Positions 1 to 59,833 of a stretch of DNA of 59,833 bases are shown piece after piece. The stretch is from Natronospirales bacterium (GTDB lineage Bacteria; Pseudomonadota; Gammaproteobacteria; Natronospirales; REEB76), in contig JAKAXB010000009.1 of the NCBI GenBank assembly GCA_021816765.1, positions 16,532 through 76,364 of the forward strand, given 5' to 3'. The notes under the pieces were generated by a model, which made no database searches, was not told the origin of the DNA, and saw only the letters and a list, made by a program, of their open reading frames with translations. How positions within the stretch are numbered: the stretch's first letter is position 1; each line of letters opens with the position of its first letter. Both the position numbers and the translations under genes were made by a program.

Positions 1-16
1 CCAGGGTGGCTTTAAT

Positions 17-763
17 CTAGGGCTTGATTTGTGCCTTGACCGCCGATTCAACCCGCAAATCCACTTCACCCACATTGACGCTCAATTTCATGCTGTCGGC
101 GCCGGTACCGCTGACGTTGATGCTGCGTCCAAGGCCACTGTGTTCGCCTGCATGGCTGATGTACTTGCCATGCATGTACAGCGCCGCTTCTCCAATGGTA
201 CTGGACAAGGCAATAGCGCCGGGCCGGGTGGTGCCGGTGGTGGCACTGATCTGACCCACGTTGACCTTGGCGCTCAAGGCACCACCCGGCACGTCCACAT
301 CAAGCTCCCCCACATTCAGATCGGCCCGCACGCCGCCGGCAACACCGTTGATGGTCGCTTGTCCCACTTTCATGTTCAAATCCACGGCCAGCCGCTCCGG
401 TACCTGGATAATCCATTTTTGCTTGACATCGTCATTACTCAACTTTCCAGGCGTGGTCAACGACAGTAGCAGGCGCTGGCCCTGCTGCTGCCGGGCAATC
501 TGTGCCGCCTGGATTTCCTGCGTCGTGGCGCGGCTCCGCCAGTGAAAAAACCACAGGAACTCGCGGGACTTTTGTTCCAGGCTGACTTGCACATGTACGG
601 TGTTGTCGGTGGACGGCGCGATACGCAGCTCGCCGACACCGACGTCAATGGCAACGGTGTTGATTCCGGTAGCGGGAATGTCCGCACTCAGCAATCGCGG
701 GACAGCCGCGTGGGCCAACAGCGGTAACCCCAATAATATGCCCAGAATGGCGATGCGTTTCAT
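17..763 (-). CDS. Secreted beta-repeat protein (DUF4097-like)
   Basis: A 248-residue exported protein of unknown function. It starts with a Sec signal peptide: MKR, a hydrophobic core, and a likely cleavage site after LAHAA near residue 20. The mature part is beta-rich, with recurring short segments of the form VGELxV or VGQxxI at about residues 42-48, 132-137, 150-155, 165-170 and 228-235. This is the look of the DUF4097 putative-adhesin beta-helix family. It is the last gene of the GntR-ABC operon, 40 bp after the permease. Families like this often accompany stress-induced ABC-2 modules, so an envelope-stress role is inferred. The family call is by pattern only. Confidence 0.7.
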   Translation of the reverse strand: MKRIAILGILLGLPLLAHAAVPRLLSADIPATGINTVAIDVGVGELRIAPSTDNTVHVQVSLEQKSREFLWFFHWRSRATTQEIQAAQIARQQQGQRLLLSLTTPGKLSNDDVKQKWIIQVPERLAVDLNMKVGQATINGVAGGVRADLNVGELDVDVPGGALSAKVNVGQISATTGTTRPGAIALSSTIGEAALYMHGKYISHAGEHSGLGRSINVSGTGADSMKLSVNVGEVDLRVESAVKAQIKP

Positions 764-803
764 GAGCGCAATCTCCTCACGCGCGGTTCCATCCAGTGAA
801 TGC

Positions 804-1747
804 CTAGATTTCAGAACGGTTACGGCGCAGCCAGATGGCGCCGAACACGAAGATGGCCCCGATCGCTATACCGATCCACATCTCGGGCTGGGCGAACATA
901 TGGGCCAGCGAACCGAGCGTCATGGGGCCGCCATGATCCAAAAAGGGGTTATGCCTGTTGTCGACGCCGACGGCGATGCCGGAGCCAACGCTTACGCCGT
1001 TGACCGAATAATGACCGCTCATGGTCATCATGAACATCTTGACGATGTGGCCGAAGATGGCACTCGACAAGTAATGAGTGCCGATCACCAAGCGCTCCGC
1101 GAGCATGGCGCCGAGTGGAATCAACACCGTCCAGGCCAGTACCAGCTTCCTGGCCCAGGCGGAGCACAGCAGGAACCAGCCATAAAAGGGCAGTAGCCAC
1201 AGGGACTGGACAATGAGTGCGAATGCCAGCGTGATCCAGGCGAGAACAATGGTGCCTGGCTGGAAAACCAGCGGCAGAATGTTCACGCCTGCAAGGGACA
1301 AGGCAATGATAAACAGGATGCCGGTAATGATCTCGGTGACGATGACTGCCGCCAGCATCAATGCCGGCGCCGTCACCATGCCGGTGAAAAGCTTGGAGAG
1401 TACGGTAGTGGCATCCGACAACGGTAAGGAACGCCAAAACAGTATGCTGCGATCCTTGCGGTCAGCATGGAGTGAGTCCATGAGATAGAACCACACCATG
1501 AACAGCATCACGGTGTTGAAGAAAGCCGCACTGCCGAAGATGAACGCACGCACGCCTTCCATGCGATCCACACCGCTGATATCGCTATTGATGTTGATCA
1601 TCCCCTGGTGTGCGGCAACCAGCAGCGCCCCGGAACCGTAGAAGGCAAACAATATCCCCAGGCAGCCAATTACGGCAGGCACAATCCACAGGGACTTGTG
1701 CTCCCAGATTTCGCGTTTGCCGAGGGCGATATAGGGTTGCATAGCGT

Positions 1748-1751
<4 letters not shown>
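804..1751 (-). CDS. ABC-2 type transporter permease
   Basis: A 315-residue membrane protein that pairs with the ATPase encoded just upstream. The start ATG overlaps the ATPase stop by 4 bp, so translation is probably coupled. Hydrophobic helices are visible near residues 20-45, 75-95, 120-150, 155-175, 180-200 and 285-305. A polar stretch with HADRKDRSILFWRSLPLSD (about residues 95-113) is typical of ABC-2 permeases of the YtrC/D or bacitracin-export type. The substrate is unknown; with a YtrA-type regulator in the operon, response to a cell-wall-active compound is a reasonable inference. Confidence 0.8.
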
Positions 1752-2601
<850 letters not shown>

Positions 2602-2605
<4 letters not shown>

Positions 2606-2976
2606 GACTTGCTCCTTTTGCCGTCATCCACGAATTTCAGCAACTCTTTCACTTCCAGATCCAGACGCATGATGCGCTGCACGATCAGGGGCCAATCGGT
2701 TTTCAGGAACAGCTCACGCTCGCTCTTCATGAGCAGGCGCCGCGCACCGTCCTTCACGAACATGCCCAAACCACGGTGTTTTTCCACCAGCTCCTCGTCC
2801 ACCAAAGCCTGGTAGCCCTTGAGTACCGTGAGCGGGTTGATCTGGTAGTCGGCGGCGACGGAGCGCACCGAAGGCAGGGGGTCGCCTTCCTTGAGCGTGC
2901 CTTCGAGGATCATGGCGACCACCCGGTCACGCAGCTGCCGGTAAATCGGCTGGTTGTCGCCCCAATTCGGCTCCAT
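2602..2976 (-). CDS. GntR-family regulator, YtrA subfamily
   Basis: A 124-residue DNA-binding repressor. A GntR winged helix-turn-helix occupies residues 8-70, with the recognisable segments EGTLKEGDPLPSVRSVAADY and INPLTVLKGYQALVDEELVE. A short helical tail of about 45 residues follows instead of a large effector domain, which is diagnostic of the YtrA subfamily. It is encoded ahead of the ABC exporter genes it probably controls. Two inverted repeats sharing the core TAG-N4-CTA lie 17-34 bp upstream of its ATG and over the promoter of the gene before it, which points to autoregulation. Confidence 0.88.
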
Positions 2977-2992
2977 GTATGTCTCCCGCGCT

Positions 2993-3010
2993 GCTCTAGC
3001 AGACTAGAGC
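2993..3010. promoter_or_regulatory. Candidate GntR/YtrA operator 1
   Basis: A perfect inverted repeat with 7-bp arms, GCTCTAG and CTAGAGC, around the spacer CAGA, 17 bp upstream of the GntR gene. It shares the core TAG-N4-CTA and the 4-bp spacing with the repeat at 3581-3602. Assignment to the adjacent YtrA-type regulator is inference. Confidence 0.45.
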
Positions 3011-3030
3011 GCTATAGCCCTTGAACTACC

Positions 3031-3528
3031 TTAGCCGCCCTGACGCTCAAACACCAGCGCGTTCAGTACACGCAAGGGCGCGTCCACATCCAGGTACCGA
3101 CCGGGAGAAAGGCTGTCCAATGCCTCGACTAGGGATGCAGCGCCTGTATCCCCTGACGTGTCCGCGCCTGACACGGGAGTACGACCCGCTACCTTGACAG
3201 CGGCGACTTCTGCCAACTGGTCAGCCGTCGGTTTCACCACGATGACACCCAGCGCAACCGTCACCACCGAACGTTGCACGCCATGGGCTTCTGCATACCG
3301 CCAATCCGCTTCGGTGGGTGTGACCACGATGGTTCCAAGATGCAACGTGCCGCCCGCAGCATAATCCGGCTCAGCATTGGCCGGGGTCACCGCAATGGGG
3401 GCCAGATTGATGGTCGGCGTTTGCCGCACTAGGTTACGTTGATGCAGAGTCACCGCACTTAGTGTGGCAATGGCGACAACGTTTACCGCCAAGGCGACTG
3501 TGAAAATCAGTTTGTGAGTGGTATTCAT
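3031..3528 (-). CDS. Small exported or membrane-anchored repeat protein
   Basis: A 165-residue protein I cannot assign to a named family. Residues 7-28 form one hydrophobic segment, a signal anchor or uncleaved signal. Residues 38-105 hold three imperfect tandem units built on L(G/A)xIxVxPT: NLAPIAVTPANAEPDYA, HLGTIVVTPTEADWRYA and ALGVIVVKPTADQLAEV. The C-terminal part, with SLVEALDSLSPGRYLDVDAP, is polar. It is the first gene of the GntR-ABC operon, and its promoter carries a 9-bp-arm palindrome over the -10 box. It may be an extracytoplasmic partner of the exporter, but this is inference. Confidence 0.6.
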   Translation of the reverse strand: MNTTHKLIFTVALAVNVVAIATLSAVTLHQRNLVRQTPTINLAPIAVTPANAEPDYAAGGTLHLGTIVVTPTEADWRYAEAHGVQRSVVTVALGVIVVKPTADQLAEVAAVKVAGRTPVSGADTSGDTGAASLVEALDSLSPGRYLDVDAPLRVLNALVFERQGG

Positions 3529-3580
3529 GTGAGCTCTCCTTGTCGTTTTAAATTTCGGCCCATGGGCTGTTTCAGTAATG

Positions 3581-3602
3581 GTGTTATAGATAACTATAAC
3601 AC
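3581..3602. promoter_or_regulatory. Candidate GntR/YtrA operator 2 over promoter
   Basis: A perfect inverted repeat with arms GTGTTATAG and CTATAACAC separated by ATAA. It lies 53 bp upstream of the repeat-protein ATG and covers the probable -10 box. The outer GT...AC ends agree with the YtrA-class site pattern as I know it. It shares TAG-N4-CTA with the repeat at 2993-3010. Confidence 0.55.
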
Positions 3603-3620
3603 TAGAAAATAAAAAAGCAA
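3593..3620 (-). promoter_or_regulatory. Probable sigma-70 promoter of the GntR-ABC operon
   Basis: Minus-strand TTGCTT (-35, 3615-3620) and TATAGT (-10, 3593-3598) are separated by 16 bp, in an AT-rich stretch 65 bp upstream of the first operon gene. The palindromic operator overlaps the -10. Confidence 0.5.
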
Positions 3621-3794
3621 GGAGTTGGAAGAAAATTTCCTACAGGATATTCAGATCCTTAAAAATCAATGACTTACAAGTCTTGTAGGCTCCATTTCCA
3701 GAGTCCCGAAACATACATCGGACCCTTCAGCAGCATGGACGCATAGAACTCCTGCCTCAGGCATACTGCCGCTTTCACCCCCAAGGAGGCCCGC

Positions 3795-4844
3795 ATGCTG
3801 ATTTACGGGGCTTACGGTTACACCGGTACCCTCATCGTGGAACAGGCGCTGGAACAGGGCCTGCGTCCGCTGCTGGCCGGACGCGACCCGGACAAGCTCA
3901 AAATCCTGGCGGAACGCTGCGGCCTGCCGTGTATGACGCTGGACCTGCGTGACGCGGCCGCCCTGGACCAGGCCCTCCTAGAGCGCCGCCTGCTGCTCAA
4001 CTGTGCCGGCCCCTTTGTGCACACTTTCCTGCCCATGGCGGAAGCCTGTCTGCGCCGGCGCGTGCACTATCTCGACATCACCGGCGAGATCGAGGTATTC
4101 GAGGGTTTGGCGGCGCTGGATGAGGCGGCCGTCAAGGCCGGCGTAATGTTGCTGCCGGGTGTGGGTTTCGACGTGGTACCCACGGACTGTCTCGCCGCCC
4201 ACCTGAAAAACCGCCTGCCGCAGGCCAGCCATCTCGCGCTTGCTTTTTACGGCAGCGGGGGCTTTTCCCGCGGCACCCGGCGCACCATGCTGGAAGGCCT
4301 TGGATCCGGCGGCGCCGTGCGCCGCGACGGGCGCATTGTGCGCGTGCCGGCCGCCTGGAAAACCCGCGCAGTGGATTTCGGTGATGGCCGGATGCGCACC
4401 GTGGTCAGCATTCCCTGGGGCGACGTGGCTACCGCCTGGTACAGCACCCGGATACCCAACATCGAAACCTATGCCGCCCTGCCGCCCGCGCAAATCCGTG
4501 CTCTGCGCCTGAGCCGCCCTGCCGGTTTCCTGCTGCGCAGCATGTGGCTGCGCAGATGCCTGCAGCGGCGTATCGCTGCCGGCGCTCCGGGACCAGATAG
4601 CGTCATCCGCAACCGCACCCGCAGCCTGGTCTGGGGTGAAGTACGCGATGACGAAGGCCAGGTGCTGCAAAGCCGGCTGCACTGTGCCAACGGCTATACT
4701 TTCACCGCGCATTCCGCAGTGGCGGCGGCACGCCGCGTGCTCACAGGCGACAGCAAACCGGGCTTCCAGACACCGTCGCGCGCCTTCGGCCTCGGCTTCG
4801 TGATGGCGCTCGGTGCGCGCATCCAGGATCTGCCATTGACCTGA
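3795..4844 (+). CDS. Saccharopine dehydrogenase-like NAD(P)-binding protein
   Basis: A 349-residue protein with an N-terminal Rossmann fold. The dinucleotide-binding loop is GAYGYTG at residues 5-11, followed by AGRDPDKL near residues 29-36 and LNCAGPF near 69-75. The pattern [12 protein letters not shown] (about 90-101) is typical of the saccharopine-dehydrogenase-like/trans-acting enoyl reductase group, whose members act on lipids or are uncharacterised. The true substrate cannot be read from the sequence. AGGAGG lies about 7 bp upstream of the ATG. It stands alone before mdh, 118 bp away. Confidence 0.82.
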
Positions 4845-4962
4845 CCCACGCGTACCGCGAGTGGTAAAATTCATGTCTCGCAGTGGTGATTGCGTTGCGC
4901 CTGCCCCGCGGCGCGCCGTTTCATCCCTGTCCGGAACTCAACCAACGGAGCTTTCCCCTACC

Positions 4963-5949
4963 ATGGCTACGAAAAAACCCGTCCGCATTGCCATCACCGG
5001 CGCCGCCGGCCAGATCGGCTACCAGCTCAGCTTCCGCATCGCTGCTGGTGATCTGTTTGGTCCGCAGCAACCGGTGATTCTGCAATTACTGGAAGTTACC
5101 CCCGCGCTGGGCGCGCTGGAAGGCGTGGTCATGGAATTGAATGACTGCGCTTTCCCGCGGGTGGCAGGCATCGTCGCCAGCGATAATCCCGGGGTGGCGT
5201 TCAAGGATGCGGATTTCGCCATCCTGGTGGGCGCAAAGCCGCGCGGCCCCGGCATGGAACGCAAAGATCTGTTGCTGGAGAACGCCAAGATCTTCTCTGC
5301 CCAGGGCAAAGCGATCAATAAAGTGGCGAAGAAAAACATCAAGGTGCTGGTAGTGGGTAACCCCGCCAATACTAACGCGCTCATCACCGCCGCCAATGCG
5401 CCGCGTATCAACAACAAGAACATCACCTCCATGATGCGCCTCGACCACAACCGCGCCGCCTCGCAGCTGGCCGCCAAAACCGGTGCTCACGTGAACGACG
5501 TGAAGCGTCTGGCCATCTGGGGCAATCATTCCTCCACACAGTATCCCGACATTCATCAAGCCACCATCAAGGGCAAACCTGCCGTTAAACTGGTGGATGA
5601 AAACTGGGTAAAGAACGAGTTCATCCCCATGGTGCAGCAGCGCGGTGCCGCCATCATCCAGGCGCGCGGCGCCTCGTCGGCGGCGTCCGCCGCCAGCGCT
5701 GCCCTTGACCACATGCGCGACTGGGTGCTGGGCAGCAAAGGCCAGTGGGTAAGCATGGGGGTGCCGTCCGACGGCAGCTACGGCATCCGCAAGGGCCTCA
5801 TCTACGGCTTCCCGGTGGTGTGCGTCCAGGGACACTACAAAATCGTAAAGGGCCTGAAACCCGATCCGTTCTCACAGGAACGCATGCGGGCGACTGAGCA
5901 TGAGTTGCTGCAGGAGCGGGACGGAGTGAAAGACCTGCTTACGGGCTGA
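4963..5949 (+). CDS. mdh: Malate dehydrogenase
   Basis: NAD-dependent malate dehydrogenase (malate to oxaloacetate, TCA cycle), 328 residues. The ATG at 4963 is preferred over an in-frame GTG at 4861, because it follows an ACGGAG ribosome site by about 12 bp and gives the usual length for the group with the [10 protein letters not shown] dinucleotide loop (residues 11-20). The catalytic His is in [11 protein letters not shown], and substrate-binding arginines are in [11 protein letters not shown] and MRLDHNRA. A wobble-paired hairpin follows the stop. Confidence 0.95.
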
Positions 5950-5979
5950 CTCGGAAATCAAACCCTTGCCTTGAAACCC

Positions 5980-6014
5980 GGGGCCGCACGTTTTGCGTGT
6001 GGCCCTGCTTATTT
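5980..6014 (+). terminator. Probable intrinsic terminator of mdh
   Basis: The stem GGGCCGCAC (5981-5989) pairs with GTGTGGCCC (5997-6005) with one G-U pair and a 7-base loop. A T-rich stretch (TGCTTATTT) follows, starting about 30 bp after the mdh stop. Confidence 0.55.
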
Positions 6015-6326
6015 GGGACCACACGGGCTTATGGGCCGATGCCATGCATGGCGGCGATGAATCTGGCCACGTTGTCGTGCAGCTTCTTCAGGGATGGAAC
6101 ATGCACATACGCCCTGGGCAGGTGGTGCATGGTGCAGACCGCGGCATAGAACGGCGTGGCGAGATCTATAAAGAGCCTGCATTGAGCAGCACCTTGAGGT
6201 CGGGATTGCAGGCGAGGGCCGAGGCCAGATCCGGCATCCGCGGCAAAACTGCATTCCGCTGCACGGGTTGCATGCGGCGTGGAAGCAAGTAGCATTAAGC
6301 ACTGCATCCCTGGAACGACGTGGAAT
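6015..6326. other. 312-bp intergenic stretch, no recognisable gene
   Basis: This lies between the mdh terminator and the thioesterase. It has coding-like composition but no open frame on either strand that I can assign to a family or that carries a convincing start. It may be remnant coding DNA plus the thioesterase promoter. Confidence 0.4.
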
Positions 6327-6791
6327 ATGGCACGAGTGACTATCAACCTGCCGGATAATTTCCCGTACAGCACCGAGCTGGAGGTGCGTGTCAGCGACCT
6401 CAACTACGGCAATCATCTGGGCAACGATGCGGTGCTGACGCTGGTTCATGAAGCGCGTCGGCGTTATCTCGGCTGGCTCGGCATCGAGGAGATCGGCGCG
6501 GACGGTATCGGCTTTGTGATCGCGGATGCCGCAGTGGTGTATCGCACCCAGGCGTTTTACGGCGAACGCCTGCGCATCCAGGTGGCGGCAGGTGACTTCG
6601 GCAGCCGCGGCTGCGACTTCTATTACCGCGTCAGCCATGCGCAACGCGACAGTGACGTGGCCCACGCCAAAACCGGCGTGGTGTGCTTCGATTTCCGCGC
6701 ACAGCAAGCTATCCGTTTCCCACCGGCGATACTGGCGAGCCTGCATGACGGCGTGCCGCGGGAAATGCCCTTACCGCGGCACGCGCCCTAG
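6327..6791 (+). CDS. Acyl-CoA thioesterase, hotdog fold
   Basis: A 154-residue enzyme of the 4-hydroxybenzoyl-CoA thioesterase/FadM group, which hydrolyses acyl-CoA to free acid and CoA. The hotdog signature is DLNYGNHLGNDAVLTLVHEA near residues 23-42, with the catalytic-region Asn-His. A long helix (RRRYLGWLG) follows, and a C-terminal strand reads HAKTGVVCFDF. The ATG at 6327 is chosen because the family begins at the next residues; an in-frame ATG at 6279 would add 16 unconserved residues. It precedes fadE by 80 bp, so it probably acts with it in fatty acid turnover. Confidence 0.85.
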   Translation: MARVTINLPDNFPYSTELEVRVSDLNYGNHLGNDAVLTLVHEARRRYLGWLGIEEIGADGIGFVIADAAVVYRTQAFYGERLRIQVAAGDFGSRGCDFYYRVSHAQRDSDVAHAKTGVVCFDFRAQQAIRFPPAILASLHDGVPREMPLPRHAP

Positions 6792-6871
6792 AGTATAGTT
6801 TTCGCTGACAATCAGCCGGCGGACAGCGGTCTGTCCCGGTTATCCCGTCAACAACAAGCAGGCAACAACCC

Positions 6872-9340
6872 GTGTCAGTCTTCATCGCGCTCATCTGGAT
6901 TGTGATTTTCATAGCCGGCAGCCTGGCGCTCGCGTATGTGCGGCCGTCCCTGCTGATGGTAACGGCTGCTTACCTTGTTTACCTTATCATTTACACGCTT
7001 ATCGGCCCAGGTCCGGACTGGCTCATGCTGCTGTTCTGGCTGCTGTTCCTGGTGATCGCCATCCCGCTCAATATCCGCGAACTGCGGCGTCACTGGATCA
7101 GCAAGCCGCTGCTGGACGTGTTCCGCAAGATCATGCCGGAGATGTCCGAGACCGAAGCCGCAGCGCTGGAGGCCGGCAGTGTATGGTGGGACGGGGAACT
7201 CTTCAGCGGCCGGCCCGATTGGAAGAAGCTGCTCAACACACCCGCGCCCAAACTCAGCGACGAGGAACAGGCGTTCCTCGATCACGAGGTGGAAGAGCTC
7301 TGCGGCATGCTGGACGAATGGAAGATTACCCACGAATGGGGCGATCTGCCGCCGCCGGTGTGGGACTTCCTCAAGAAAAAAGGCTTCTTCGCCTATATCA
7401 TCCCGAAACGTTATGGCGGCAGGGAATTCTCGGCGCTGATGAATTCCGAGACTTTGACCAAAGTGGCGGGCCGCAGTCCGACAGCCGCGTCCATCATGGC
7501 GGTGCCCAATTCCCTCGGCCCGGCGGAACTCCTGCTGCGTTACGGCACGGAGGAACAGAAGAACCACTATCTGCCGCGGCTTGCCTGCGGCGAGGAGGTG
7601 CCGTGTTTTGCGCTTACCTCGCCCACCGCAGGCTCCGACGCCGGTTCCATCACCGACTACGGCGTGGTGTGCAGAGGCCAGTGGGAAGGCAAGGAAGTCA
7701 CCGGCATCCGCCTCAACTGGAACAAGCGTTACATCACACTCGCACCGGTGGCGACCCTTCTCGGCCTGGCTTTCAAGCTGTACGATCCGGAGCATCTCGC
7801 CGGTACCAAGGATGAGTACGGCATCACCTGCGCGCTCATTCCGGTACATCTGCCCGGCATTGTCATCGGCCGGCGGCATTTCCCGCTCAACATCCCGTTT
7901 CAGAACGGCCCGACCCAGGGCCAAGACGTGTTCGTGCCGATCGGCTTCATCATCGGCGACATGAAGATGGCGGGCCAGGGCTGGCGCATGCTCATGGAAT
8001 GTCTGAGCGCCGGCCGCGCCATTTCGCTGCCGTCCAATACCACCGGCGGCGCGCGTCTTGCCGTGTACACCAGCGGCGCCTACGCGCGCGTGCGCAAGCA
8101 GTTCCACGTTCCCATCGCCAAGTTCGACGGCATTGACGAAGTGCTGGGGCGCATGGGCGGCCTGCTGTACGCCATGGAGTCGGTACGCACCATGACCGCC
8201 GGCGCCATAGACCAGGGCGAGGAACCGGCCGTGTGCGCAGCCATCTCCAAATACCATGTCACCGAGATGGCGCGCATCGTGGCCAACGACGCCATGGACA
8301 TCCACGGTGGCAAGGGCATTCAACTCGGGCCGCGCAATTACCTGGGACGCGGCTACCAATCGGTGCCCATCGCGATCACCGTGGAAGGCGCCAACATCCT
8401 GACACGCAATCTGATGATCTACGGCCAGGGCGCCATCCGCTGCCACCCCTACGTACTCAGGGAAATGCGCGCCGCCGCCGTGAGCGATGAACACACAGCG
8501 GTAAAAGAGTTCGACGATGCGCTGTTCGGGCATATCGGTCTCGCCATCAGTAATGCCGCACGCTCACTCATCCTGGCACTCACCAACGCCAGGTTCACGC
8601 GCGTGCCGCTGCAGGGCCACACGCGGCGCTATTACCAGCACATCAACCGTTTCAGTGCCTCCTTCGTGCTGGCATCCGACGTCGCCATGCTGACGCTCGG
8701 CGGTACGCTCAAACGCAAGGAGAAACTCTCCGCGCGACTCGGCGACATGCTGAGCTATATGTATATTGCCTCCGCGGTACTCAAGCGTTACGAAGACCAG
8801 GGGCGGCAGACGGAAGACCTGCCGCTGGTGGAATGGGCCTGCCGCCAGGCGTTGTATCAGTTGCAGGAACAGATGCACGGCTTCCTGCGCAACTTTCCCA
8901 ACCGCTTCGTGGCGGGCGTGTTGCGTTTCCTGATTTTCCCGCGCGGGCGTACCTATTCAGCGCCCAGCGACAGGTTGGGGCATGCCATCGCCGAACTGAT
9001 GAGTACTCCCAGCGCCGCGCGCGTGCGGCTCACACACAACGTCTATGTGGACGATGCCAGGAGTCCGGTGGGCATGTTCGCCGAAGCGCTGGATCTGGCG
9101 ATCAAGCTGGAGGTCGCGGAGAGGAAAATCCACACCGCCATCCGCGCCGGGCAACTCAAGATGGAGCCCCATGCCTCGCAGGTGGCTGCCGCGCAAGCCG
9201 CCGCTATCATCACTGAGCATGAGGCACAGCAACTGCAGCGACTGGAAGAACTCACCACGGAAATCTGTGCGGTGGACGACTTTGCAGCGGACGAACTGGG
9301 CACCCGGCCCCTGCATAAGGCGCAGCCTGCTTCCGTCTAG
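6872..9340 (+). CDS. fadE: Acyl-CoA dehydrogenase FadE
   Basis: The long bacterial FadE-type flavoenzyme (822 residues; E. coli FadE is 814), catalysing the first step of beta-oxidation. It starts at GTG. Residues 1-70 hold two or three hydrophobic segments that probably tether it to the membrane. The FAD-binding acyl-CoA dehydrogenase core spans about 95-530, with ALTSPTAGSDAGS, the helix region MDIHGGKGIQLGPRNYLGRGY and TVEGANILTRNLMIYGQGA. A C-terminal FadE-specific domain (about 535-815) includes HINRFSASFVLASD. A bidirectional terminator follows. Confidence 0.95.
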   Translation: MSVFIALIWIVIFIAGSLALAYVRPSLLMVTAAYLVYLIIYTLIGPGPDWLMLLFWLLFLVIAIPLNIRELRRHWISKPLLDVFRKIMPEMSETEAAALEAGSVWWDGELFSGRPDWKKLLNTPAPKLSDEEQAFLDHEVEELCGMLDEWKITHEWGDLPPPVWDFLKKKGFFAYIIPKRYGGREFSALMNSETLTKVAGRSPTAASIMAVPNSLGPAELLLRYGTEEQKNHYLPRLACGEEVPCFALTSPTAGSDAGSITDYGVVCRGQWEGKEVTGIRLNWNKRYITLAPVATLLGLAFKLYDPEHLAGTKDEYGITCALIPVHLPGIVIGRRHFPLNIPFQNGPTQGQDVFVPIGFIIGDMKMAGQGWRMLMECLSAGRAISLPSNTTGGARLAVYTSGAYARVRKQFHVPIAKFDGIDEVLGRMGGLLYAMESVRTMTAGAIDQGEEPAVCAAISKYHVTEMARIVANDAMDIHGGKGIQLGPRNYLGRGYQSVPIAITVEGANILTRNLMIYGQGAIRCHPYVLREMRAAAVSDEHTAVKEFDDALFGHIGLAISNAARSLILALTNARFTRVPLQGHTRRYYQHINRFSASFVLASDVAMLTLGGTLKRKEKLSARLGDMLSYMYIASAVLKRYEDQGRQTEDLPLVEWACRQALYQLQEQMHGFLRNFPNRFVAGVLRFLIFPRGRTYSAPSDRLGHAIAELMSTPSAARVRLTHNVYVDDARSPVGMFAEALDLAIKLEVAERKIHTAIRAGQLKMEPHASQVAAAQAAAIITEHEAQQLQRLEELTTEICAVDDFAADELGTRPLHKAQPASV

Positions 9341-9356
9341 CCGATGGGTTCACCGA

Positions 9357-9390
9357 ATAAAAAGGCCCGCTGCGCGGGCCTTTTTATTTC
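9357..9390. terminator. Bidirectional intrinsic terminator
   Basis: A GGCCCGC/GCGGGCC stem with a 3-base loop (9364-9380), flanked by A-tract on the left and T-tract on the right. It can therefore end fadE on the plus strand and the DUF4019 gene on the minus strand. Confidence 0.85.
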
Positions 9391-9404
9391 ATGAACTGTC
9401 TCCG

Positions 9405-9818
9405 TCAACGAATGAAGTAGCCCGTCACTTTCCAACCCTTGCCTGACTGCGCAAGGACGATGGTTTCCACGGCGGCATGCTTGTGCGCGAACTCGGCATT
9501 CTCCTCAATCACCCAGTACCGGCCATCCGGCGCTCCCGGCAGATGGGTGGTGTACCTGGCGGCCCGCAGGCTGCGGTGAACCGGCTTGCCGAGCGGTGAA
9601 CGCACCGCCCGAACGTCCCGCACCCAACGGGATTCGCTGACCGCCTGCCGGAAGGCGGGCGCGGCCTCATTCCAACTCTGGGCGTATTGGCCGCGGTCCA
9701 CGAGTTGCAACCAGGCCGTGGCCGCTTGCATGGCGGGCCCGCTGCCGGATTGCGGCGCCGCCGCCTGCACAGCCAATGCGGCCAGCATGAGGCCGGTCAT
9801 GATCAACATCCGTTTCAT
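9405..9818 (-). CDS. Secreted DUF4019 protein
   Basis: A 137-residue exported protein with a signal peptide (MKRMLIMTG..., cleavage near VQAAA at residue 20). A single DUF4019-type domain follows, with ATAWLQLVDRGQYAQSWNEA and a C-terminal GKGWKVTGYFIR strand that ends the family. The ATG at 9818 is preceded by a GGAGACACC ribosome site and gives a proper signal peptide, whereas an upstream in-frame ATG does not. Function is unknown. It is divergent from the DUF4286-DUF3667 gene, with about 90 bp between them. Confidence 0.78.
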   Translation of the reverse strand: MKRMLIMTGLMLAALAVQAAAPQSGSGPAMQAATAWLQLVDRGQYAQSWNEAAPAFRQAVSESRWVRDVRAVRSPLGKPVHRSLRAARYTTHLPGAPDGRYWVIEENAEFAHKHAAVETIVLAQSGKGWKVTGYFIR

Positions 9819-9908
9819 GGTGGTGTCTCCTGTAATGGGTTTATGGGAAGATACGCGTCCAAATCCAGCACCCGTTCTTCCTGTTGGCAAAACCTCCAGG
9901 TACCCATC

Positions 9909-11222
9909 ATGGCTGACGACGCCGTCATCTACGAAGTCACGCTGGACGTCAATGCCGGCATCATCACGGAATTCGACGTCTGGCTGACGCAGCATGTGCA
10001 TGACATGTTGCGGCTGCCGGGTTTTCTCGACGCAAGAATCCTGGATTCACAATCCGAGACAACGCCACGGGATGCTGCAAGCCCCGTGGTACGGCGGGTG
10101 GTCCAATACACGCTCGCCAGCCGCGCGGACCTGGACAATTATCTTCGGAAACACGCGCCGCGCATGCGTGCGGAAGGCGTGGGCCGCTTCGGCGAGCAGC
10201 TCCGCGCCAACCGGCGGGTGCTGGATAAAAACGGCGCCGAGTTGCCATTGCCCGCAGCGTCAAACGCCACCACGCCCGTCCCCGAACAAAGCGTGCACTG
10301 CCTAAATTGCGGCACGCCGCTCGCCGGTAAATTCTGCACCGAATGTGGCCAACAAAGCCACACCTACGCGGCGCCCCTGCGGGGCGTCGTCGAGGATTTT
10401 TTCGGCAACCACTTCGGCTTCGATACCAAATTTTTCCACAGTATCCTGCCATTGCTGTTCCGACCCGGCTACCTGTCGCGCGAATACTCCGCCGGCCGGC
10501 GTGTGCGTTACATAAACCCCCTGCGCCTGTACATCTTCAGCAGCCTGCTGTTTTTCTTCGTGGCCTGGGCGTTTGTAAGCCCGCACTTGATGCGCATCGA
10601 GGGAGCGGACAGCGCGCGGTCGCTGACGCAGTCAGAGCGGCAGAAGATCCAGAATATCCCCTACCTGTCCGCAACCCAGAAACAACGGATACTGAACAGC
10701 GCCCGGAAAAAAGCCCAGGCGAAGGCTGCGCCTGCGGACCACGAGGAGGATATGACCGGGACGATATTCGGCAGGCAATTCAAGATGAACAAGGAGGAAT
10801 TCAGGACCAGATTCACTCACGCATTCGAAAGCAATCTTCCCAAGCTGCTGTTCGTGTTCCTGCCGCTGGTCGCGCTGCTTCTCAAACTCTTCTACATCCG
10901 GTCCAAACGCTATTATATGGAGCATCTGATATTCACATTGCACAATCACGCGTTCATGTTCCTGGCCATGCTGTCCATTGTGCTGGCCAGCATTCTCTCT
11001 GCACATTTTGCCTGGCTGAGCCTGCCGGCGCATTACTTCAAGGTCATCGTCGGCTGGTATATCGTGGTTTACATCTTCCTGGCCATGCTGTTCTATTACC
11101 GCCAATCCTTCCTCAAAACCCTGGTAAAGTTTCTGCTGATCGGCTTCATCTACTGGATGACGCTGGTGTTTGCCGTCGTGCTGGGCGTGATGCTGATTTT
11201 TGCCGAGGTTGTGCGCACCTAG
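9909..11222 (+). CDS. DUF4286-DUF3667 fusion membrane protein
   Basis: A 437-residue two-part protein. Residues 1-105 match the DUF4286 ferredoxin-like domain (MADDAVIYEVTLDVNAGI, FLDARILDSQ, LDNYLRKHAPRMRAEGVGRF). After a short linker come a zinc ribbon, CLNCGTPLAGKFCTECGQ (about 131-148), and a DUF3667-type membrane domain with helices near 210-230, 315-335, 350-370 and 380-435. The ATG at 9909 gives the expected DUF4286 N-terminus. The biochemical role is unknown. The zinc ribbon and an internal polar loop of about 80 residues suggest a regulatory or assembly role, which is inference. Confidence 0.8.
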   Translation: MADDAVIYEVTLDVNAGIITEFDVWLTQHVHDMLRLPGFLDARILDSQSETTPRDAASPVVRRVVQYTLASRADLDNYLRKHAPRMRAEGVGRFGEQLRANRRVLDKNGAELPLPAASNATTPVPEQSVHCLNCGTPLAGKFCTECGQQSHTYAAPLRGVVEDFFGNHFGFDTKFFHSILPLLFRPGYLSREYSAGRRVRYINPLRLYIFSSLLFFFVAWAFVSPHLMRIEGADSARSLTQSERQKIQNIPYLSATQKQRILNSARKKAQAKAAPADHEEDMTGTIFGRQFKMNKEEFRTRFTHAFESNLPKLLFVFLPLVALLLKLFYIRSKRYYMEHLIFTLHNHAFMFLAMLSIVLASILSAHFAWLSLPAHYFKVIVGWYIVVYIFLAMLFYYRQSFLKTLVKFLLIGFIYWMTLVFAVVLGVMLIFAEVVRT

Positions 11223-13117
11223 GCACAAACGCGATTGCGGCCCGAGCGTTTGGCTTCGTAGAGCTTCTCATCGGCCGCAGCGATGAGCTTGTCCACATCA
11301 TAATCCGGTGGGGCGGCGGCAACGCCGAAACTGATGGTGGCCTTCATTCCCGGCTGGATCCGGTCCCAGTCATAGTGCTCCACGTAGCGGCGAATTTTCT
11401 CGCATACGATGATCGCGTTCTCGCGCGTAGTCTCGGGGAAACACAGCAGGAATTCCTCGCCGCCATAGCGCGCAATGATGTCAATGGAACGGCACTGGGT
11501 GCGCAGGATATCGGCCATGGCACGCAGCGCGTCGTCGCCCACCATGTGCGAGTAGCGGTCGTTGACCCCCTTGAAACGGTCAATATCGGCCATGGCCAGC
11601 GCAAAGTCACGCTGATAGCGTTCCGCGCGCTTTACCTCGATATCCAGGCGCGCGTCAATGAAACGGCGGTTATACAGACCGGTCAGGCCGTCTTCGCGCG
11701 TTTGCCGTTCGAGCTCCGTGGTCTGCTGCCGCAATTTGAGCAGCAGATCTTCCTTCTCGCGATTGGCGCTCTGCAGGGATTCGGTGAGTGCGTGCAGCGC
11801 GTCTTTCTGCAGGGCGAGATCGCGGGTGCGCTCGCTCACCCGGTCTTCCAGTACATTGCGATTATGTTCCAGTTCCTCGAACAAGCGTGCATTGGCAATG
11901 GCGATGGCCGCCTGGCTGGCAAAGGTCATGAGCAGGTTTACGTGGGATTCACTGAACGCGTTGGCGGTGTAACTCTGCACGCTGAGCACGCCCAGCACGC
12001 GATCGCGGTAAGTCATGGGTACTGCAATAAGCGACTGTGTCTGCGGAGTGTCGCCGATGTGCACCATGATGTGCTTGAACTCGCTGTCATCATGCTCCCA
12101 GTCACGAATGAAGGCGGGCTTATTGTGGACAATGACCCAGCCCATGATACCGACGCCCAGACCCTGCCGCCGCCGTGACTGGCGTCCCTGGGGGTTATGG
12201 TGCAGGTGGATATCTATCTCACGCGCGTTTTCGTCATAAAGCGCCAGCATGAAGATATCGAATTCCACCAGACTGCGGCTTTCGCGAAAGATCAGCTCCA
12301 GCAGTTCATCCAGCACCAGCAAACTGCTCACGGCTTTACCCACGCGGTTCACGGCCACCAGCTCGTCAAGCTTCACTTCCAGCGCCTTGCGGGTGTCGGC
12401 GAAACTGCGGACGATGAGCACGATGAGCGCCAGCACAATGAGAAACAGCACAAAACTTGACGTCTCCAGCCGATCGTAAACCAGCGCGGTGAACACCGCG
12501 AGCGGCATGGCGGCGAGGTCCACCGCGGCGGGATACAGCCCAAGCACCCTGCGCCAGTCGTATTTTTCAAGCCACGCAATCACGGCCATGAACAGAATGT
12601 TCAGCCCCTGCATGAACAAGGCAAGGAGGACGATCAGCAGTACGTCATGCAGGTTGAGCCGCATGAGCGGCACATCGCCACCGAAGAACTGGTAGAGTCC
12701 CCCGGTGATAAGGATGATGAAAATCAGCATCCCCGAGTTGTGCAATGCGCGTACGGTCATGAAACGCATGCCGCGGCTGCGCGCTGCGCCCCAGGGCAGG
12801 AACGGCCAAATCAGGGAGGCGATGGCGACAATCCAGGCGGCCTGCAGCGTACCGAAAATCAGGATGCTCGCGAACTGCACGACTCTGTCGAGCGATACAT
12901 AGCCCACATGCGGGGCCGGGAACCCGAACACCACCACCACGATGCCGAATATGATGAACCCCGCGAACGCCGGCACATCGGCGATGTGCAGGTTGAAGCG
13001 CAAAGACAGAGAAACCAATACCACAAAACCGGCCGCGGCCAGCAGCCCGGCGTACGCCAGAGAAATGTACGGGATGTTTCTTATGCTGGACATGGCTTTC
13101 CTGACAGATGCGCTCAA
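11219..13117 (-). CDS. Membrane GAF-GGDEF diguanylate cyclase
   Basis: A 632-residue enzyme that makes cyclic di-GMP. About six hydrophobic segments fill residues 15-240. A GAF sensor domain spans about 262-415, then a coiled coil (415-465), then GGDEF (465-630). The active-site motif is YGGEEF, and the product-inhibition site RSID sits exactly five residues before it, so the enzyme should be active and feedback inhibited. A second in-frame ATG at 13093 (MSSIRNIPYIS) is an equally good start. The 3' end overlaps the convergent DUF3667 gene by 4 bp. Confidence 0.9.
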   Translation of the reverse strand: MSASVRKAMSSIRNIPYISLAYAGLLAAAGFVVLVSLSLRFNLHIADVPAFAGFIIFGIVVVVFGFPAPHVGYVSLDRVVQFASILIFGTLQAAWIVAIASLIWPFLPWGAARSRGMRFMTVRALHNSGMLIFIILITGGLYQFFGGDVPLMRLNLHDVLLIVLLALFMQGLNILFMAVIAWLEKYDWRRVLGLYPAAVDLAAMPLAVFTALVYDRLETSSFVLFLIVLALIVLIVRSFADTRKALEVKLDELVAVNRVGKAVSSLLVLDELLELIFRESRSLVEFDIFMLALYDENAREIDIHLHHNPQGRQSRRRQGLGVGIMGWVIVHNKPAFIRDWEHDDSEFKHIMVHIGDTPQTQSLIAVPMTYRDRVLGVLSVQSYTANAFSESHVNLLMTFASQAAIAIANARLFEELEHNRNVLEDRVSERTRDLALQKDALHALTESLQSANREKEDLLLKLRQQTTELERQTREDGLTGLYNRRFIDARLDIEVKRAERYQRDFALAMADIDRFKGVNDRYSHMVGDDALRAMADILRTQCRSIDIIARYGGEEFLLCFPETTRENAIIVCEKIRRYVEHYDWDRIQPGMKATISFGVAAAPPDYDVDKLIAAADEKLYEAKRSGRNRVCA

Positions 13118-13257
13118 GGTAGTTCTTATACGCCGGCACGGCGCCCGCGCAAGAAACCATTAGTGTACAAAATATACGCCATTCCGGCGGGAACCCGCAT
13201 GCTAGACTGAATGCCTAATACCTGAGCCATGCGGGTTTTACCCTGGAAGTACCGCCT

Positions 13258-13827
13258 ATGAAACACCTGATAACCCTTTTTTCCCTGGCAGCCCTTACCC
13301 TGTTCCTGACAGCTTGCGCACCGCGCGTACTGGTGGAAAAGGACAACGCGGCGCAGTTCTCCGGCCTGCATACCTTCGCCTGGGTCACCCCGCCCCCGGG
13401 CCCGGTACGGAACCCCATTCTTGACAGCCAGATTCTGGAAGAGCGTGTGCGACGTGCCGTGGTGGCCGATCTCACCCGTCGCGGCTACGTGGAAACCACC
13501 CCCGACAAATCGCCGGATTTTATCGTCACCTGCCACACGGTCGGCAAGCAGAAACTGCAAAGCACCGGCCCGACATTCGGTTTCGGCTTTATTGACGCCT
13601 TTCCGAGCGGTTATGGCAGCGTAATCTTTCCCATGGGCATGGGCAATGATGTGCAATCCTACGAGCAAGGCACGCTCATGCTCGACATCATTGACGGTCA
13701 CAGCAAACGCCTGGTGTGGCGCGGCTGGACCAAGGATTGGGTGAACCGGGACAACTATTCCGCCAAAGCCGTCAATAAAGCGGTCCAGGAAATCCTTGCC
13801 AAATTTCCGCCCAAGTCCACATCGTGA
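13258..13827 (+). CDS. DUF4136 lipoprotein
   Basis: A 189-residue lipoprotein. The signal peptide ends in the lipobox LTAC at residues 17-20. The mature domain fits DUF4136, with FSGLHTFAWVTPPPG, VVADLTRRGYVETTPDKSPDF and the closing VNKAVQEILAKFPP. No Asp follows the lipid-bearing Cys (it is Ala), so outer-membrane sorting is expected. Function of the family is unknown. Confidence 0.85.
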   Translation: MKHLITLFSLAALTLFLTACAPRVLVEKDNAAQFSGLHTFAWVTPPPGPVRNPILDSQILEERVRRAVVADLTRRGYVETTPDKSPDFIVTCHTVGKQKLQSTGPTFGFGFIDAFPSGYGSVIFPMGMGNDVQSYEQGTLMLDIIDGHSKRLVWRGWTKDWVNRDNYSAKAVNKAVQEILAKFPPKSTS

Positions 13828-14167
13828 ATTACGGTCCGAACGCCCGCACCCGCTTCAACGAACTGCATGAGGCTTGGGCCGCGCTCAGGAGCACGGCATA
13901 CCTCTGCCGCAAGCAAACTCCGCCCATGCTTGCGAAAGGAAAGGATTTCATCCCGCTGCATGCCAGCCGCAAGCACGCGGAAATCGGGAGCTTGCGCGCC
14001 GCTGGACGCATCCATCAGTTTGTTGAAAAAGGCCATTCATGGCCTTTTTCAACTCGCTGCGGCACGGATCTGTGGCGCTTAGCGGGCTGTTTTTCAACGG
14101 CCTGCTATGCCGGCAGCATCAACCTGCTGCTGCTTTCAGAAACGGACGTACGCAAAGTTCGGCAGTC
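13828..14167. other. 340-bp intergenic stretch with inverted repeats
   Basis: No gene is recognisable. The segment holds a strong palindrome at 14023-14052 and, 40 bp further on, a related TTTTTCAAC-containing segment with its own GCCTGCTATGCCGGC hairpin. It probably contains the terminator of the lipoprotein gene and the dinB promoter. Confidence 0.5.
14023..14052. terminator. Palindrome, probable bidirectional terminator
   Basis: Two perfect 14-bp arms, TTGAAAAAGGCCAT and its complement, flank a 2-bp centre. A- and T-tracts lie inside the arms, so either strand can form a GC-topped hairpin followed by U residues. A partial copy of the right arm (GTTTTTCAACGGCC) lies at about 14090-14103, suggesting a REP-like family element. 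Confidence 0.6.
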
Positions 14168-15328
14168 ATGATGAATCGCCTGATCGCGCATGTGGACATG
14201 GATGCGTTCTATGCTTCCGTGGAACAGCACGATCACCCGGAACTCAAGGGCCGGCCGGTCATCGTCGGCGGCCCGCAGCAACGCGGCGTGGTGTGCGCCG
14301 CGAGTTACGAAGCGCGCAGGTTCGGCGTGCGCTCCGCCATGCCCATGTACGAGGCGCGGCGCCGTTGCCCGGACGGTATTTACCTGCCGGTTCGCATGAC
14401 GCGTTACCGCGAGGCATCTGCAGCGGTATTCCGCTGCTTCGCGGAATTTACCCCGTTGATTGAAGGTCTGTCGCTGGATGAAGCCTTTCTGGACTTGAGC
14501 GCCGCGCCGCCGTCGGCGCATGCGCTTGAACTGGGGCGCGCCATCAAGACGCGCGTCCGCGCGCACACCGGCCTTACCGCCTCCGTGGGTCTTGGACCCA
14601 ATAAACTCATTGCCAAAATCGCCTCGGAAAAATCCAAGCCCGACGGCCTGTTGCACATTCCCGCGGAACGCACGCGGGAAACCCTCGACCCGCTGCCGGT
14701 CACTGCACTTTGGGGCATCGGCCCGCACAGCGGTGCACATCTCGAAAAGGCGGGCATCCGCACGCTGCGTGAACTGCGGCTCGCGCCCGAGCCGCTGCTG
14801 GCGGCGCTGTTTGGCAGCCAGGCACGTTTCTTCCAGGCGCTGGCCGAGGGGCGTGATGAACGGCCTGTGGGCGGCGACACCCGTGAGCGTTCTGTAAGCC
14901 AGGAAACCACTTTCGCACGCGATCTGAGCGATTGGCGCGCGCTCGCGGGTGAACTGCGGCCGCTCACCGAGGGATTATGCGCGAGCCTGCGCCGCCACAG
15001 CCTGCGTCCCCATACGCTGGTACTCAAGCTGCGTACCGCGGATTTCCGGCGCCATACCCGCCAGCGCCGTTTTGCACCGCCGGATAACGCGTTCGCCGTG
15101 CTTTGGCCGCTGGCCGAAACGTTGCTGCACGACTGGCTGCGGGAAAAGCCGGGCCGGCCGTTGAGGCTCATCGGTATAGGCGCCCGGGACTTCGTTCACG
15201 CCGATCAGCTCGCGCTCTTCGAGGAAAACCGTGCCTCGGAGCGGCGGCTGGAAGCGGCGGTGGACGCGGTGCGGCAACGCTTCGGTGATGGCAAGCTGGC
15301 GCGCGGCATGCCGTCGCGCATGGAATAG
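14168..15328 (+). CDS. dinB: DNA polymerase IV (Y family)
   Basis: A 386-residue translesion polymerase. The catalytic palm carries HVDMDAFYASVEQ (residues 7-19) and SLDEAFLD (about 102-109), with metal-binding Asp and Glu. The steric segment YEARRFGVRSAMP and the thumb motif GLGPNKLIAKIASEKSKPDG are also present. The little-finger domain (about 240-350) shows TFARDLSD. It starts at either of two adjacent ATGs (14168, 14171). The C-terminus lacks a clear beta-clamp QxxLF motif, although DQLALF near residue 348 may serve. Confidence 0.95.
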   Translation: MMNRLIAHVDMDAFYASVEQHDHPELKGRPVIVGGPQQRGVVCAASYEARRFGVRSAMPMYEARRRCPDGIYLPVRMTRYREASAAVFRCFAEFTPLIEGLSLDEAFLDLSAAPPSAHALELGRAIKTRVRAHTGLTASVGLGPNKLIAKIASEKSKPDGLLHIPAERTRETLDPLPVTALWGIGPHSGAHLEKAGIRTLRELRLAPEPLLAALFGSQARFFQALAEGRDERPVGGDTRERSVSQETTFARDLSDWRALAGELRPLTEGLCASLRRHSLRPHTLVLKLRTADFRRHTRQRRFAPPDNAFAVLWPLAETLLHDWLREKPGRPLRLIGIGARDFVHADQLALFEENRASERRLEAAVDAVRQRFGDGKLARGMPSRME

Positions 15329-15343
15329 GGCATCATTTATCCC

Positions 15344-16957
15344 ATGTACGCCGCTTATTTCGGCCTCAACGAAAATCCCTTCAGTATCACGCCGGACCCG
15401 CGCTACCTGTTTCTGTCCGGCCAGCATACGGAAGCTCTTGCCCACCTTCTGTATGGTGTCACCGAGAGCGGCGGCTTCATCCAGCTTACCGGGGAAGTGG
15501 GGACCGGCAAGACCACCCTGATACGCAGCCTGCTGGAAAAACTGCCGGACAGCGTGGATGCGGCGCTGATTATCAACCCACGCGTAACCATTGCTGAATT
15601 CCTGCGCAGCATCTGCCGCGAACTGCACATCCCCTGCACGCCGGAACAGAGCCCCCAGGAACTCATTGATGTCCTGAACACGCACCTGCTGGAAGCACAC
15701 GCCAGGGGCCGGCGGGTGGTGCTTATTATTGATGAAGCCCAGGCCCTGAGCAGCGAGGTTCTGGAGCAGGTGCGGCTGCTCACCAATCTGGAAACCAGCC
15801 GCCAGAAATTGTTGCAGATCATCCTCGTGGGGCAGCCGGAATTGCGCGTATTGCTGGCGCGCCAAGACCTGCGCCAACTGGCCCAGCGCATCACCGGCCG
15901 CTATCACCTGGAGCCCCTGTCGCCGAAAGAAACCCGGGCCTATGTACATCACCGCCTGAACGTGGCGGGTGCCATGGCACCGATCTTCACCGCCTCGGGC
16001 CTGCGCATGGTGCGGCGCGTGACCCAGGGCATTCCGCGGCTCATCAATATCATCTGTGACCGTGCGCTGCTCGGCGCCTTCACCCGGGAGTTGCGTCAGG
16101 TGGATGCAGGCCTGGTACGCCATGCCGCTCACGAGGTGCTGAATAACGCGCCGCCGGGCGGCAACCGCGGGGCGCTGACATGGCTGGGCGCCTGTGCCGT
16201 GATTCTGCTGTCAGCGATCACGGTGCTGGCCGCCACCGGCCATCTTATGGGGTTCGCACCGCGGGAATCCACACCTGCGGTGGCACCCGCCGCGCCGCCG
16301 GCCGGCCCGGCCACCGCGCCCCATCCCCCCGTGGTCACCGCGCTCAGCTGGCTCGCGAATCCGGCTGACCCCAGCGACACCGACACGGCCTTCCGCACGC
16401 TGTTCTCCCTGTGGGGCGCGCATTACACCCCGGGCGACACCGGCAGCGGTTGCCTGGAAGCCGAACAGGCGGGCCTGCGTTGTCTTTATCGCAAGGGCAC
16501 CTGGAACAACCTGCGCAACTTCGACCGTCCCGCCATTATTACGCTCACGGATGCGCGGGGCACGCGGCACCAGGTGGTGGTGACCCGCATGGGCGTCAGC
16601 AGCGCCACCTTGCGTGCCGGCACCGCGAGCATGCGTTTCCCCCTCAGCGAACTGGACCCGCTGTGGTACGGCGACTATCTGCTGTTGTGGAGACCCAATC
16701 CCAATGCACCCGATCCGCTGCAACCGGGCATGGTCGGCACGGCGGTGGCCTGGCTGCGCACACAGCTTGCCAGGCTGCAACACACACCCGACTCCGGCAG
16801 TACCCTCTATGACGCGAGCCTGGTGGCGGCGGTGAAGCGATTCCAGGCAGAGCAGCATCTCACGGTGGATGGCATTGCGGGCGAAGAAACGCTCATTCAT
16901 CTCAACACGGCATTGCACGTGCCTGGCACACCCACTCTCACTGCATCGGACAACTGA
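15344..16957 (+). CDS. gspA: General secretion pathway protein A (ExeA-like ATPase)
   Basis: A 537-residue inner-membrane ATPase that, with GspB/ExeB, helps assemble the type II secretin through peptidoglycan. The AAA domain has Walker A GEVGTGKTT at residues 50-58 and Walker B VVLIIDEAQ near 125-133. A single membrane helix (about 282-303) is followed by a Pro/Ala linker and a periplasmic part with a C-terminal peptidoglycan-binding domain (LYDASLVAAVKRFQAEQHL..., about 480-525). It starts 15 bp after dinB and runs into gspB with 3 bp between them. No other type II secretion genes lie in this window. Confidence 0.93.
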   Translation: MYAAYFGLNENPFSITPDPRYLFLSGQHTEALAHLLYGVTESGGFIQLTGEVGTGKTTLIRSLLEKLPDSVDAALIINPRVTIAEFLRSICRELHIPCTPEQSPQELIDVLNTHLLEAHARGRRVVLIIDEAQALSSEVLEQVRLLTNLETSRQKLLQIILVGQPELRVLLARQDLRQLAQRITGRYHLEPLSPKETRAYVHHRLNVAGAMAPIFTASGLRMVRRVTQGIPRLINIICDRALLGAFTRELRQVDAGLVRHAAHEVLNNAPPGGNRGALTWLGACAVILLSAITVLAATGHLMGFAPRESTPAVAPAAPPAGPATAPHPPVVTALSWLANPADPSDTDTAFRTLFSLWGAHYTPGDTGSGCLEAEQAGLRCLYRKGTWNNLRNFDRPAIITLTDARGTRHQVVVTRMGVSSATLRAGTASMRFPLSELDPLWYGDYLLLWRPNPNAPDPLQPGMVGTAVAWLRTQLARLQHTPDSGSTLYDASLVAAVKRFQAEQHLTVDGIAGEETLIHLNTALHVPGTPTLTASDN

Positions 16958-16960
16958 ATC

Positions 16961-17644
16961 ATGTCCCTGATCCTGGATGCACTGCGCAAATCAGAACGCT
17001 CCCGTCAGCAGACACTCACGGGTCAGGTAAGCGCTGCCGGCACACCGCCGGCGCGCGCGCGTATTCCGGTTCCCTGGGCGATGCTCATCGGTATCCTGCT
17101 CATCGCCAATGCCATCGCCTTGGCGATCCTTTTCTGGCGCAGCCACGGCAGTGCCGCCGCACCGGTCGCCGTCGCCATGCACGCGCCCATCGCATCCTCC
17201 ACACGGCCACCTGCGCCCGTTTATCATCCCGAGGTACGTTCGCTGGCCCTGGAAGCCGCTGCCGTGGCCGGCACACCGCCCGCGGCACCGGCCATCGTGA
17301 CCACAACGGCGCCTGTGGTTACCCCGGCAAAACCCCCGGCGACTGCATCAGCAGCAATACCAGCACCAGCGCCAGCCACTGTTCCGGCAACCAGTCCGGC
17401 CATCGGCGCGAGTAATGCCCCGCCCTTCGACAGCCTGCCGCTGTCTTTCCAGCACTCCCTGCCGTCCCTGCATCTCGACGTGCACAGTTATTCGCAGAAC
17501 CCCGCTGACCGCTTCGTGGTAATCAACATGCAGCGTTACCAGATCGGGGACACCCTCAAGGAGGGGCCGAAGGTTATCAACATCGTGCCCCAGGGCGTAA
17601 TCCTGGAATACAACGGCCAGCTGTTTCTGCTGCCACGGCCATGA
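16961..17644 (+). CDS. gspB: General secretion pathway protein B (GspB/ExeB)
   Basis: A 227-residue partner of the ExeA-like ATPase. The N-terminus MSLILDALRKSERSRQ is the hallmark of the family. One membrane helix (about 36-57) is followed by a long Ala/Pro-rich periplasmic spacer (about 60-150). The conserved C-terminal domain has LPSLHLDVHSYS and RFVVINMQRYQIGDTL, and ends in GVILEYNGQLFLLPRP. It is translated just after gspA and is surely cotranscribed with it. Confidence 0.92.
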   Translation: MSLILDALRKSERSRQQTLTGQVSAAGTPPARARIPVPWAMLIGILLIANAIALAILFWRSHGSAAAPVAVAMHAPIASSTRPPAPVYHPEVRSLALEAAAVAGTPPAAPAIVTTTAPVVTPAKPPATASAAIPAPAPATVPATSPAIGASNAPPFDSLPLSFQHSLPSLHLDVHSYSQNPADRFVVINMQRYQIGDTLKEGPKVINIVPQGVILEYNGQLFLLPRP

Positions 17645-17716
17645 GCTGAATGTGTGACAATGTGGCGGCCGAGGACAAACCGGCGCTTACCATTTTCCTA
17701 ACAGCAGGAGCTGCCA

Positions 17717-19413
<1,697 letters not shown>

Positions 19414-19479
19414 CTACCTTTATGGAGCCCGCCAACTTCCCAACAATACATTTTTGTCCCTGAGTATTTGTTCCTCTAT

Positions 19480-19493
19480 ACAACATCTGTTGT
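19480..19493. promoter_or_regulatory. Small palindrome upstream of the cas3 remnant
   Basis: The 6-bp arms ACAACA and TGTTGT flank TC, 76 bp upstream of the cas3 ATG and just past the end of the WYL remnant. It could be a relic operator, but a palindrome this short may be chance. Confidence 0.2.
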
Positions 19494-19519
19494 CTCACGG
19501 GCCGATACAACGCCTCCGC

Positions 19520-20236
<717 letters not shown>

Positions 20237-20266
20237 TATTCCCTACCCGACTGCACTGTAAGTTCG

Positions 20267-20815
20267 TCAGCGTACCTTCCGTAACAAGTCGTTGACCTCA
20301 TTCAGCTCAAAGGTTTCCGGATCGCATTCCCCGCCCAGCCATTCCAGAGTTTCTCCATATTCTTCGCGCTTCGGATTGGCAAGAATATTGAGCGGATTTT
20401 GGTAACCCCACACACCGCCGCAATCTTCCGGCGGACAGGCGCGCTTGCCGGTCAGGCAACGCGGATAGTGCATGCCCGGTTCAACAGGCAGCTCTTTCCC
20501 CACCAGGATTTCATGCCGCCAGCCGTCACCGAAATCATATTCGTAGCTCACACGATCGCCTGCTTGCGCAATGTCATTGAGCTTCACGTTGCACTCGCTA
20601 TGAATGTCCGACTCGAAATCCGGATCGGGGATCCCGTAATTTTCCCCGCCAATGTTGAAAGCGTGCAGATGGGAATCAGTCCAGCCCATGGCATCTTGAA
20701 TGATGCGGTGCAGTTTGCCGAGCTTGATATCGGACGCCACCTGTACGCGGCGCCACACAGGGGGACGGATATCCTTGAGGGTGACTTTCAGCTGATAAAT
20801 TTGCGTACTGGCCAT
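20267..20815 (-). CDS. Plasmid pRiA4b ORF-3 family protein
   Basis: A 182-residue protein of the pRiA4b ORF-3 family. Its hallmarks are YQLKVTLKDIRPPVWRRVQV, LHRIIQDAMGWTDSHLHAF, YEYDFGDGWRHEILV and the metal-site-like CLTGKRACPPEDCGG with closely spaced Cys residues. The biochemical function is unknown; family members are frequent on plasmids and genomic islands. GGAGAGG lies about 9 bp upstream of the chosen ATG. It abuts the CRISPR relic, which supports reading 18.3-20.8 kb as accessory DNA. Confidence 0.88.
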   Translation of the reverse strand: MASTQIYQLKVTLKDIRPPVWRRVQVASDIKLGKLHRIIQDAMGWTDSHLHAFNIGGENYGIPDPDFESDIHSECNVKLNDIAQAGDRVSYEYDFGDGWRHEILVGKELPVEPGMHYPRCLTGKRACPPEDCGGVWGYQNPLNILANPKREEYGETLEWLGGECDPETFELNEVNDLLRKVR

Positions 20816-20837
20816 CCCGATCCTCTCCAAAGCTTTT

Positions 20838-22415
20838 TTAGAAACTCGCCGCGCTCGCCAGCGACCAGGGTTTCTTATACAGCTCCGGCGCACGGCCTTC
20901 CAGCAAATCGCCGGGTTCGAGATAAGGATAGAGCTCGCGGTAGGTTTTGATTTCCGTGAGCGAGACGCGCCGGTTCAGGAGTTCGGGCGTGAGCTGGCCG
21001 GGGTCCTTGAGGCCCGCCGCCGCCAGCACCCACATGAAATACCGAATGGTGTTCTTATGGTAGTTGCAGACGCGTTCGGCCTTATCCTTGACCACCAGGC
21101 CCTGCACGCGCCACGGATCCTGCGTCGCCACACCCGTGGGGCAGGTGTTGGTGTGGCAGCGGCGCGCCTGGATGCAGCCGAGCGCGAACATCATGCCGCG
21201 CGCCGAGTTGCACAGGTCCGCACCCATGGCGATCTTGGCGGCCACGTCGAAGCCGCTCACGATCTTGCCGCTCGCCATGACGCGGATTTCTTTTCTCAAG
21301 TCCGCACCCACGAGCGCATTGTGCACGAAGATCAGGGCATCCACCAACGGCGTACCCATGAAGTCGGAGAGCTCCTGGGGCGCGGCGCCGGTGCCGCCCT
21401 CGCCGCCGTCCACGGTGATGAAGTCCACGAGAATTCTTGTCTCCAGCATGGCCTTGAGGATCCCCATGAACTGGTACGGGCGGCCGAGACACAGTTTGAA
21501 GCCCACCGGCTTGCCGCCGGACAACTCGCGCAACCGCTGCACCCACTCCAGCATCTGCCGCGGCGTACTGAAGGCGCTGTGGAAGGGCGGTGAATCCACG
21601 TCGCGGCCCTGCGCTACGCCGCGCGCCTCGGCGATGTCGCGGCTCACCTTGGCCGCCGGCAGGATGCCGCCGCCGCCCGGTTTTGCGCCCTGGGACAGTT
21701 TGATGGCGATCATCTTTACATTATCGAGAGTGGCATGTTCCCGGTACGGCACCGGATCGAAGCGACCGTCCCGCGCGCGGCAGCCGAAGTAACCGGTACC
21801 CAGCTCCCAGATCAGGTCGCCGCCGGGCTTCAGGTGGTATTTGCTGATGCCGCCCTCGCCGGTGTCGTGGGCAAAGCCGCCCAGCTTGGCACCGGTGTTG
21901 AGTGCCAGGATGGCATTCGACGACAGCGAACCGAAACTCATGGCGGAAATGTTGAAGTGCGAAGCCAGATAAGGCTTCGCGCACTGGCTGCCGCCCATTT
22001 TCACGCGCGGCTCCTCTTTCTGGGGCCAGAGTGCGGTAATGGAGTGGTTGATCCATTCGTAACCGGTTCTATATACGTCCTCGATGGTACCGAATGGGTG
22101 CATGAGGCTCACATTCTTGGCACGCTCATACACCATTTCACGCTGTTCGCGCGCGAACGGCAGGCCTTCCATGTCGCTCTCGATGAAATACTGGCGGATC
22201 TGGGTGTGAATATCCTCGAAGGCGTAGCGCAGATGGCCGAAGATCGGATAGTTGCGCAGGATGGTATGCTGCGTCTGGCTAAGGTCATGGATAGCGAGCA
22301 ACGTGAACAGACCCGCCACGATGAGCAGCCACCACAACGGGTGCCAGAATACGCCGGTAACGGCAATGGCGACGAGCAGCAACAGCAGCACGACAAGGAC
22401 GTTTTTCTTCTTCAT
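20838..22415 (-). CDS. FMN-binding glutamate synthase-domain protein
   Basis: A 525-residue protein with two N-terminal membrane helices (about residues 4-40) followed by a glutamate-synthase-like TIM barrel. FMN-region motifs include ISAMSFGSLSSNAILAL, GEGGISKYHLKPGGDLIWE and ITVDGGEGGTGAAP, and a 3Fe-4S cluster motif reads CIQARRCHTNTCPTGVA. There is no glutaminase domain, as usual for these stand-alone homologues, whose reaction is not well established. The ATG at 22415 gives the hydrophobic start; the upstream open frame is antisense to the response regulator and is not coding. Confidence 0.88.
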   Translation of the reverse strand: MKKKNVLVVLLLLLVAIAVTGVFWHPLWWLLIVAGLFTLLAIHDLSQTQHTILRNYPIFGHLRYAFEDIHTQIRQYFIESDMEGLPFAREQREMVYERAKNVSLMHPFGTIEDVYRTGYEWINHSITALWPQKEEPRVKMGGSQCAKPYLASHFNISAMSFGSLSSNAILALNTGAKLGGFAHDTGEGGISKYHLKPGGDLIWELGTGYFGCRARDGRFDPVPYREHATLDNVKMIAIKLSQGAKPGGGGILPAAKVSRDIAEARGVAQGRDVDSPPFHSAFSTPRQMLEWVQRLRELSGGKPVGFKLCLGRPYQFMGILKAMLETRILVDFITVDGGEGGTGAAPQELSDFMGTPLVDALIFVHNALVGADLRKEIRVMASGKIVSGFDVAAKIAMGADLCNSARGMMFALGCIQARRCHTNTCPTGVATQDPWRVQGLVVKDKAERVCNYHKNTIRYFMWVLAAAGLKDPGQLTPELLNRRVSLTEIKTYRELYPYLEPGDLLEGRAPELYKKPWSLASAASF

Positions 22416-22628
22416 CCCGCACCCCTGGTGACAAGAGAATGGGCCGCACGCAGCCCGGCACTCACGCGCGTTGTAGCATGCGGCTGGTGCGCTGCCAAGC
22501 GTGGCAAACCTGGGATTCGGCGCTGCGTGCCCCGGAAGTTCAGGCCCCGCGGGCTCCGCCGTGCCAGCGCTTGTCCCGTCGAGTAAACTGCCGGGGTACT
22601 GTCGTCCAAGCAACCATTGCCTCAGGGC

Positions 22629-23909
22629 ATGAATATCCTCATCGTTGACCATTCCAAGGTATTCCGCACCGTCCTCCACAAGATGGTCGCGAACCTTGGC
22701 CACCACCCCATCTCCGTGGCCACCGCCGAGGAGGCGATTGACCTGCTGCACAAGGAATCCGTGGGGCTGGTGTGCGCGGCGCTGACGCTGCCCGGCATGG
22801 ATGGCATTACCCTCTGCCAGCAGCTGCGGGCCCTGCCCCAGTACCTGAAAACCCCGTTCATACTGCTTACCTCCACCGAGGATCAGCGGCTGCGTCATGA
22901 GGCCTTCGAAGCGGGCGTGACCGAAATCCAGGAACGTACCGATGCCAAGGAGCTCACGGACCGCCTGAGCCGCTTCTTCATGGACGAACAGCAGGAAGTG
23001 CGCGGCAAGGTGCTCTACATCGAAGACAGCCAGGTGGCCGCACACATCATGATCCGGCTGCTGCAGCAGATGAACCTGCATGTGGATCACTTCCGCACGG
23101 CGGATGATGGCTTGGCGGCTTTTGAAAAGGAGAATTACGATCTCATCATCAGCGACATTCTGCTGGAAGGCTCCATCAGCGGCGTGGGCCTGGTGAACCG
23201 CGTGCGCAATTACGCCACGCAGAAACGGCGCGTGCCGATCCTGGCACTCTCCGGTCTGGATGATCCCTCGCGGCGCATCGAGCTGTTCCGCCTCGGTGTC
23301 AACGACTACGCCATCAAGCCGCCTCTTGAGGAAGAAGTACGCGCGCGCGTGCGCAATCTGATCATAAACAAACAATTGCTGGATCAGGTGGAAAAACAGT
23401 CACACCAGCTCTACCAGATGGCCATGAAGGATCAGCTTACCGGTCTCTACAACCGCAATTCACTGCGGGAATTCGCACCGAAGTATTTCAGCAACGCCTC
23501 GCGCTATGACTACCCCCTCAGCCTGCTGGTGATTGATCTTGATCATTTCAAGAACATTAACGACAGTCACGGCCATCTGAGCGGCGATAGCGCGCTGGCG
23601 CAGACCGGTGAAATGCTGCGCCAGGCCTGCCGCGAGGGTGATCTGGCGGCACGTGTCGGCGGCGAGGAATTCGTGGTGCTCCTCAACCATTGCGAGGCGG
23701 ACGATGCGCAGCGCCGCGCCGAGGATATCTGCAAGGCCATCGCGTCACTGCGGCCGGATGGCGTTTCAGTCACTGCCAGTATCGGTGTCACCTCAAGACC
23801 CACGGGTCAGGCGGTGAAATTCGAGGAAATGTTCAAAGTGGCGGATCATGCCATGTACGAAGCCAAGAAACAGGGGCGTAACCGCGTGGCCTTCGTGGCC
23901 TATACCTGA
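22629..23909 (+). CDS. Double-receiver GGDEF response regulator
   Basis: A 426-residue cytoplasmic diguanylate cyclase of PleD-like layout: REC1 (1-120), REC2 (130-250), linker helix, GGDEF (265-425). REC2 keeps the phospho-acceptor Asp in YDLIISDILLEG and the switch Lys in YAIKPP. REC1 has Ala where the Asp should be (GLVCAALTLPGMDG) and no conserved Lys, so it is a pseudo-receiver. The cyclase site is VGGEEF, with the inhibitory site REGD five residues before it. The ATG at 22629 is preferred to the TTG at 22617. No partner kinase is adjacent. Confidence 0.92.
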   Translation: MNILIVDHSKVFRTVLHKMVANLGHHPISVATAEEAIDLLHKESVGLVCAALTLPGMDGITLCQQLRALPQYLKTPFILLTSTEDQRLRHEAFEAGVTEIQERTDAKELTDRLSRFFMDEQQEVRGKVLYIEDSQVAAHIMIRLLQQMNLHVDHFRTADDGLAAFEKENYDLIISDILLEGSISGVGLVNRVRNYATQKRRVPILALSGLDDPSRRIELFRLGVNDYAIKPPLEEEVRARVRNLIINKQLLDQVEKQSHQLYQMAMKDQLTGLYNRNSLREFAPKYFSNASRYDYPLSLLVIDLDHFKNINDSHGHLSGDSALAQTGEMLRQACREGDLAARVGGEEFVVLLNHCEADDAQRRAEDICKAIASLRPDGVSVTASIGVTSRPTGQAVKFEEMFKVADHAMYEAKKQGRNRVAFVAYT

Positions 23910-23956
23910 TCCCCTGCGTCACACACAGGCATTGTTGAAATGAAAGCGAGGATTGC

Positions 23957-24202
23957 ATGACTCAACCCATGGTTGCCACCGCCAGTCCCGCGGTGCTGGA
24001 ACTGGAACCGGGCACCTACTGGTGGTGCCGCTGCGGCCGCTCGCAGCACCAGCCATTTTGCGATGGCACCCACAAGAACACCGGGTTCACACCGCTGGCA
24101 TTCACGCTGGAGGAAAAGCAACGCGTGGCTCTGTGCCGCTGCAAGCACACCGGCGGTCAGCCGTTCTGCGACGGCACACACAGGAAATTCCTGCCTGCCT
24201 GA
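23957..24202 (+). CDS. Small protein with two CDGSH iron-sulfur motifs
   Basis: An 81-residue protein with two tandem mitoNEET-type motifs, CRCGRSQHQPFCDGTH (about residues 24-39) and CRCKHTGGQPFCDGTH (about 60-75). Each has the Cys3-His ligand set of a labile 2Fe-2S cluster. A role in iron-sulfur or redox handling is implied by family, but the partner is unknown. Confidence 0.93.
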   Translation: MTQPMVATASPAVLELEPGTYWWCRCGRSQHQPFCDGTHKNTGFTPLAFTLEEKQRVALCRCKHTGGQPFCDGTHRKFLPA

Positions 24203-24254
24203 TCCACAAAACCGGATTCCGCTGCAAGCATGCCCGCGGGGCGGAGGGCGGAGT

Positions 24255-24668
24255 TCACGGCCAGGCGGTCAGCAGGAACGCCATCACCAGGATCGCCAGC
24301 AGCCGGTGACCGGTATCCACCAGCCAGCCGCTGATTTTGCGCCGCGAGATCAGCGTATCCACCAGCGAGGGCGTGGCGGTAAAACCGAGCCACAGCAGAA
24401 CCGCGGCCGCCAGCGCCGTACCGAGCCCGGCATTGCGCCCCGCATACACGAGACACAGCGCCAATATCCAGGCCTGTACGATGCTCGATAGCAGCGCCAC
24501 CGTGTAGCGCTGCAGACGCCCGCCGGACTCCAGATACTCCAGCACGTGCGGATTGGCCTTGAGCCACAGGGGCCCGAAGGTGAACGGCAGATACCACACC
24601 GCGCCCACCACGAAGCCGCCGACCCCCGCCACCACCACGGCGATGTAATTGATTTCGGTGAGGACCAT
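24255..24668 (-). CDS. DUF1761 membrane protein
   Basis: A 137-residue integral membrane protein with about four helices (residues 8-32, 56-78, 84-102, 115-135). Its beginning, EINYIAVVVAGVGGFVVGAVWY, is split here as NYIAVVVAG and GFVVGAVWY and is typical of DUF1761, as is FGPLW shortly after. Function is unknown. The ATG at 24668 is the one that starts at the first helix; an upstream ATG would add 27 basic residues. It is convergent with the CDGSH gene. Confidence 0.8.
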   Translation of the reverse strand: MVLTEINYIAVVVAGVGGFVVGAVWYLPFTFGPLWLKANPHVLEYLESGGRLQRYTVALLSSIVQAWILALCLVYAGRNAGLGTALAAAVLLWLGFTATPSLVDTLISRRKISGWLVDTGHRLLAILVMAFLLTAWP

Positions 24669-24874
24669 GTGGGTTACCCGCGTTGTTGGTTCACTCCAGT
24701 GTAGCAGTGCTTTTGCGGCCCGTAGCCGCATCCGCGGCCGATTAATCAAAGAAACCCGATCGTAAACCCGGCCGGCTCATGCTGCCGCCCGGCATTGCAA
24801 ATACTGCCCGTCCCTGCGCACAGTTATGGATTGAATCATGGCATGCTATTCCGGCCCTCCGCGGAGCCCTGACA

Positions 24875-26011
24875 ATGGAAACCCGTATTTCCTCCCACAT
24901 CGAGACCGTCAGCGTGCATGCCGGGCGCGAGCCTGACGCGGCCACAGCGGCCCTGAGCCCGCCTATCCATCTGTCCACCACTTTCGCCCGTGAAGCGGAT
25001 GGCGGCTATCCCCACGGGTTCAGCTACACGCGCGCCGGCAATCCGAACCGGCATGCGCTGGAAACCTGTCTCGCTGCACTGGAAGGCGGCGCGGAGGCCA
25101 TGGTGTCCTCTTCCGGTACCGCCGCGGCCATGACGGTATTGCAGGCGCTCAATCCCGGCGATCATGTGATTTGCAGTCAGGATGCCTATCACGGCGTGCT
25201 GCGCCTGCTGCGCGAGGTGATGGCGCCCTGGCAACTCGGGACAAGTTTCGTGGATGCGTCGAACCCCGACGAGGTGCGCGCAGCCATCACACCTGCGACC
25301 CGGCTCATCTGGGTGGAAACCCCCTCCAATCCGCTGCTGAAAATCACGGATCTGGCCGCCATCGCCGCGATCGCCCGTGAGGCGAAGGTACTGACGGTGT
25401 GTGACAACACGTTTGCCACGCCGGTGCTGCAAAAACCCTTTGATTTCGGCATGGATTTCGTCATGCACAGCACTACCAAGTACCTGGGCGGCCATAGCGA
25501 CGTGCTGGGCGGCGCCATCATCGCGCGGCAGAAAAACGCCCTTTCTGAGCGCGTGCGTTTCCTGCAAGCATCGGGGGGTGCGGTGCCGTCACCGTTTGAC
25601 TGCTGGTTGCTGTTGCGCGGCGCCGTCACTCTGCCGCTGCGGGTGCGCGCGCAGACAGCCAATGCGCTCGCGATTGCACGGCACCTGGCCGCTCACCAGG
25701 CGGTTGCAAATGTGTTCTATCCCGGCCTGGAAAGCCACCGCGGCCACGCGCTCGCCAGGCGCCAGATGCAGGGCTTCGGCGCCATGCTGTCCTTCACGCT
25801 TCAGGGCGGCGAAGCCGCCGCCCTGCACACCGCCGCGCGCGTGAAACTCTTCACCCGCGCCACCAGTCTCGGCGGCGTGGAAAGCCTGATCGAGCACCGC
25901 GCTTCCATGGAAGGACCCGATACCCGGACGCCGCGCAACCTGCTGCGCGTATCCGTGGGCGTTGAGCATGTTGACGATCTCATTGCCGATCTCGACCAGG
26001 CCCTGGCTTGA
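24875..26011 (+). CDS. Trans-sulfuration PLP enzyme (cystathionine synthase/lyase type)
   Basis: A 378-residue PLP enzyme of the Cys/Met metabolism family. The PLP-binding Lys is in STTKYLGGHSDVLGG (about residues 195-209). Other family motifs are YTRAGNPNRHALE, SSGTAAAM, WVETPSNPLL and the C-terminal SLGGVESLIEHRASM with RTPRNLLRVSVG. The last pattern suits cystathionine gamma-synthase or gamma-lyase, and sequence alone does not separate the two. METRISSHIETVSVHAG at 24875 is chosen as start for family fit and a GGAG 10 bp upstream. A cysteine synthase is encoded 3 kb away. Confidence 0.88.
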   Translation: METRISSHIETVSVHAGREPDAATAALSPPIHLSTTFAREADGGYPHGFSYTRAGNPNRHALETCLAALEGGAEAMVSSSGTAAAMTVLQALNPGDHVICSQDAYHGVLRLLREVMAPWQLGTSFVDASNPDEVRAAITPATRLIWVETPSNPLLKITDLAAIAAIAREAKVLTVCDNTFATPVLQKPFDFGMDFVMHSTTKYLGGHSDVLGGAIIARQKNALSERVRFLQASGGAVPSPFDCWLLLRGAVTLPLRVRAQTANALAIARHLAAHQAVANVFYPGLESHRGHALARRQMQGFGAMLSFTLQGGEAAALHTAARVKLFTRATSLGGVESLIEHRASMEGPDTRTPRNLLRVSVGVEHVDDLIADLDQALA

Positions 26012-26044
26012 TCAGCCGCAACAGTTTGATATTGAGGAACTGCG

Positions 26045-26896
26045 ATGCTTCAGCGCATAGCCGCCATTTTCCTGAGCCTGCTGCTGCTTTCCCCGACATT
26101 ACTCGCCGGACCCAGCGCAACCACACCGCTTCAGCAAGCCTTCCGCCACATGCAACAGAGCAAGTTCACCGGCTGGGCTTATGACCGCACGACGCTGCTG
26201 AATCGCGTCACCTATGTGGAGCATTTCGACCCAGCCGCACCTGTGGGCAGGCGCTGGACACTGGCTTCCATCAACCATCTGCCGCCCACTCCGGTACAGG
26301 TGAAAACCTATACCGCCGGCAAGAATCCCGTCACCGGGAAACCCTTACCCAAGGCAGATGACGGTCGCGTGCGCGGGGTGGTCACCGGCACTCCCGGTAA
26401 TTTGAAGCACATACTTATAATGAGTTGCGTACCGGATACCGGCTTGCAGTTGGTAAGCGAGACCACCGACACTCTCACTTATCATTACAAACCGGACTGC
26501 CGTGCCCTGTTTGCGCACCTCAAGCAAAAACTTGCTACCGACAAATCCCTGCAGAAAAATCCTGACAAGATGCAACAAATGCAAACGGCAGCGAAACGAG
26601 TCCAGGAAATATATGCTCATCTGGAAGGAACTCTAACGATCTCGAAAGTCGGACCTTATATCCGCTCAATACGCCTGGTTAACTCCCGGCCTTTTTCACT
26701 GATGTATGTGGTCAGTATCAAGACATACCACGCTGAGCTTGATTTCAAATGGTTATCGTCAGACGGACCCACGGTGCTGGTGCGCAATGCAATTACATTT
26801 CGTGGCCGGGCGTTTATCTTCAAAAACCTGGACGAGAAAGCCGATATCTCCTTTTCTGGCTTCGCGCGCGCAACCAGCATGCGGGCTGCGCCCTGA
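26045..26896 (+). CDS. Secreted protein of unknown function
   Basis: A 283-residue protein I do not recognise. It has a clear signal peptide (MLQRIAAIFLSLLLLSPTLLA, shown here only to its cleavage region near LLAG at residue 22, as MLQRIAAIF and LLLLSPTLLA). The mature part is mixed alpha/beta, with a helical central region (about 160-195, KQKLATDKSLQKNPDKMQQM) and two Cys residues (CVPD, DCRAL) that could pair. The end, SFSGFARATSMRAAP, is basic. It sits 33 bp after the PLP enzyme and 3 bp before the acetyl-CoA hydrolase, so it is probably cotranscribed with both. Codon use is ordinary for the window. Confidence 0.65.
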   Translation: MLQRIAAIFLSLLLLSPTLLAGPSATTPLQQAFRHMQQSKFTGWAYDRTTLLNRVTYVEHFDPAAPVGRRWTLASINHLPPTPVQVKTYTAGKNPVTGKPLPKADDGRVRGVVTGTPGNLKHILIMSCVPDTGLQLVSETTDTLTYHYKPDCRALFAHLKQKLATDKSLQKNPDKMQQMQTAAKRVQEIYAHLEGTLTISKVGPYIRSIRLVNSRPFSLMYVVSIKTYHAELDFKWLSSDGPTVLVRNAITFRGRAFIFKNLDEKADISFSGFARATSMRAAP

Positions 26897-26899
26897 GCC

Positions 26900-29074
26900 A
26901 TGGCGAGTCCGGTGACTTTTACCGAGCTCGATGCCTGTGTGGAAGCGGTTATCCGGCGCGTCGGCACACGCCTGGTCATCGGCACGCCGCTCGGTATCGG
27001 CAAGCCCAATCCGCTGCTGAATGCGTTCTTCCGGCGCGCCAGCGCCGATCCCGCCATCCGGCTCAAGATCATGACCGCACTGTCCCTGGAAAAACCCGGC
27101 TGGCACAGTGATCTGGAGCGACGCTTTCTGCAACCCTTCGTAGAGCGCGTGTTCGGCGATTACCCCGAGCTGGATTACATGCAGGCGCTGCACGCGCGTA
27201 CGCTGCCGCCCAACATCGAGATTTCCGAGTTCTATTTCAAATCCGGCAGCCTGCTGCATAACGATTGTGCCCAACAGCATTACACCAGCACCAATTACAC
27301 CCACGTGGCGCGCGACATGCTCGCCGCCGGCGTCAACGTGGTGCTGCAGATGGTAGCCAGGGAAGAGCGGCCCGAAGGTACGCGTTACAGCCTGAGCTCC
27401 AATCCGGATGTGACACTCGACATCATGCCGGGCCTGCGCGAAGCGGAACGGCATGGCCGCAAGGTGGCGGCGGTGGGACTGGTGAACAATCACCTGCCCT
27501 TCATGTACGGCGACGCCATGGTGGAACCGGGTTTCTTCGACATGCTGGTGGAGAACGCGCAATACGTCCACCGCCTCTTTGCCGTGCCCAACATGGCCAT
27601 TGATCCGGTGGAGCACATGATCGGGCTCTACGCCAGCACCCTCATCAAGGACGGCGGTACTCTGCAGGTGGGCATCGGCAATCTGGGTGACGCCTTCGTG
27701 TACTCGACACAACTGCGTCACAGCGACAACGCGCGGTACCGGGAAATCACCCAGCGGCTTGCCATCCAGCAGAAGTTCGGTGAAGACGTGGCGGCGCTGG
27801 GCGGAACCGCTGCGTACAAGACCGGCCTGTACGCCGGCAGTGAAATGTTCAGTGACGGCCTGCTGCACCTCTATCACGGCGGCATCCTCAAACGCCGCGT
27901 TTACGACCACGCCGCCCTCCAGCGCCTGCTCAACGAGGGCCGGCTGTCCGAAAGCATCGGCCCTGAAACACTTGCCACACTGCTGGCGGAAAACGTAATC
28001 AGCCGCACACTCACCGCCGCCGATGCGGCGTTCCTCAAACGTTTCGGCATCCTGCAGCCGGATGTGCGTTACGACAGCGGCTTCCTGATTCTGCCCGACG
28101 GCGCGCGCCTGGTTCCGGACCTCGGCGACCGTGAAACGCTGCGCCGTCTCGGTGCTGAGGCTCTCGGTGTGCGGCTGGCGGGCGGCGTGCTGCTGCACGG
28201 TGCCTTTTTCCTGGGATCGGGCTGGTTTTACCGGCAACTGCGTGCCATGCCCGAAGCCGAGCGCCGCCTGTTCGCCATGACCGCGGTTTCCAGGGTGAAT
28301 GAGCTTTTCAGCGACGTGAAACTGGAACAGCGCCAGCACCGGCATGCACGTTTCATCAATATCTGCATGAAGATGACGCTGCTCGGCGCCGCGGCATCGG
28401 ACGCCGTCGAAGACGGCCAAGTGGTGAGCGGCGTGGGTGGTCAGTATAACTTTGTGGCGATGGCGCATGCCCTCAGAGAGGGCCGCTCCATTCTGCTGCT
28501 CAAGAGCACCCGCCGCGAGCACCGTAAACTGATTTCAAACCTCGTGTGGGAGTACGGCCAGTGCACCATCCCGCGACACCTGCGCGATGTGGTGGTCACT
28601 GAATATGGCATTGCCGATGTGCGCGGCAAACAGGATTGGGAAGTGATCGCCGCACTGCTCAACATCAGCGACTCGCGTTTCCAGGAAACCCTGCTCGCCG
28701 AGGCCAAACGCGCCGGCAAGATCCCCGGTGACTACCGTATCCCGGATTTGTTCCGGGAAAATACCCCACAGAAGCTGCATGCCGGCCTGAAACCATTCCG
28801 GCAGGCGGGACTGTTCCCGGAGTTCCCGTTCGGCAGCGACTTCACGCCCGAGGAATTGCGGATCGGCAAAGCGCTGCTTGATCTCAAGCGGCGCACGTCG
28901 CGCTGGTCAGGGCGCCTGTCCACGCTGGCGCAGACGCTGTTTGCGCCGATAGCCGACCCACGCTACACGCCCTATCTGCAACGTCTTGGTCTGGACCAGC
29001 CAGCAAATCTGCGCGAACGTTTTACCGCCAGGCTGGTGATCGGCGCACTCAAGCAACCGCCCTTCCCCGAATAA
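26900..29074 (+). CDS. Acetyl-CoA hydrolase/transferase family protein
   Basis: A 724-residue cytoplasmic protein of the acetyl-CoA hydrolase/CoA-transferase superfamily, with N- and C-terminal CoA-transferase lobes. Recognisable parts are RLVIGTPLGIGKPNPLLNAF near the start, GDGGTL-like DGGTLQVGIGNLGDAF (about 252-268) and DGQVVSGVGGQYNFVAMAHA (about 505-524), which is a hallmark of the C-terminal lobe. The segment VVTEYGIADVRGK is also typical. It is longer than the roughly 500-residue norm, with an extra insert (about 330-460) and a C-terminal extension of about 120 residues. The acyl substrate is not inferable. Confidence 0.85.
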   Translation: MASPVTFTELDACVEAVIRRVGTRLVIGTPLGIGKPNPLLNAFFRRASADPAIRLKIMTALSLEKPGWHSDLERRFLQPFVERVFGDYPELDYMQALHARTLPPNIEISEFYFKSGSLLHNDCAQQHYTSTNYTHVARDMLAAGVNVVLQMVAREERPEGTRYSLSSNPDVTLDIMPGLREAERHGRKVAAVGLVNNHLPFMYGDAMVEPGFFDMLVENAQYVHRLFAVPNMAIDPVEHMIGLYASTLIKDGGTLQVGIGNLGDAFVYSTQLRHSDNARYREITQRLAIQQKFGEDVAALGGTAAYKTGLYAGSEMFSDGLLHLYHGGILKRRVYDHAALQRLLNEGRLSESIGPETLATLLAENVISRTLTAADAAFLKRFGILQPDVRYDSGFLILPDGARLVPDLGDRETLRRLGAEALGVRLAGGVLLHGAFFLGSGWFYRQLRAMPEAERRLFAMTAVSRVNELFSDVKLEQRQHRHARFINICMKMTLLGAAASDAVEDGQVVSGVGGQYNFVAMAHALREGRSILLLKSTRREHRKLISNLVWEYGQCTIPRHLRDVVVTEYGIADVRGKQDWEVIAALLNISDSRFQETLLAEAKRAGKIPGDYRIPDLFRENTPQKLHAGLKPFRQAGLFPEFPFGSDFTPEELRIGKALLDLKRRTSRWSGRLSTLAQTLFAPIADPRYTPYLQRLGLDQPANLRERFTARLVIGALKQPPFPE

Positions 29075-29315
29075 ATACGGATGCAGCGTCAGGACGTTCC
29101 CCGGTGAAACCGCGATTACAGTCATCATGATTTCACTGGCGCGGATGCAGGATTCACAGCGAGGTCAGACACCGGAATTGGTGGCCGCAAGCGGTTCCCG
29201 GGATATGAATTCACCACGCCGGCCCCCGCCCAAGGCAAAGTGCGCGTGGCGGCAGCGGATGAAACTGCCGGCTTGCGCTTACGCTGCTGAGCAGCAAGCC
29301 GGTGCCACCCCCGGT

Positions 29316-30281
29316 CTATTTGTCGCTTCCGACTTCCGCAAGCCAGGCGTCATCGGATGCTTCGTTGATACCCTCGAAGAGAAAGGTGGACATATAACGT
29401 TCCGCCGTGTCCGGCAGCATCGCCAGCAGCACCGAACCCTGGGGTGCGAGTTGCGCCACCTGCAGCGTCGCCGCCAGCGTGCCGCCGGCGGAAATGCCCA
29501 CCAGCATGCCTTCCTCACGGGCCAGACGCCGTGCCGTATCACGCGCCAGCGTGTCATCCACCGGCACAATCTCGTCAATGACCCGGCGGTTCAGCACCTG
29601 CGGCACAAAATCGGGGGTCCAGCCCTGTATCTTGTGCGGTTGCCATGGCTTGCCGGCGAGCAACGCGGCACCCGCCGGCTCCGTGACAATGACCTTGATG
29701 CCCGGCCGCGCCAGCTTCAGCATTTCACCCGCACCGGTCAGGGTGCCGCCGGTGCCCCAGCCCGTGACAAAGTAATCCAGGCGTTTACCGGCGAAGTCCA
29801 CGAGGATCTCGGGACCGGTGGTGTTGCGGTGATAAGCGGGATTGGCGAGGTTATCGAACTGCCGTGCCAGAAACCAGCCGTGTTTTTCAGCGAGTTCTTC
29901 CGCCTTGCGCACCATGCCTGAACCGCGCTCCGCCGCAGGCGTCAAAATCACCTTGGCGCCGAGGATGCGCATGAGTTTGCGGCGCTCAACGGAAAAGGTC
30001 TCGGACATGATGGCGACGAACGGATGCCCGCGCGCCGCACACACCATGGCGAGCGCGATGCCGGTATTACCGGAGGTGGCCTCGATCACGGTCTGGCCGG
30101 GCCTGAGCGTACCGCGCTGCTCCGCGTCCAGGATGATCCCCAACGCGAGTCGGTCCTTGACCGACGAGGCGGGATTGAACGCTTCCATCTTGACGTAAAT
30201 ATGCGCGTGCTTCGGCGGAATGCGTTGCAGGCGGATGATGGGTGTCCTGCCCACCGTATCGAGGATGCTGTCGTAAATCAT
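29316..30281 (-). CDS. cysK: Cysteine synthase (O-acetylserine sulfhydrylase)
   Basis: A 321-residue fold-type-II PLP enzyme that makes cysteine from O-acetylserine and sulfide. The Schiff-base Lys is in NPASSVKDRLA (about residues 36-46). The substrate loop is EATSGNTGIAL, the phosphate-binding glycine loop is GWGTGGTLTGAGE, and the C-terminal Ser contact lies in GISAGGTLAA. The length suits CysK (CysM is nearer 300). It lies downstream of the DoxX gene on the same strand, separated by a hairpin, so it may be transcribed separately. Confidence 0.92.
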   Translation of the reverse strand: MIYDSILDTVGRTPIIRLQRIPPKHAHIYVKMEAFNPASSVKDRLALGIILDAEQRGTLRPGQTVIEATSGNTGIALAMVCAARGHPFVAIMSETFSVERRKLMRILGAKVILTPAAERGSGMVRKAEELAEKHGWFLARQFDNLANPAYHRNTTGPEILVDFAGKRLDYFVTGWGTGGTLTGAGEMLKLARPGIKVIVTEPAGAALLAGKPWQPHKIQGWTPDFVPQVLNRRVIDEIVPVDDTLARDTARRLAREEGMLVGISAGGTLAATLQVAQLAPQGSVLLAMLPDTAERYMSTFLFEGINEASDDAWLAEVGSDK

Positions 30282-30319
30282 TGTCGGTTCCTGTCAACCC
30301 TCGCTTTGAATTTAAGCAG

Positions 30320-30342
30320 CGCCCGGGCCTGATGCCCGGGCG
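30320..30342. terminator. Hairpin between the DoxX gene and cysK
   Basis: A perfect inverted repeat, CGCCCGGGC and GCCCGGGCG, with a 5-base loop, lies just after the DoxX stop on the minus strand. No clear T-tract follows, so it may be a weak terminator or an mRNA-stabilising hairpin. Confidence 0.45.
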
Positions 30343-30378
30343 TGCCGATACGGCGAGCGTATTGGCGCAGCTAAATCT

Positions 30379-30786
30379 TCAGTTCCACTTTCCACCGGCG
30401 CCGCCGGCGCTATAGCGTCCCGCGCCGAGCAATGTTACGGCGAGGCCGCACAGGCCGAAAAAGAGCTCCAGTTCGATGACCCAGCCGCCGTAGGGGTTCA
30501 GATGGAAAATATCCAGGCCGCGGCTCAAAAGCACCGCTACGATCATGTTGGCGAGGATCAGCAGACCGCCAATGCGGGCATAGAGCCCCAGAATCACCAG
30601 CAGCGGACCCAACACCTCACCCAGATACACTCCATAGGCCAGGAATCCCGGCAGGTGATGCGCCGTCAGCATGCCCACCACCTCGCCCGGACCGGTAACG
30701 ATCTTGTGAAACCCATGCAATATCAGCAGCCCGCCTACCAGGAGCCGCAGCAGCAATTTGCCCGCATCATCGGTTTTCCAGTTCAT
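30379..30786 (-). CDS. DoxX family membrane protein
   Basis: A 135-residue four-helix membrane protein of the DoxX family. The first helix reads LLLRLLVGGLLILHGFHKI, then a cytoplasmic turn TGPGEVVGML, then GVYLGEVLGPLLVILGLYAR, LLILANMIVAVLL and a last helix ELFFGLCGLAVTLLG. The family is associated with redox or sulfur metabolism in some bacteria, but function here is not inferable. Confidence 0.88.
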   Translation of the reverse strand: MNWKTDDAGKLLLRLLVGGLLILHGFHKIVTGPGEVVGMLTAHHLPGFLAYGVYLGEVLGPLLVILGLYARIGGLLILANMIVAVLLSRGLDIFHLNPYGGWVIELELFFGLCGLAVTLLGAGRYSAGGAGGKWN

Positions 30787-31094
30787 ACAACCTCCACCGT
30801 TCCAGAATGTGACCGTGGCTCAAGTATAGCGGCTGTTGCCGAAGAACGGGGAACGGGTGTTGGTTGGAAACGCTGTCTGCTTGCCGCCTGGCTTACTGGT
30901 GATCGCGAGGGACATTGTGCGCAGCGGTCCGGGATCAGGTCGGCGCAGCCATGCCCGCGATGCCGAATCCAAACTGCGTCAAGACATGGGAACAAGCCAA
31001 CCACAAACGCGCGCCGCACGTGTTGTGCATGATGCACCTGCCTAACATGTCGACGTGCCACGTTGTCCCGGCAGCCATCCGGGAGCCACGCCTA
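30787..31094. other. 308-bp stretch without a recognisable gene
   Basis: This lies between the DoxX gene and the catalase remnant. It should hold the DoxX promoter on the minus strand. I see no open frame with family features, no RNA gene and no strong terminator. Confidence 0.4.
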
Positions 31095-31395
31095 TCAGGC
31101 CTCGGGTGCGGTCTTGCCCTGCGCCTGCTTGTCGAGCGTGGCCAGCTCCTCGCGCACCAGCTTGCCCCACTTGGGATCGGCCTTGTCGAAGTGGCCGAGC
31201 TGGGTCGATGACGAACTGCGGAATGCCATGCATGGCTTCGGCGAAGTTGGCGCACAGGCGCTGCTGCTGACCCGCGTCCATCAGGCGGAACAGGTTACCC
31301 GGCTGGCTGTAGTAGTCCTCGTCCACGCGGTGGTTCCAGCGGTCGGCGTCACCGGAAAGATGCAGCGGCGGCTCCATGAAACCTTTAAGGCTCAT
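31095..31395 (-). pseudogene. katA: Monofunctional catalase, C-terminal fragment, frameshifted
   Basis: The last ~100 residues of a heme catalase. FMEPPLHLSGDADRWNHR and DEDYYSQPGNLFRLM are followed by CANFAEAMHGIPQFVID. After FVID the reading frame shifts by one base and continues as QLGHFDKADPKWGKLVREEL... to a natural-looking end, KTAPEA, stop at 31095. The heme pocket and catalytic residues are absent. It begins 9 bp after the katG stop on the same strand. The N-terminal piece of what looks like the same gene lies on the other side of katG at 33679-33819. Confidence 0.85.
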
Positions 31396-31404
31396 CCTCC
31401 GAGA

Positions 31405-33615
<2,211 letters not shown>

Positions 33616-33678
33616 TCAACGACTCGGTCTGGTTTGGAGCCCGAGTACCGATATATGAAATTGTTCTTGCAGTGACAT

Positions 33679-33819
33679 CTAGTGATGCGTCAGCCTATTG
33701 ATGAGCCGGGAGTCCTGCATCAGCAGCGGGCCGCGGGGTCCGGCGGTGATGGAATTCTGGTTCTCCGTCACCGGGATACCGACGGAGGTGATCAAGATGG
33801 GGGGTGCGGATTTGTTCAT
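33679..33819 (-). pseudogene. katA: Monofunctional catalase, N-terminal fragment
   Basis: A 46-residue frame with the conserved catalase start: [31 protein letters not shown], then RLINRLTHH and a stop where intact proteins continue (LAHFDRE). An ATG at 33819 with GGAG 9 bp upstream is the likely original start; the open frame extends further upstream to 33900 without family likeness. It faces the oxyR promoter, as a peroxide-regulated catalase would. About 340-400 residues of catalase are missing between this piece and the one at 31095-31395, and katG occupies that place. Confidence 0.82.
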
Positions 33820-33921
33820 GGGCGTGTCGCTCCTGGTTGCGGCTCCGCTCCGTGCGGGGCTGAATGACGCCATTGGGAGCCTTTCTGTTTGATTTATCAA
33901 ATATATTGTTTATATAATAAC

Positions 33922-33938
33922 GATTGATAAAATCAATC
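33922..33938. promoter_or_regulatory. Candidate OxyR operator between oxyR and the catalase genes
   Basis: A perfect inverted repeat, GATTGAT-AAA-ATCAATC, in an AT-rich divergent promoter region, 12 bp before the oxyR GTG. It satisfies the LysR T-N11-A pattern and agrees partly with the ATAG-x-T-xxx-A-x-CTAT OxyR half-site. The assignment is inferred. Confidence 0.5.
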
Positions 33939-33949
33939 TATATCATCAC

Positions 33950-34864
33950 GTGACTCTGCAACAACTGCGCTACGTCGTCGCCCTCGCCGAAACCCAGCAT
34001 TTTGCCCGGGCTGCAGAGCGTTGCCATGTCAGCCAGTCCACCCTTTCCATCCAGCTCAAGAAACTGGAGGACTATTTGGGGGTGACGCTGTTCGACCGCA
34101 GCCTGCGGCGCGTGATGCCGACTCCGCTGGGCCGGGAAATCGTGGCGCGTGCCCAGAACCTGCTGCGCGAGACCGAGCAGATGCGTGCACTCGCCCGCAG
34201 CCAGCGTAGCGATCCCATGGACCGCACCGTGCGCCTCGGCGTGATACCCACGGTGGCCCCCTACCTTTTGCCGCGGGTACTGCCTGTCGTGCACCACCGC
34301 CATCCACGGTTACGCCTGCTGCTGCGGGAAGCGAACACAGAAAATCTGCTGACGGAACTGCACATGGGCCGGATAGATGCCGCCCTGCTCTCGCCACCGG
34401 TACCTGAAGCAGGACTGCATCTCAGGCTGCTCTACCACGAGCCCTTCCTCGCCGCACTGCACGCGGACTCGCCGCTGGCGAAACAGAAACGTGTCAGTCT
34501 CCAGGCCCTGGCGAAAGAGCGCCTACTGCTGCTGGAGGAAGGCCACTGCCTGCGCAACCAGGCACTCGATGTCTGTGGTCAGAGCCAGCCGCACAATGAG
34601 GAAATCAAAGCCACGAGCCTTGAGATGCTGCGACAAATGGTAGCCTGTGGCATCGGTTGCACACTATTACCGGTACTCGCCGCACACTCACCCTCAGCGG
34701 GTGATAAAGCCGATGCGCATGTGACACTGCGCCCGTTCCAGCCGCCCGCTCCGGGGCGTTTTATCGCCCTCGTCTGGCGCAATCGCCAGCCATTGCAGGA
34801 AACTTTACAGCGTCTGGCCGGCACACTTGCGGATCACCTGCCCAAAGATGTGACGCCGATTTAA
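33950..34864 (+). CDS. oxyR: Peroxide-sensing LysR regulator OxyR
   Basis: A 304-residue LysR-type activator. The N-terminal helix-turn-helix shows LRYVVALAETQHFARAAERC and SQSTLSIQLKKLEDYLGV. The effector domain contains the redox pair in LLLEEGHCLRNQALDVC: Cys200 and Cys209 match the disulfide-forming Cys199 and Cys208 of E. coli OxyR. It starts at GTG. It is divergent from the catalase locus, its expected target, across an AT-rich gap with an inverted repeat. Confidence 0.94.
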   Translation: MTLQQLRYVVALAETQHFARAAERCHVSQSTLSIQLKKLEDYLGVTLFDRSLRRVMPTPLGREIVARAQNLLRETEQMRALARSQRSDPMDRTVRLGVIPTVAPYLLPRVLPVVHHRHPRLRLLLREANTENLLTELHMGRIDAALLSPPVPEAGLHLRLLYHEPFLAALHADSPLAKQKRVSLQALAKERLLLLEEGHCLRNQALDVCGQSQPHNEEIKATSLEMLRQMVACGIGCTLLPVLAAHSPSAGDKADAHVTLRPFQPPAPGRFIALVWRNRQPLQETLQRLAGTLADHLPKDVTPI

Positions 34865-35067
34865 AGCGTGCACATGTGGATAAAGCCGAACTTGATGGCC
34901 TGGCCTCGATGGTATCCGCACACCGCTACGATCCGTGGCTGGTGCAACTTATGGAGTCTTGCACCTCTCGTTGCCGTTGCAATAAGACTGTTACATGCGA
35001 ATGGCGGCCTACTTGTGCGGATCCACCCAGGGTGGCTCTGCCCAAGTATGTCTCAAGGATTTGCCTA

Positions 35068-35247
35068 TCATCCACGACCATAGCGTTGCGCAAGATAGAC
35101 CGCTCCGGCCAAGAGCAGCGGCGGCAGCAGCCATCTGGCAAGCTGCGCCTGCCCTCCGAGAACCATCGCCACCGCGGCGGCGATGGCGACGACCGCCGTG
35201 AGACATGTGGCCATGTCTCCGAACAATGCTTTGAGAAACGTCTTCAT
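35068..35247 (-). CDS. Small 59-residue membrane protein
   Basis: A short protein with two hydrophobic segments, MATCLTAVVAIAAAVAMVLGG (abridged: CLTAVVAIAAAVAMVLG, about residues 13-31) and LLPPLLLAGAVYLAQ (about 39-54), joined by a short loop with Gln and Arg. Its ATG overlaps the stop of the preceding membrane-protein gene as ATGA, which supports real, coupled translation. It is the last gene of the importer operon and may be a subunit or stabiliser of the COG4280-like protein; that is inference. I know no named family for it. Confidence 0.6.
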   Translation of the reverse strand: MKTFLKALFGDMATCLTAVVAIAAAVAMVLGGQAQLARWLLPPLLLAGAVYLAQRYGRG

Positions 35248-35987
35248 GACTTCACCTCCGCAGAAACACTCGCTCCACGGCGCAGGAATTGCGCCGCCAG
35301 CCAGCCACCACCCAGGTAAAAGGCCACCAGCAGCAACACACTGAGATCGCCATGCCACCACACTGCTTCGCCGGCCAATGCCTCCATGGTCCACAGCGTA
35401 CCGAAGGAGAGAAGCATCGCGCCCACGGCGAACTTGATGGCATTTTCCGGAACCCTGCTCAAAGGCGCACGCACCAGCGCGCCCATGACCATCACCATCA
35501 ACAATGCAGCAAGCGCCGCACCGCCCGCGGTCACCAGTTGCCCCGACTTGGCACCCAAGGCCACCACGATTAGGCAGACTTCCACACCCTCCAGAAACAC
35601 GCCCTTGAAGGCAATGAGACCGGCGGCACGCCGATTAGCGTGCGCCAGTTCACCGCGGGTGTGCTCGAATTCCGCCGCTTCGTCATGCAGGGCCTTGAGA
35701 CCCGCGCTGCGCGCGATGGCTTTCGCGAGCCAGCGCAGGCCGAACAGAATCAGAAACACGCCGATCACGCCGCGCAACCAGCCAATGTGTGCGCCGAGCA
35801 GGAGCAGTCCGCCCCCGCTCAGTGCGAATGCGCCAAGCAGGAGCAGCGCCCAGCACGCCGCAAACAGCGCAATACGCCAGCCGGCCGTAATGCCCACCGC
35901 CAGCACAATGGTGAACGCCTCCACCCACTCCACGCTGGCGGCGAGAAACACTGCCGCGAATACACCCCAGTCAAGATTTGCCGTCAT
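35244..35987 (-). CDS. COG4280-like polytopic membrane protein with ExxE motifs
   Basis: A 247-residue membrane protein with about seven helices. It resembles uncharacterised COG4280 proteins. Two membrane-embedded acidic motifs stand out: SVEWVEAFTIVLAVG (about residues 17-31) and FLEGVEVCLIVVALG (about 130-144). Each has E-x-x-E at the head of a helix, in positions reminiscent of the REGxE motifs of FTR1/EfeU iron permeases, but without the Arg. The ATG at 35987 overlaps the ATPase stop (ATGA). Position at the end of an uptake operon suggests metal or substrate handling, which is inferred. Confidence 0.72.
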   Translation of the reverse strand: MTANLDWGVFAAVFLAASVEWVEAFTIVLAVGITAGWRIALFAACWALLLLGAFALSGGGLLLLGAHIGWLRGVIGVFLILFGLRWLAKAIARSAGLKALHDEAAEFEHTRGELAHANRRAAGLIAFKGVFLEGVEVCLIVVALGAKSGQLVTAGGAALAALLMVMVMGALVRAPLSRVPENAIKFAVGAMLLSFGTLWTMEALAGEAVWWHGDLSVLLLVAFYLGGGWLAAQFLRRGASVSAEVKS

Positions 35988-37036
35988 TTCGTATCCTCCG
36001 TGGGATAAAGAAACACATGTTGTGCATCGAGCGTCAATGCGCCTTGTTTGAGCGGTGGCGTCGTCTCCAGGCTGCATAGCCAGCGCGCGTGTCCCGGCAC
36101 GCGCCAGTAGGCACGGTAGGCCCCTGACTCGAACGCGGAATGGGCCAGCTCGCAGGGCAGGCCGTCGGCACCATTGACGTGCACACCCTCGGGGCGCACG
36201 TACATCTCGCATGGCTCACCCGCGGTAACGTTCATCGCCGTCGCCGGCAAAAAATGACTTTCCACGCGTACACCGGTGACGCCGTTCACCTGCTCCACCT
36301 TGGCCTTTATACCGCCTTCGGCGCCGGTGAAGCGCGCGATGCGCGGCGTGCGGGGGGCCGCGTAAATGACGCTCGGGGCCGCGCACTGCACCAGTCGCCC
36401 GCCTTCCAGCACCGCGATGCGGTCCGCCAAACGCCATGCATCCACGGGATCGTGGCTAACCAGCAGTGTAGTCATGCCCGTCTCCCGCACCGCCTGCAGC
36501 AATTCCATGCGCAATATTTCAGTCGTATCCACGTCGAGGCTTGAGAATGGCTCGTCCAGCAGCAATACGCGCGGTCGGCTGGCGAGTGCACGCGCAATTC
36601 CCACGCGCTGCTGTTCACCGCCGGAAATCTCTCCAGGACGCCGCTGCGCCAGTTCCGCAATTCCCAAGCGTTTCAACAGAACCAGGGATTTCACACGGCC
36701 GTCACGGCGGCGATCGCGTAGTACCATGGCCACATTGTCGAGGCAGCACATGTGCGGCCACAAGGCAAAATCCTGGAATACCATGCCGATGCGGCGCTGC
36801 TGTGGCGAAGTGAACCTTCCCCCGGCAGGATCGTCAACGCACTGTCCCTCGATCAGGATGCGCCCGGCATCCGCCTGTTCAAGACCCGCCGCAAGCCGCA
36901 GCAGCGTGGATTTCCCCGTCCCGGAACCGCCGATCACGACGAGGAATTCCCCTTCCTCGACCTCGAGATCAAGGGTGCGCAGCACCGCGCGCCCGCCGAG
37001 GGATTTTTGCACGGCTTTAAATTGCAACAGGGACAT
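35984..37036 (-). CDS. ABC importer ATPase (Fe(III)/phosphonate type)
   Basis: A 350-residue ATPase of the FbpC/PotA group. Walker A is GGSGTGKSTLL (about residues 36-46), the signature is ISGGEQQRVGIARAL, Walker B is VLLLDEPFSSLD and the switch is LLVSHD. The C-terminal roughly 110 residues form a TOBE-like regulatory domain. The ATG at 37036 lies inside the end of the permease gene (20-bp overlap), and its stop overlaps the next ATG, so permease, ATPase and COG4280-like protein are translationally coupled. Confidence 0.9.
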   Translation of the reverse strand: MSLLQFKAVQKSLGGRAVLRTLDLEVEEGEFLVVIGGSGTGKSTLLRLAAGLEQADAGRILIEGQCVDDPAGGRFTSPQQRRIGMVFQDFALWPHMCCLDNVAMVLRDRRRDGRVKSLVLLKRLGIAELAQRRPGEISGGEQQRVGIARALASRPRVLLLDEPFSSLDVDTTEILRMELLQAVRETGMTTLLVSHDPVDAWRLADRIAVLEGGRLVQCAAPSVIYAAPRTPRIARFTGAEGGIKAKVEQVNGVTGVRVESHFLPATAMNVTAGEPCEMYVRPEGVHVNGADGLPCELAHSAFESGAYRAYWRVPGHARWLCSLETTPPLKQGALTLDAQHVFLYPTEDTK

Positions 37037-38603
37037 CGTTGAACTTCCGGGTGACCGCATGGCTGAGGCGCATGCCACTGAATGCCCCGAGTCCGAGCAA
37101 CAGCAGTATCCCCATGGCGGCGAGTCCAAGTCGTGCCGCCTGGGTGTAATCAAGCGCCTGATTCAAGGAGACGATGGACACGCCGAAAGCGGGGCGTCCG
37201 GGTGGATAAAGCAGTTCCGAGATGGGCAGCTCGAAAAAGATGGCGCCGAACGCAAGCCCGTAACCCCATGCAAGCGGACCGGCCAGGAGCGGTAACCGCA
37301 CCTCCGCTATCCGGGCAGCCGCATCGGGCACGTGCAGCAGGGCCGCCTCATACAGATTGCGGTGCACCTGACTGAGCGGTGCCTGCAGCAACCTGAGCAG
37401 CATGGGAACCTGCGCCGCTCCATAGGCGAGTACCAGGAGCAGGGGTGTACCGTAAAGCGACAGCGGACCGCCGTTGAAGACGATGAGATAGGCTGCTCCC
37501 AGCACCACGCCGGGAATGGCCATGTTGACCAGTGTCAGCATGTTTACGACTTGGCCGTACCAGGTGTGACGCATGCGCAGTGCGGGCCAGATAATGAACA
37601 CGCCGGCAAGCGCGAGCCCGGCCCCCAGCATGGCATAGCACAGGGAGTTGAGCAGACTGGACCAGGCGGCCACATCGCCGGCGGTACCCACCGCCGCACC
37701 GGTGGCCGCATACAGAATTCCACCGAGGGGCAAACACACGCCCAGCAGTGCCAGGCTGCCGATGCCGAGCGGTGCCAGGATGCGCGCCGCCCCGGCCAGT
37801 ATGGAAGGTTCCATTATCCGCGAGCGGGCGTCCTGGACTGCCACACTGTAGCGGCGATGAATGAGTACCTGGGCCGACGCCGCCATCACCGCGAGGCCCA
37901 CCAACGGCAGGCTGAGCAGCGCGGCGGCATGGAAGTCCGGCGGTGCGCTGGCGAGCTGCATATATATGGCGTAGGTGACGATGGGCAGGTGGATGCTCGC
38001 TCCCAGCGTGGCGGGGATGCCGAATTCCTGGATGGTCTCCACAAATACCACGACAAAGGCCGCCGCCGCCGCGGGCAGCAGCAGCGTGCCGACGATGCGC
38101 GCCACCCGTTGTTTCGACATGGGAGACAGGGCAAGGGCTTCAAATACGTCATTGCCCAGCATGCGCCAGGCGGCCAGGCTCGCGAAGTAAGCGAACGGCA
38201 GCCCCTTCATGGTCAGCAGAAAAACAATGCCCGGGATGCCGTTGAACAACCTCGCCCACAAAGTCTCACGCAGCAGCGGCATTTCCATGACGATCTGCCA
38301 GCCGGTGGTGAACAGGTAACTGGGGAACAAAAATAGCGTCCATATCATCGGCGAGATCATGCTCCGCAACGGGAACCGGCGGCGGTCCGAAAGCCAGGCG
38401 ATGGCGAGGCCGGGAAGTACGCTCAGCAGGCTTACTGTGATGCCGATGAGCACGCTATTACGCACCGCCGCGTAGGAGATGGCACCGGATGCATGGCTTG
38501 CGAATGCGCCCAGCAGAAACCAGCCCACCGGCAATACGAATAGCGCAGTGAACAACAGCAACCCGAGTATCGGCCCGGTACGGAAACGACGGCGATCAGA
38601 CAT
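37017..38603 (-). CDS. ABC importer permease, fused double domain
   Basis: A 528-residue inner-membrane permease made of two binding-protein-dependent transport domains in tandem (about residues 45-260 and 300-520), each with about six helices, as in FbpB-type Fe(III) and 2-aminoethylphosphonate transporters. EAA-loop-like segments are EALALSPMSKQRVARIVG in the first half and EAALLHVPDAAARIAEVRLP in the second. ATG at 38603 is preferred; a GTG three codons upstream overlaps the binding-protein stop. Confidence 0.88.
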   Translation of the reverse strand: MSDRRRFRTGPILGLLLFTALFVLPVGWFLLGAFASHASGAISYAAVRNSVLIGITVSLLSVLPGLAIAWLSDRRRFPLRSMISPMIWTLFLFPSYLFTTGWQIVMEMPLLRETLWARLFNGIPGIVFLLTMKGLPFAYFASLAAWRMLGNDVFEALALSPMSKQRVARIVGTLLLPAAAAAFVVVFVETIQEFGIPATLGASIHLPIVTYAIYMQLASAPPDFHAAALLSLPLVGLAVMAASAQVLIHRRYSVAVQDARSRIMEPSILAGAARILAPLGIGSLALLGVCLPLGGILYAATGAAVGTAGDVAAWSSLLNSLCYAMLGAGLALAGVFIIWPALRMRHTWYGQVVNMLTLVNMAIPGVVLGAAYLIVFNGGPLSLYGTPLLLVLAYGAAQVPMLLRLLQAPLSQVHRNLYEAALLHVPDAAARIAEVRLPLLAGPLAWGYGLAFGAIFFELPISELLYPPGRPAFGVSIVSLNQALDYTQAARLGLAAMGILLLLGLGAFSGMRLSHAVTRKFNDVPVAI

Positions 38604-38612
38604 ACACGGCAC

Positions 38613-39656
38613 TCATTGATTCAGTCCCATGACACGGCTGAACCAGGGATTGAGGGTCTTCTCCAGCTTCCCCCAATACACCGGATCAAGATGCGCCAGC
38701 CTCACCCCACTGAAATTCGGCAGCAGCGGATTGACGGGCGATGGCGCCCGCGTCAGCGGCCAATAGAGACTGTCCGCCGAACCCTGATCGCTACGCAAAC
38801 GGTTCCCCGCCGGACTGAGCACGTATTGCATGAACTGACGGGCGGCTGTCAGCTGTTGGCCGTGCAGCCCCGCTGACACCACCATCACGCTCGGCAGATC
38901 GTAGACGGGATGCGGCAGTATCACCTGCAGGGTGGAATTGCGATGCTGGAAGTAGTAGGCGGCGGAAGATTGCACCACCGCCACCCTGATCTCGCCGCTC
39001 TTGAGCGCCATCAGGGTCGCGTCATTCTTGGCGAACACCCGCAGGCCGTTGGCCCGGAGTGCCTTGACAAAGGTCTGTCCCGATGGCCAGCCGCCGCCCT
39101 GAGTCAGCAGCCCCGCAAGCACCGGCAGCGCCGGCCCGGAGATGGCGGGATTGTTCATACCCACCCCACCGCGCAGGTCCGGGCGCAGAAGCTCCGGCCA
39201 GGTGCGGGGCGCCCGGGTGGCGAAATCCCGCGACACCACGAATACACCGGCTAGTGTGAGACCGCTGGGAATATAGGCGCCGTCCGGTGACTGTTCTTCG
39301 AGACCAGTGCGGTTCCAGGCCACGGGAAGTTTGAGACCGCGCATGGCGAGACCGGCCGCCGCCAGTCCTTCCGCGGCCTCCGGTCCGTCGAACCAGGCGA
39401 TATCCCAGTGCGGGTGATGGCCTTCAGCAGTCACGCGCGCCAACAGCGGTCCGGTGCCGAGTCGCACCACCTCCACCGGTTTGCCGCTCACATGCTGATA
39501 GGCTTGGGCCACATCGCCGCAGTAATCCAGCGCGCAATAGAGCACCAGCGCTTCCCCCTGCGGCCGCCACCACAGGTAACCGATGGCTGCGGCCGCGAGC
39601 AGTAGCGCGGCGAGACTCACAAATATCAGGCGCCGCAAGCGATCATACTCCTGCAA
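38613..39656 (-). CDS. Extracellular solute-binding protein of the importer
   Basis: A 347-residue FbpA-like binding protein. A hydrophobic segment at residues 9-29 ends without an obvious cleavage site, so it may stay membrane-anchored. The fold is the two-lobe family-1/6 type: LVLYCALDYCGDVAQAYQ at the start, then WDIAWFDGPEAAEGLAAAG, TWPELLRPDLRGGVGMNNP and GEIRVAVVQSSAAYYF. The double Tyr in SSAAYYF sits where iron-binding Tyr residues occur in FbpA-type proteins, but family members also bind phosphonates or polyamines. It follows tonB by 43 bp. Confidence 0.82.
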   Translation of the reverse strand: MQEYDRLRRLIFVSLAALLLAAAAIGYLWWRPQGEALVLYCALDYCGDVAQAYQHVSGKPVEVVRLGTGPLLARVTAEGHHPHWDIAWFDGPEAAEGLAAAGLAMRGLKLPVAWNRTGLEEQSPDGAYIPSGLTLAGVFVVSRDFATRAPRTWPELLRPDLRGGVGMNNPAISGPALPVLAGLLTQGGGWPSGQTFVKALRANGLRVFAKNDATLMALKSGEIRVAVVQSSAAYYFQHRNSTLQVILPHPVYDLPSVMVVSAGLHGQQLTAARQFMQYVLSPAGNRLRSDQGSADSLYWPLTRAPSPVNPLLPNFSGVRLAHLDPVYWGKLEKTLNPWFSRVMGLNQ

Positions 39657-39699
39657 ACCAGGGTGGCTTGAGTTGTGCGGTCATGTATGTCCTTACTTG

Positions 39700-40479
39700 T
39701 CAGCGCGTCGTGTCAAGCCGCACGGCGATCTTGAACGTGGTGTCCTGCTGCGGCAAGCCGCGGGGAAACGGCGGATAGCGGCTGGACTTCACCTTGGCGA
39801 GGGCGGCGTTATCAATCGGCGGTATCCCGCTTGAGTGTGCGAGTTTCGCCCACAGCAGTTGCCCCGACGGGGTCAGCCGGAAAATCACCGTGGCGATGCC
39901 GCGCAAGCGCATGGCGCGCACCATGCCTGGCACCCGCAATCCTGATTGAATTGCCGCATGCAGTCGTGCCGTGTAGCGCGCCAGCACGCTTGCAGTATTT
40001 TCAGCAGGAATGGCCGGCGGCGGCGGCAAGGGTTGCTCCGGCACCTGGAAGGTAGGGTGTGACAGCGGCGTGCGGCTGGAGACTGCGATCACCGGAAGAC
40101 GGGATGCGACGCGCACGGGAGCGGGGGGCGTAACGCGGGCCGGCGTAAGGACGGGCATGGGAGGGGGCGGCAGCGGCGGTGGCGGCTCCACCACATGCAC
40201 CCGCACGCGCAGGGGAGGCCGTGCGACTGCGTGCGCGGGCGCATGCGGAAATCCCCAGGTGATTCCCGCGATTACAGCAGCTTCAATGAGCAACGCGATG
40301 CCGAGCGAACGATAAAAGGGAGCAGATTTGACAGGCCATGTGCGAGGGGACGGCGTCACGGAGAACACCGCCGCCCCCGGCTCCGGAATCGTCGAACCCG
40401 CCGCGGCGGCGGGTCCAGGGGGCAGGTTCCGGCGCACCGACCCGTCGTGCTGACATCCTGCCTGCTCCGACACCTGCAT
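39700..40479 (-). CDS. tonB: TonB energy transducer
   Basis: A 259-residue TonB-type protein. A cytoplasmic N-terminus of about 60 residues leads to one membrane helix (YRSLGIALLIEAAVIAGITW, about 58-77), then a Pro-rich periplasmic spacer (PPPPLPPPPMP and later PEQPLPPPPAIP). The C-terminal TonB domain spans about 170-255, with GIATVIFRLTPSGQLLWAKL and FPRGLPQQDTTFKIAVRL. It starts 13 bp after the receptor gene and so appears dedicated to this operon. Confidence 0.87.
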   Translation of the reverse strand: MQVSEQAGCQHDGSVRRNLPPGPAAAAGSTIPEPGAAVFSVTPSPRTWPVKSAPFYRSLGIALLIEAAVIAGITWGFPHAPAHAVARPPLRVRVHVVEPPPPLPPPPMPVLTPARVTPPAPVRVASRLPVIAVSSRTPLSHPTFQVPEQPLPPPPAIPAENTASVLARYTARLHAAIQSGLRVPGMVRAMRLRGIATVIFRLTPSGQLLWAKLAHSSGIPPIDNAALAKVKSSRYPPFPRGLPQQDTTFKIAVRLDTTR

Positions 40480-40492
40480 ACCGCCCGGATCC

Positions 40493-42958
40493 TCAGAATC
40501 GGGCCGAAGCGGTAAAAAACACCGTGCGCGGGGAACCCGGATAGGCCAGTACGGCCCCCACGCTCTGTGGCACCACAAAATAGCCACCGGCGGAAATCCA
40601 TTCGAAGTTGTTGTACTCCTTGTTCAGAAGATTCAGGACCGACACGCTGAAATCCCACTCGCGCACGGCGCCGCCGTGCATCGGCAGCCTGGCTTGCAGG
40701 GCGGCGTTCAGCAGACCGTAGCCTGGCATCTCCTGGCTGCTGGGGATCGCGAGATTGTCATTGAACATGTGCTCGGCACCGGTGTACTGGTACCAGATAC
40801 GCGGCTCAAGATCCACGTTACCTTCGGGGAAGGCCGTATACAGACCGGCGTTGAACGTGGTGTGGGGGACGTAGGACACCGGCAGGCCGTTGTAGGACAG
40901 TCCGCCTTGCAGATCATAGGTACTGAAATTTGCGTTCTCCAGGCTCAGGTTCACGAACCCATGAATGTTGTACGCAAAGTCATTGTCTGCGTACAGGTTA
41001 AAGCCACGGTACTCGGAACTGCCCGACGCAGAAGTCAGGTACGTGCCGTTTGCGCTGGTGATGCCGATGAGCTGGTTACTGAACTTCAAGTCGTAGCCGT
41101 TGGCCTGCAAGAAGAAATCATGCAGCATTCCTGCGTCCGCAACATGAAGTTTTACCCCCGCCTGCAAGTCGGTGCCTTTCTCCAGCGAAAGCGACGAGGC
41201 GATAATGCTCTGGTACGGACCACCGCCGCCGCCGTTGCCCGGCTGGCGATATGTGGTCGCCCAGTTGGCATATAGCGCAAGCGACGGCGTCGCCTGCCAG
41301 TTGGCATCCATGGAGGGCTCCACCTTGGTGAATGACGTCATCGCGTTCGGCAGTGTGCCTTGGTTGTTGGCGGGATTGGCACCAGGAAAATCCACCGCGC
41401 CGTTTTCCACATAGTCGGTCTGGTAGTTGATCAGCCGGGCACCCGGAGTGAGGGTGAGGGAATCCAGCGGCTTGATGGCGTCCTGCACGAACAAGACCGC
41501 GTTGCGCAGATACCAGTAATTGCTGCGGTAGTGCCCGCTCGGCAGAAACTGGCTGGCATTGAACGGTGGGTTGGGATTCCAGAACGAGTTGCGTGAATTG
41601 TAGACGGAATTCATGTAGGACGCGCCCACGGAAACCGTGTTGTACGGCAGACGGATGTCCTCGTAGAGCCGGTCACCGAACTGGCGGCTGAACGGATTGT
41701 TGTACTCATCAACGTTGTTTGCGCCCTGCTGAAAGTTGTTGTAATGAATGTGCAGACGGTGCCACAACTCGTACCACATCAGGTTATGCAGGGTGGTAGT
41801 ATCGGAAAGGTTGAGGTTGAGCTTGCTGTAGAGGAGTCCGATAGTGTCACTGTCCTCCTTGCGCCAGACGTTAAAGGGCAACTGGCTGTAGTAGCCCGAC
41901 GTAGCCTGGCTGAATTGCGGGCCGGGAACCGGATTGCCATTAGCGTCAATACCATTGATGGTGACGCCCTGGATGGGTGACGTCGGTATGCCTGTCGGAC
42001 GAAACGCAACTCCCTTGGCCGAATACACGCCCAGGCTGAACGTCCCGTTATCCAACTGCTTGCGTGTTTTCAAGAAGCCCGTGTAGGCGCGACTCGGGGA
42101 ATTGAAGCCGTCCGAACTCGTGCGGTAACTGTCTGCCCAGGTGCCGCCGGCCGCTGCCACCGTGCTCCAGCCGTCGTGCGTGCCTGTTTGGGCGTAACCG
42201 TAGATGCCGCGGGTATTGTCCGTGCCGTAGAGGATGCCGGCTTCGCCGCCCGCCTTGGCGGAGGGCTGCAGCGGCACAAAATCGATGCTGCCACCCACCG
42301 CGTTATACCAGCGATCAACCGGATCGCCCGGGCCGTAGGTCACGTTGATACCCTTGAGCAGCTCCAGCTGGTTGACATAGGGCGACTGCCACAGACCCGT
42401 ACCCGGCTCGTTCATGGGCACGTCATCGAAATTGATATCCACACTGCCGTAATCAATGCCGGCGCTGGAAGGTTCACCGCTCCAGCCCTGCTTGATGCCG
42501 TTGATGCTGATGGAATATTTGCTGGCGCCGGTATTCCCATAGCCGTTGATGTGCACGCCGGGGGCGTATTCCAGCGCCTGGGCAGCTCCGGCCGCCGGAC
42601 CCGCCGCCTCGATCTGGCGGCGCCCCAGCACCTTGACGCTTTGTCCCGACTTGAATATCTGTTTCTTGGTGGGCAACTCGCCTTTCCAGGAGGGCTGCAC
42701 CTTCGCGCCCGCGCTCACTTCACCGACATTCACCACTTTGCGGCGGTGCGCCGTCCCCTGGTCGGTCTGCTCGCTGGTCTGAGCGTCTGATGAGGCCATG
42801 TCATTTTGAGGCGGGCTTCCCTCGGCACGGATTTCCGGGCCGACGGGGGCGGAGGGATTGGCCGCGAACAGCGGTTGGATCACACCCAATAGCAACGCCG
42901 CCAGCGATACACCCAGGGCGTCGCGGACGGTCGCAGCGAGTATTCGGGAAGGATGCAT
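40493..42958 (-). CDS. TonB-dependent outer membrane receptor 1
   Basis: An 821-residue outer-membrane receptor. The signal peptide ends near PLFAA (about residue 33). The plug domain (about 95-235) has VKVLGRRQIEAAGPA, LEYAPGVHINGYG and VGGSIDFVPL. A 22-strand barrel follows and ends in the expected aromatic residue (SARF). The ligand is unknown; downstream genes for a Fe(III)/phosphonate-type ABC importer suggest a chelated metal or an organophosphorus compound. It is third in the operon, 86 bp after exbD. Confidence 0.93.
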   Translation of the reverse strand: MHPSRILAATVRDALGVSLAALLLGVIQPLFAANPSAPVGPEIRAEGSPPQNDMASSDAQTSEQTDQGTAHRRKVVNVGEVSAGAKVQPSWKGELPTKKQIFKSGQSVKVLGRRQIEAAGPAAGAAQALEYAPGVHINGYGNTGASKYSISINGIKQGWSGEPSSAGIDYGSVDINFDDVPMNEPGTGLWQSPYVNQLELLKGINVTYGPGDPVDRWYNAVGGSIDFVPLQPSAKAGGEAGILYGTDNTRGIYGYAQTGTHDGWSTVAAAGGTWADSYRTSSDGFNSPSRAYTGFLKTRKQLDNGTFSLGVYSAKGVAFRPTGIPTSPIQGVTINGIDANGNPVPGPQFSQATSGYYSQLPFNVWRKEDSDTIGLLYSKLNLNLSDTTTLHNLMWYELWHRLHIHYNNFQQGANNVDEYNNPFSRQFGDRLYEDIRLPYNTVSVGASYMNSVYNSRNSFWNPNPPFNASQFLPSGHYRSNYWYLRNAVLFVQDAIKPLDSLTLTPGARLINYQTDYVENGAVDFPGANPANNQGTLPNAMTSFTKVEPSMDANWQATPSLALYANWATTYRQPGNGGGGGPYQSIIASSLSLEKGTDLQAGVKLHVADAGMLHDFFLQANGYDLKFSNQLIGITSANGTYLTSASGSSEYRGFNLYADNDFAYNIHGFVNLSLENANFSTYDLQGGLSYNGLPVSYVPHTTFNAGLYTAFPEGNVDLEPRIWYQYTGAEHMFNDNLAIPSSQEMPGYGLLNAALQARLPMHGGAVREWDFSVSVLNLLNKEYNNFEWISAGGYFVVPQSVGAVLAYPGSPRTVFFTASARF

Positions 42959-43044
42959 GTTGATTCTCCTGTCATGAATGGAACCAAAGGAAAAGCGTCG
43001 TTCTCACGTGTCAGCATTGAGGTAATGAAATGCCTGGCGAAAAA

Positions 43045-43443
43045 TCAGGGAGCGGGCTGCGCGGCGATGCCGATGTCGCTCACGCCGGCATGACGCACCG
43101 CGTCCATCACGTGCACGAACCGCTGGAAAGGCACACCCCTGGACGCAGCGATGGTGACCTGGGTCTGCGCCGCGCCCCGGCTCTCCAGCAGTTGCTCAAG
43201 ACTGTCCATGGAGAACCGCCGGCCTTTCACGGATACACCGCCATCCTCAGCGATATTTATTGTGACCTGGGGGCGCGGCAGCTCCCGGGCCTCGCTGGAC
43301 TGCGGCAGTAACAGGTTCAGACCCTGGTCAGGCAACATCTGCATGGTGATGACGATGAAAAACACCAGCAGGAAAAACATCACATCAATCATCGGGATGA
43401 TTTCGATGCGCCCCTTGCGGGGCTCGAAATAGCGCATCCGCAT
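43045..43443 (-). CDS. exbD: ExbD/TolR-family proton channel subunit
   Basis: A 132-residue subunit that with ExbB couples the proton gradient to TonB. The single helix carries the essential Asp in IIPMIDVMFFLLVFFIV (about residues 15-31). A short periplasmic domain ends with PFQRFVHVMDAVRHAGVSDI. Two ATGs (43443, 43437) are possible; both lie 2-8 bp after the exbB stop. Confidence 0.93.
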   Translation of the reverse strand: MRMRYFEPRKGRIEIIPMIDVMFFLLVFFIVITMQMLPDQGLNLLLPQSSEARELPRPQVTINIAEDGGVSVKGRRFSMDSLEQLLESRGAAQTQVTIAASRGVPFQRFVHVMDAVRHAGVSDIGIAAQPAP

Positions 43444-43445
43444 TC

Positions 43446-44135
43446 TCAATTCTCCAGGCCGTAGGCAACCGTGTTGCCGACTTTGGCCCGCGGCGCGATC
43501 TGCCCCACGGGGACCAGGGGTGCGCCGTCCAGGCGATTGAGCAGCATGGTGCGCACGGAATCCAGTTGATGCAGGATCACACGCACCTGATTGTTGTAAG
43601 CATTGAAAGCCAGCAGACCGATCATGGCAATGAGCAACCCGCTGGCGGTGGCCATCAAGGCATCGGCGACTCCTCCGGTGACCGCCGTGGGCGCATGTCC
43701 GGGCGCGGCCAGTACATGAAAGGCGTGAAACATGCCGAGGATGGTGCCGAACAGACCCAGGAGCGGCGCCAGGGTGACGATGGTGTCCAATATCCACAAA
43801 CGCCGGTCCAGCTGGGGCGCGATGATCTGGATGCTCTCGTCCAGGCGGTTGCCCAGTTGCTCGATGTTGGCCAGGCCGTAATGCCGGTAGGCGGTATCCA
43901 CCAGCATGGCCTCGGGCAGGTTACCCGCCTCCTCGATCAGTGCCGCGAGATGTTTGCGATCCAATTCCGGTGTGATGGAAAGGGCGCGGACAAATACCCG
44001 GCCCTTGAGGATGGTCTGTCGCAGATGCCAGCCACGATCGAGGATGATCGCCAGCACCAGCAGCAACAGCAGTGCCATCACATACAGTACGCCGTCGGAC
44101 TCACCGGCCAGCATGTGCAAGTATTGCAGAGACAT
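43446..44135 (-). CDS. exbB: ExbB/TolQ-family proton channel subunit
   Basis: A 229-residue three-helix protein: N-terminal helix at residues 15-35, then LWILDTIVTLAPLLGLFGTILGMFHAF (second helix, split here as LWILDTIVTLAPLLGL and FGTILGMFHAF, about 117-143), and a third helix with ADALMATASGLLIAMIGLLAF (conserved part ALMATASGLLIAMIG). The LLGLFGTILGM and ATASGL segments are the family signature. It is first in the importer operon, and a GTTAC direct-repeat box lies 71-86 bp upstream. Confidence 0.93.
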   Translation of the reverse strand: MSLQYLHMLAGESDGVLYVMALLLLLVLAIILDRGWHLRQTILKGRVFVRALSITPELDRKHLAALIEEAGNLPEAMLVDTAYRHYGLANIEQLGNRLDESIQIIAPQLDRRLWILDTIVTLAPLLGLFGTILGMFHAFHVLAAPGHAPTAVTGGVADALMATASGLLIAMIGLLAFNAYNNQVRVILHQLDSVRTMLLNRLDGAPLVPVGQIAPRAKVGNTVAYGLEN

Positions 44136-44192
44136 CGCGCACTCCGGGATGGATCGTGTGAGTGCGCAGCTTAAACAGGATTTGTTGCAGGT

Positions 44193-44221
44193 ATTTTAAG
44201 AAACGGTAACAAAGAAGTAAT
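44193..44221 (-). promoter_or_regulatory. GTTAC direct-repeat operator and -10 box before exbB
   Basis: On the minus strand ATTAC (44217-44221) and GTTAC (44206-44210) are spaced exactly 11 bp, giving units ATTACTTCTTT and GTTACCGTTTC. TAAAAT follows within a few bases of the second unit as a possible -10 box. Direct repeats at 11-bp pitch next to a -10 are the usual geometry for activation by OmpR/PhoB-type regulators. A second example lies at 52695-52744. Confidence 0.5.
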
Positions 44222-44224
44222 GGT

Positions 44225-45148
44225 TCAATGAATTTCCCCGCCGGCGGGTGGATCGTAGCGATACCCCACCCGATGCAGGGTGCGGATGACATTGGCGAGC
44301 CCGTAAGGGGCCAGGGCTTTGCGCAAATGACAAATGTACGCTTTCACGACATCACGATGCGGCTGTTTCGGCTTGACCTGGATAGAAGCCAGCAACATCT
44401 CCGGCGTAAGCACCTGCCCGGGATGGGTGAGGAACTGAATTAGCAGTGTAAAAAGCGCGGGGGAAAGCCGCAGCTCGGAGCCAGCCGCCCATACCCGCCG
44501 GCTTGCGGGATCCGCATGCAAAAGCGCCCGGTTTGTGGGGCACGCGTCCTGCAGCGCCTGAAAACGCCGCCGCAGGACCTCGATGTGCGCCGTCAGGTGT
44601 CCCTGGGAGATCGGGAAGCTCAGATAACGATGCGCCCCCGCCTGCAGCACTCGCAACTCGGTTTCTGCGTCATTCTGCGCGGAAATCACCAGCAGTGGCG
44701 GAGCGTGACGGTCGGCGCTGAATTTCCGGCACCACTCAAGGGTACCCTCGTTCAAGCGGGATTCCGCCACCAGTATCAGGGCCGGCCTGTATTGGGATAT
44801 CTCTTGGGAAAATGCCGCGGGATTCTCTATCACCCGAACCTGGTAACCCTGATTCTCCAGAAGTTCGAGGCACCGGCGACAGCTATCTTTTTCGCTGGAT
44901 TTTACCGCGATGCGATAACGACCGGTCCGCTCATGCGCGTCCAGATCGGGGAGGCTGATGCCCAGGCAAAATGATGCGCCCAGCTTGTTGATACGACTCA
45001 GAACATTACCGAGAGCTGGCAGCGTATGCGGCGCCAGGTGACTTCGCAATACCGCGCCATGATGGACGATTTCTGCAATCACAGTAACAGCCTGGATAGT
45101 GCGCGTGTGGGCCTGGATCGTTCGTGGCGGTACTTCGGCTTGACGCAA
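44225..45148 (-). CDS. Winged-helix response regulator with pseudo-receiver
   Basis: A 307-residue OmpR-like protein. A receiver-like domain spans about 78-195 (YRIAVKSSEKDSCRRCLELL, ALILVAESRLNEGTLEWC, LLVISAQNDAETELRVLQAGA, HRYLSFPISQGHL). The phospho-acceptor Asp is replaced (ILVAES where ILLD is usual), and the conserved switch Lys is missing, so phosphorylation is unlikely. The C-terminal winged helix (about 215-303) is intact: LSPALFTLLIQFLTHPGQVL, DVVKAYICHLRKAL, IRTLHRVGYRY. The first 75 residues are of uncertain status, and the true start may be later. It ends 89 bp upstream of exbB on the same strand. Confidence 0.82.
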   Translation of the reverse strand: MRQAEVPPRTIQAHTRTIQAVTVIAEIVHHGAVLRSHLAPHTLPALGNVLSRINKLGASFCLGISLPDLDAHERTGRYRIAVKSSEKDSCRRCLELLENQGYQVRVIENPAAFSQEISQYRPALILVAESRLNEGTLEWCRKFSADRHAPPLLVISAQNDAETELRVLQAGAHRYLSFPISQGHLTAHIEVLRRRFQALQDACPTNRALLHADPASRRVWAAGSELRLSPALFTLLIQFLTHPGQVLTPEMLLASIQVKPKQPHRDVVKAYICHLRKALAPYGLANVIRTLHRVGYRYDPPAGGEIH

Positions 45149-45312
45149 GCCTACTCCCGTCCTGTGACATATCTTTTACAACTGCGTGAATACCCCGTTC
45201 GCCGGCAGGGCTCATCGGCACGCGGTGGCATGTCGTGAAACGAGGTTGCTTCGAACCGGAGGCCCTTTACTGCACGAAACGGGCTGCCCGGTATTCCCGT
45301 TCAAAAAAAGGA

Positions 45313-45576
45313 TTAACTGCTGCTCACATCCGGGCGTGGCGCGCGGCGGTGTTTATCCGGCATTTGGGAGAGCGACCCGCAGGCAGGACACCTGAAGGCG
45401 ATACGCGTAAAATCAGGTGAAACGATATTTTCAAGCAAAATCGAGTTACAGGACGGGCATTCGTAAGAGGTGTCACCTTTGCCGCTGATACCCGGTATGG
45501 TGGAAATTTCGAAAAGCGTGGTTGCCCGCGGGTCAGGGAGATCCACAAACTCGAGCCGTTGAATGGTCATGGCCAT
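45313..45576 (-). CDS. Small zinc-ribbon protein
   Basis: An 87-residue protein with two CxxC pairs, CPSC (about residues 40-43) and CPAC (about 63-66), the layout of a zinc ribbon. The N-terminal 35 residues (MTIQRLEFVDLPDPRATTLF) and the basic tail are not recognisable. An ATG at MTIQRL (two codons later) is also possible. A nucleic-acid or protein-binding role is plausible by fold only. Confidence 0.6.
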   Translation of the reverse strand: MAMTIQRLEFVDLPDPRATTLFEISTIPGISGKGDTSYECPSCNSILLENIVSPDFTRIAFRCPACGSLSQMPDKHRRAPRPDVSSS

Positions 45577-45700
45577 TGCCTCCGATTATTGGACCGACGA
45601 CGTGGGTTTTCTTTTCATCCGGGGAAAGCATACTCTTGCTGGTACAGCCGTTACCGTTTCGAGTTCGCCGCTTCCCATATTTCATGGAATTGAAACATAA

Positions 45701-45731
45701 CTGTCATATTTCAATTGTCATAAATAGTCAT
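45701..45731 (+). promoter_or_regulatory. TGTCAT-like repeats upstream of ppx
   Basis: CTGTCAT (45701-45707), TTGTCAT (45715-45721) and AGTCAT (45726-45731) lie 17-47 bp before the ppx start. They resemble Pho-box half-sites, but the spacing (14 and 10-11 bp) is irregular compared with the 11-bp pitch of a true Pho box. Confidence 0.3.
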
Positions 45732-45747
45732 CCAAGAGTGCCGCCCG

Positions 45748-47256
45748 GTGAAAATGCCGCCCGCAAAATCTTCTCCTTACCCCCTCATTGCCGCTGTTGA
45801 TCTCGGATCAAACAGCTTTCACTTGATTGTGGCTGAAGTACACGGAACGGATATACGCGTCATTGATCGTCTGCGGGAGATGCTGCGCTTTGGATCGGGC
45901 CTGGACGCCAACAGCCGAATCATGACGGACGCCTCGAAACGCGCGCTCGATTGCCTGCGACGGTTCGGCCAGCGACTGCAGACCCTGAACCCGCGTCAGA
46001 TACGCGCCGTAGCCACCAACACCCTGCGCAAGGCACGCAACGCCGAGACTTTCCTGCGCCGTGCCGAGGCCGCCCTCGGTCATCCCATCGAAGTCATCTC
46101 CGGCGTGGAAGAAGCGCGTCTCATCTATCAGGGCGTAACCGGTTCCCTGGCAAAGGACGATGAGCGCCGGCTGGTGGTGGATGTGGGCGGCGGGAGTACC
46201 GAACTCATCATTGGGAAAGGCACCACACCGCGCGTGCTGGAGAGCCTCGCCATGGGCTGCGTAGCCATGACGGATGCCTACTTCCCCACGTCAATCGTCA
46301 GCCGCGCACGTTTTCGCGAGGCAGTGCTCGCCGCACGCCAGCAACTGGAACCGGTACAGGCAGCGTTACGCCGGGACGGCTGGCAACGAACCATTGGTTC
46401 ATCGGGCACGATCCGTGCGGTGGAAAACGTTATCCGCGAACTGGGGTGGCGCCGCGAGGGGATCACGCTTGAATGCCTGCAGCGCCTGTCGGATCGCCTG
46501 GTGCGCCAGCGGCGCACAGGCCATCTCATGCTCCCCGGGCTTGCGACGGAGCGCGCACCGGTATTTGCCGGCGGTGTCGCGGTACTGACGGCGGTATTCG
46601 AGGCGCTCGGATTGGAACACATGGATGTTGCCGGCGGTGCATTGCGCGAGGGCGTGCTGCTGGACCTGCTGGGGCGCCTGAAGGGTGAAGACATCCGCGC
46701 GGACGCGGTCGAGAGCCTCGCCATGCGCTATGCGGTGGATGTCCATCAGGTCAGGCGCGTCGAGGCCGCGGCATTGGAAATCCATGCGGCGGTACGGCAG
46801 TCCTGGCGGCTGGATGAGGAGAGCCGCCGCCTGTTGAGCTGGGCAGCCTGGCTGCATGAGTGCGGCCTCGCCGTGGCACACAGCGGTTACCACAAACACG
46901 GGGCCTATATCATCGCCAATGCCGACATGGCGGGATTTTCCCGCCAGGAGCAACGGTTGCTCGCCGCGCTGGTACGCCTGCACCGGCGCAAGTTCGCAAC
47001 GGCCGTGCTCAACGAACTGGATACGGACTGGAGAGACCGCATCCTCCGACTTGCCGCGATTCTGCGCCTCGCCGTGCTGCTGCATCGCAGTCGTGACGCC
47101 GGAGACACCCCCAAGTTCAGATCCCGGGCGAAAGGATCATCGCTGCAGCTGCGGTTCCAGCGCGGCTGGACCCGAGCGTATCCATTGACGTACGCCGATC
47201 TCACCGAAGAAGTTCAGCAGATGCGCGACAGTGGTATCCGCCTGTCGCTAATCTGA
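45748..47256 (+). CDS. ppx: Exopolyphosphatase (Ppx/GppA family)
   Basis: A 502-residue enzyme that removes phosphate from polyphosphate ends (or acts on pppGpp). The actin-like ATPase fold shows phosphate-1 VDLGSNSFHLIVAE (residues 18-31), VISGVEEARLIY with the catalytic-region Glu, phosphate-2 VVDVGGGSTELIIG and GSSGTIRAVENV. A C-terminal HD-like helical domain (about 315-500) has WLHECGLAVAHSGYHKHGAYI. It starts at GTG 45748 or at ATG 45754. It is convergent with ppk1, with only 8 bp between the stops. Confidence 0.94.
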   Translation: MKMPPAKSSPYPLIAAVDLGSNSFHLIVAEVHGTDIRVIDRLREMLRFGSGLDANSRIMTDASKRALDCLRRFGQRLQTLNPRQIRAVATNTLRKARNAETFLRRAEAALGHPIEVISGVEEARLIYQGVTGSLAKDDERRLVVDVGGGSTELIIGKGTTPRVLESLAMGCVAMTDAYFPTSIVSRARFREAVLAARQQLEPVQAALRRDGWQRTIGSSGTIRAVENVIRELGWRREGITLECLQRLSDRLVRQRRTGHLMLPGLATERAPVFAGGVAVLTAVFEALGLEHMDVAGGALREGVLLDLLGRLKGEDIRADAVESLAMRYAVDVHQVRRVEAAALEIHAAVRQSWRLDEESRRLLSWAAWLHECGLAVAHSGYHKHGAYIIANADMAGFSRQEQRLLAALVRLHRRKFATAVLNELDTDWRDRILRLAAILRLAVLLHRSRDAGDTPKFRSRAKGSSLQLRFQRGWTRAYPLTYADLTEEVQQMRDSGIRLSLI

Positions 47257-47264
47257 ATTTATCG

Positions 47265-49340
47265 TCAAACGTGTTCCGCGTACTGGTCCAATAATAATTG
47301 CTGTGCGTCACGCGCACCTTTCTTGCGCGGCTTGATACGCCGGTAATGCCCATCCGCCTGGAGTACCCAGGCATGGGTGTTATCCTTGAGACATTTCTTC
47401 AAATCCTTGACGATGCGGTCGCGGTGCTTCTTCTGCAGTATGGGGAAACACACTTCCACGCGCCTGAAGAAGTTCCGTTCCATCCAGTCGGCGCTGGAGC
47501 AGTACACTTCCTTTTTGCCATTATTGTGAAAATAATACACACGACTGTGCTCCAGGAAATGTCCGACAATGGAGCGCACGTGGATATTCCTGGATATTCC
47601 GGGTAATCCGGGACGCAGGCAACAGATACCGCGCACGATGAGATTGATTTTTACACCCGCCATGGCCGCCCGGTACAGTGCCTGAATGATCCCGGGTTCG
47701 GTCAGGGCGTTGACCTTCACGATGATGTGTGCCGGCTTGCCGGCCTCGGCGTATCCGGCTTCCCGCTCGATCAGTTCCAGCATGCCGGCATGCAGGTAAA
47801 AGGGTGACAGTTTCAGCTTGTGCAGCTTCGCCACCTTGCCAAGGCTGGTGAGCTGCAAAAATATGCGATTCACATCCTCGCCGATTTCCTGGTCACAGGT
47901 CATCAAACCATAGTCCGTGTACAGTTTGGCCGTGCGGAGATGATAATTCCCGGTGCCGAGGTGCACGTAGCGACGCAGCGTACGCCCTTCGCGGCGCACC
48001 ACCAGCGTCATTTTGGCATGGGTCTTGTAACCGACAATGCCATACAGTACATGGGCGCCTGCCTGTTGCAGCTTGTTGGCCAGCACGATGTTATCCGCCT
48101 CGTCAAAGCGGGCGCGCAACTCGATGATAACGGTTACCTCCTTGCCGGCCTGGGCAGCAGCCACCAGGGCATCCACCACCGATGATTCGGGTCCGGTGCG
48201 GTACATGGTTTGCTTGATGGCGAGTACCTTGGGATCGTTCGCTGCCTGCCGCACGAAATCCACCACGGGCAGGAATGATTCATAGGGATGATGCAGCAGA
48301 ACATCACCGGCGCGGATGACTTCGAACAGGTCCGCGCCCTGTCCCAGGTGCCGGGGGGTGCCGGGGATAAAAGCGGGATACTTGAGATCCGGCCGGTCAA
48401 CCAGGTCGCAGATCTCGCCGAGCCGGTTCAGATTGACGGGGCCGTTAACCGCATAAAAGTCATCCATTCCAAGCTGGAATTGCCTGAGCAGGAATGCGCT
48501 GGTTTCTTCCGGACACTCGGACGACACTTCCAGGCGTACTGCGTCCCCATCCCGCCGCGATGCCAGTTCACCCTGGACAGCGCGCAGCATGTCATCTATT
48601 TCTTCCTCGTCCACGTAAAGATCGCTGTTGCGGGTCACACGAAACTGGTAGCAACCCGTTACCCTCATGCCGGGGAACAGCTCATCCACATAGGCATGGA
48701 TCACGGAGGACAGTAATACAAACTCGTGGGTGCGCTTGTCGGTCGCCGGCAACTGGATCACGCGGGAAAGCGCCCGCGGAGCCTGCACGATGGCCATGCC
48801 GCTGTGACGGCCGAAAGCATCCTTGCCTTCCAGCGGCACGATGAAATTCAGACTCTTGTTCAAAATGCGTGGAAAAGGATGCGCCGGATCGAGCCCCAGC
48901 GGACTCAGGATGGGCAGCAGCTCGTCATTAAAATAGCGCCTGAGCCAGGCCTCCTGGGCGGCTGTCCAACTGTCCCGGCGGATGAAATGGATATGCTCAT
49001 CGGCAAGCGCGGGAATCAGCAGCTCGTTCAATACCCGGTATTGCTCGGCGACGTTCTGCAGCGCTTCTATGCGCACCGCACGCAACGTTTCTATGGCAGT
49101 CATGTCATCCGGCGACAGGCGCGCAGTGGCCAGTTCGAGACGTTGCTGCAGGCCGGCGACGCGGATCTCGAAAAATTCGTCCAGATTCGTGCTGGATATA
49201 CACAGGAACCACAGCCGTTCCAGCAACGGCGTGGCGGGATTTCTGGCCTGTTCCAGGACGCGACGGTTGAAGGCAAGCTGGCTGAGCTCGCGGTTTATAT
49301 AAAACTCGGGTCTTTTGAGGTCAGGGGAATCCATGTGCAA
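47265..49340 (-). CDS. ppk1: Polyphosphate kinase 1
   Basis: A 691-residue enzyme that reversibly polymerises ATP gamma-phosphate into polyphosphate. Domain order: N domain (FYINRELSQLAFNRRVLEQA), head domain, then two phospholipase-D-like C domains. The phosphorylated His is in GYKTHAKMTLVVRREG, with HLGTGNYHLRTAKLYTDYGL following. The second His region lies near VYYFHNNGKKEVYCSSADWM and RRVEVCFPI. The gene is full length. Its convergent partner ppx degrades the product. Confidence 0.96.
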   Translation of the reverse strand: MHMDSPDLKRPEFYINRELSQLAFNRRVLEQARNPATPLLERLWFLCISSTNLDEFFEIRVAGLQQRLELATARLSPDDMTAIETLRAVRIEALQNVAEQYRVLNELLIPALADEHIHFIRRDSWTAAQEAWLRRYFNDELLPILSPLGLDPAHPFPRILNKSLNFIVPLEGKDAFGRHSGMAIVQAPRALSRVIQLPATDKRTHEFVLLSSVIHAYVDELFPGMRVTGCYQFRVTRNSDLYVDEEEIDDMLRAVQGELASRRDGDAVRLEVSSECPEETSAFLLRQFQLGMDDFYAVNGPVNLNRLGEICDLVDRPDLKYPAFIPGTPRHLGQGADLFEVIRAGDVLLHHPYESFLPVVDFVRQAANDPKVLAIKQTMYRTGPESSVVDALVAAAQAGKEVTVIIELRARFDEADNIVLANKLQQAGAHVLYGIVGYKTHAKMTLVVRREGRTLRRYVHLGTGNYHLRTAKLYTDYGLMTCDQEIGEDVNRIFLQLTSLGKVAKLHKLKLSPFYLHAGMLELIEREAGYAEAGKPAHIIVKVNALTEPGIIQALYRAAMAGVKINLIVRGICCLRPGLPGISRNIHVRSIVGHFLEHSRVYYFHNNGKKEVYCSSADWMERNFFRRVEVCFPILQKKHRDRIVKDLKKCLKDNTHAWVLQADGHYRRIKPRKKGARDAQQLLLDQYAEHV

Positions 49341-49506
49341 AAATTACGACAGAATTATGCGTCCTTGTGACAACGGCTGCGCGTGCCACAGCAAGGAGAT
49401 GTTCTCCGCACCGGCTTTTCTGCGCAAATGGAGCCGCATGGCGGGGACGAGGGAATGATTATAGTACGCTACCAAGTGACAGATTGATAACGCAGACGAC
49501 CAGGAT

Positions 49507-49533
49507 GATAAAAGAACCCCGCGTTGCGCGGGG
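49507..49533 (-). terminator. Intrinsic terminator after the 113-residue gene
   Basis: On the minus strand CCCCGCG and CGCGGGG (arms at 49517-49523 and 49527-49533, 3-base loop) are followed by TTCTTTTATC. It ends the gene at 49637-49978 before ppk1; the remainder of 49341-49636 has no gene and probably holds the ppk1 promoter. Confidence 0.7.
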
Positions 49534-49636
49534 TAAGGGCGGGGTTGTGGGAGTACTCGGTCAGGATGGGAGAATCCTGATCGGCATCTTAAAGAATATA
49601 CGGAACAGATTACCGGTCAGTGACACTATCATGAAA

Positions 49637-49978
49637 TTATCCTGTTGACCGTCCGCTTGATTGCGCGTTCAAATCCAAGATAATCTCCTGCTCAACCTCG
49701 GCCTTCTGCTCCATATCATGGGAATATTTCGCAACAAACCAATCACGCATATAGTCCTCATCCAGCCAGAGAGGCTTGGAGAGCCGGCCATTATTGATGA
49801 TGTACACGGAAACGTGTCGGTCCCTGACACTGCAAAAATGCAGGGACTTGCCGGCCGGTGCCAAATGAGTCTGAAGTTGCGAGAGAACCTCTATGCATAG
49901 GGCCTCGTCGAAGTGGAAAAGCAGTTCCGGCTTGACGGCCGTGGCGTGAAACGGGACATCACCAGGTCGGGCTTGCAT
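49637..49978 (-). CDS. Hypothetical 113-residue protein
   Basis: I do not recognise a family. The protein is soluble, with no signal or membrane segment. It begins MQARPGDVPFHATAVKPELL and has an alternating-hydrophobic middle (HFCSVRDRHVSVYIINNGRL) and an acidic helical end (DMEQKAEVEQEIILDL). The frame is closed by a good hairpin terminator. It shows no obvious operon partner. Confidence 0.5.
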   Translation of the reverse strand: MQARPGDVPFHATAVKPELLFHFDEALCIEVLSQLQTHLAPAGKSLHFCSVRDRHVSVYIINNGRLSKPLWLDEDYMRDWFVAKYSHDMEQKAEVEQEIILDLNAQSSGRSTG

Positions 49979-50195
49979 AACTCAATCCTCGTACCTCACA
50001 TGTCACTCCCAGAGTAGGAAATCATTTTTACAGTTTGATGAAGTTCACGTGACGATTGGGTGGCAGAGCGGGAATCCGGTTCATGGAGCGGAGCGCTGAA
50101 AAATCCCTTTCAGCACTCTGCAAAGACGCTTGTTCGTTCGTTGTTCAACAACTTGGCAGCATTTGTGCAAGGTATGGGGCATTGGTTGCATCTGC

Positions 50196-52574
50196 CTAGA
50201 AACCAGCGGTCAAGCGCACAAAGACGAAACGGGGCATACCGATGAGCCCCTGGATGAAGGAATTATTATTCACGTCCTGATTGACAAATGCATAGTTGTA
50301 ATAGGTCTTGTCCAGCAGATTGTAAATGTTCAGTGAGAGCTTGAGCGATTTCAGGGCAACAGCCCCGGGCAGAGAAAATCTGTAGGAGCCGCCTGCGTTC
50401 AGCGTAGTGTACCCACCCAGAGTAAAGGTGGAAGTAAGGCTGTTCGTGAAGTAACTCGTGTGCCGCGGACCTGTGTATCGCATGTACAGATCCGCCGTGA
50501 CCGGCCCCTGCCCGTAGCCGTAGCGTATGCCGACATTAGCGAGTTTCTCCGGTACGTAGGCGACCGGTGCCGCGGGGGCGGCGGATTGCGTGAAGGGATC
50601 AACGAATGACCCATAATTCGCCTGATTAAGCGTGTAATTGGCGAACGCGGACCAGATACGGGTAAATTGATTCTCGACCGACCACTCCACGCCCTGGTAC
50701 CGTGCCGTACCGCCGTTGAACTGGACGCCGAGACCGGCATATTGACCTGTCTGCGGCGAATAACTCTGGAACTGATTTTCAAAGTCTTCGCGATAAACAT
50801 CCACGGAGGCGAGAATCGTCTTAGTCACATAACGCAGACCCAACTCCTTGTCCGTCACGAACTCCGGTAAAAGAGTCAGAGGTGGAATGACGTTCTGTCC
50901 CTGGCTATTCGGGACACCGATCGCACTATAATAAGCACTGATTTCAGGAACCTTGAAAGTCTTGCCCCAGCTTCCATAGGCGATCACATGAGGTGTGAAC
51001 GCATAGCTCACCCCCAGTGACGGAGAAGTGTAATGCTCTGTGTTGCTGATCGTGCCGCCAAAAGCATAATAGTAACCTGCATTGTCCGCGTCGGTGGTAT
51101 CCACCTGCGTATATTTGAGGCCGGGAGTAATGTGCAGCATGTCATGCAGAATATGGATATCGTCCTGAATGAAAGTCTCAAGGAAGTCGCGCTGATCCCG
51201 CTCATTCCAGGCATTGTTGTACAGGTTCACGCATGGCATGGGGGTGGAGCCGTACCAGCATTCCTCGGAAAGTAACGTGCCATATAGGAAATTGCCTCCG
51301 ATGATGAGTGTGTTGTGCGGCAGAGATATCCGCATCTGCGGCATCACGCCCAATGATGAGGAATGGTCCATGTAGAGGTGATCCTGCGTGCCGGCATACG
51401 CTGATCCGAATAATGCCACGGGATCATATGAGTTATTGGGCTGCGGCTGCCCAGCCCAGTTTTCCGGCTCGTTGGGCAGAAAATAGGGCTGCAAGGGATT
51501 GACCTCAGGAATATATGCCGGGTTCGTGTATGACACGCGATTATATGTGTTGCCCACGTAGTATGTTTTAATATCGAACAGCGTGTTCTTCGAAAGCGCG
51601 CTTTTAAAATCAATGATGCCGATTTTATGCGCGTCCCAATTATAGGAATTCGACCAATTGACAGGCCACTGATAATCGCTACCGAATTCATTGATCAGCG
51701 CTACCGGGACGTTGTGGGGCGTGTACCCTTGATTATGGTTTTCGATTAAATAAACATTTAATTCCGATAATCCCGCGTTGAAATCCTTTTCGGCGGCCAA
51801 ATAGACATTGCTGTTGGTGTCCGACGTATTCTGCAGCCAGCCATGCGTGGTGTTCTTTCCGGCACTGATTAGAAACTTATAGCCGTCAAGCGATCCGGTG
51901 TTCACCGTGGCACCGTAGTCGCGCGTGGAAAAACTGCCGGCTCCCACATGCACTTCCACCCCATATTTATCCGACGGCTGCTTGGGCAGGTAATTGATCG
52001 TCCCGCCGAGTGAAAAGAGGGAATTCACATCCGGGTTATTTATGCCCCGGTAAATATCGATTCCGGAGATATTGCCCAGGGTCAATGGAATGGCATTGCG
52101 ATTGGAGGCAAAGTTGGTTGATCCCGCGTTGAAGAGATCATTGAGCGGAATGCCGTCGAAAGTCTCGGAGATCTGACTGCCGGTAAACCCGCGAAACTGG
52201 ACCGTGGTGCGCATGCCATTCGGGCCTTCGCTGTACGCATTGATGCTGGGAGTAAGGTTCAGGATGGTCTGGATGTTGGTCGCGGGTGATTGCTCCCGGA
52301 TGGTCGTTGGGCCGATGGTGGTCTCCGTGAAGGTGGCCTTTTTGAGCTTTTTCTTCAAGGTTTTCACCGTGTGAGCACTGGCGGAGACGCCGCTGACATT
52401 GATCGCCTGATCGGCGGTTCCGCTGGAAGCACTGTCCTGCGCGAGGGCTCCCTCGTTAATGGTCATGGTCAGTGACGTGACCAATACAAAACCAATGATG
52501 GCTCTCAACAGAGAAGAAGCGCACAGCAGTTTGGGTTCATTGAGGGCGCGTGACGAGCTTATCCACATGACCAA
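50196..52574 (-). CDS. TonB-dependent outer membrane receptor 2
   Basis: A 792-residue receptor with a long signal region (helix about 24-40, cleavage near GALAQ). The plug (about 60-220) has TTIREQSPATNIQTILNL, TVQFRGFTGSQISETFDG and LFSLGGTINYLPKQP. The barrel contains GLRYVTKTILASVDVYRE and ends in RLTAGF with the terminal Phe. It shares the general layout of receptor 1 but not close identity. It is divergent from the phosphoesterase gene, and four GTTAC-type repeats lie upstream, matching the exbB promoter box. The ligand is unknown. Confidence 0.92.
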   Translation of the reverse strand: MVMWISSSRALNEPKLLCASSLLRAIIGFVLVTSLTMTINEGALAQDSASSGTADQAINVSGVSASAHTVKTLKKKLKKATFTETTIGPTTIREQSPATNIQTILNLTPSINAYSEGPNGMRTTVQFRGFTGSQISETFDGIPLNDLFNAGSTNFASNRNAIPLTLGNISGIDIYRGINNPDVNSLFSLGGTINYLPKQPSDKYGVEVHVGAGSFSTRDYGATVNTGSLDGYKFLISAGKNTTHGWLQNTSDTNSNVYLAAEKDFNAGLSELNVYLIENHNQGYTPHNVPVALINEFGSDYQWPVNWSNSYNWDAHKIGIIDFKSALSKNTLFDIKTYYVGNTYNRVSYTNPAYIPEVNPLQPYFLPNEPENWAGQPQPNNSYDPVALFGSAYAGTQDHLYMDHSSSLGVMPQMRISLPHNTLIIGGNFLYGTLLSEECWYGSTPMPCVNLYNNAWNERDQRDFLETFIQDDIHILHDMLHITPGLKYTQVDTTDADNAGYYYAFGGTISNTEHYTSPSLGVSYAFTPHVIAYGSWGKTFKVPEISAYYSAIGVPNSQGQNVIPPLTLLPEFVTDKELGLRYVTKTILASVDVYREDFENQFQSYSPQTGQYAGLGVQFNGGTARYQGVEWSVENQFTRIWSAFANYTLNQANYGSFVDPFTQSAAPAAPVAYVPEKLANVGIRYGYGQGPVTADLYMRYTGPRHTSYFTNSLTSTFTLGGYTTLNAGGSYRFSLPGAVALKSLKLSLNIYNLLDKTYYNYAFVNQDVNNNSFIQGLIGMPRFVFVRLTAGF

Positions 52575-52694
52575 ACCTCCAGTTATAATAAAACGACCGA
52601 TGGGATGCGGGATACCGACACAGCCAAGCTAAGGACACTAGCCTGACAATTTTGCAAAACGATGGCGTGAGGATGAATGATCGGTGTCAAGCGG

Positions 52695-52744
52695 GTAACA
52701 ATCAGGTAACGGTCATGATGTCTTCTGAATAACCGTTCCGTAAC
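52695..52744 (-). promoter_or_regulatory. Two GTTAC direct-repeat operators before receptor 2
   Basis: On the minus strand: GTTAC at 52740-52744 and GTTAT at 52729-52733 (11 bp apart), then GTTAC at 52706-52710 and GTTAC at 52695-52699 (11 bp apart), with 23 bp between the pairs. The last two units read GTTACCTGATT and GTTACCCGCTT and run into TTGACA, a good -35 box. The pattern matches the box at 44206-44221. Confidence 0.55.
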
Positions 52745-52792
52745 AACTCTCCCCGATAGCAAATAGCAATCAGATCGCGCGTTTAATGAAGA

Positions 52793-52814
52793 ACCTCGCG
52801 GCAAGCCGCGAGGT
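52793..52814. repeat. GC hairpin, probable REP-like element
   Basis: Ten-bp perfect arms (ACCTCGCGGC and its complement) flank AA. A smaller related hairpin, GCCGC-AA-GCGGC, follows at 52843-52854. The pair with a common AA loop looks like a short intergenic repeat unit. No T-tract follows, so a terminator is less likely. Confidence 0.4.
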
Positions 52815-52889
52815 ATCAAATCCGAATCCAGTCACATCATTCGCCGCAAGCGGCAGGGAATTGAACCCCAAGTGATTAAAATGTGAATG

Positions 52890-52912
52890 AGAATACTGAA
52901 ATGTAGTATTCT
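52890..52912. promoter_or_regulatory. Inverted repeat upstream of the phosphoesterase gene
   Basis: Perfect 8-bp arms AGAATACT and AGTATTCT with a 7-bp spacer, in the only AT-rich part of the region. It is a candidate operator for the plus-strand gene; the regulator is unknown. Confidence 0.4.
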
Positions 52913-53026
52913 AAAATCACGTCCGTATATAATCGGATAAAGTCGGGTAATTGCTTTGACGACCGCCATGCATGAACTCGTCTAGCGGAATGCATCCCCA
53001 ACGCCGGCACAAGCGGAGCTTGAAGT

Positions 53027-55810
53027 ATGTCCCTGGGTAGATACCTGTTCGTTTCTTTACTGGTGGTGCTTGTCAGCAACGCACATGCCCATGCCAGGGC
53101 GATGACAGGCAGCCGGAATCTGGCTCTTCCCATTACCGTCACGTCCGCCAATCGCGCCAGTGTGACCCATGTGCTGCCAACGGGCCGGCGCGTGAGTCCC
53201 GTGGGGACACTGGTTGGGACACCGAACTTTGTTACGCAGGTGGCATGGACCGACGGGGGTGTGGCGGTGCTGGCAAATGGCGCGGGTCCCGTACAAGCCC
53301 TCACGTACTATTCGGCGGCTGATTTGCATCGCAGCGCCGTGTTGCATGCCGTCAAGACCCGGGCGAATTCGGGTTCCGCGTATGGACATGTCTCCGGGGA
53401 TACGGGGAATACCCCTGCTACCAGTGTTTTTTCCCAGGATCTTTTCCAGGGGTTGATTGCCGGTCCCCACGGCAGACTGTACGCGACCGGCGGGGCCGCG
53501 AGCGACGTGCTTGCCCTGCAGCTCAGGCACGGCAGGCTTCAGCTGCTGCGCCGCTATCCACTGCGCTGGCAATCTTTCCCGACCAATCAGTACCCGTACG
53601 AATACCAGGGCGAACAGGATCAGCCACGTCATTTCTACCCCGATTCGGTGGTGCTGGGCCCCGCCGGCAGGCATCTGTATGTGACGGGTCTGCTGGCCAA
53701 CAGCTTGGCGCGCATTGATCTGCGTACCGGTTACACGGATTACCTCAACATCGGACCGTATCCCTTTGCGGTTATCCTGGCGGATGCGGGGGGAAAGTTG
53801 GTGGTGAGCGAATGGGGCGGTAACGGCGTCGCCGTGGTGGATCGCCGCACTTTCAGGTTGATGGGCCGTGTCGCCACGGGGCCGTCACCAGGTCCCGATG
53901 CGATGGTGCCGGGTGTGCATCCGACCGCCCTGGCGGCGGTACCCGGGAGTCCGGATGTCTGGGTGGCTGACAGCAACGTGGACCGGCTGGTTGAGCTTGA
54001 TACTGAGCGTTTACAGGTGATCCGCACCCTGGACGACAGCCCTTACCCGCATGCGCCGCCCGGAAGTTATCCCGACGCGTTGGCGGTAGCGAAGGGCAAG
54101 CTCTTTGTGGCCAATGCCGGCAACAACGATGTCGCCCTGTTCGATTTGCGCACTGGGAAACTGTCAGGGCTCATTCCCACCGGCTGGTATCCCACCGCCC
54201 TCACGCTACACGATGACAACCTGTACGTGATCTCCGCAAAGGGTCTGGGCTCAGGTCCCAATATCCAGCATCAGTGGGTGGGGGACATGATGCACGGCTT
54301 GCTGCAGAAAGTGCCGCTGGCGGAAATGAACGCCGAATTACCCGCGTGGACACACCGTGCGCTTTCCGATGACCGGTTCAGCGCGCCGCAGATGAAGGCG
54401 CGCCATGCCCGGGATCAGCGGACAACCGCCTGGCTCCACAGACACATCCGCTACGTGGTCTTCATCCTGAGGGAGAATAAAACCTTCGATGAGGATTTTG
54501 GTACGTACCCGGCTGCCGGGCGTTGGGCGGATCCGCATCTGGATCTGTATAACGCCCGGGAACTCCCGAATCTGTACCATCTGGCCCGGGGAAGCACGTT
54601 ATTTGCAAATTTCATGGCGGACGGAGAGGTTACGGCCCAGGGACATCAGTGGACCACCGGGGCTTCGGATTCAGATTTTGTGCAGCGCACCTGGACGGCG
54701 TACTACTCCGGTCGCGGGCTGGTGGAAAATCCGGGCTGGACCCAGTCCCTGGTGCCGGGGCGATCGTCCGCCTGGGGAGGCATGCCGCTGGGGGTGGCGA
54801 ACCCGTATGCCATTTACCTGAATCTCTCGGCCCTCGGGCACTGGTCGAATCCCTGGATCGCATACCCGGCGCGGCTCTACCTGTTCAACGATCTCCTGGA
54901 ACACCGGGTCTCCTTCGAGGATTTCGGCGAGTTTGTGTCGCGCTCGAAATTGGGCGATATCTCGCCGCAGATGAAACCGCATCTCGCCGTGGATTTCCCG
55001 GGCTGGGACCGTCTGCTGCTGGACACGCAACGCGCCCGGCTCGCCATTGACTGGCTCAAGGCACATCCCGGGCGGTTTCCTCACTTCATCTATATATGGT
55101 TGCCCGACGATCACACGGCGGGAAACAAGCCCTGCTACTACACCCCCGACTACTATGTCGCTGACAACGACGAGGCTACCGCCCGCTTTGTGCATTACCT
55201 CTCCACGACCCCACAGTGGAAACACATGGTGGTGTTCCTGACGGAGGATGATGCCCAGTCCGGCGCGGATCACATCAACGCTCACCGCACGTTTGCACTG
55301 GCGATGGGCCCCTGGGTCAGGCGTGACCTGATCGAGAAACACCTCTATTCACAGGTGAACCTCCTCAAAACCAGCGAGGCCATTCTGGGGCTGCCGCCCA
55401 TGTCCCAGTGGGATGACACCGCCTCCGTGCTTGCCGGCATCTGGACCGATACCCCGCATTTCGCACCCACCGAAGTCAAATCCATGCGGGTACCGGTGGC
55501 CTTCAACCCCGGCCGGTGCTCCCGGCATACACGGCTACGCCGTGAGGCCGGTGCAACAGGCCACACCCTGACTGTCCAGTGGTTGAAGGAACGGGCCGCG
55601 AATCGGAAAAAAAATCCTCCGCGAGCCGGTGCGCCGCAGAGTTATACCCCGACCGCTTTGCTGAAGGTACCGGGACCGGAGCAGATGCGTCAGGAATGGA
55701 TCGCGAGCAAAGGCCTCAGAAGTTATGCAGCCGTGATGGCTTACCTGCGGCAACTCGCCAGGCGGCATCATGCCCCCGTGAATTCCTATCTTGCGAATGA
55801 ACGGAACTGA
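53027..55810 (+). CDS. Secreted beta-propeller/phosphoesterase fusion protein
   Basis: A 927-residue exported protein. The signal peptide ends near HAHAR (about residue 24). Residues about 60-440 form a YVTN/YncE-like beta-propeller, with repeats such as LYVTGLLANSLARIDLRTG, LVVSEWGGNGVAVVDRRTF, VWVADSNVDRLVELDT and LFVANAGNNDVALFDLRTG. Residues about 470-820 form an AcpA/alkaline-phosphatase-superfamily phosphoesterase, with VVFILRENKTFDEDFGTYP, IYIWLPDDHTAGNKP and VVFLTEDDAQSGADHINAHR. It should hydrolyse a phosphate ester in the periplasm or outside the cell. Divergence from a TonB receptor suggests joint use of a phosphorylated substrate (inference). Confidence 0.88.
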   Translation: MSLGRYLFVSLLVVLVSNAHAHARAMTGSRNLALPITVTSANRASVTHVLPTGRRVSPVGTLVGTPNFVTQVAWTDGGVAVLANGAGPVQALTYYSAADLHRSAVLHAVKTRANSGSAYGHVSGDTGNTPATSVFSQDLFQGLIAGPHGRLYATGGAASDVLALQLRHGRLQLLRRYPLRWQSFPTNQYPYEYQGEQDQPRHFYPDSVVLGPAGRHLYVTGLLANSLARIDLRTGYTDYLNIGPYPFAVILADAGGKLVVSEWGGNGVAVVDRRTFRLMGRVATGPSPGPDAMVPGVHPTALAAVPGSPDVWVADSNVDRLVELDTERLQVIRTLDDSPYPHAPPGSYPDALAVAKGKLFVANAGNNDVALFDLRTGKLSGLIPTGWYPTALTLHDDNLYVISAKGLGSGPNIQHQWVGDMMHGLLQKVPLAEMNAELPAWTHRALSDDRFSAPQMKARHARDQRTTAWLHRHIRYVVFILRENKTFDEDFGTYPAAGRWADPHLDLYNARELPNLYHLARGSTLFANFMADGEVTAQGHQWTTGASDSDFVQRTWTAYYSGRGLVENPGWTQSLVPGRSSAWGGMPLGVANPYAIYLNLSALGHWSNPWIAYPARLYLFNDLLEHRVSFEDFGEFVSRSKLGDISPQMKPHLAVDFPGWDRLLLDTQRARLAIDWLKAHPGRFPHFIYIWLPDDHTAGNKPCYYTPDYYVADNDEATARFVHYLSTTPQWKHMVVFLTEDDAQSGADHINAHRTFALAMGPWVRRDLIEKHLYSQVNLLKTSEAILGLPPMSQWDDTASVLAGIWTDTPHFAPTEVKSMRVPVAFNPGRCSRHTRLRREAGATGHTLTVQWLKERAANRKKNPPRAGAPQSYTPTALLKVPGPEQMRQEWIASKGLRSYAAVMAYLRQLARRHHAPVNSYLANERN

Positions 55811-55886
55811 TCGCAGGGAGTGCACCTGACCGCTGGGCTACCCTGCGAATGGGAGCCCTCCCGGTTCCCATACCGTCGCCCGGCAC

Positions 55887-57098
55887 CTACGGTTTCACCC
55901 GCACGGCGGTGCCCGCCACCAGCGGCGCCGCCGCGGAGACGATCACCTGCTGTCCGCGCTGCAGGCCGGTGAGAATCGCAATGCGGTTGCCTTCCAGGTC
56001 GCCCGGCTTGACCGGCACGCGCTCGGCCCGGCCGTTTTCCACCACGAACACGTAGCTGCCGCCATCGGACCCATGCAGCGCACTGCCGGGAATCTGCAGC
56101 TCGCGGGCTGTGCGATCCGGCTTGCGCCGTGCATCGTTCAGAAACCAGACTTGTGCGCTCATCTGCGGCAGGATGCGCGGGTCGAGCCGGTCAAAGGCGA
56201 CGCGCACCCTGACGGTGCCCCGTTCACGGTCGGCGGTGGGCACCACGCCGATGACCTGCGCGGGAATGTGCCAGTCCGGATAGGCATCCAGCACCGCGTC
56301 CGCCGGTTGACCGGCATACACCCGGCGGATGTAGGCCTCATCCACGTTTACGTCCATCCTGAGGGAGCGCATGTCCACCAGGGTGCAGATGCCGCGCGCG
56401 GTGGAGGCGCCGGTGACAGGTGATGAAGTGATTTCGCCGGGATGCGCGTAGATCTGCGTCACCACGCCGGCGAAAGGCGCACGGATCACGCTGTAGCCGA
56501 GCCGCACCTGAGCGAGCCGCAGCCTGTCGCGGTCCACCTGCACTTGGCGGCGTGCATGCTCCAGCATGGCCGTATCCATGGCCGCCGTCGCCTGGGCCGC
56601 ACGGGTCCGGGCCTGCGGATGGCGGAGGTTCTGCTGCTGCAGAGCGAGCTGATCCGCGGCGAGCTTCGCCTGCGCCTCCTGCACCAGCGGCTCGTCGCTG
56701 CGTAACTGGTTCCGGGCGATGGCCAGCCGGGCGCGGGCCGCCTGATCATCCAGACGCGCCAGCACCTGGCCCGTCCTCACGGACATGCCCTCTTTCACCG
56801 GCACCGCGACGATCAGGCCGGAGATTTGCGCCGCCACCCGGGCTTGCCGACCGGCCACCACATAGCCGGGAGCGCTCAGCAACGGAGCGCCCGCGGCATC
56901 ACCGTCGCCGGGCGCCGCCGCCACGGTTTGCACCGTTACCGTGTCACCGCTCCGCAGCAGGTCCACGGCCACGGCGATTGCGGCCAGCGCGACGACGATG
57001 AGCACGCCACACCACACGCGCCGCAAGCGGCGGCCGGACCGGTGTACGGTTTCCGGATCCAGACGCAGCGTATTCAAGGCATCGCGATTGATCGCCAT
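55887..57098 (-). CDS. Efflux periplasmic adaptor (HlyD/MacA type)
   Basis: A 403-residue adaptor. One N-terminal membrane helix (VLIVVALAAIAVAVDLL, about 32-48) is followed by a split lipoyl domain (SAPGYVVAGRQARVAAQISG and YSVIRAPFAGVVTQIYAHPG), a helical hairpin (about 110-185) and beta-barrel and membrane-proximal domains (VRVRVAFDRLDPRILPQMSA, GLQRGQQVIVSAAAPL). The SAPGYVVA start of the lipoyl region is typical of adaptors that pair with FtsX-like ABC permeases, and such a permease is encoded at the window edge. The ATG at 57098 is 16 bp after the CHASE-GGDEF-EAL gene. Confidence 0.88.
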   Translation of the reverse strand: MAINRDALNTLRLDPETVHRSGRRLRRVWCGVLIVVALAAIAVAVDLLRSGDTVTVQTVAAAPGDGDAAGAPLLSAPGYVVAGRQARVAAQISGLIVAVPVKEGMSVRTGQVLARLDDQAARARLAIARNQLRSDEPLVQEAQAKLAADQLALQQQNLRHPQARTRAAQATAAMDTAMLEHARRQVQVDRDRLRLAQVRLGYSVIRAPFAGVVTQIYAHPGEITSSPVTGASTARGICTLVDMRSLRMDVNVDEAYIRRVYAGQPADAVLDAYPDWHIPAQVIGVVPTADRERGTVRVRVAFDRLDPRILPQMSAQVWFLNDARRKPDRTARELQIPGSALHGSDGGSYVFVVENGRAERVPVKPGDLEGNRIAILTGLQRGQQVIVSAAAPLVAGTAVRVKP

Positions 57099-57114
57099 CG
57101 GATCAGACTGCCTG

Positions 57115-59355
57115 TCATTGTATGGGTACTCCCTCGCCCATCCCGTGCCGGGGCTCGGCCTGGAAATCCGGATGGGGAAAAGAACGGGACTTCGCCAGCA
57201 GGATCCCGGCCTGTTCGGCCGGTACCGGCTTGCTGAACAAGTATCCTTGCACCAGATCGCAGCCATAGTCGTGCAGCAGTGCGTATTGCTGTGCCGTTTC
57301 GACACCCTCGCCCACCACCTGCAGCCCCAGTGCCTGCGCCAGTTGAATCATCATGCCGGTGATTTTGGTGACGCGCTGGTCGCTGCCGAGGTTGCGGATG
57401 AATTCCCGGTCCAGCTTGATGGCGTAGATCGGCAGGCGCGTGAGGTAGTTGAAGGAGGAATAACCGGTGCCGAAATCATCCAGCGCGATGTTGATGCCCG
57501 GCTGCTTGAGACGGTTGAGCAAATCCACCGCCACGTCCAGGCTCTGCATCGCCAGGGATTCCGTGATTTCCAGCACCAGGCACTCCGGCGGCAGTCCGGT
57601 CTTGTCCAGCACGCGCCGCACTTCATCCACCAGGCCCAGATCCAGCACCTGTGAAGGCGACAGGTTGACGCTTATCTGCACCGGCTTGCCGAACTCCGCG
57701 CTCCATTCCGCCGCCTGGGCACAGGCTTTTTCCAGCACCCAGCGACCCAGCAGCTCGATCAGGCCGGACTGCTCGGCAATGGGGATAAAGGTTGCCGGGG
57801 GCACGGAACCGAATTCCGGATCGGTCCAGCGCACCAGCGCCTCGAACCCTTGCAGATAACGGTCCGCCACCCGGATGATGGGCTGATAGACGAGCGTCAG
57901 CTTCTCGTTCTCAACGGCCTTGCGCAGGCGCGACTCCAGGCGCAATTTCGTGGCAGTCCCGGTGCGCAGGTTTTCGCTGTACACGCGATGACCGGATACC
58001 TTGTCCTCGCGCGCCTGTACCAGCGCGCTTTCCGCGTTGGCCAGCAGATCGTCCGCCGAAGCTCCATGTTCCGGCGCCACGGCCAGGCCCATGCTGCAAG
58101 GCAGGCGCAACGACATGCCGTGGATTTCAAACGCCTCGCTCAGCACCGACATCAGCCGCTTGGCCAGCGTTTCTTCGCTGTCGGATGCCGCCAGCGGCAT
58201 CACCACCGCGAATTCGTTGCTGCCGCTGCGGAACAGGCATTCCACCGAATCCACCAGCGTAAGCAGACGCTTGGTGACAATGCGCAGTACGGCATCGCCG
58301 CGGGCAAAGCCGTAGATGCTGTTGATGAGGGAGAACCGTCCCAGGTGGATGAGGACCAGCGCCAGCGGCGCGGCGGCGGACGCCGCCGGCAGCTTCTCCA
58401 GCAGATGGGCACGCAACCTGAAGGTATTGCCCAACCCCGTGATCCGGTCAAAATTCGCCGCGCGGTAAGTATGCAACTGAGAGCCGCGCCGCTCGCTCAG
58501 GGTGATGAGCAGCCAGTAACACAACCACGCCATGATCATGGCCAGTACGGCGCCGATGGCGATCACCGTCCACGCCGCATCCGCACCGGCAGTACGAATG
58601 TTCCGGGGCGCAAGCCGCAGCAGCCAGGTCTGTCCACCCACGTCCAGGGTGGATTGCACCGCATACGCGGCATTCTGCAGCCCCGCGTCGGACGCAAATA
58701 CCGTATGCCGCCCATCGCTGATGCTCAGGCTGTAGTTCCTGCCGAGCCGCGGGCTGTACACCTGGCGCATCAGCGCCTCGGGCCCGATCACGGCATTGAT
58801 ATAGCCCTCCGCCTGCGCCCCGCGCCGGATCGGCAGATAGGCGGCGATGCCCCGGCCTCCCTGTGTCAGCCGCAGCACCCCGCTGACCGCCAGCGTGCCG
58901 CTGTCCCTGGCCCGCCGGAAGGCCGCCCAGGCATCGGGATTGTTGCGCAGGTCGTAATTCTCTGCCGGCTGGTTGGAGTGGGACGGATACACCCAGCGGA
59001 TCACGCCGTTGGTGTCCATCCAGTTCAGCGCGCGGAACGCCGGAAACGCCGACTGGATGGTGCCCGCGTCCGCCTGGAATTGCGCGTAGCTGGCCGAACC
59101 ATAGCGCTCCCATTCGCTCCTCAGGATGCGCGCCGCCCCCAGGTAGGCGCGCAACTGGCCGTTCAACTGGTTGGCCAGCACCTCGAGCGCATGCACGCTG
59201 TCGGTACGCTGCTGAGCGCGCTGGTTGCGGGCAAACACCTGCCACGCGAAACTGACCGCACCGATGAGGGCGAGCGCCAGCAGCAGCGAAACCGCCAGGG
59301 GCAGCGGGTGGCGCAGACGCAGAAAACCCCGGGATGGGTCAGGGGCGGCGCGCAT
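57115..59355 (-). CDS. CHASE-GGDEF-EAL cyclic di-GMP phosphodiesterase
   Basis: A 746-residue inner-membrane protein. A first helix (about 18-40), a periplasmic CHASE domain (about 60-245) with FPAFRALNWMDTNGVIRWVY and GRGIAAYLPI, and a second helix (about 262-285) precede a GGDEF domain (about 300-460) whose active site is degenerate (RSGSNEFAVV). The EAL domain (about 480-725) keeps all main motifs: FEALVRW, SVNLSPSQ, LEITESL, DDFGTGYSS, IKLDREF, VGEGVET, VQGYLFSKP. It should therefore degrade cyclic di-GMP in response to a periplasmic ligand. It lies between the efflux permease and adaptor genes. Confidence 0.92.
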   Translation of the reverse strand: MRAAPDPSRGFLRLRHPLPLAVSLLLALALIGAVSFAWQVFARNQRAQQRTDSVHALEVLANQLNGQLRAYLGAARILRSEWERYGSASYAQFQADAGTIQSAFPAFRALNWMDTNGVIRWVYPSHSNQPAENYDLRNNPDAWAAFRRARDSGTLAVSGVLRLTQGGRGIAAYLPIRRGAQAEGYINAVIGPEALMRQVYSPRLGRNYSLSISDGRHTVFASDAGLQNAAYAVQSTLDVGGQTWLLRLAPRNIRTAGADAAWTVIAIGAVLAMIMAWLCYWLLITLSERRGSQLHTYRAANFDRITGLGNTFRLRAHLLEKLPAASAAAPLALVLIHLGRFSLINSIYGFARGDAVLRIVTKRLLTLVDSVECLFRSGSNEFAVVMPLAASDSEETLAKRLMSVLSEAFEIHGMSLRLPCSMGLAVAPEHGASADDLLANAESALVQAREDKVSGHRVYSENLRTGTATKLRLESRLRKAVENEKLTLVYQPIIRVADRYLQGFEALVRWTDPEFGSVPPATFIPIAEQSGLIELLGRWVLEKACAQAAEWSAEFGKPVQISVNLSPSQVLDLGLVDEVRRVLDKTGLPPECLVLEITESLAMQSLDVAVDLLNRLKQPGINIALDDFGTGYSSFNYLTRLPIYAIKLDREFIRNLGSDQRVTKITGMMIQLAQALGLQVVGEGVETAQQYALLHDYGCDLVQGYLFSKPVPAEQAGILLAKSRSFPHPDFQAEPRHGMGEGVPIQ

Positions 59356-59523
59356 CGCCGGCCTGCGGGAACAGGATCATGCTGACGGGCCTGCGCTGCG
59401 GGGGGTATGTCGCCGCCGCGTTATCTATATATAGAGGCAACCCCGGCGCTCCGACTGCGGGGCCATGGACTTTTGCCCCTGCGGTGGCGGCGGCGGCGCT
59501 GGGCGAATGGAGACAGCGGTGCA

Positions 59524-59833
59524 TCACAGTTCCCGGAGCGCCGCCGCCACGGGCATGCGGCCAATCTTCACTGCGGGGAACAGGCCCCCCGCGAGCCCCA
59601 TGAGCAGGGCGAAACCGATGCCGGTCAGCATCAACCCGGGGGTCACCAGGAAATTGAACGCCACCAGCACGTAATTCCCCAGGGTGCTGGCGGGAAAGCC
59701 GTCGAAAACCCCATAGGCCAGCAGGGCACCGAGGATGCCCCCCAGCAGGCCATAGGCGAGGCCTTCCAGCAGCACCGTGGTCAGCACCGGGCCGCGGCGG
59801 AAACCGAGGGAGCGCAGGGTGGCAATGTCCTGG
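59524..59833 (-). CDS. FtsX/MacB-like ABC permease, C-terminal part (runs off window)
   Basis: A partial gene whose 5' end lies beyond the window. The visible 102 residues start with QDIATLRSLGFRRGPVL, the conserved loop of FtsX-like permeases, and continue with two helices (LLEGLAYGLLGGILGALLAY, then LMLTGIGFALLMGLAGGLFP). The end, AVKIGRMPVAAALREL, is the standard closing motif (P-xx-ALRxL) of MacB/LolC-type permeases. It is upstream of the CHASE-GGDEF-EAL gene (168 bp gap) and probably works with the adaptor beyond it. Confidence 0.87.
   Translation of the reverse strand, partial: QDIATLRSLGFRRGPVLTTVLLEGLAYGLLGGILGALLAYGVFDGFPASTLGNYVLVAFNFLVTPGLMLTGIGFALLMGLAGGLFPAVKIGRMPVAAALREL

Follow-up and report, generated by a model that had tools for sequence, protein, structure and literature searches.

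A ten-gene set combining a TonB system, an ABC importer and a COG4280-like permease: a probable phosphate-starvation importer of a phosphorus compound

Introduction

A TonB system is usually taken for an importer of iron or another metal, and an FbpABC-like ABC system for a ferric-iron importer. In acidic water phosphate is held by metals. A "metallophosphate/phosphonate uptake module" was proposed for Acidithiobacillus and Leptospirillum by Osorio et al. 2008 (PMC2631029), and the accessible part of that paper interprets it as a system for iron uptake, with phosphate as the chelator and with predicted Fur boxes. In Pseudomonas aeruginosa, the TonB set exbB2-exbD2-tonB4 is expressed in phosphate starvation with genes of secreted phosphatases (PMC7035377). 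AfuABC, which imports phosphorylated compounds, was annotated at first as an iron importer (PMC4546632). The locus described here lies in a window of 59,833 nucleotides from a Natronospirales bacterium (GCA_021816765.1, contig JAKAXB010000009.1, positions 16,532 to 76,364).

Gene content and recurrence of the locus

The locus contains the following genes, given from upstream to downstream with their coordinates in the window:

44225..45148, minus strand: OmpR/PhoB-type regulator with a degenerate receiver; its true start is perhaps downstream of 45148
43446..44135, minus strand: ExbB-type proton-channel protein (Pfam MotA_ExbB, 89.8 bits)
43045..43443, minus strand: ExbD-type protein (Pfam ExbD, 102.6 bits)
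40493..42958, minus strand: TonB-dependent outer-membrane receptor (Pfam barrel 95.8 bits, plug 33.6 bits)
39700..40479, minus strand: TonB-type protein (Pfam TonB_C; NCBIfam tonB_Cterm above cut-off)
38613..39656 (alternative start TTG at 39638), minus strand: solute-binding protein of FbpA/AfuA fold
37017..38603, minus strand: fused double ABC permease (Pfam BPD_transp_1, two stretches)
35984..37036, minus strand: ABC ATPase (Pfam; top NCBIfam model PhnT2, below cut-off)
35244..35987, minus strand: COG4280-like/OFeT_1 permease with two ExxE motifs
35068..35247, minus strand: 59-aa membrane protein, putatively the C-terminal part of the COG4280-like permease, detached as a partner protein

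The nine open reading frames from exbB to the last gene (44135 to 35068) were verified in the window, and every product except the 59-aa protein has a Pfam match. Gaps of 2 nt (ExbB/ExbD), 86 nt (ExbD/receptor), 13 nt (receptor/TonB), 43 nt (TonB/binding protein) and 9 nt (binding protein/double permease) are followed by overlaps of 20 nt (permease/ATPase), 4 nt (ATPase/COG4280) and 4 nt (COG4280/59-aa protein), so that the compact single-strand layout claimed by the initial annotation holds: no gap exceeds 86 nt. Its gene list was right, as was its view that such systems do not normally include the last two proteins, but it omitted the regulator gene and the unit that these two proteins seem to form. 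The regulator gene, on the same strand and 89 nt upstream of exbB, is the tenth member of the set. A receptor with plug and barrel, a TonB C-terminal domain, ExbB and ExbD are all present above Pfam cut-offs, which bears out the dedicated outer-to-inner membrane route with its own energy system; the view that such a route in one operon is uncommon is not supported, given the module outlined in the accessible text of Osorio et al. 2008. The TolQ and TolR models of NCBIfam score somewhat higher on ExbB and ExbD than the ExbB and ExbD models, all of them below equivalog cut-offs.

Two congeners and two genomes from another gammaproteobacterial family (L008, L009, L049 and L095) carry all ten genes in an identical order, the regulator gene being kept upstream of exbB in all four. 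This recurrence puts the arrangement beyond chance; a lack of conserved association, named in the initial annotation as a possible refutation, was looked for and did not appear. The core of the set, formed by the binding protein, the double permease, the ATPase, the COG4280/OFeT_1 permease and the small protein, is also found in Alphaproteobacteria and Thermaceae. It occurs alone, without the TonB part, in L014, L030, L029, L047 and L096, and receptors from two different subfamilies are attached to it in L048, L050 and L012.

Promoter sites, regulator and neighbouring genes

Three repeat elements lie upstream of the regulator gene or of exbB:

45160..45192, minus strand: Pho-box-like 11-bp repeats TATTCACGCAG TTGTAAAAGAT ATGTCACAGGA, upstream of the regulator gene
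45679..45711, plus strand: second Pho-box-like repeat ATTTCATGGAA TTGAAACATAA CTGTCATATTT, in the regulator/ppx intergenic region
44191..44223, minus strand: TTACC-type direct repeats before exbB, with an 11-nt period read by eye

The window's own Pho-box-like site is modest (12 of 16 consensus positions; p = 0.017 for the region) and shared with ppx, which the repeat at 45679..45711 may serve. Across 16 module promoters, partly related by descent, Pho boxes are enriched relative to 151 control regions (p = 6e-6), and the top-scoring controls include the promoters of pstS, a phosphoesterase and ppk. Arrays of six units are found in L049 and L095 and of four in L096, and pstS of the L049 genome carries near-identical repeats. 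The first scoring was tuned after L049; the conclusions use the textbook consensus and later genomes, L095 and L096 having been fetched after the Pho hypothesis was formed. The TTACC pattern is repeated in L008 and L009 and is a candidate operator of the regulator, which in these two genomes and in the window has Ala or Leu at the position of the phospho-acceptor Asp (alignment with E. coli PhoB). Matches to the 19-bp Fur consensus in all module gaps are no better than in shuffled sequences, although a consensus scan can miss sites, and a hairpin over the exbB Shine-Dalgarno sequence, present in three congeners, does not clearly exceed shuffled sequences in stability (z about -1.6).

The module has ppx/ppk, a phosphoesterase gene and a second receptor gene among its neighbours, and across loci also RNase T2, acid phosphatase/PLC, plcP-like and agt-like genes. 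In a rhizobial genus (L054/L055) it is adjoined by phnM-phnN. Phosphonates handled by C-P lyase were rejected as the general substrate, PhnJ being missing in the seven gammaproteobacterial carriers and in the carriers of L012 and L014; among the genomes tested, it is present in the two of rhizobial type and in the one from Thermaceae.

Binding protein, ABC arm and receptor

The binding protein has the FbpA/AfuA fold, preceded by a long N-terminal helix that may be a membrane anchor. Its top fold matches are AfuA, P5PA and VcA0625 (Z 32.4-32.9). Ferric-binding proteins come close behind (Z 31.4 vs 32.9), and a phosphate or carbonate anion is a ligand of FbpA too; both points speak against a phosphorus cargo. 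In the profile alignment the ferric ligands His9, Tyr195 and Tyr196 are not kept, and an invariant S231-A232 stands at Tyr195-Tyr196. Comparison with the phosphate-holding loops of AfuABC/P5PA (S/T37-G and S148-G149-T150) places invariant T68-G69 and S173-G174 at these positions, with P175 where Thr is expected. The ring-binding residues of AfuA, H205, D206 and E229 (PMC4546632), are not kept in the alignment with 4r72. For all three ABC parts the best NCBIfam models are of 2-aminoethylphosphonate type, all below cut-off; the PhnS2-T2-U2 equivalogs score 30.4, 238 and 58.7 bits against cut-offs of 392.75, 457.7 and 593.25. The binding protein probably grips an anionic group, be it phosphate, phosphonate or a phosphate complex.

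Single-sequence search found no solved relatives of the receptor, and by profile its matches are distant siderophore and metallophore receptors only, which also counts against phosphorus.

The COG4280-like permease and its small partner

The COG4280-like protein of the window matches OFeT_1 (PF16955) with 33.9 bits, above the curated cut-off of 26.9; its relatives score 31.4 bits in L012 and 22.4 bits, below the cut-off, in L029. Two ExxE motifs, E20/E23 and E133/E136, are invariant in 23 COG4280-like sequences. FTR1-like permeases carry the motif REGLE; where it has Arg, V19 and L132 are invariant in the 23 sequences.

Nearly everywhere the small-protein gene comes after the COG4280 gene, and in rhizobia its products match a tail that is fused to COG4280 in Dormibacterota; both proteins therefore look like parts of a single bipartite permease. 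The 59-aa protein itself matches the fused tails weakly (E about 0.01 at best), so that its own link to them is drawn from gene position, from a short motif in common and from the rhizobial counterparts. COG4280 genes also adjoin ChrB or DUF347 genes in settings that hold no phosphorus genes, a further point against a phosphorus cargo. For the COG4280-like protein, a sequence-profile search gave no solved relatives and fold comparison no confident match, and a literature search under the name COG4280 found no paper.

Proposed function and alternatives

The Pho boxes, the phosphorus-gene neighbours and the features of the binding protein together suggest that the locus probably encodes an importer driven by TonB and controlled by phosphate starvation, whose cargo would be some phosphorus compound and might be a complex of metal and phosphate. 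ExbB, ExbD and TonB would energise the receptor for uptake of a phosphorus-bearing solute, to be handed to the binding protein and then to the double permease and its ATPase. The COG4280-like/59-aa pair would add one more permease to the inner membrane, of FTR1-like (iron/lead-transporter) type, and may move a released metal or a counter-ion. The regulator, despite its missing phospho-acceptor, might help to switch the operon.

The names of the parts suggest iron instead: the receptor would take up an iron chelate, and an FbpABC-type ABC system with an FTR1-like permease would carry the iron inward. The receptor and TonB set, the FbpA-fold binding protein, the OFeT_1 match and the receptor's nearest profiles are consistent with this, and iron clusters so built exist, as in Campylobacter jejuni, where cfbpABC stands with exbB1/exbD1/tonB1 (PMC4491227). 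It is nevertheless weakened, and considered unlikely, because the ferric ligands are lost, no Fur box exceeds shuffles in the module gaps, and Pho boxes and phosphorus-scavenging neighbours are present. Both cargoes would be reconciled if metal-phosphates or metal-organophosphates were imported, with the phosphorus part entering by the ABC arm and the metal by the COG4280 pair. The presence of two routes across the inner membrane within a single conserved operon, and of metal-type permease motifs alongside Pho boxes, points that way, as does the module proposed for acidophiles in the accessible text of Osorio et al. 2008 (PMC2631029), but COG4280 pairs also occur alone in other settings, and this merged reading is rated quite improbable. 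Equally speculative is its fuller form, in which such complexes would be split at the inner membrane under a Pho-type regulator working without phosphorylation. A loose or chance clustering of transport genes with separate functions could explain why the core exists without the TonB part; it is already contradicted by a ten-gene order kept in two families and by two receptor subfamilies joined to one core, and is very hard to credit.

If the cargo of the importer is indeed phosphorus, clusters that share its gene order, in acidophiles and elsewhere among bacteria, carry the wrong name, as AfuABC once did. In acidic water the set would then offer scarce phosphorus a way through the outer membrane, and it would give the COG4280-like family, with its overlooked small partner, a first functional setting.

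Comparison with described systems

With FbpABC ferric importers the locus shares the FbpA fold, the ABC build and the fused double permease, and with C. jejuni cfbpABC the ABC build and the receptor and TonB genes, but it lacks the ferric ligands and has Pho boxes in its promoters across genomes, with no Fur box beyond shuffles in the consensus scan. AfuABC, P5PA and VcA0625 share its binding-protein fold and, P175 apart, phosphate-loop positions, whereas a TonB receptor and a COG4280 pair are absent from those systems as far as their consulted descriptions go, and the AfuA ring-binding residues are missing here. OFeT_1/FTR1-like permeases (the iron-lead transporter family, EfeU, FTR1) resemble the COG4280-like protein in the PF16955 match and the two invariant ExxE motifs; here, in contrast, Val and Leu replace the Arg of REGLE, the small partner is separate, and the permease is joined to an ABC importer. 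The exbB2-exbD2-tonB4 set of P. aeruginosa has in common a TonB set tied to phosphate starvation, but its listed genes include neither a binding protein/ABC core nor a COG4280 pair, and its regulator is the sigma factor VreI. The ABC core and the COG4280/small-protein pair are not named in the accessible part of Osorio et al. 2008 (PMC2631029) either, but the module outlined there has the same receptor, ExbBD-TonB set, upstream PhoB-like regulator of the OmpR family, phosphatase and "surface layer protein" neighbours and acidophile hosts, all of which are matched here if that protein is, as we infer, a beta-propeller phosphoesterase.

Gene content and conservation

The initial annotation had described nine ORFs on one strand separated by short gaps or overlaps, and all nine are present on the - strand, from 44135 to 35068, with gaps of at most 86 nt and overlaps of 20, 4 and 4 nt at the final three junctions. 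Family searches agree with the names proposed for ExbB, ExbD, the receptor, TonB, the binding protein, the permease, the ATPase and the COG4280-like protein. The receptor harbors both plug and barrel, the permease is a fused double permease, and the COG4280-like protein is of the OFeT_1 type; the 59-aa protein reached the cut-off of no family in these searches. The adjoining regulator gene is counted as the tenth of the set:

45148-44225, - strand: OmpR/PhoB-type regulator, 89 nt upstream of the nine genes and on the same strand

Convergent to the operon end (31405-34864) lie genes for a KatG-like catalase-peroxidase with peroxidase domains and a LysR-type, OxyR-like regulator. Elsewhere (15344-16957), an ExeA/GspA-like protein combines AAA, peptidase-C39-like and peptidoglycan-binding domains.

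The COG4280-like gene occurs in two of the ten congeners searched and is rare beyond them (7 of 369 genomes of the class and 10 of 398 of the phylum, each count including the window's own genome). Among loci fetched from other genomes, all ten genes in unchanged order are kept by both COG4280-bearing congeners (L008, L009) and by two genomes of another family (L049, L095). The order in L050 is receptor-ExbB-ExbD-binding protein-permease-ATPase-COG4280-small. L048 and L012 have a receptor (confirmed separately in L012) together with the core, that is, binding protein, double permease, ATPase, COG4280-like permease and small protein; L014, L047, L096, L029 (Thermaceae) and the rhizobial-type L054 have the core, and L013 and L030 have it only in part, at contig ends. 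This neighbourhood comparison thus found conserved linkage, and the lack of association that the initial annotation had named as its refutation did not arise. As the receptors of L048, L050 and L012 belong to another subfamily, with 21-23% identity to that of the window, a link between the core and a TonB route has arisen more than once.

The COG4280-like protein and its small partner

The small membrane-protein gene directly follows the COG4280-like gene, mostly overlapping it, in nearly every locus with enough downstream DNA; in L051 and L052 no small gene was seen at this place. In Dormibacterota/Chloroflexi loci, the COG4280 protein carries a C-terminal tail instead of a separate small protein. 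Rhizobial-group small proteins match this tail with E-values as low as 4e-12 and a profile-profile probability of 97.8%. For the window's group, the link to the tail lies in position and in a short LFxD motif, the sequence score by itself being weak. The two proteins are read as one bipartite permease. The COG4280-like protein has two invariant ExxE motifs (E20/E23 and E133/E136), a feature of FTR1-type permeases, but V or L replaces the Arg of the FTR1 REGLE motif. The model of the protein (pLDDT 87.5) gave no confident match to solved structures.

The gene also forms a recurring pair with a ChrB-type gene (L099, L100, L102, L058, L017); these loci come from a rhizobial-type family, one further proteobacterium and one genome of Dormibacterota. 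A DUF347 (COG4705-like) membrane protein is encoded near the COG4280 and small-protein genes in L053 (11556-12392, adjoining a two-component system), L059 (7684-8463) and L098 (6182-6997). In Telmatospirillum (L015, 2265-10884), the two genes lie beside a two-component system and a putative RND efflux set.

Substrate and phosphorus-related neighbours

An iron importer is the default guess, and the binding protein does have the FbpA/AfuA fold (model pLDDT 90.3). Three tests, of ferric-ligand residues, Fur boxes and Pho boxes, speak against it. In profile alignment, the ferric-ligand pair Tyr195-Tyr196 is replaced by S231-A232, invariant in the family, and the His9 ligand is not kept; no Fur box stood out in a consensus scan, a method that may overlook sites. 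Loops T68-G69 and S173-G174 align with those that hold the phosphate in AfuA and P5PA, for which the residues are given in PMC4546632 and PMC8427247. The closest fold matches of the model bind phosphorylated ligands (Z 32.4-32.9), with ferric-binding proteins next (31.4 and lower), so that the ranking is only suggestive of such a ligand. A hexose-phosphate protein of the AfuA type is ruled out, since the AfuA ring-binding residues are not kept. PhnJ is absent from all seven gammaproteobacterial carriers tested, which rules out C-P-lyase phosphonates as a general substrate.

Neighbouring genes in the window are:

45748-47256: ppx
47265-49340: ppk
50196-52574, - strand: second TonB-dependent receptor, beside ppk and back to back with the phosphoesterase
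53027-55810, + strand: beta-propeller phosphoesterase, 927 aa; its true start may be further downstream

A 57% orthologue of this phosphoesterase is encoded near the L049 module (L075, 6377-9310), and in L009 a phosphoesterase lies about 3 kb downstream. At the flanks of the L049 and L095 modules are plcP-like and agt-like genes, as in lipid remodelling under phosphate starvation (PMC4796936), together with RNase T2; L049 also has an acid phosphatase/phospholipase C there. L054 reads phnM-phnN-rpiR-binding protein-permease-ATPase-COG4280-small, its PhnM and PhnN exceeding NCBIfam cut-offs, and L055 reads phnM-phnN-COG4280-small.

Pho boxes and operator-like repeats

Sixteen module promoters and 151 control intergenic regions of the same loci were scored against the textbook Pho-box consensus CTGTCATANANCTGTCAY. 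Module regions scored higher (Mann-Whitney p = 6e-6, several promoters being related by descent), with 37% at p <= 0.05 versus 5% of controls. The top-scoring controls include regions before pstS, a receptor-phosphoesterase pair, another phosphoesterase and ppk, all of which serve as positive controls. A pstS promoter of the L049 genome has TTGTCATAAAA GTGTCATAAAA GCTTCACAATA, and six TGTCATAAAA-type units of 11 bp occur in the L049 regulator-exbB gap. Arrays of six and four units occur in L095 and L096, both fetched after the Pho hypothesis was formed.

In the window itself, the sites at 45164 and 45690 are modest, each matching 12 of 16 positions (region p = 0.017), and are shared with ppx. 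Just seven positions in the whole window score at least 12: three fall between the regulator gene and ppx, another lies upstream of ppk, and a fifth is at the 5' end of the phosphoesterase gene. The best match (13/16, at 53091) is close to the 5' end of this last ORF. By eye, the exbB-upstream gap in the window, L008 and L009 has TTACC-type repeats with an 11-nt period like that of Pho units. They are plausibly the operator of the module's atypical regulator, which probably binds them. An inverted repeat, GCGCACTC...GAGTGCGC, spans the exbB Shine-Dalgarno at 44137-44167, with similar ones in L008 and L009; its stability is not clearly above that of shuffles.

Proposed mechanism

Beside the computed results (gene set, conservation, pairing, Pho-box enrichment and ligand-residue loss), we infer the importer's substrate and the cargo of the COG4280 pair. 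Most likely, a phosphorus-bearing compound, perhaps freed by secreted nuclease and phosphoesterases, would pass the outer membrane by way of the TonB-driven receptor, be held by the binding protein, possibly membrane-anchored, and be taken in through the ABC transporter. As an extra inner-membrane permease, the COG4280 pair may carry a metal or counter-ion, a guess from its family.

Comparison with known systems

FbpABC-like systems are open to misreading as iron importers, as AfuABC illustrates (PMC4546632). The iron counterpart of the window's set is Campylobacter jejuni cfbpABC with exbB1/exbD1/tonB1 (PMC4491227), and in Pseudomonas aeruginosa, exbB2-exbD2-tonB4 is a TonB set of phosphate starvation (PMC7035377). 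Among published proposals, the closest is the 'metallophosphate/phosphonate uptake module' described for acidophiles, with receptor, ExbBD-TonB, PhoB-like regulator, 'surface layer protein' and phosphatase (PMC2631029); the part of that account considered here names neither the ABC core nor the COG4280 pair. Membership in FbpABC, AfuABC and PhnS2-T2-U2 was rejected because the set failed at least one defining test of each, and it is placed among the TonB-plus-ABC importers as a new variant.

Follow-up and report, generated by a model that had tools for sequence, protein, structure and literature searches.

REG, an OmpR/PhoB-type regulator of a Natronospirales bacterium, would be a PhoB-derived transcription factor working outside phosphotransfer, with the receiver fold and its output half kept and the active site lost. 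Kinase-independent control of the adjacent TonB-dependent uptake operon by REG is well supported as a prediction, because the active-site residues are lost in all four genomes with the gene, no HATPase gene lies beside it, and the putative operator and the gene order are kept. Six features are established at the level of sequence: the lost residues, the position of the start codon, the kept gene order, the joint occurrence of REG with the operon, the conserved putative operator and the Pho-box-like array. The DNA analysed (59,833 nucleotides of contig JAKAXB010000009.1; hereafter, the window) belongs to genome G000, and the orthologues of REG are those of G012, G013 and G016 (feature positions in Table 1).

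Table 1. Positions of the REG gene, the uptake operon and the regulatory elements in the window.
Feature	Position	Strand	Remark
REG, OmpR/PhoB-type regulator, 285 aa	44225..45082	-	GTG start at 45082
REG domain layout	N-extension residues 1-54; pseudo-receiver 55-178; winged helix 187-279		
exbB (MotA_ExbB), first operon gene	43446..44135	-	
exbD (ExbD/TolR)	43045..43437	-	start chosen by hand
TBDR1, TonB-dependent receptor	40493..42958	-	
tonB	39700..40587	-	ORF as listed, true start not fixed
Periplasmic solute-binding protein of ABC importer	38613..39656	-	
ABC importer permease	37017..38612	-	
ABC importer ATPase	35984..37153	-	
Putative exbB operator, 11-bp direct repeat TTACTTCTTTG / TTACCGTTTCT	44195..44220	-	kept in 4/4 genomes
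Inverted repeat over exbB ribosome-binding site, stem GCGCACTC/GAGTGCGC	44137..44167	-	lower arm placed by hand
Pho-box-like array before REG, in three units of 11 bp ATTCACGCAGT TGTAAAAGATA TGTCACAGGAC	45159..45191	-	76 bp before GTG
Pho-box-like repeats upstream of ppx	45680..45731	+	
Pho-box-like pair upstream of ppk	49615..49636	-	

The open reading frame at 44225..45148 (minus strand) listed in the preliminary description is present, but the N-terminus of 75 residues read from it proved to be a start-site error. A TTG start at 45148 (307 aa) is very unlikely: G012, whose orthologue is 86-87% identical to REG of the window, has an in-frame TAG 12 codons into the reading from TTG, and the start codons of the four genomes (GTG, GTG, GTG and ATG) align at 45082 of the window. 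The in-frame TAG and the aligned starts thus give a REG of 285 aa, with a weakly conserved extension of about 54 residues before the receiver. REG matched PF00486 (Trans_reg_C; 53 bits, cut-off 26.2), above the cut-off in 4/4 orthologues, and matched PF00072 (Response_reg) weakly, above the cut-off (35.4 bits; cut-off 30.2). PF00072 was above its cut-off in the G000 and G012 orthologues and was not detected at E 0.01 in those of G013 and G016. The top NCBIfam match of REG was PhoB (TIGR02154), yet at 89.1 bits it was far below the cut-off of 296.2 and REG is not a member of that family, whose active site it lacks.

The acceptor region of PhoB aligned with L104-V105-A106-E107-S108 of REG in the window, identical in G012, and read V-F-L-Q-S in G013 and V-M-L-Q-S in G016. 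The acceptor Asp position was A, A, L and L across the four orthologues, the acidic pair was S62-S63 in the window (SS, SS, CP and CP, with C-P in G013 and G016), and the switch Lys was F156 in the window (Phe, Phe, Phe and Tyr, with Tyr in G016). Thr was replaced by Ser in all four orthologues, and Tyr at K-3 and Pro after the K position were kept. The preliminary description had reported the acceptor Asp and the switch Lys as lost, and both losses held in 4/4 orthologues; no Asp occurs at positions 104-108 in any of them, so that a corrected alignment with an intact acceptor Asp was rejected. REG is accordingly an aspartate-less receiver (receiver fold without the acceptor Asp) and not a canonical response regulator, with the Asp, both acidic residues and the Lys absent in 4/4 and the Ser kept. 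Because the active site is lost in four genomes, a sequencing error in a single one does not explain it. In the genome of the window, six further regulators have Asp at the acceptor position. Elsewhere in the window, a PleD-like protein with two receivers and a GGDEF domain (22617-23909) reads VCAALTLPGMDG in its first receiver where the acceptor Asp is expected, and its second receiver (LIISDILLEG) keeps the Asp (placed by eye).

A structure model of REG built on the four sequences (pLDDT 69, pTM 0.45; moderate confidence) predicted the five strands and the helices of a receiver in order, plus the winged helix. Its closest full-length structural match was KdpE (4kfc), and the receiver of the model matched the activated PhoB receiver 1zes (TMt 0.82). 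Invariant positions were more frequent in the output half of the receiver (beta4-alpha5; 25/53) than in the input half (beta1-alpha3; 15/71; Fisher p 0.003), and one PhoB orthologue pair was even (46/55 and 60/73, respectively). The K+2 position, after the Pro, was I, I, V and L in the four orthologues, and Ile, Leu and Val at K+2 are described as shifting CheY to active conformations (PMC12632262). Conservation of the output half and the residues at K+2 would fit a receiver that serves for dimerisation and no longer accepts phosphate.

Eight PF00486 matches were found in the genome of the window, one of them (C15:18469) within a 655-aa frame. The other six receiver-bearing OmpR-type genes each had a HATPase match within about 1.1 kb; REG had no such partner histidine kinase nearby, the nearest HATPase gene being about 19.5 kb away at C2:80529. 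A distant partner kinase is possible. The same genome encodes an intact PhoB (C18:209206; TIGR02154 322 bits, cut-off 296) with an adjoining HATPase match. The winged helix of REG, which the preliminary description called intact, is so in its fold but not in its recognition helix, which is unlike that of PhoB (HRDVVKAYICHLRK in REG of the window vs. EERTVDVHIRRLRR in the genome's own PhoB).

REG was followed by exbB, exbD, TBDR1 and tonB in 4/4 genomes, directly before exbB each time; in G000, G013 and G016 the ABC genes came next after tonB. No ABC importer genes were found after tonB in the 20 kb read of G012 (L017 3064-6837), where cysM was the next recognised gene, though the receptor is 98% identical. 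Both REG (E <= 1e-20) and TBDR1 (E <= 1e-100) were found in the same 4/19 genomes of the order, and neither was found in the other 15 (p 0.0003, ignoring relatedness). Ten of the 19 genomes, three of them with REG, reached 90% completeness with no more than 5% contamination, and some absences of REG and TBDR1 may therefore be gaps. A receptor alignment search of a 398-genome sample of the phylum (E <= 1e-180) returned only the window's own genome.

The nearest solved relatives of the solute-binding protein were Fe(III) and pyridoxal-phosphate binders, and its NCBIfam matches were to 2-aminoethylphosphonate binders, all far below the cut-off. From these likenesses, the candidate substrates of the operon would be iron, a complex of iron with phosphate, or a phosphorus-containing organic compound. 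In G000 and G012, ppx and ppk were close to REG; the 20 kb read of G013 and of G016 showed neither gene. Between REG and ppx, the window encodes a zinc-ribbon-like protein of 87 aa with two CxxC pairs (45313-45576), 100% identical over 82 aa in G012 vs. 87% for the adjoining REG. Beside ppk (50196-55810), a second TonB-dependent receptor (792 aa) and a 927-aa protein matching a phosphoesterase family (PF04185, 31 bits, cut-off 23) are encoded divergently, and the two are possibly another phosphate-linked uptake pair.

The distance of 89 bp between REG and exbB given in the preliminary description was confirmed (gap 44136-44224), as was its GTTAC box, since GTTACCG lies in the gap within an 11-bp direct repeat; the gap was 96 bp in G013 and 98 bp in G016. 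The repeat TTACTTCTTTG TTACCGTTTCT (44199-44220 of the window) had aligned copies in G012, G013 and G016. In three genomes its self-matches were most numerous at an offset of 11 (10, 12 and 12 of 22), and in the window that offset was tied (8 of 22). An operator pattern made from the four sequences, allowed up to 3 mismatches and run against those same genomes, matched one site per genome in 4/4, the expected one, and its reversed control had no match in them. With one match per genome, this may be the sole site of its type that REG targets. Direct repeats of GTAA are common in the OmpR-type family. We infer that REG binds the exbB repeat, which could be read by another OmpR-type regulator.

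Two other modes of control were considered. The stem over the exbB ribosome-binding site, also present in the folds of G013 and G016, had weak folding support (z -0.7 to -1.5), and an RNA switch there was set aside. No Fur site was found before REG and exbB in the four genomes: the best 19-mer had 8-10 of 19 matches to the Fur consensus, a fraction of 0.665 to 1.0 of 200 shuffles did as well, and Fur control was rejected.

An 11-bp half-site matrix was derived from 11 TGTCAY-N5-TGTCAY sites away from the operon, in the genus and in G296, a genome of a different family; its loci were picked by the same core motif, and the array before REG had been noticed before the matrix was built. Five of the eight scanned genes adjoining sites of this type were pst genes (pstB x3, pstC and pstS) above the NCBIfam cut-off, the other three having no NCBIfam match at E 1e-10, and the TGTCAY motif therefore most likely represents their Pho box. 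The array before REG, at 68-76 bp from the start codon across the four genomes, had a triple score reached by 0/300 dinucleotide shuffles in each of them, and pair scores with p of 0.003, 0, 0 and 0.003. As in a Pho regulon member, the promoter of REG thus carries a Pho-box array, with imperfect half-sites. The array is weak in the genus: TGTAAA stands at one half-site, and in the window the triple score reaches 5.3 bits vs. 35 in G296 and the pair score alone gave p 0.003 (300 shuffles) or 0.015 (26-gene test).

Among the upstream regions of 26 hand-chosen genes of the window, not all its genes, the triple score was reached by 0/200 shuffles for REG, ppx and ppk alone; p was 0.01 for TBDR2 and for the gene at 17717, and 0.03 for exbB. 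A simple pair pattern for Pho boxes had 3 matches in the window vs. 3.0 expected. Pairs of TGTCAT (exact or with one mismatch) were scarce in the genus, numbering 7, 4, 8 and 8 in G000, G012, G013 and G016 vs. 0, 2, 2 and 6 for the reversed control, little above control in G012 and G016. Upstream of exbB, the triple score had p of 0.01, 0.11, 0.01 and 0.19 in G000, G012, G013 and G016, respectively, and the exbB repeat was at most a marginal Pho box in the genus (pair scores -6.4 to 6.1). Given the p of 0.01 in G000 and G013, PhoB may make some contact before exbB in the genus.

Outside the genus, G296 had a relative of REG with the same operon order and with TGTCAT arrays before both the regulator and exbB. 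This locus had 10 TGTCAT-array matches vs. 0.77 expected, the array before exbB being a clear Pho box, and the G296 genome had 17 TGTCAT-pair sites vs. 0 for the reversed control. A REG profile search of the class gave a match at E <= 1e-25 in 10 other genomes of 369, all outside the genus and 10/10 with Asp at the acceptor position; these matches were PhoB-like, with 9/9 scanned above the PhoB cut-off. The search scored at most six candidates per genome and missed the G296 relative, found via the receptor, so that absence elsewhere is weakly supported.

Receptor searches gave 7/369 genomes of the class (own included) and 8/9 genomes of one order, from which 19 loci were fetched. A winged-helix gene lay upstream on the same strand at 11 of these loci (G346:C65, G135:C9, G296:C37, G250:C63, G387:C21, G385:C10, G384:C22, G386:C109, G388:C6, G385:C12 and G223:C4) and divergently at one (G279:C3). 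G387:C60 had a partial winged-helix match in a 108-aa frame, and G296:C21 a divergent canonical response regulator (receiver 77 bits). No winged-helix gene was found at four loci (G279:C6, G250:C84, G386:C55 and G384:C78), and none was seen at G223:C48, where the receptor begins near the contig end. Two ORFs of L100 and L101 (493 and 421 aa) that suggested winged-helix/TonB fusions were in the wrong frame, the regulator being a separate ORF.

All 12 non-canonical winged-helix genes matched Trans_reg_C and had no receiver by Pfam (E 0.001 for three genes and E 0.01 for nine), the G223 gene being cut by a run of N with its N-terminus not fully visible. The regulators of G135 and G346 had Asp at the aligned acceptor place and the Lys gone, and in most of the 12 genes the N-terminus may or may not stem from a receiver. 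Nine of the 11 regulators tested for Pho arrays (G223 left out) had a triple score with p 0 of 200; G388 had p 0.055, with an exact pair inside its longer frame, and G279:C3 had no Pho array (p 0.305). In a tree of winged helices, REG grouped with G296 and G223 (86/88) and nine other receptor-linked regulators grouped together (92/83), both groups among PhoB-like rows, and a very long branch set G279 apart. A single origin of the receptor-linked regulators appeared in 17% of bootstrap trees, with long branches, and one or two origins are both possible on the sequences compared. In G279 (L106 4147-5512), a distant TBDR1 relative is followed past its 3' end by two more overlapping winged-helix genes, with no receiver found by Pfam.

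It is moderately probable, as read from these sequences, that phosphorylated PhoB sets the supply of REG and that REG acts at exbB without a kinase. Phosphorylated PhoB would bind the Pho-box-like array about 70 bp upstream, and REG would be made under phosphate starvation. As a constitutive dimer, REG would then bind the 11-bp direct repeat before exbB and would activate, rather than repress, the exbB-exbD-TBDR-tonB-ABC uptake operon, its activity being set mainly by supply, with no phosphate on REG.

The preliminary description had suggested direct ligand sensing or protein contact instead of a kinase. Its first half, control without a kinase, agrees with the residues lost in 4/4 genomes; for its second half, the sole pointer was the His-rich N-terminus. 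Sensing of a ligand, metal or partner protein by the pseudo-receiver and/or the N-extension, gating DNA binding at exbB, is unlikely. Three His of the REG N-terminus are invariant (H7, H8 and H15), short His-rich starts recur in the regulators of G296, G135, G346, G388 and G250, and covalent modification or ligand binding are named in PMC12632262 as the prime candidates for one pseudo-receiver of unknown activation. The N-extension was, however, the least conserved domain of REG (8/54 positions invariant in four orthologues), had no Pfam match and was modelled without confidence (residues 1-54, pLDDT < 50), and the His-rich start was missing in the G384, G386 and second G385 regulators and reduced to one His in those of G385 and G387. 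No ligand candidate follows from the sequence, and the amount of REG made is a simpler input than ligand sensing, given the upstream Pho-box-like array.

That REG is a minor modulator or a decaying relic, and that a PhoB-controlled transcript from before REG reads through into exbB, is rather unlikely. Agreeing with it, REG and exbB are on the same strand 89 bp apart, and dN/dS of REG between G000 and G012 was 0.61, not significantly below neutral (p 0.075), vs. 0.03-0.14 for six other OmpR-type regulators (one pair saturated), differing from five pooled regulators (p 4e-9). In the same genome pair, dN/dS was 0.08 for exbB, TBDR1 and ppk, 0.25 for exbD and 0.29 for tonB. Between G000 and G013, dN/dS of REG was 0.25 (dN 0.485 and dS 1.98, near saturation), and the winged helix was identical at 62/93 positions. 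Against a relic, the open frame, start codon and winged helix were kept in 4/4 genomes over a long divergence, among the 19 genomes REG and TBDR1 were found together or not at all, and exbB has a conserved repeat of its own. REG evolves fast, and its frame is still open and its winged helix kept. The absence of any stop or frameshift in 285 codons speaks against a pseudogene, but with the high dN/dS of the closest pair this possibility stays part of the relic reading.

Repression of the operon by REG, or its competition with PhoB at Pho-like repeats, is very improbable: the position of the repeat relative to the promoter, judged by eye, allows either sign and G296 has the same motif before both regulator and exbB, but the marginal Pho-box character of the exbB repeat in the genus makes competition for one site less likely.

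Supply of REG set by PhoB could be part of a wider pattern, which we put forward tentatively. This kind of receptor would have its own PhoB-derived one-component regulators, with the receiver fading by stages, control shifted from phosphorylation of the regulator to PhoB-set supply, recognition helix and operator co-changing in the genus, and the His-rich N-terminus perhaps becoming a new direct sensor in some lineages. By stage, the receiver was detectable without its active site in G000 and G012, and undetected by Pfam in G013, G016 and G296. In a further family the regulators were barely receiver-like, and 8/9 genomes searched had the receptor with an adjacent regulator.

Pseudo-receiver OmpR-type factors, and PhoB-like genes beside such operons, are already known (PMC12632262, PMC2631029). 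Like REG, the aspartate-less receivers and pseudo-receivers described in PMC4395418, which counted 609 of the OmpR type, and in PMC12632262 have a receiver fold and winged-helix output with the acceptor Asp and other residues lost; REG differs in having lost 4/5 active-site residues, in its 54-aa extension and in its link to Pho-box-like repeats and a single TonB uptake operon. HP1043/HsrA and CosR of epsilonproteobacteria and ChxR of Chlamydia are likewise OmpR/PhoB-type factors, described as orphan or phosphorylation-independent, and the structural matches of REG included CosR 8uvx and 2hqr (titled atypical orphan response regulator). Essentiality is described for HP1043 and CosR, whereas REG occurs in part of one genus, together with one operon. 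SsoR of Shewanella is described in PMC12442407 as an orphan, phosphorylation-independent activator of siderophore genes, controlled by its amount and active once made; unlike REG, which has lost the site and has a Pho-like array with no Fur-like site found, SsoR is still phosphorylatable and its gene is under Fur.

The literature on a receptor with an orphan response regulator and exbB includes PMC8891985 (Shewanella SO_2426) and PMC7688217. The same neighbourhood, a PhoB-like OmpR family regulator with ExbBD-TonB and a TonB receptor, was reported in Acidithiobacillus and Leptospirillum, where TonB clusters lie downstream of such regulators and an iron-phosphate circuit was proposed (PMC2631029). 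Fur sites were predicted for those acidophile clusters, whereas none was found before REG and exbB, and the active sites of the receivers do not figure in the account given there (PMC2631029). In the literature searched, neither the combination of a pseudo-receiver PhoB-like regulator, a TonB operon and a Pho array nor the regulator family was found described, though parts of its neighbourhood are.

The mechanisms by which bacterial pseudo-receivers are activated or inactivated remain a mystery according to a 2025 review (PMC12632262), and REG is a case with a concrete, testable answer, namely that its supply would be controlled by its own intact relative, PhoB. In each genome a single target site is predicted for it, and its relatives represent several stages in the loss of the receiver. 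An uptake system otherwise filed under iron would thereby be tied to the phosphate-starvation response, as PMC2631029 suggested for the acidophiles.
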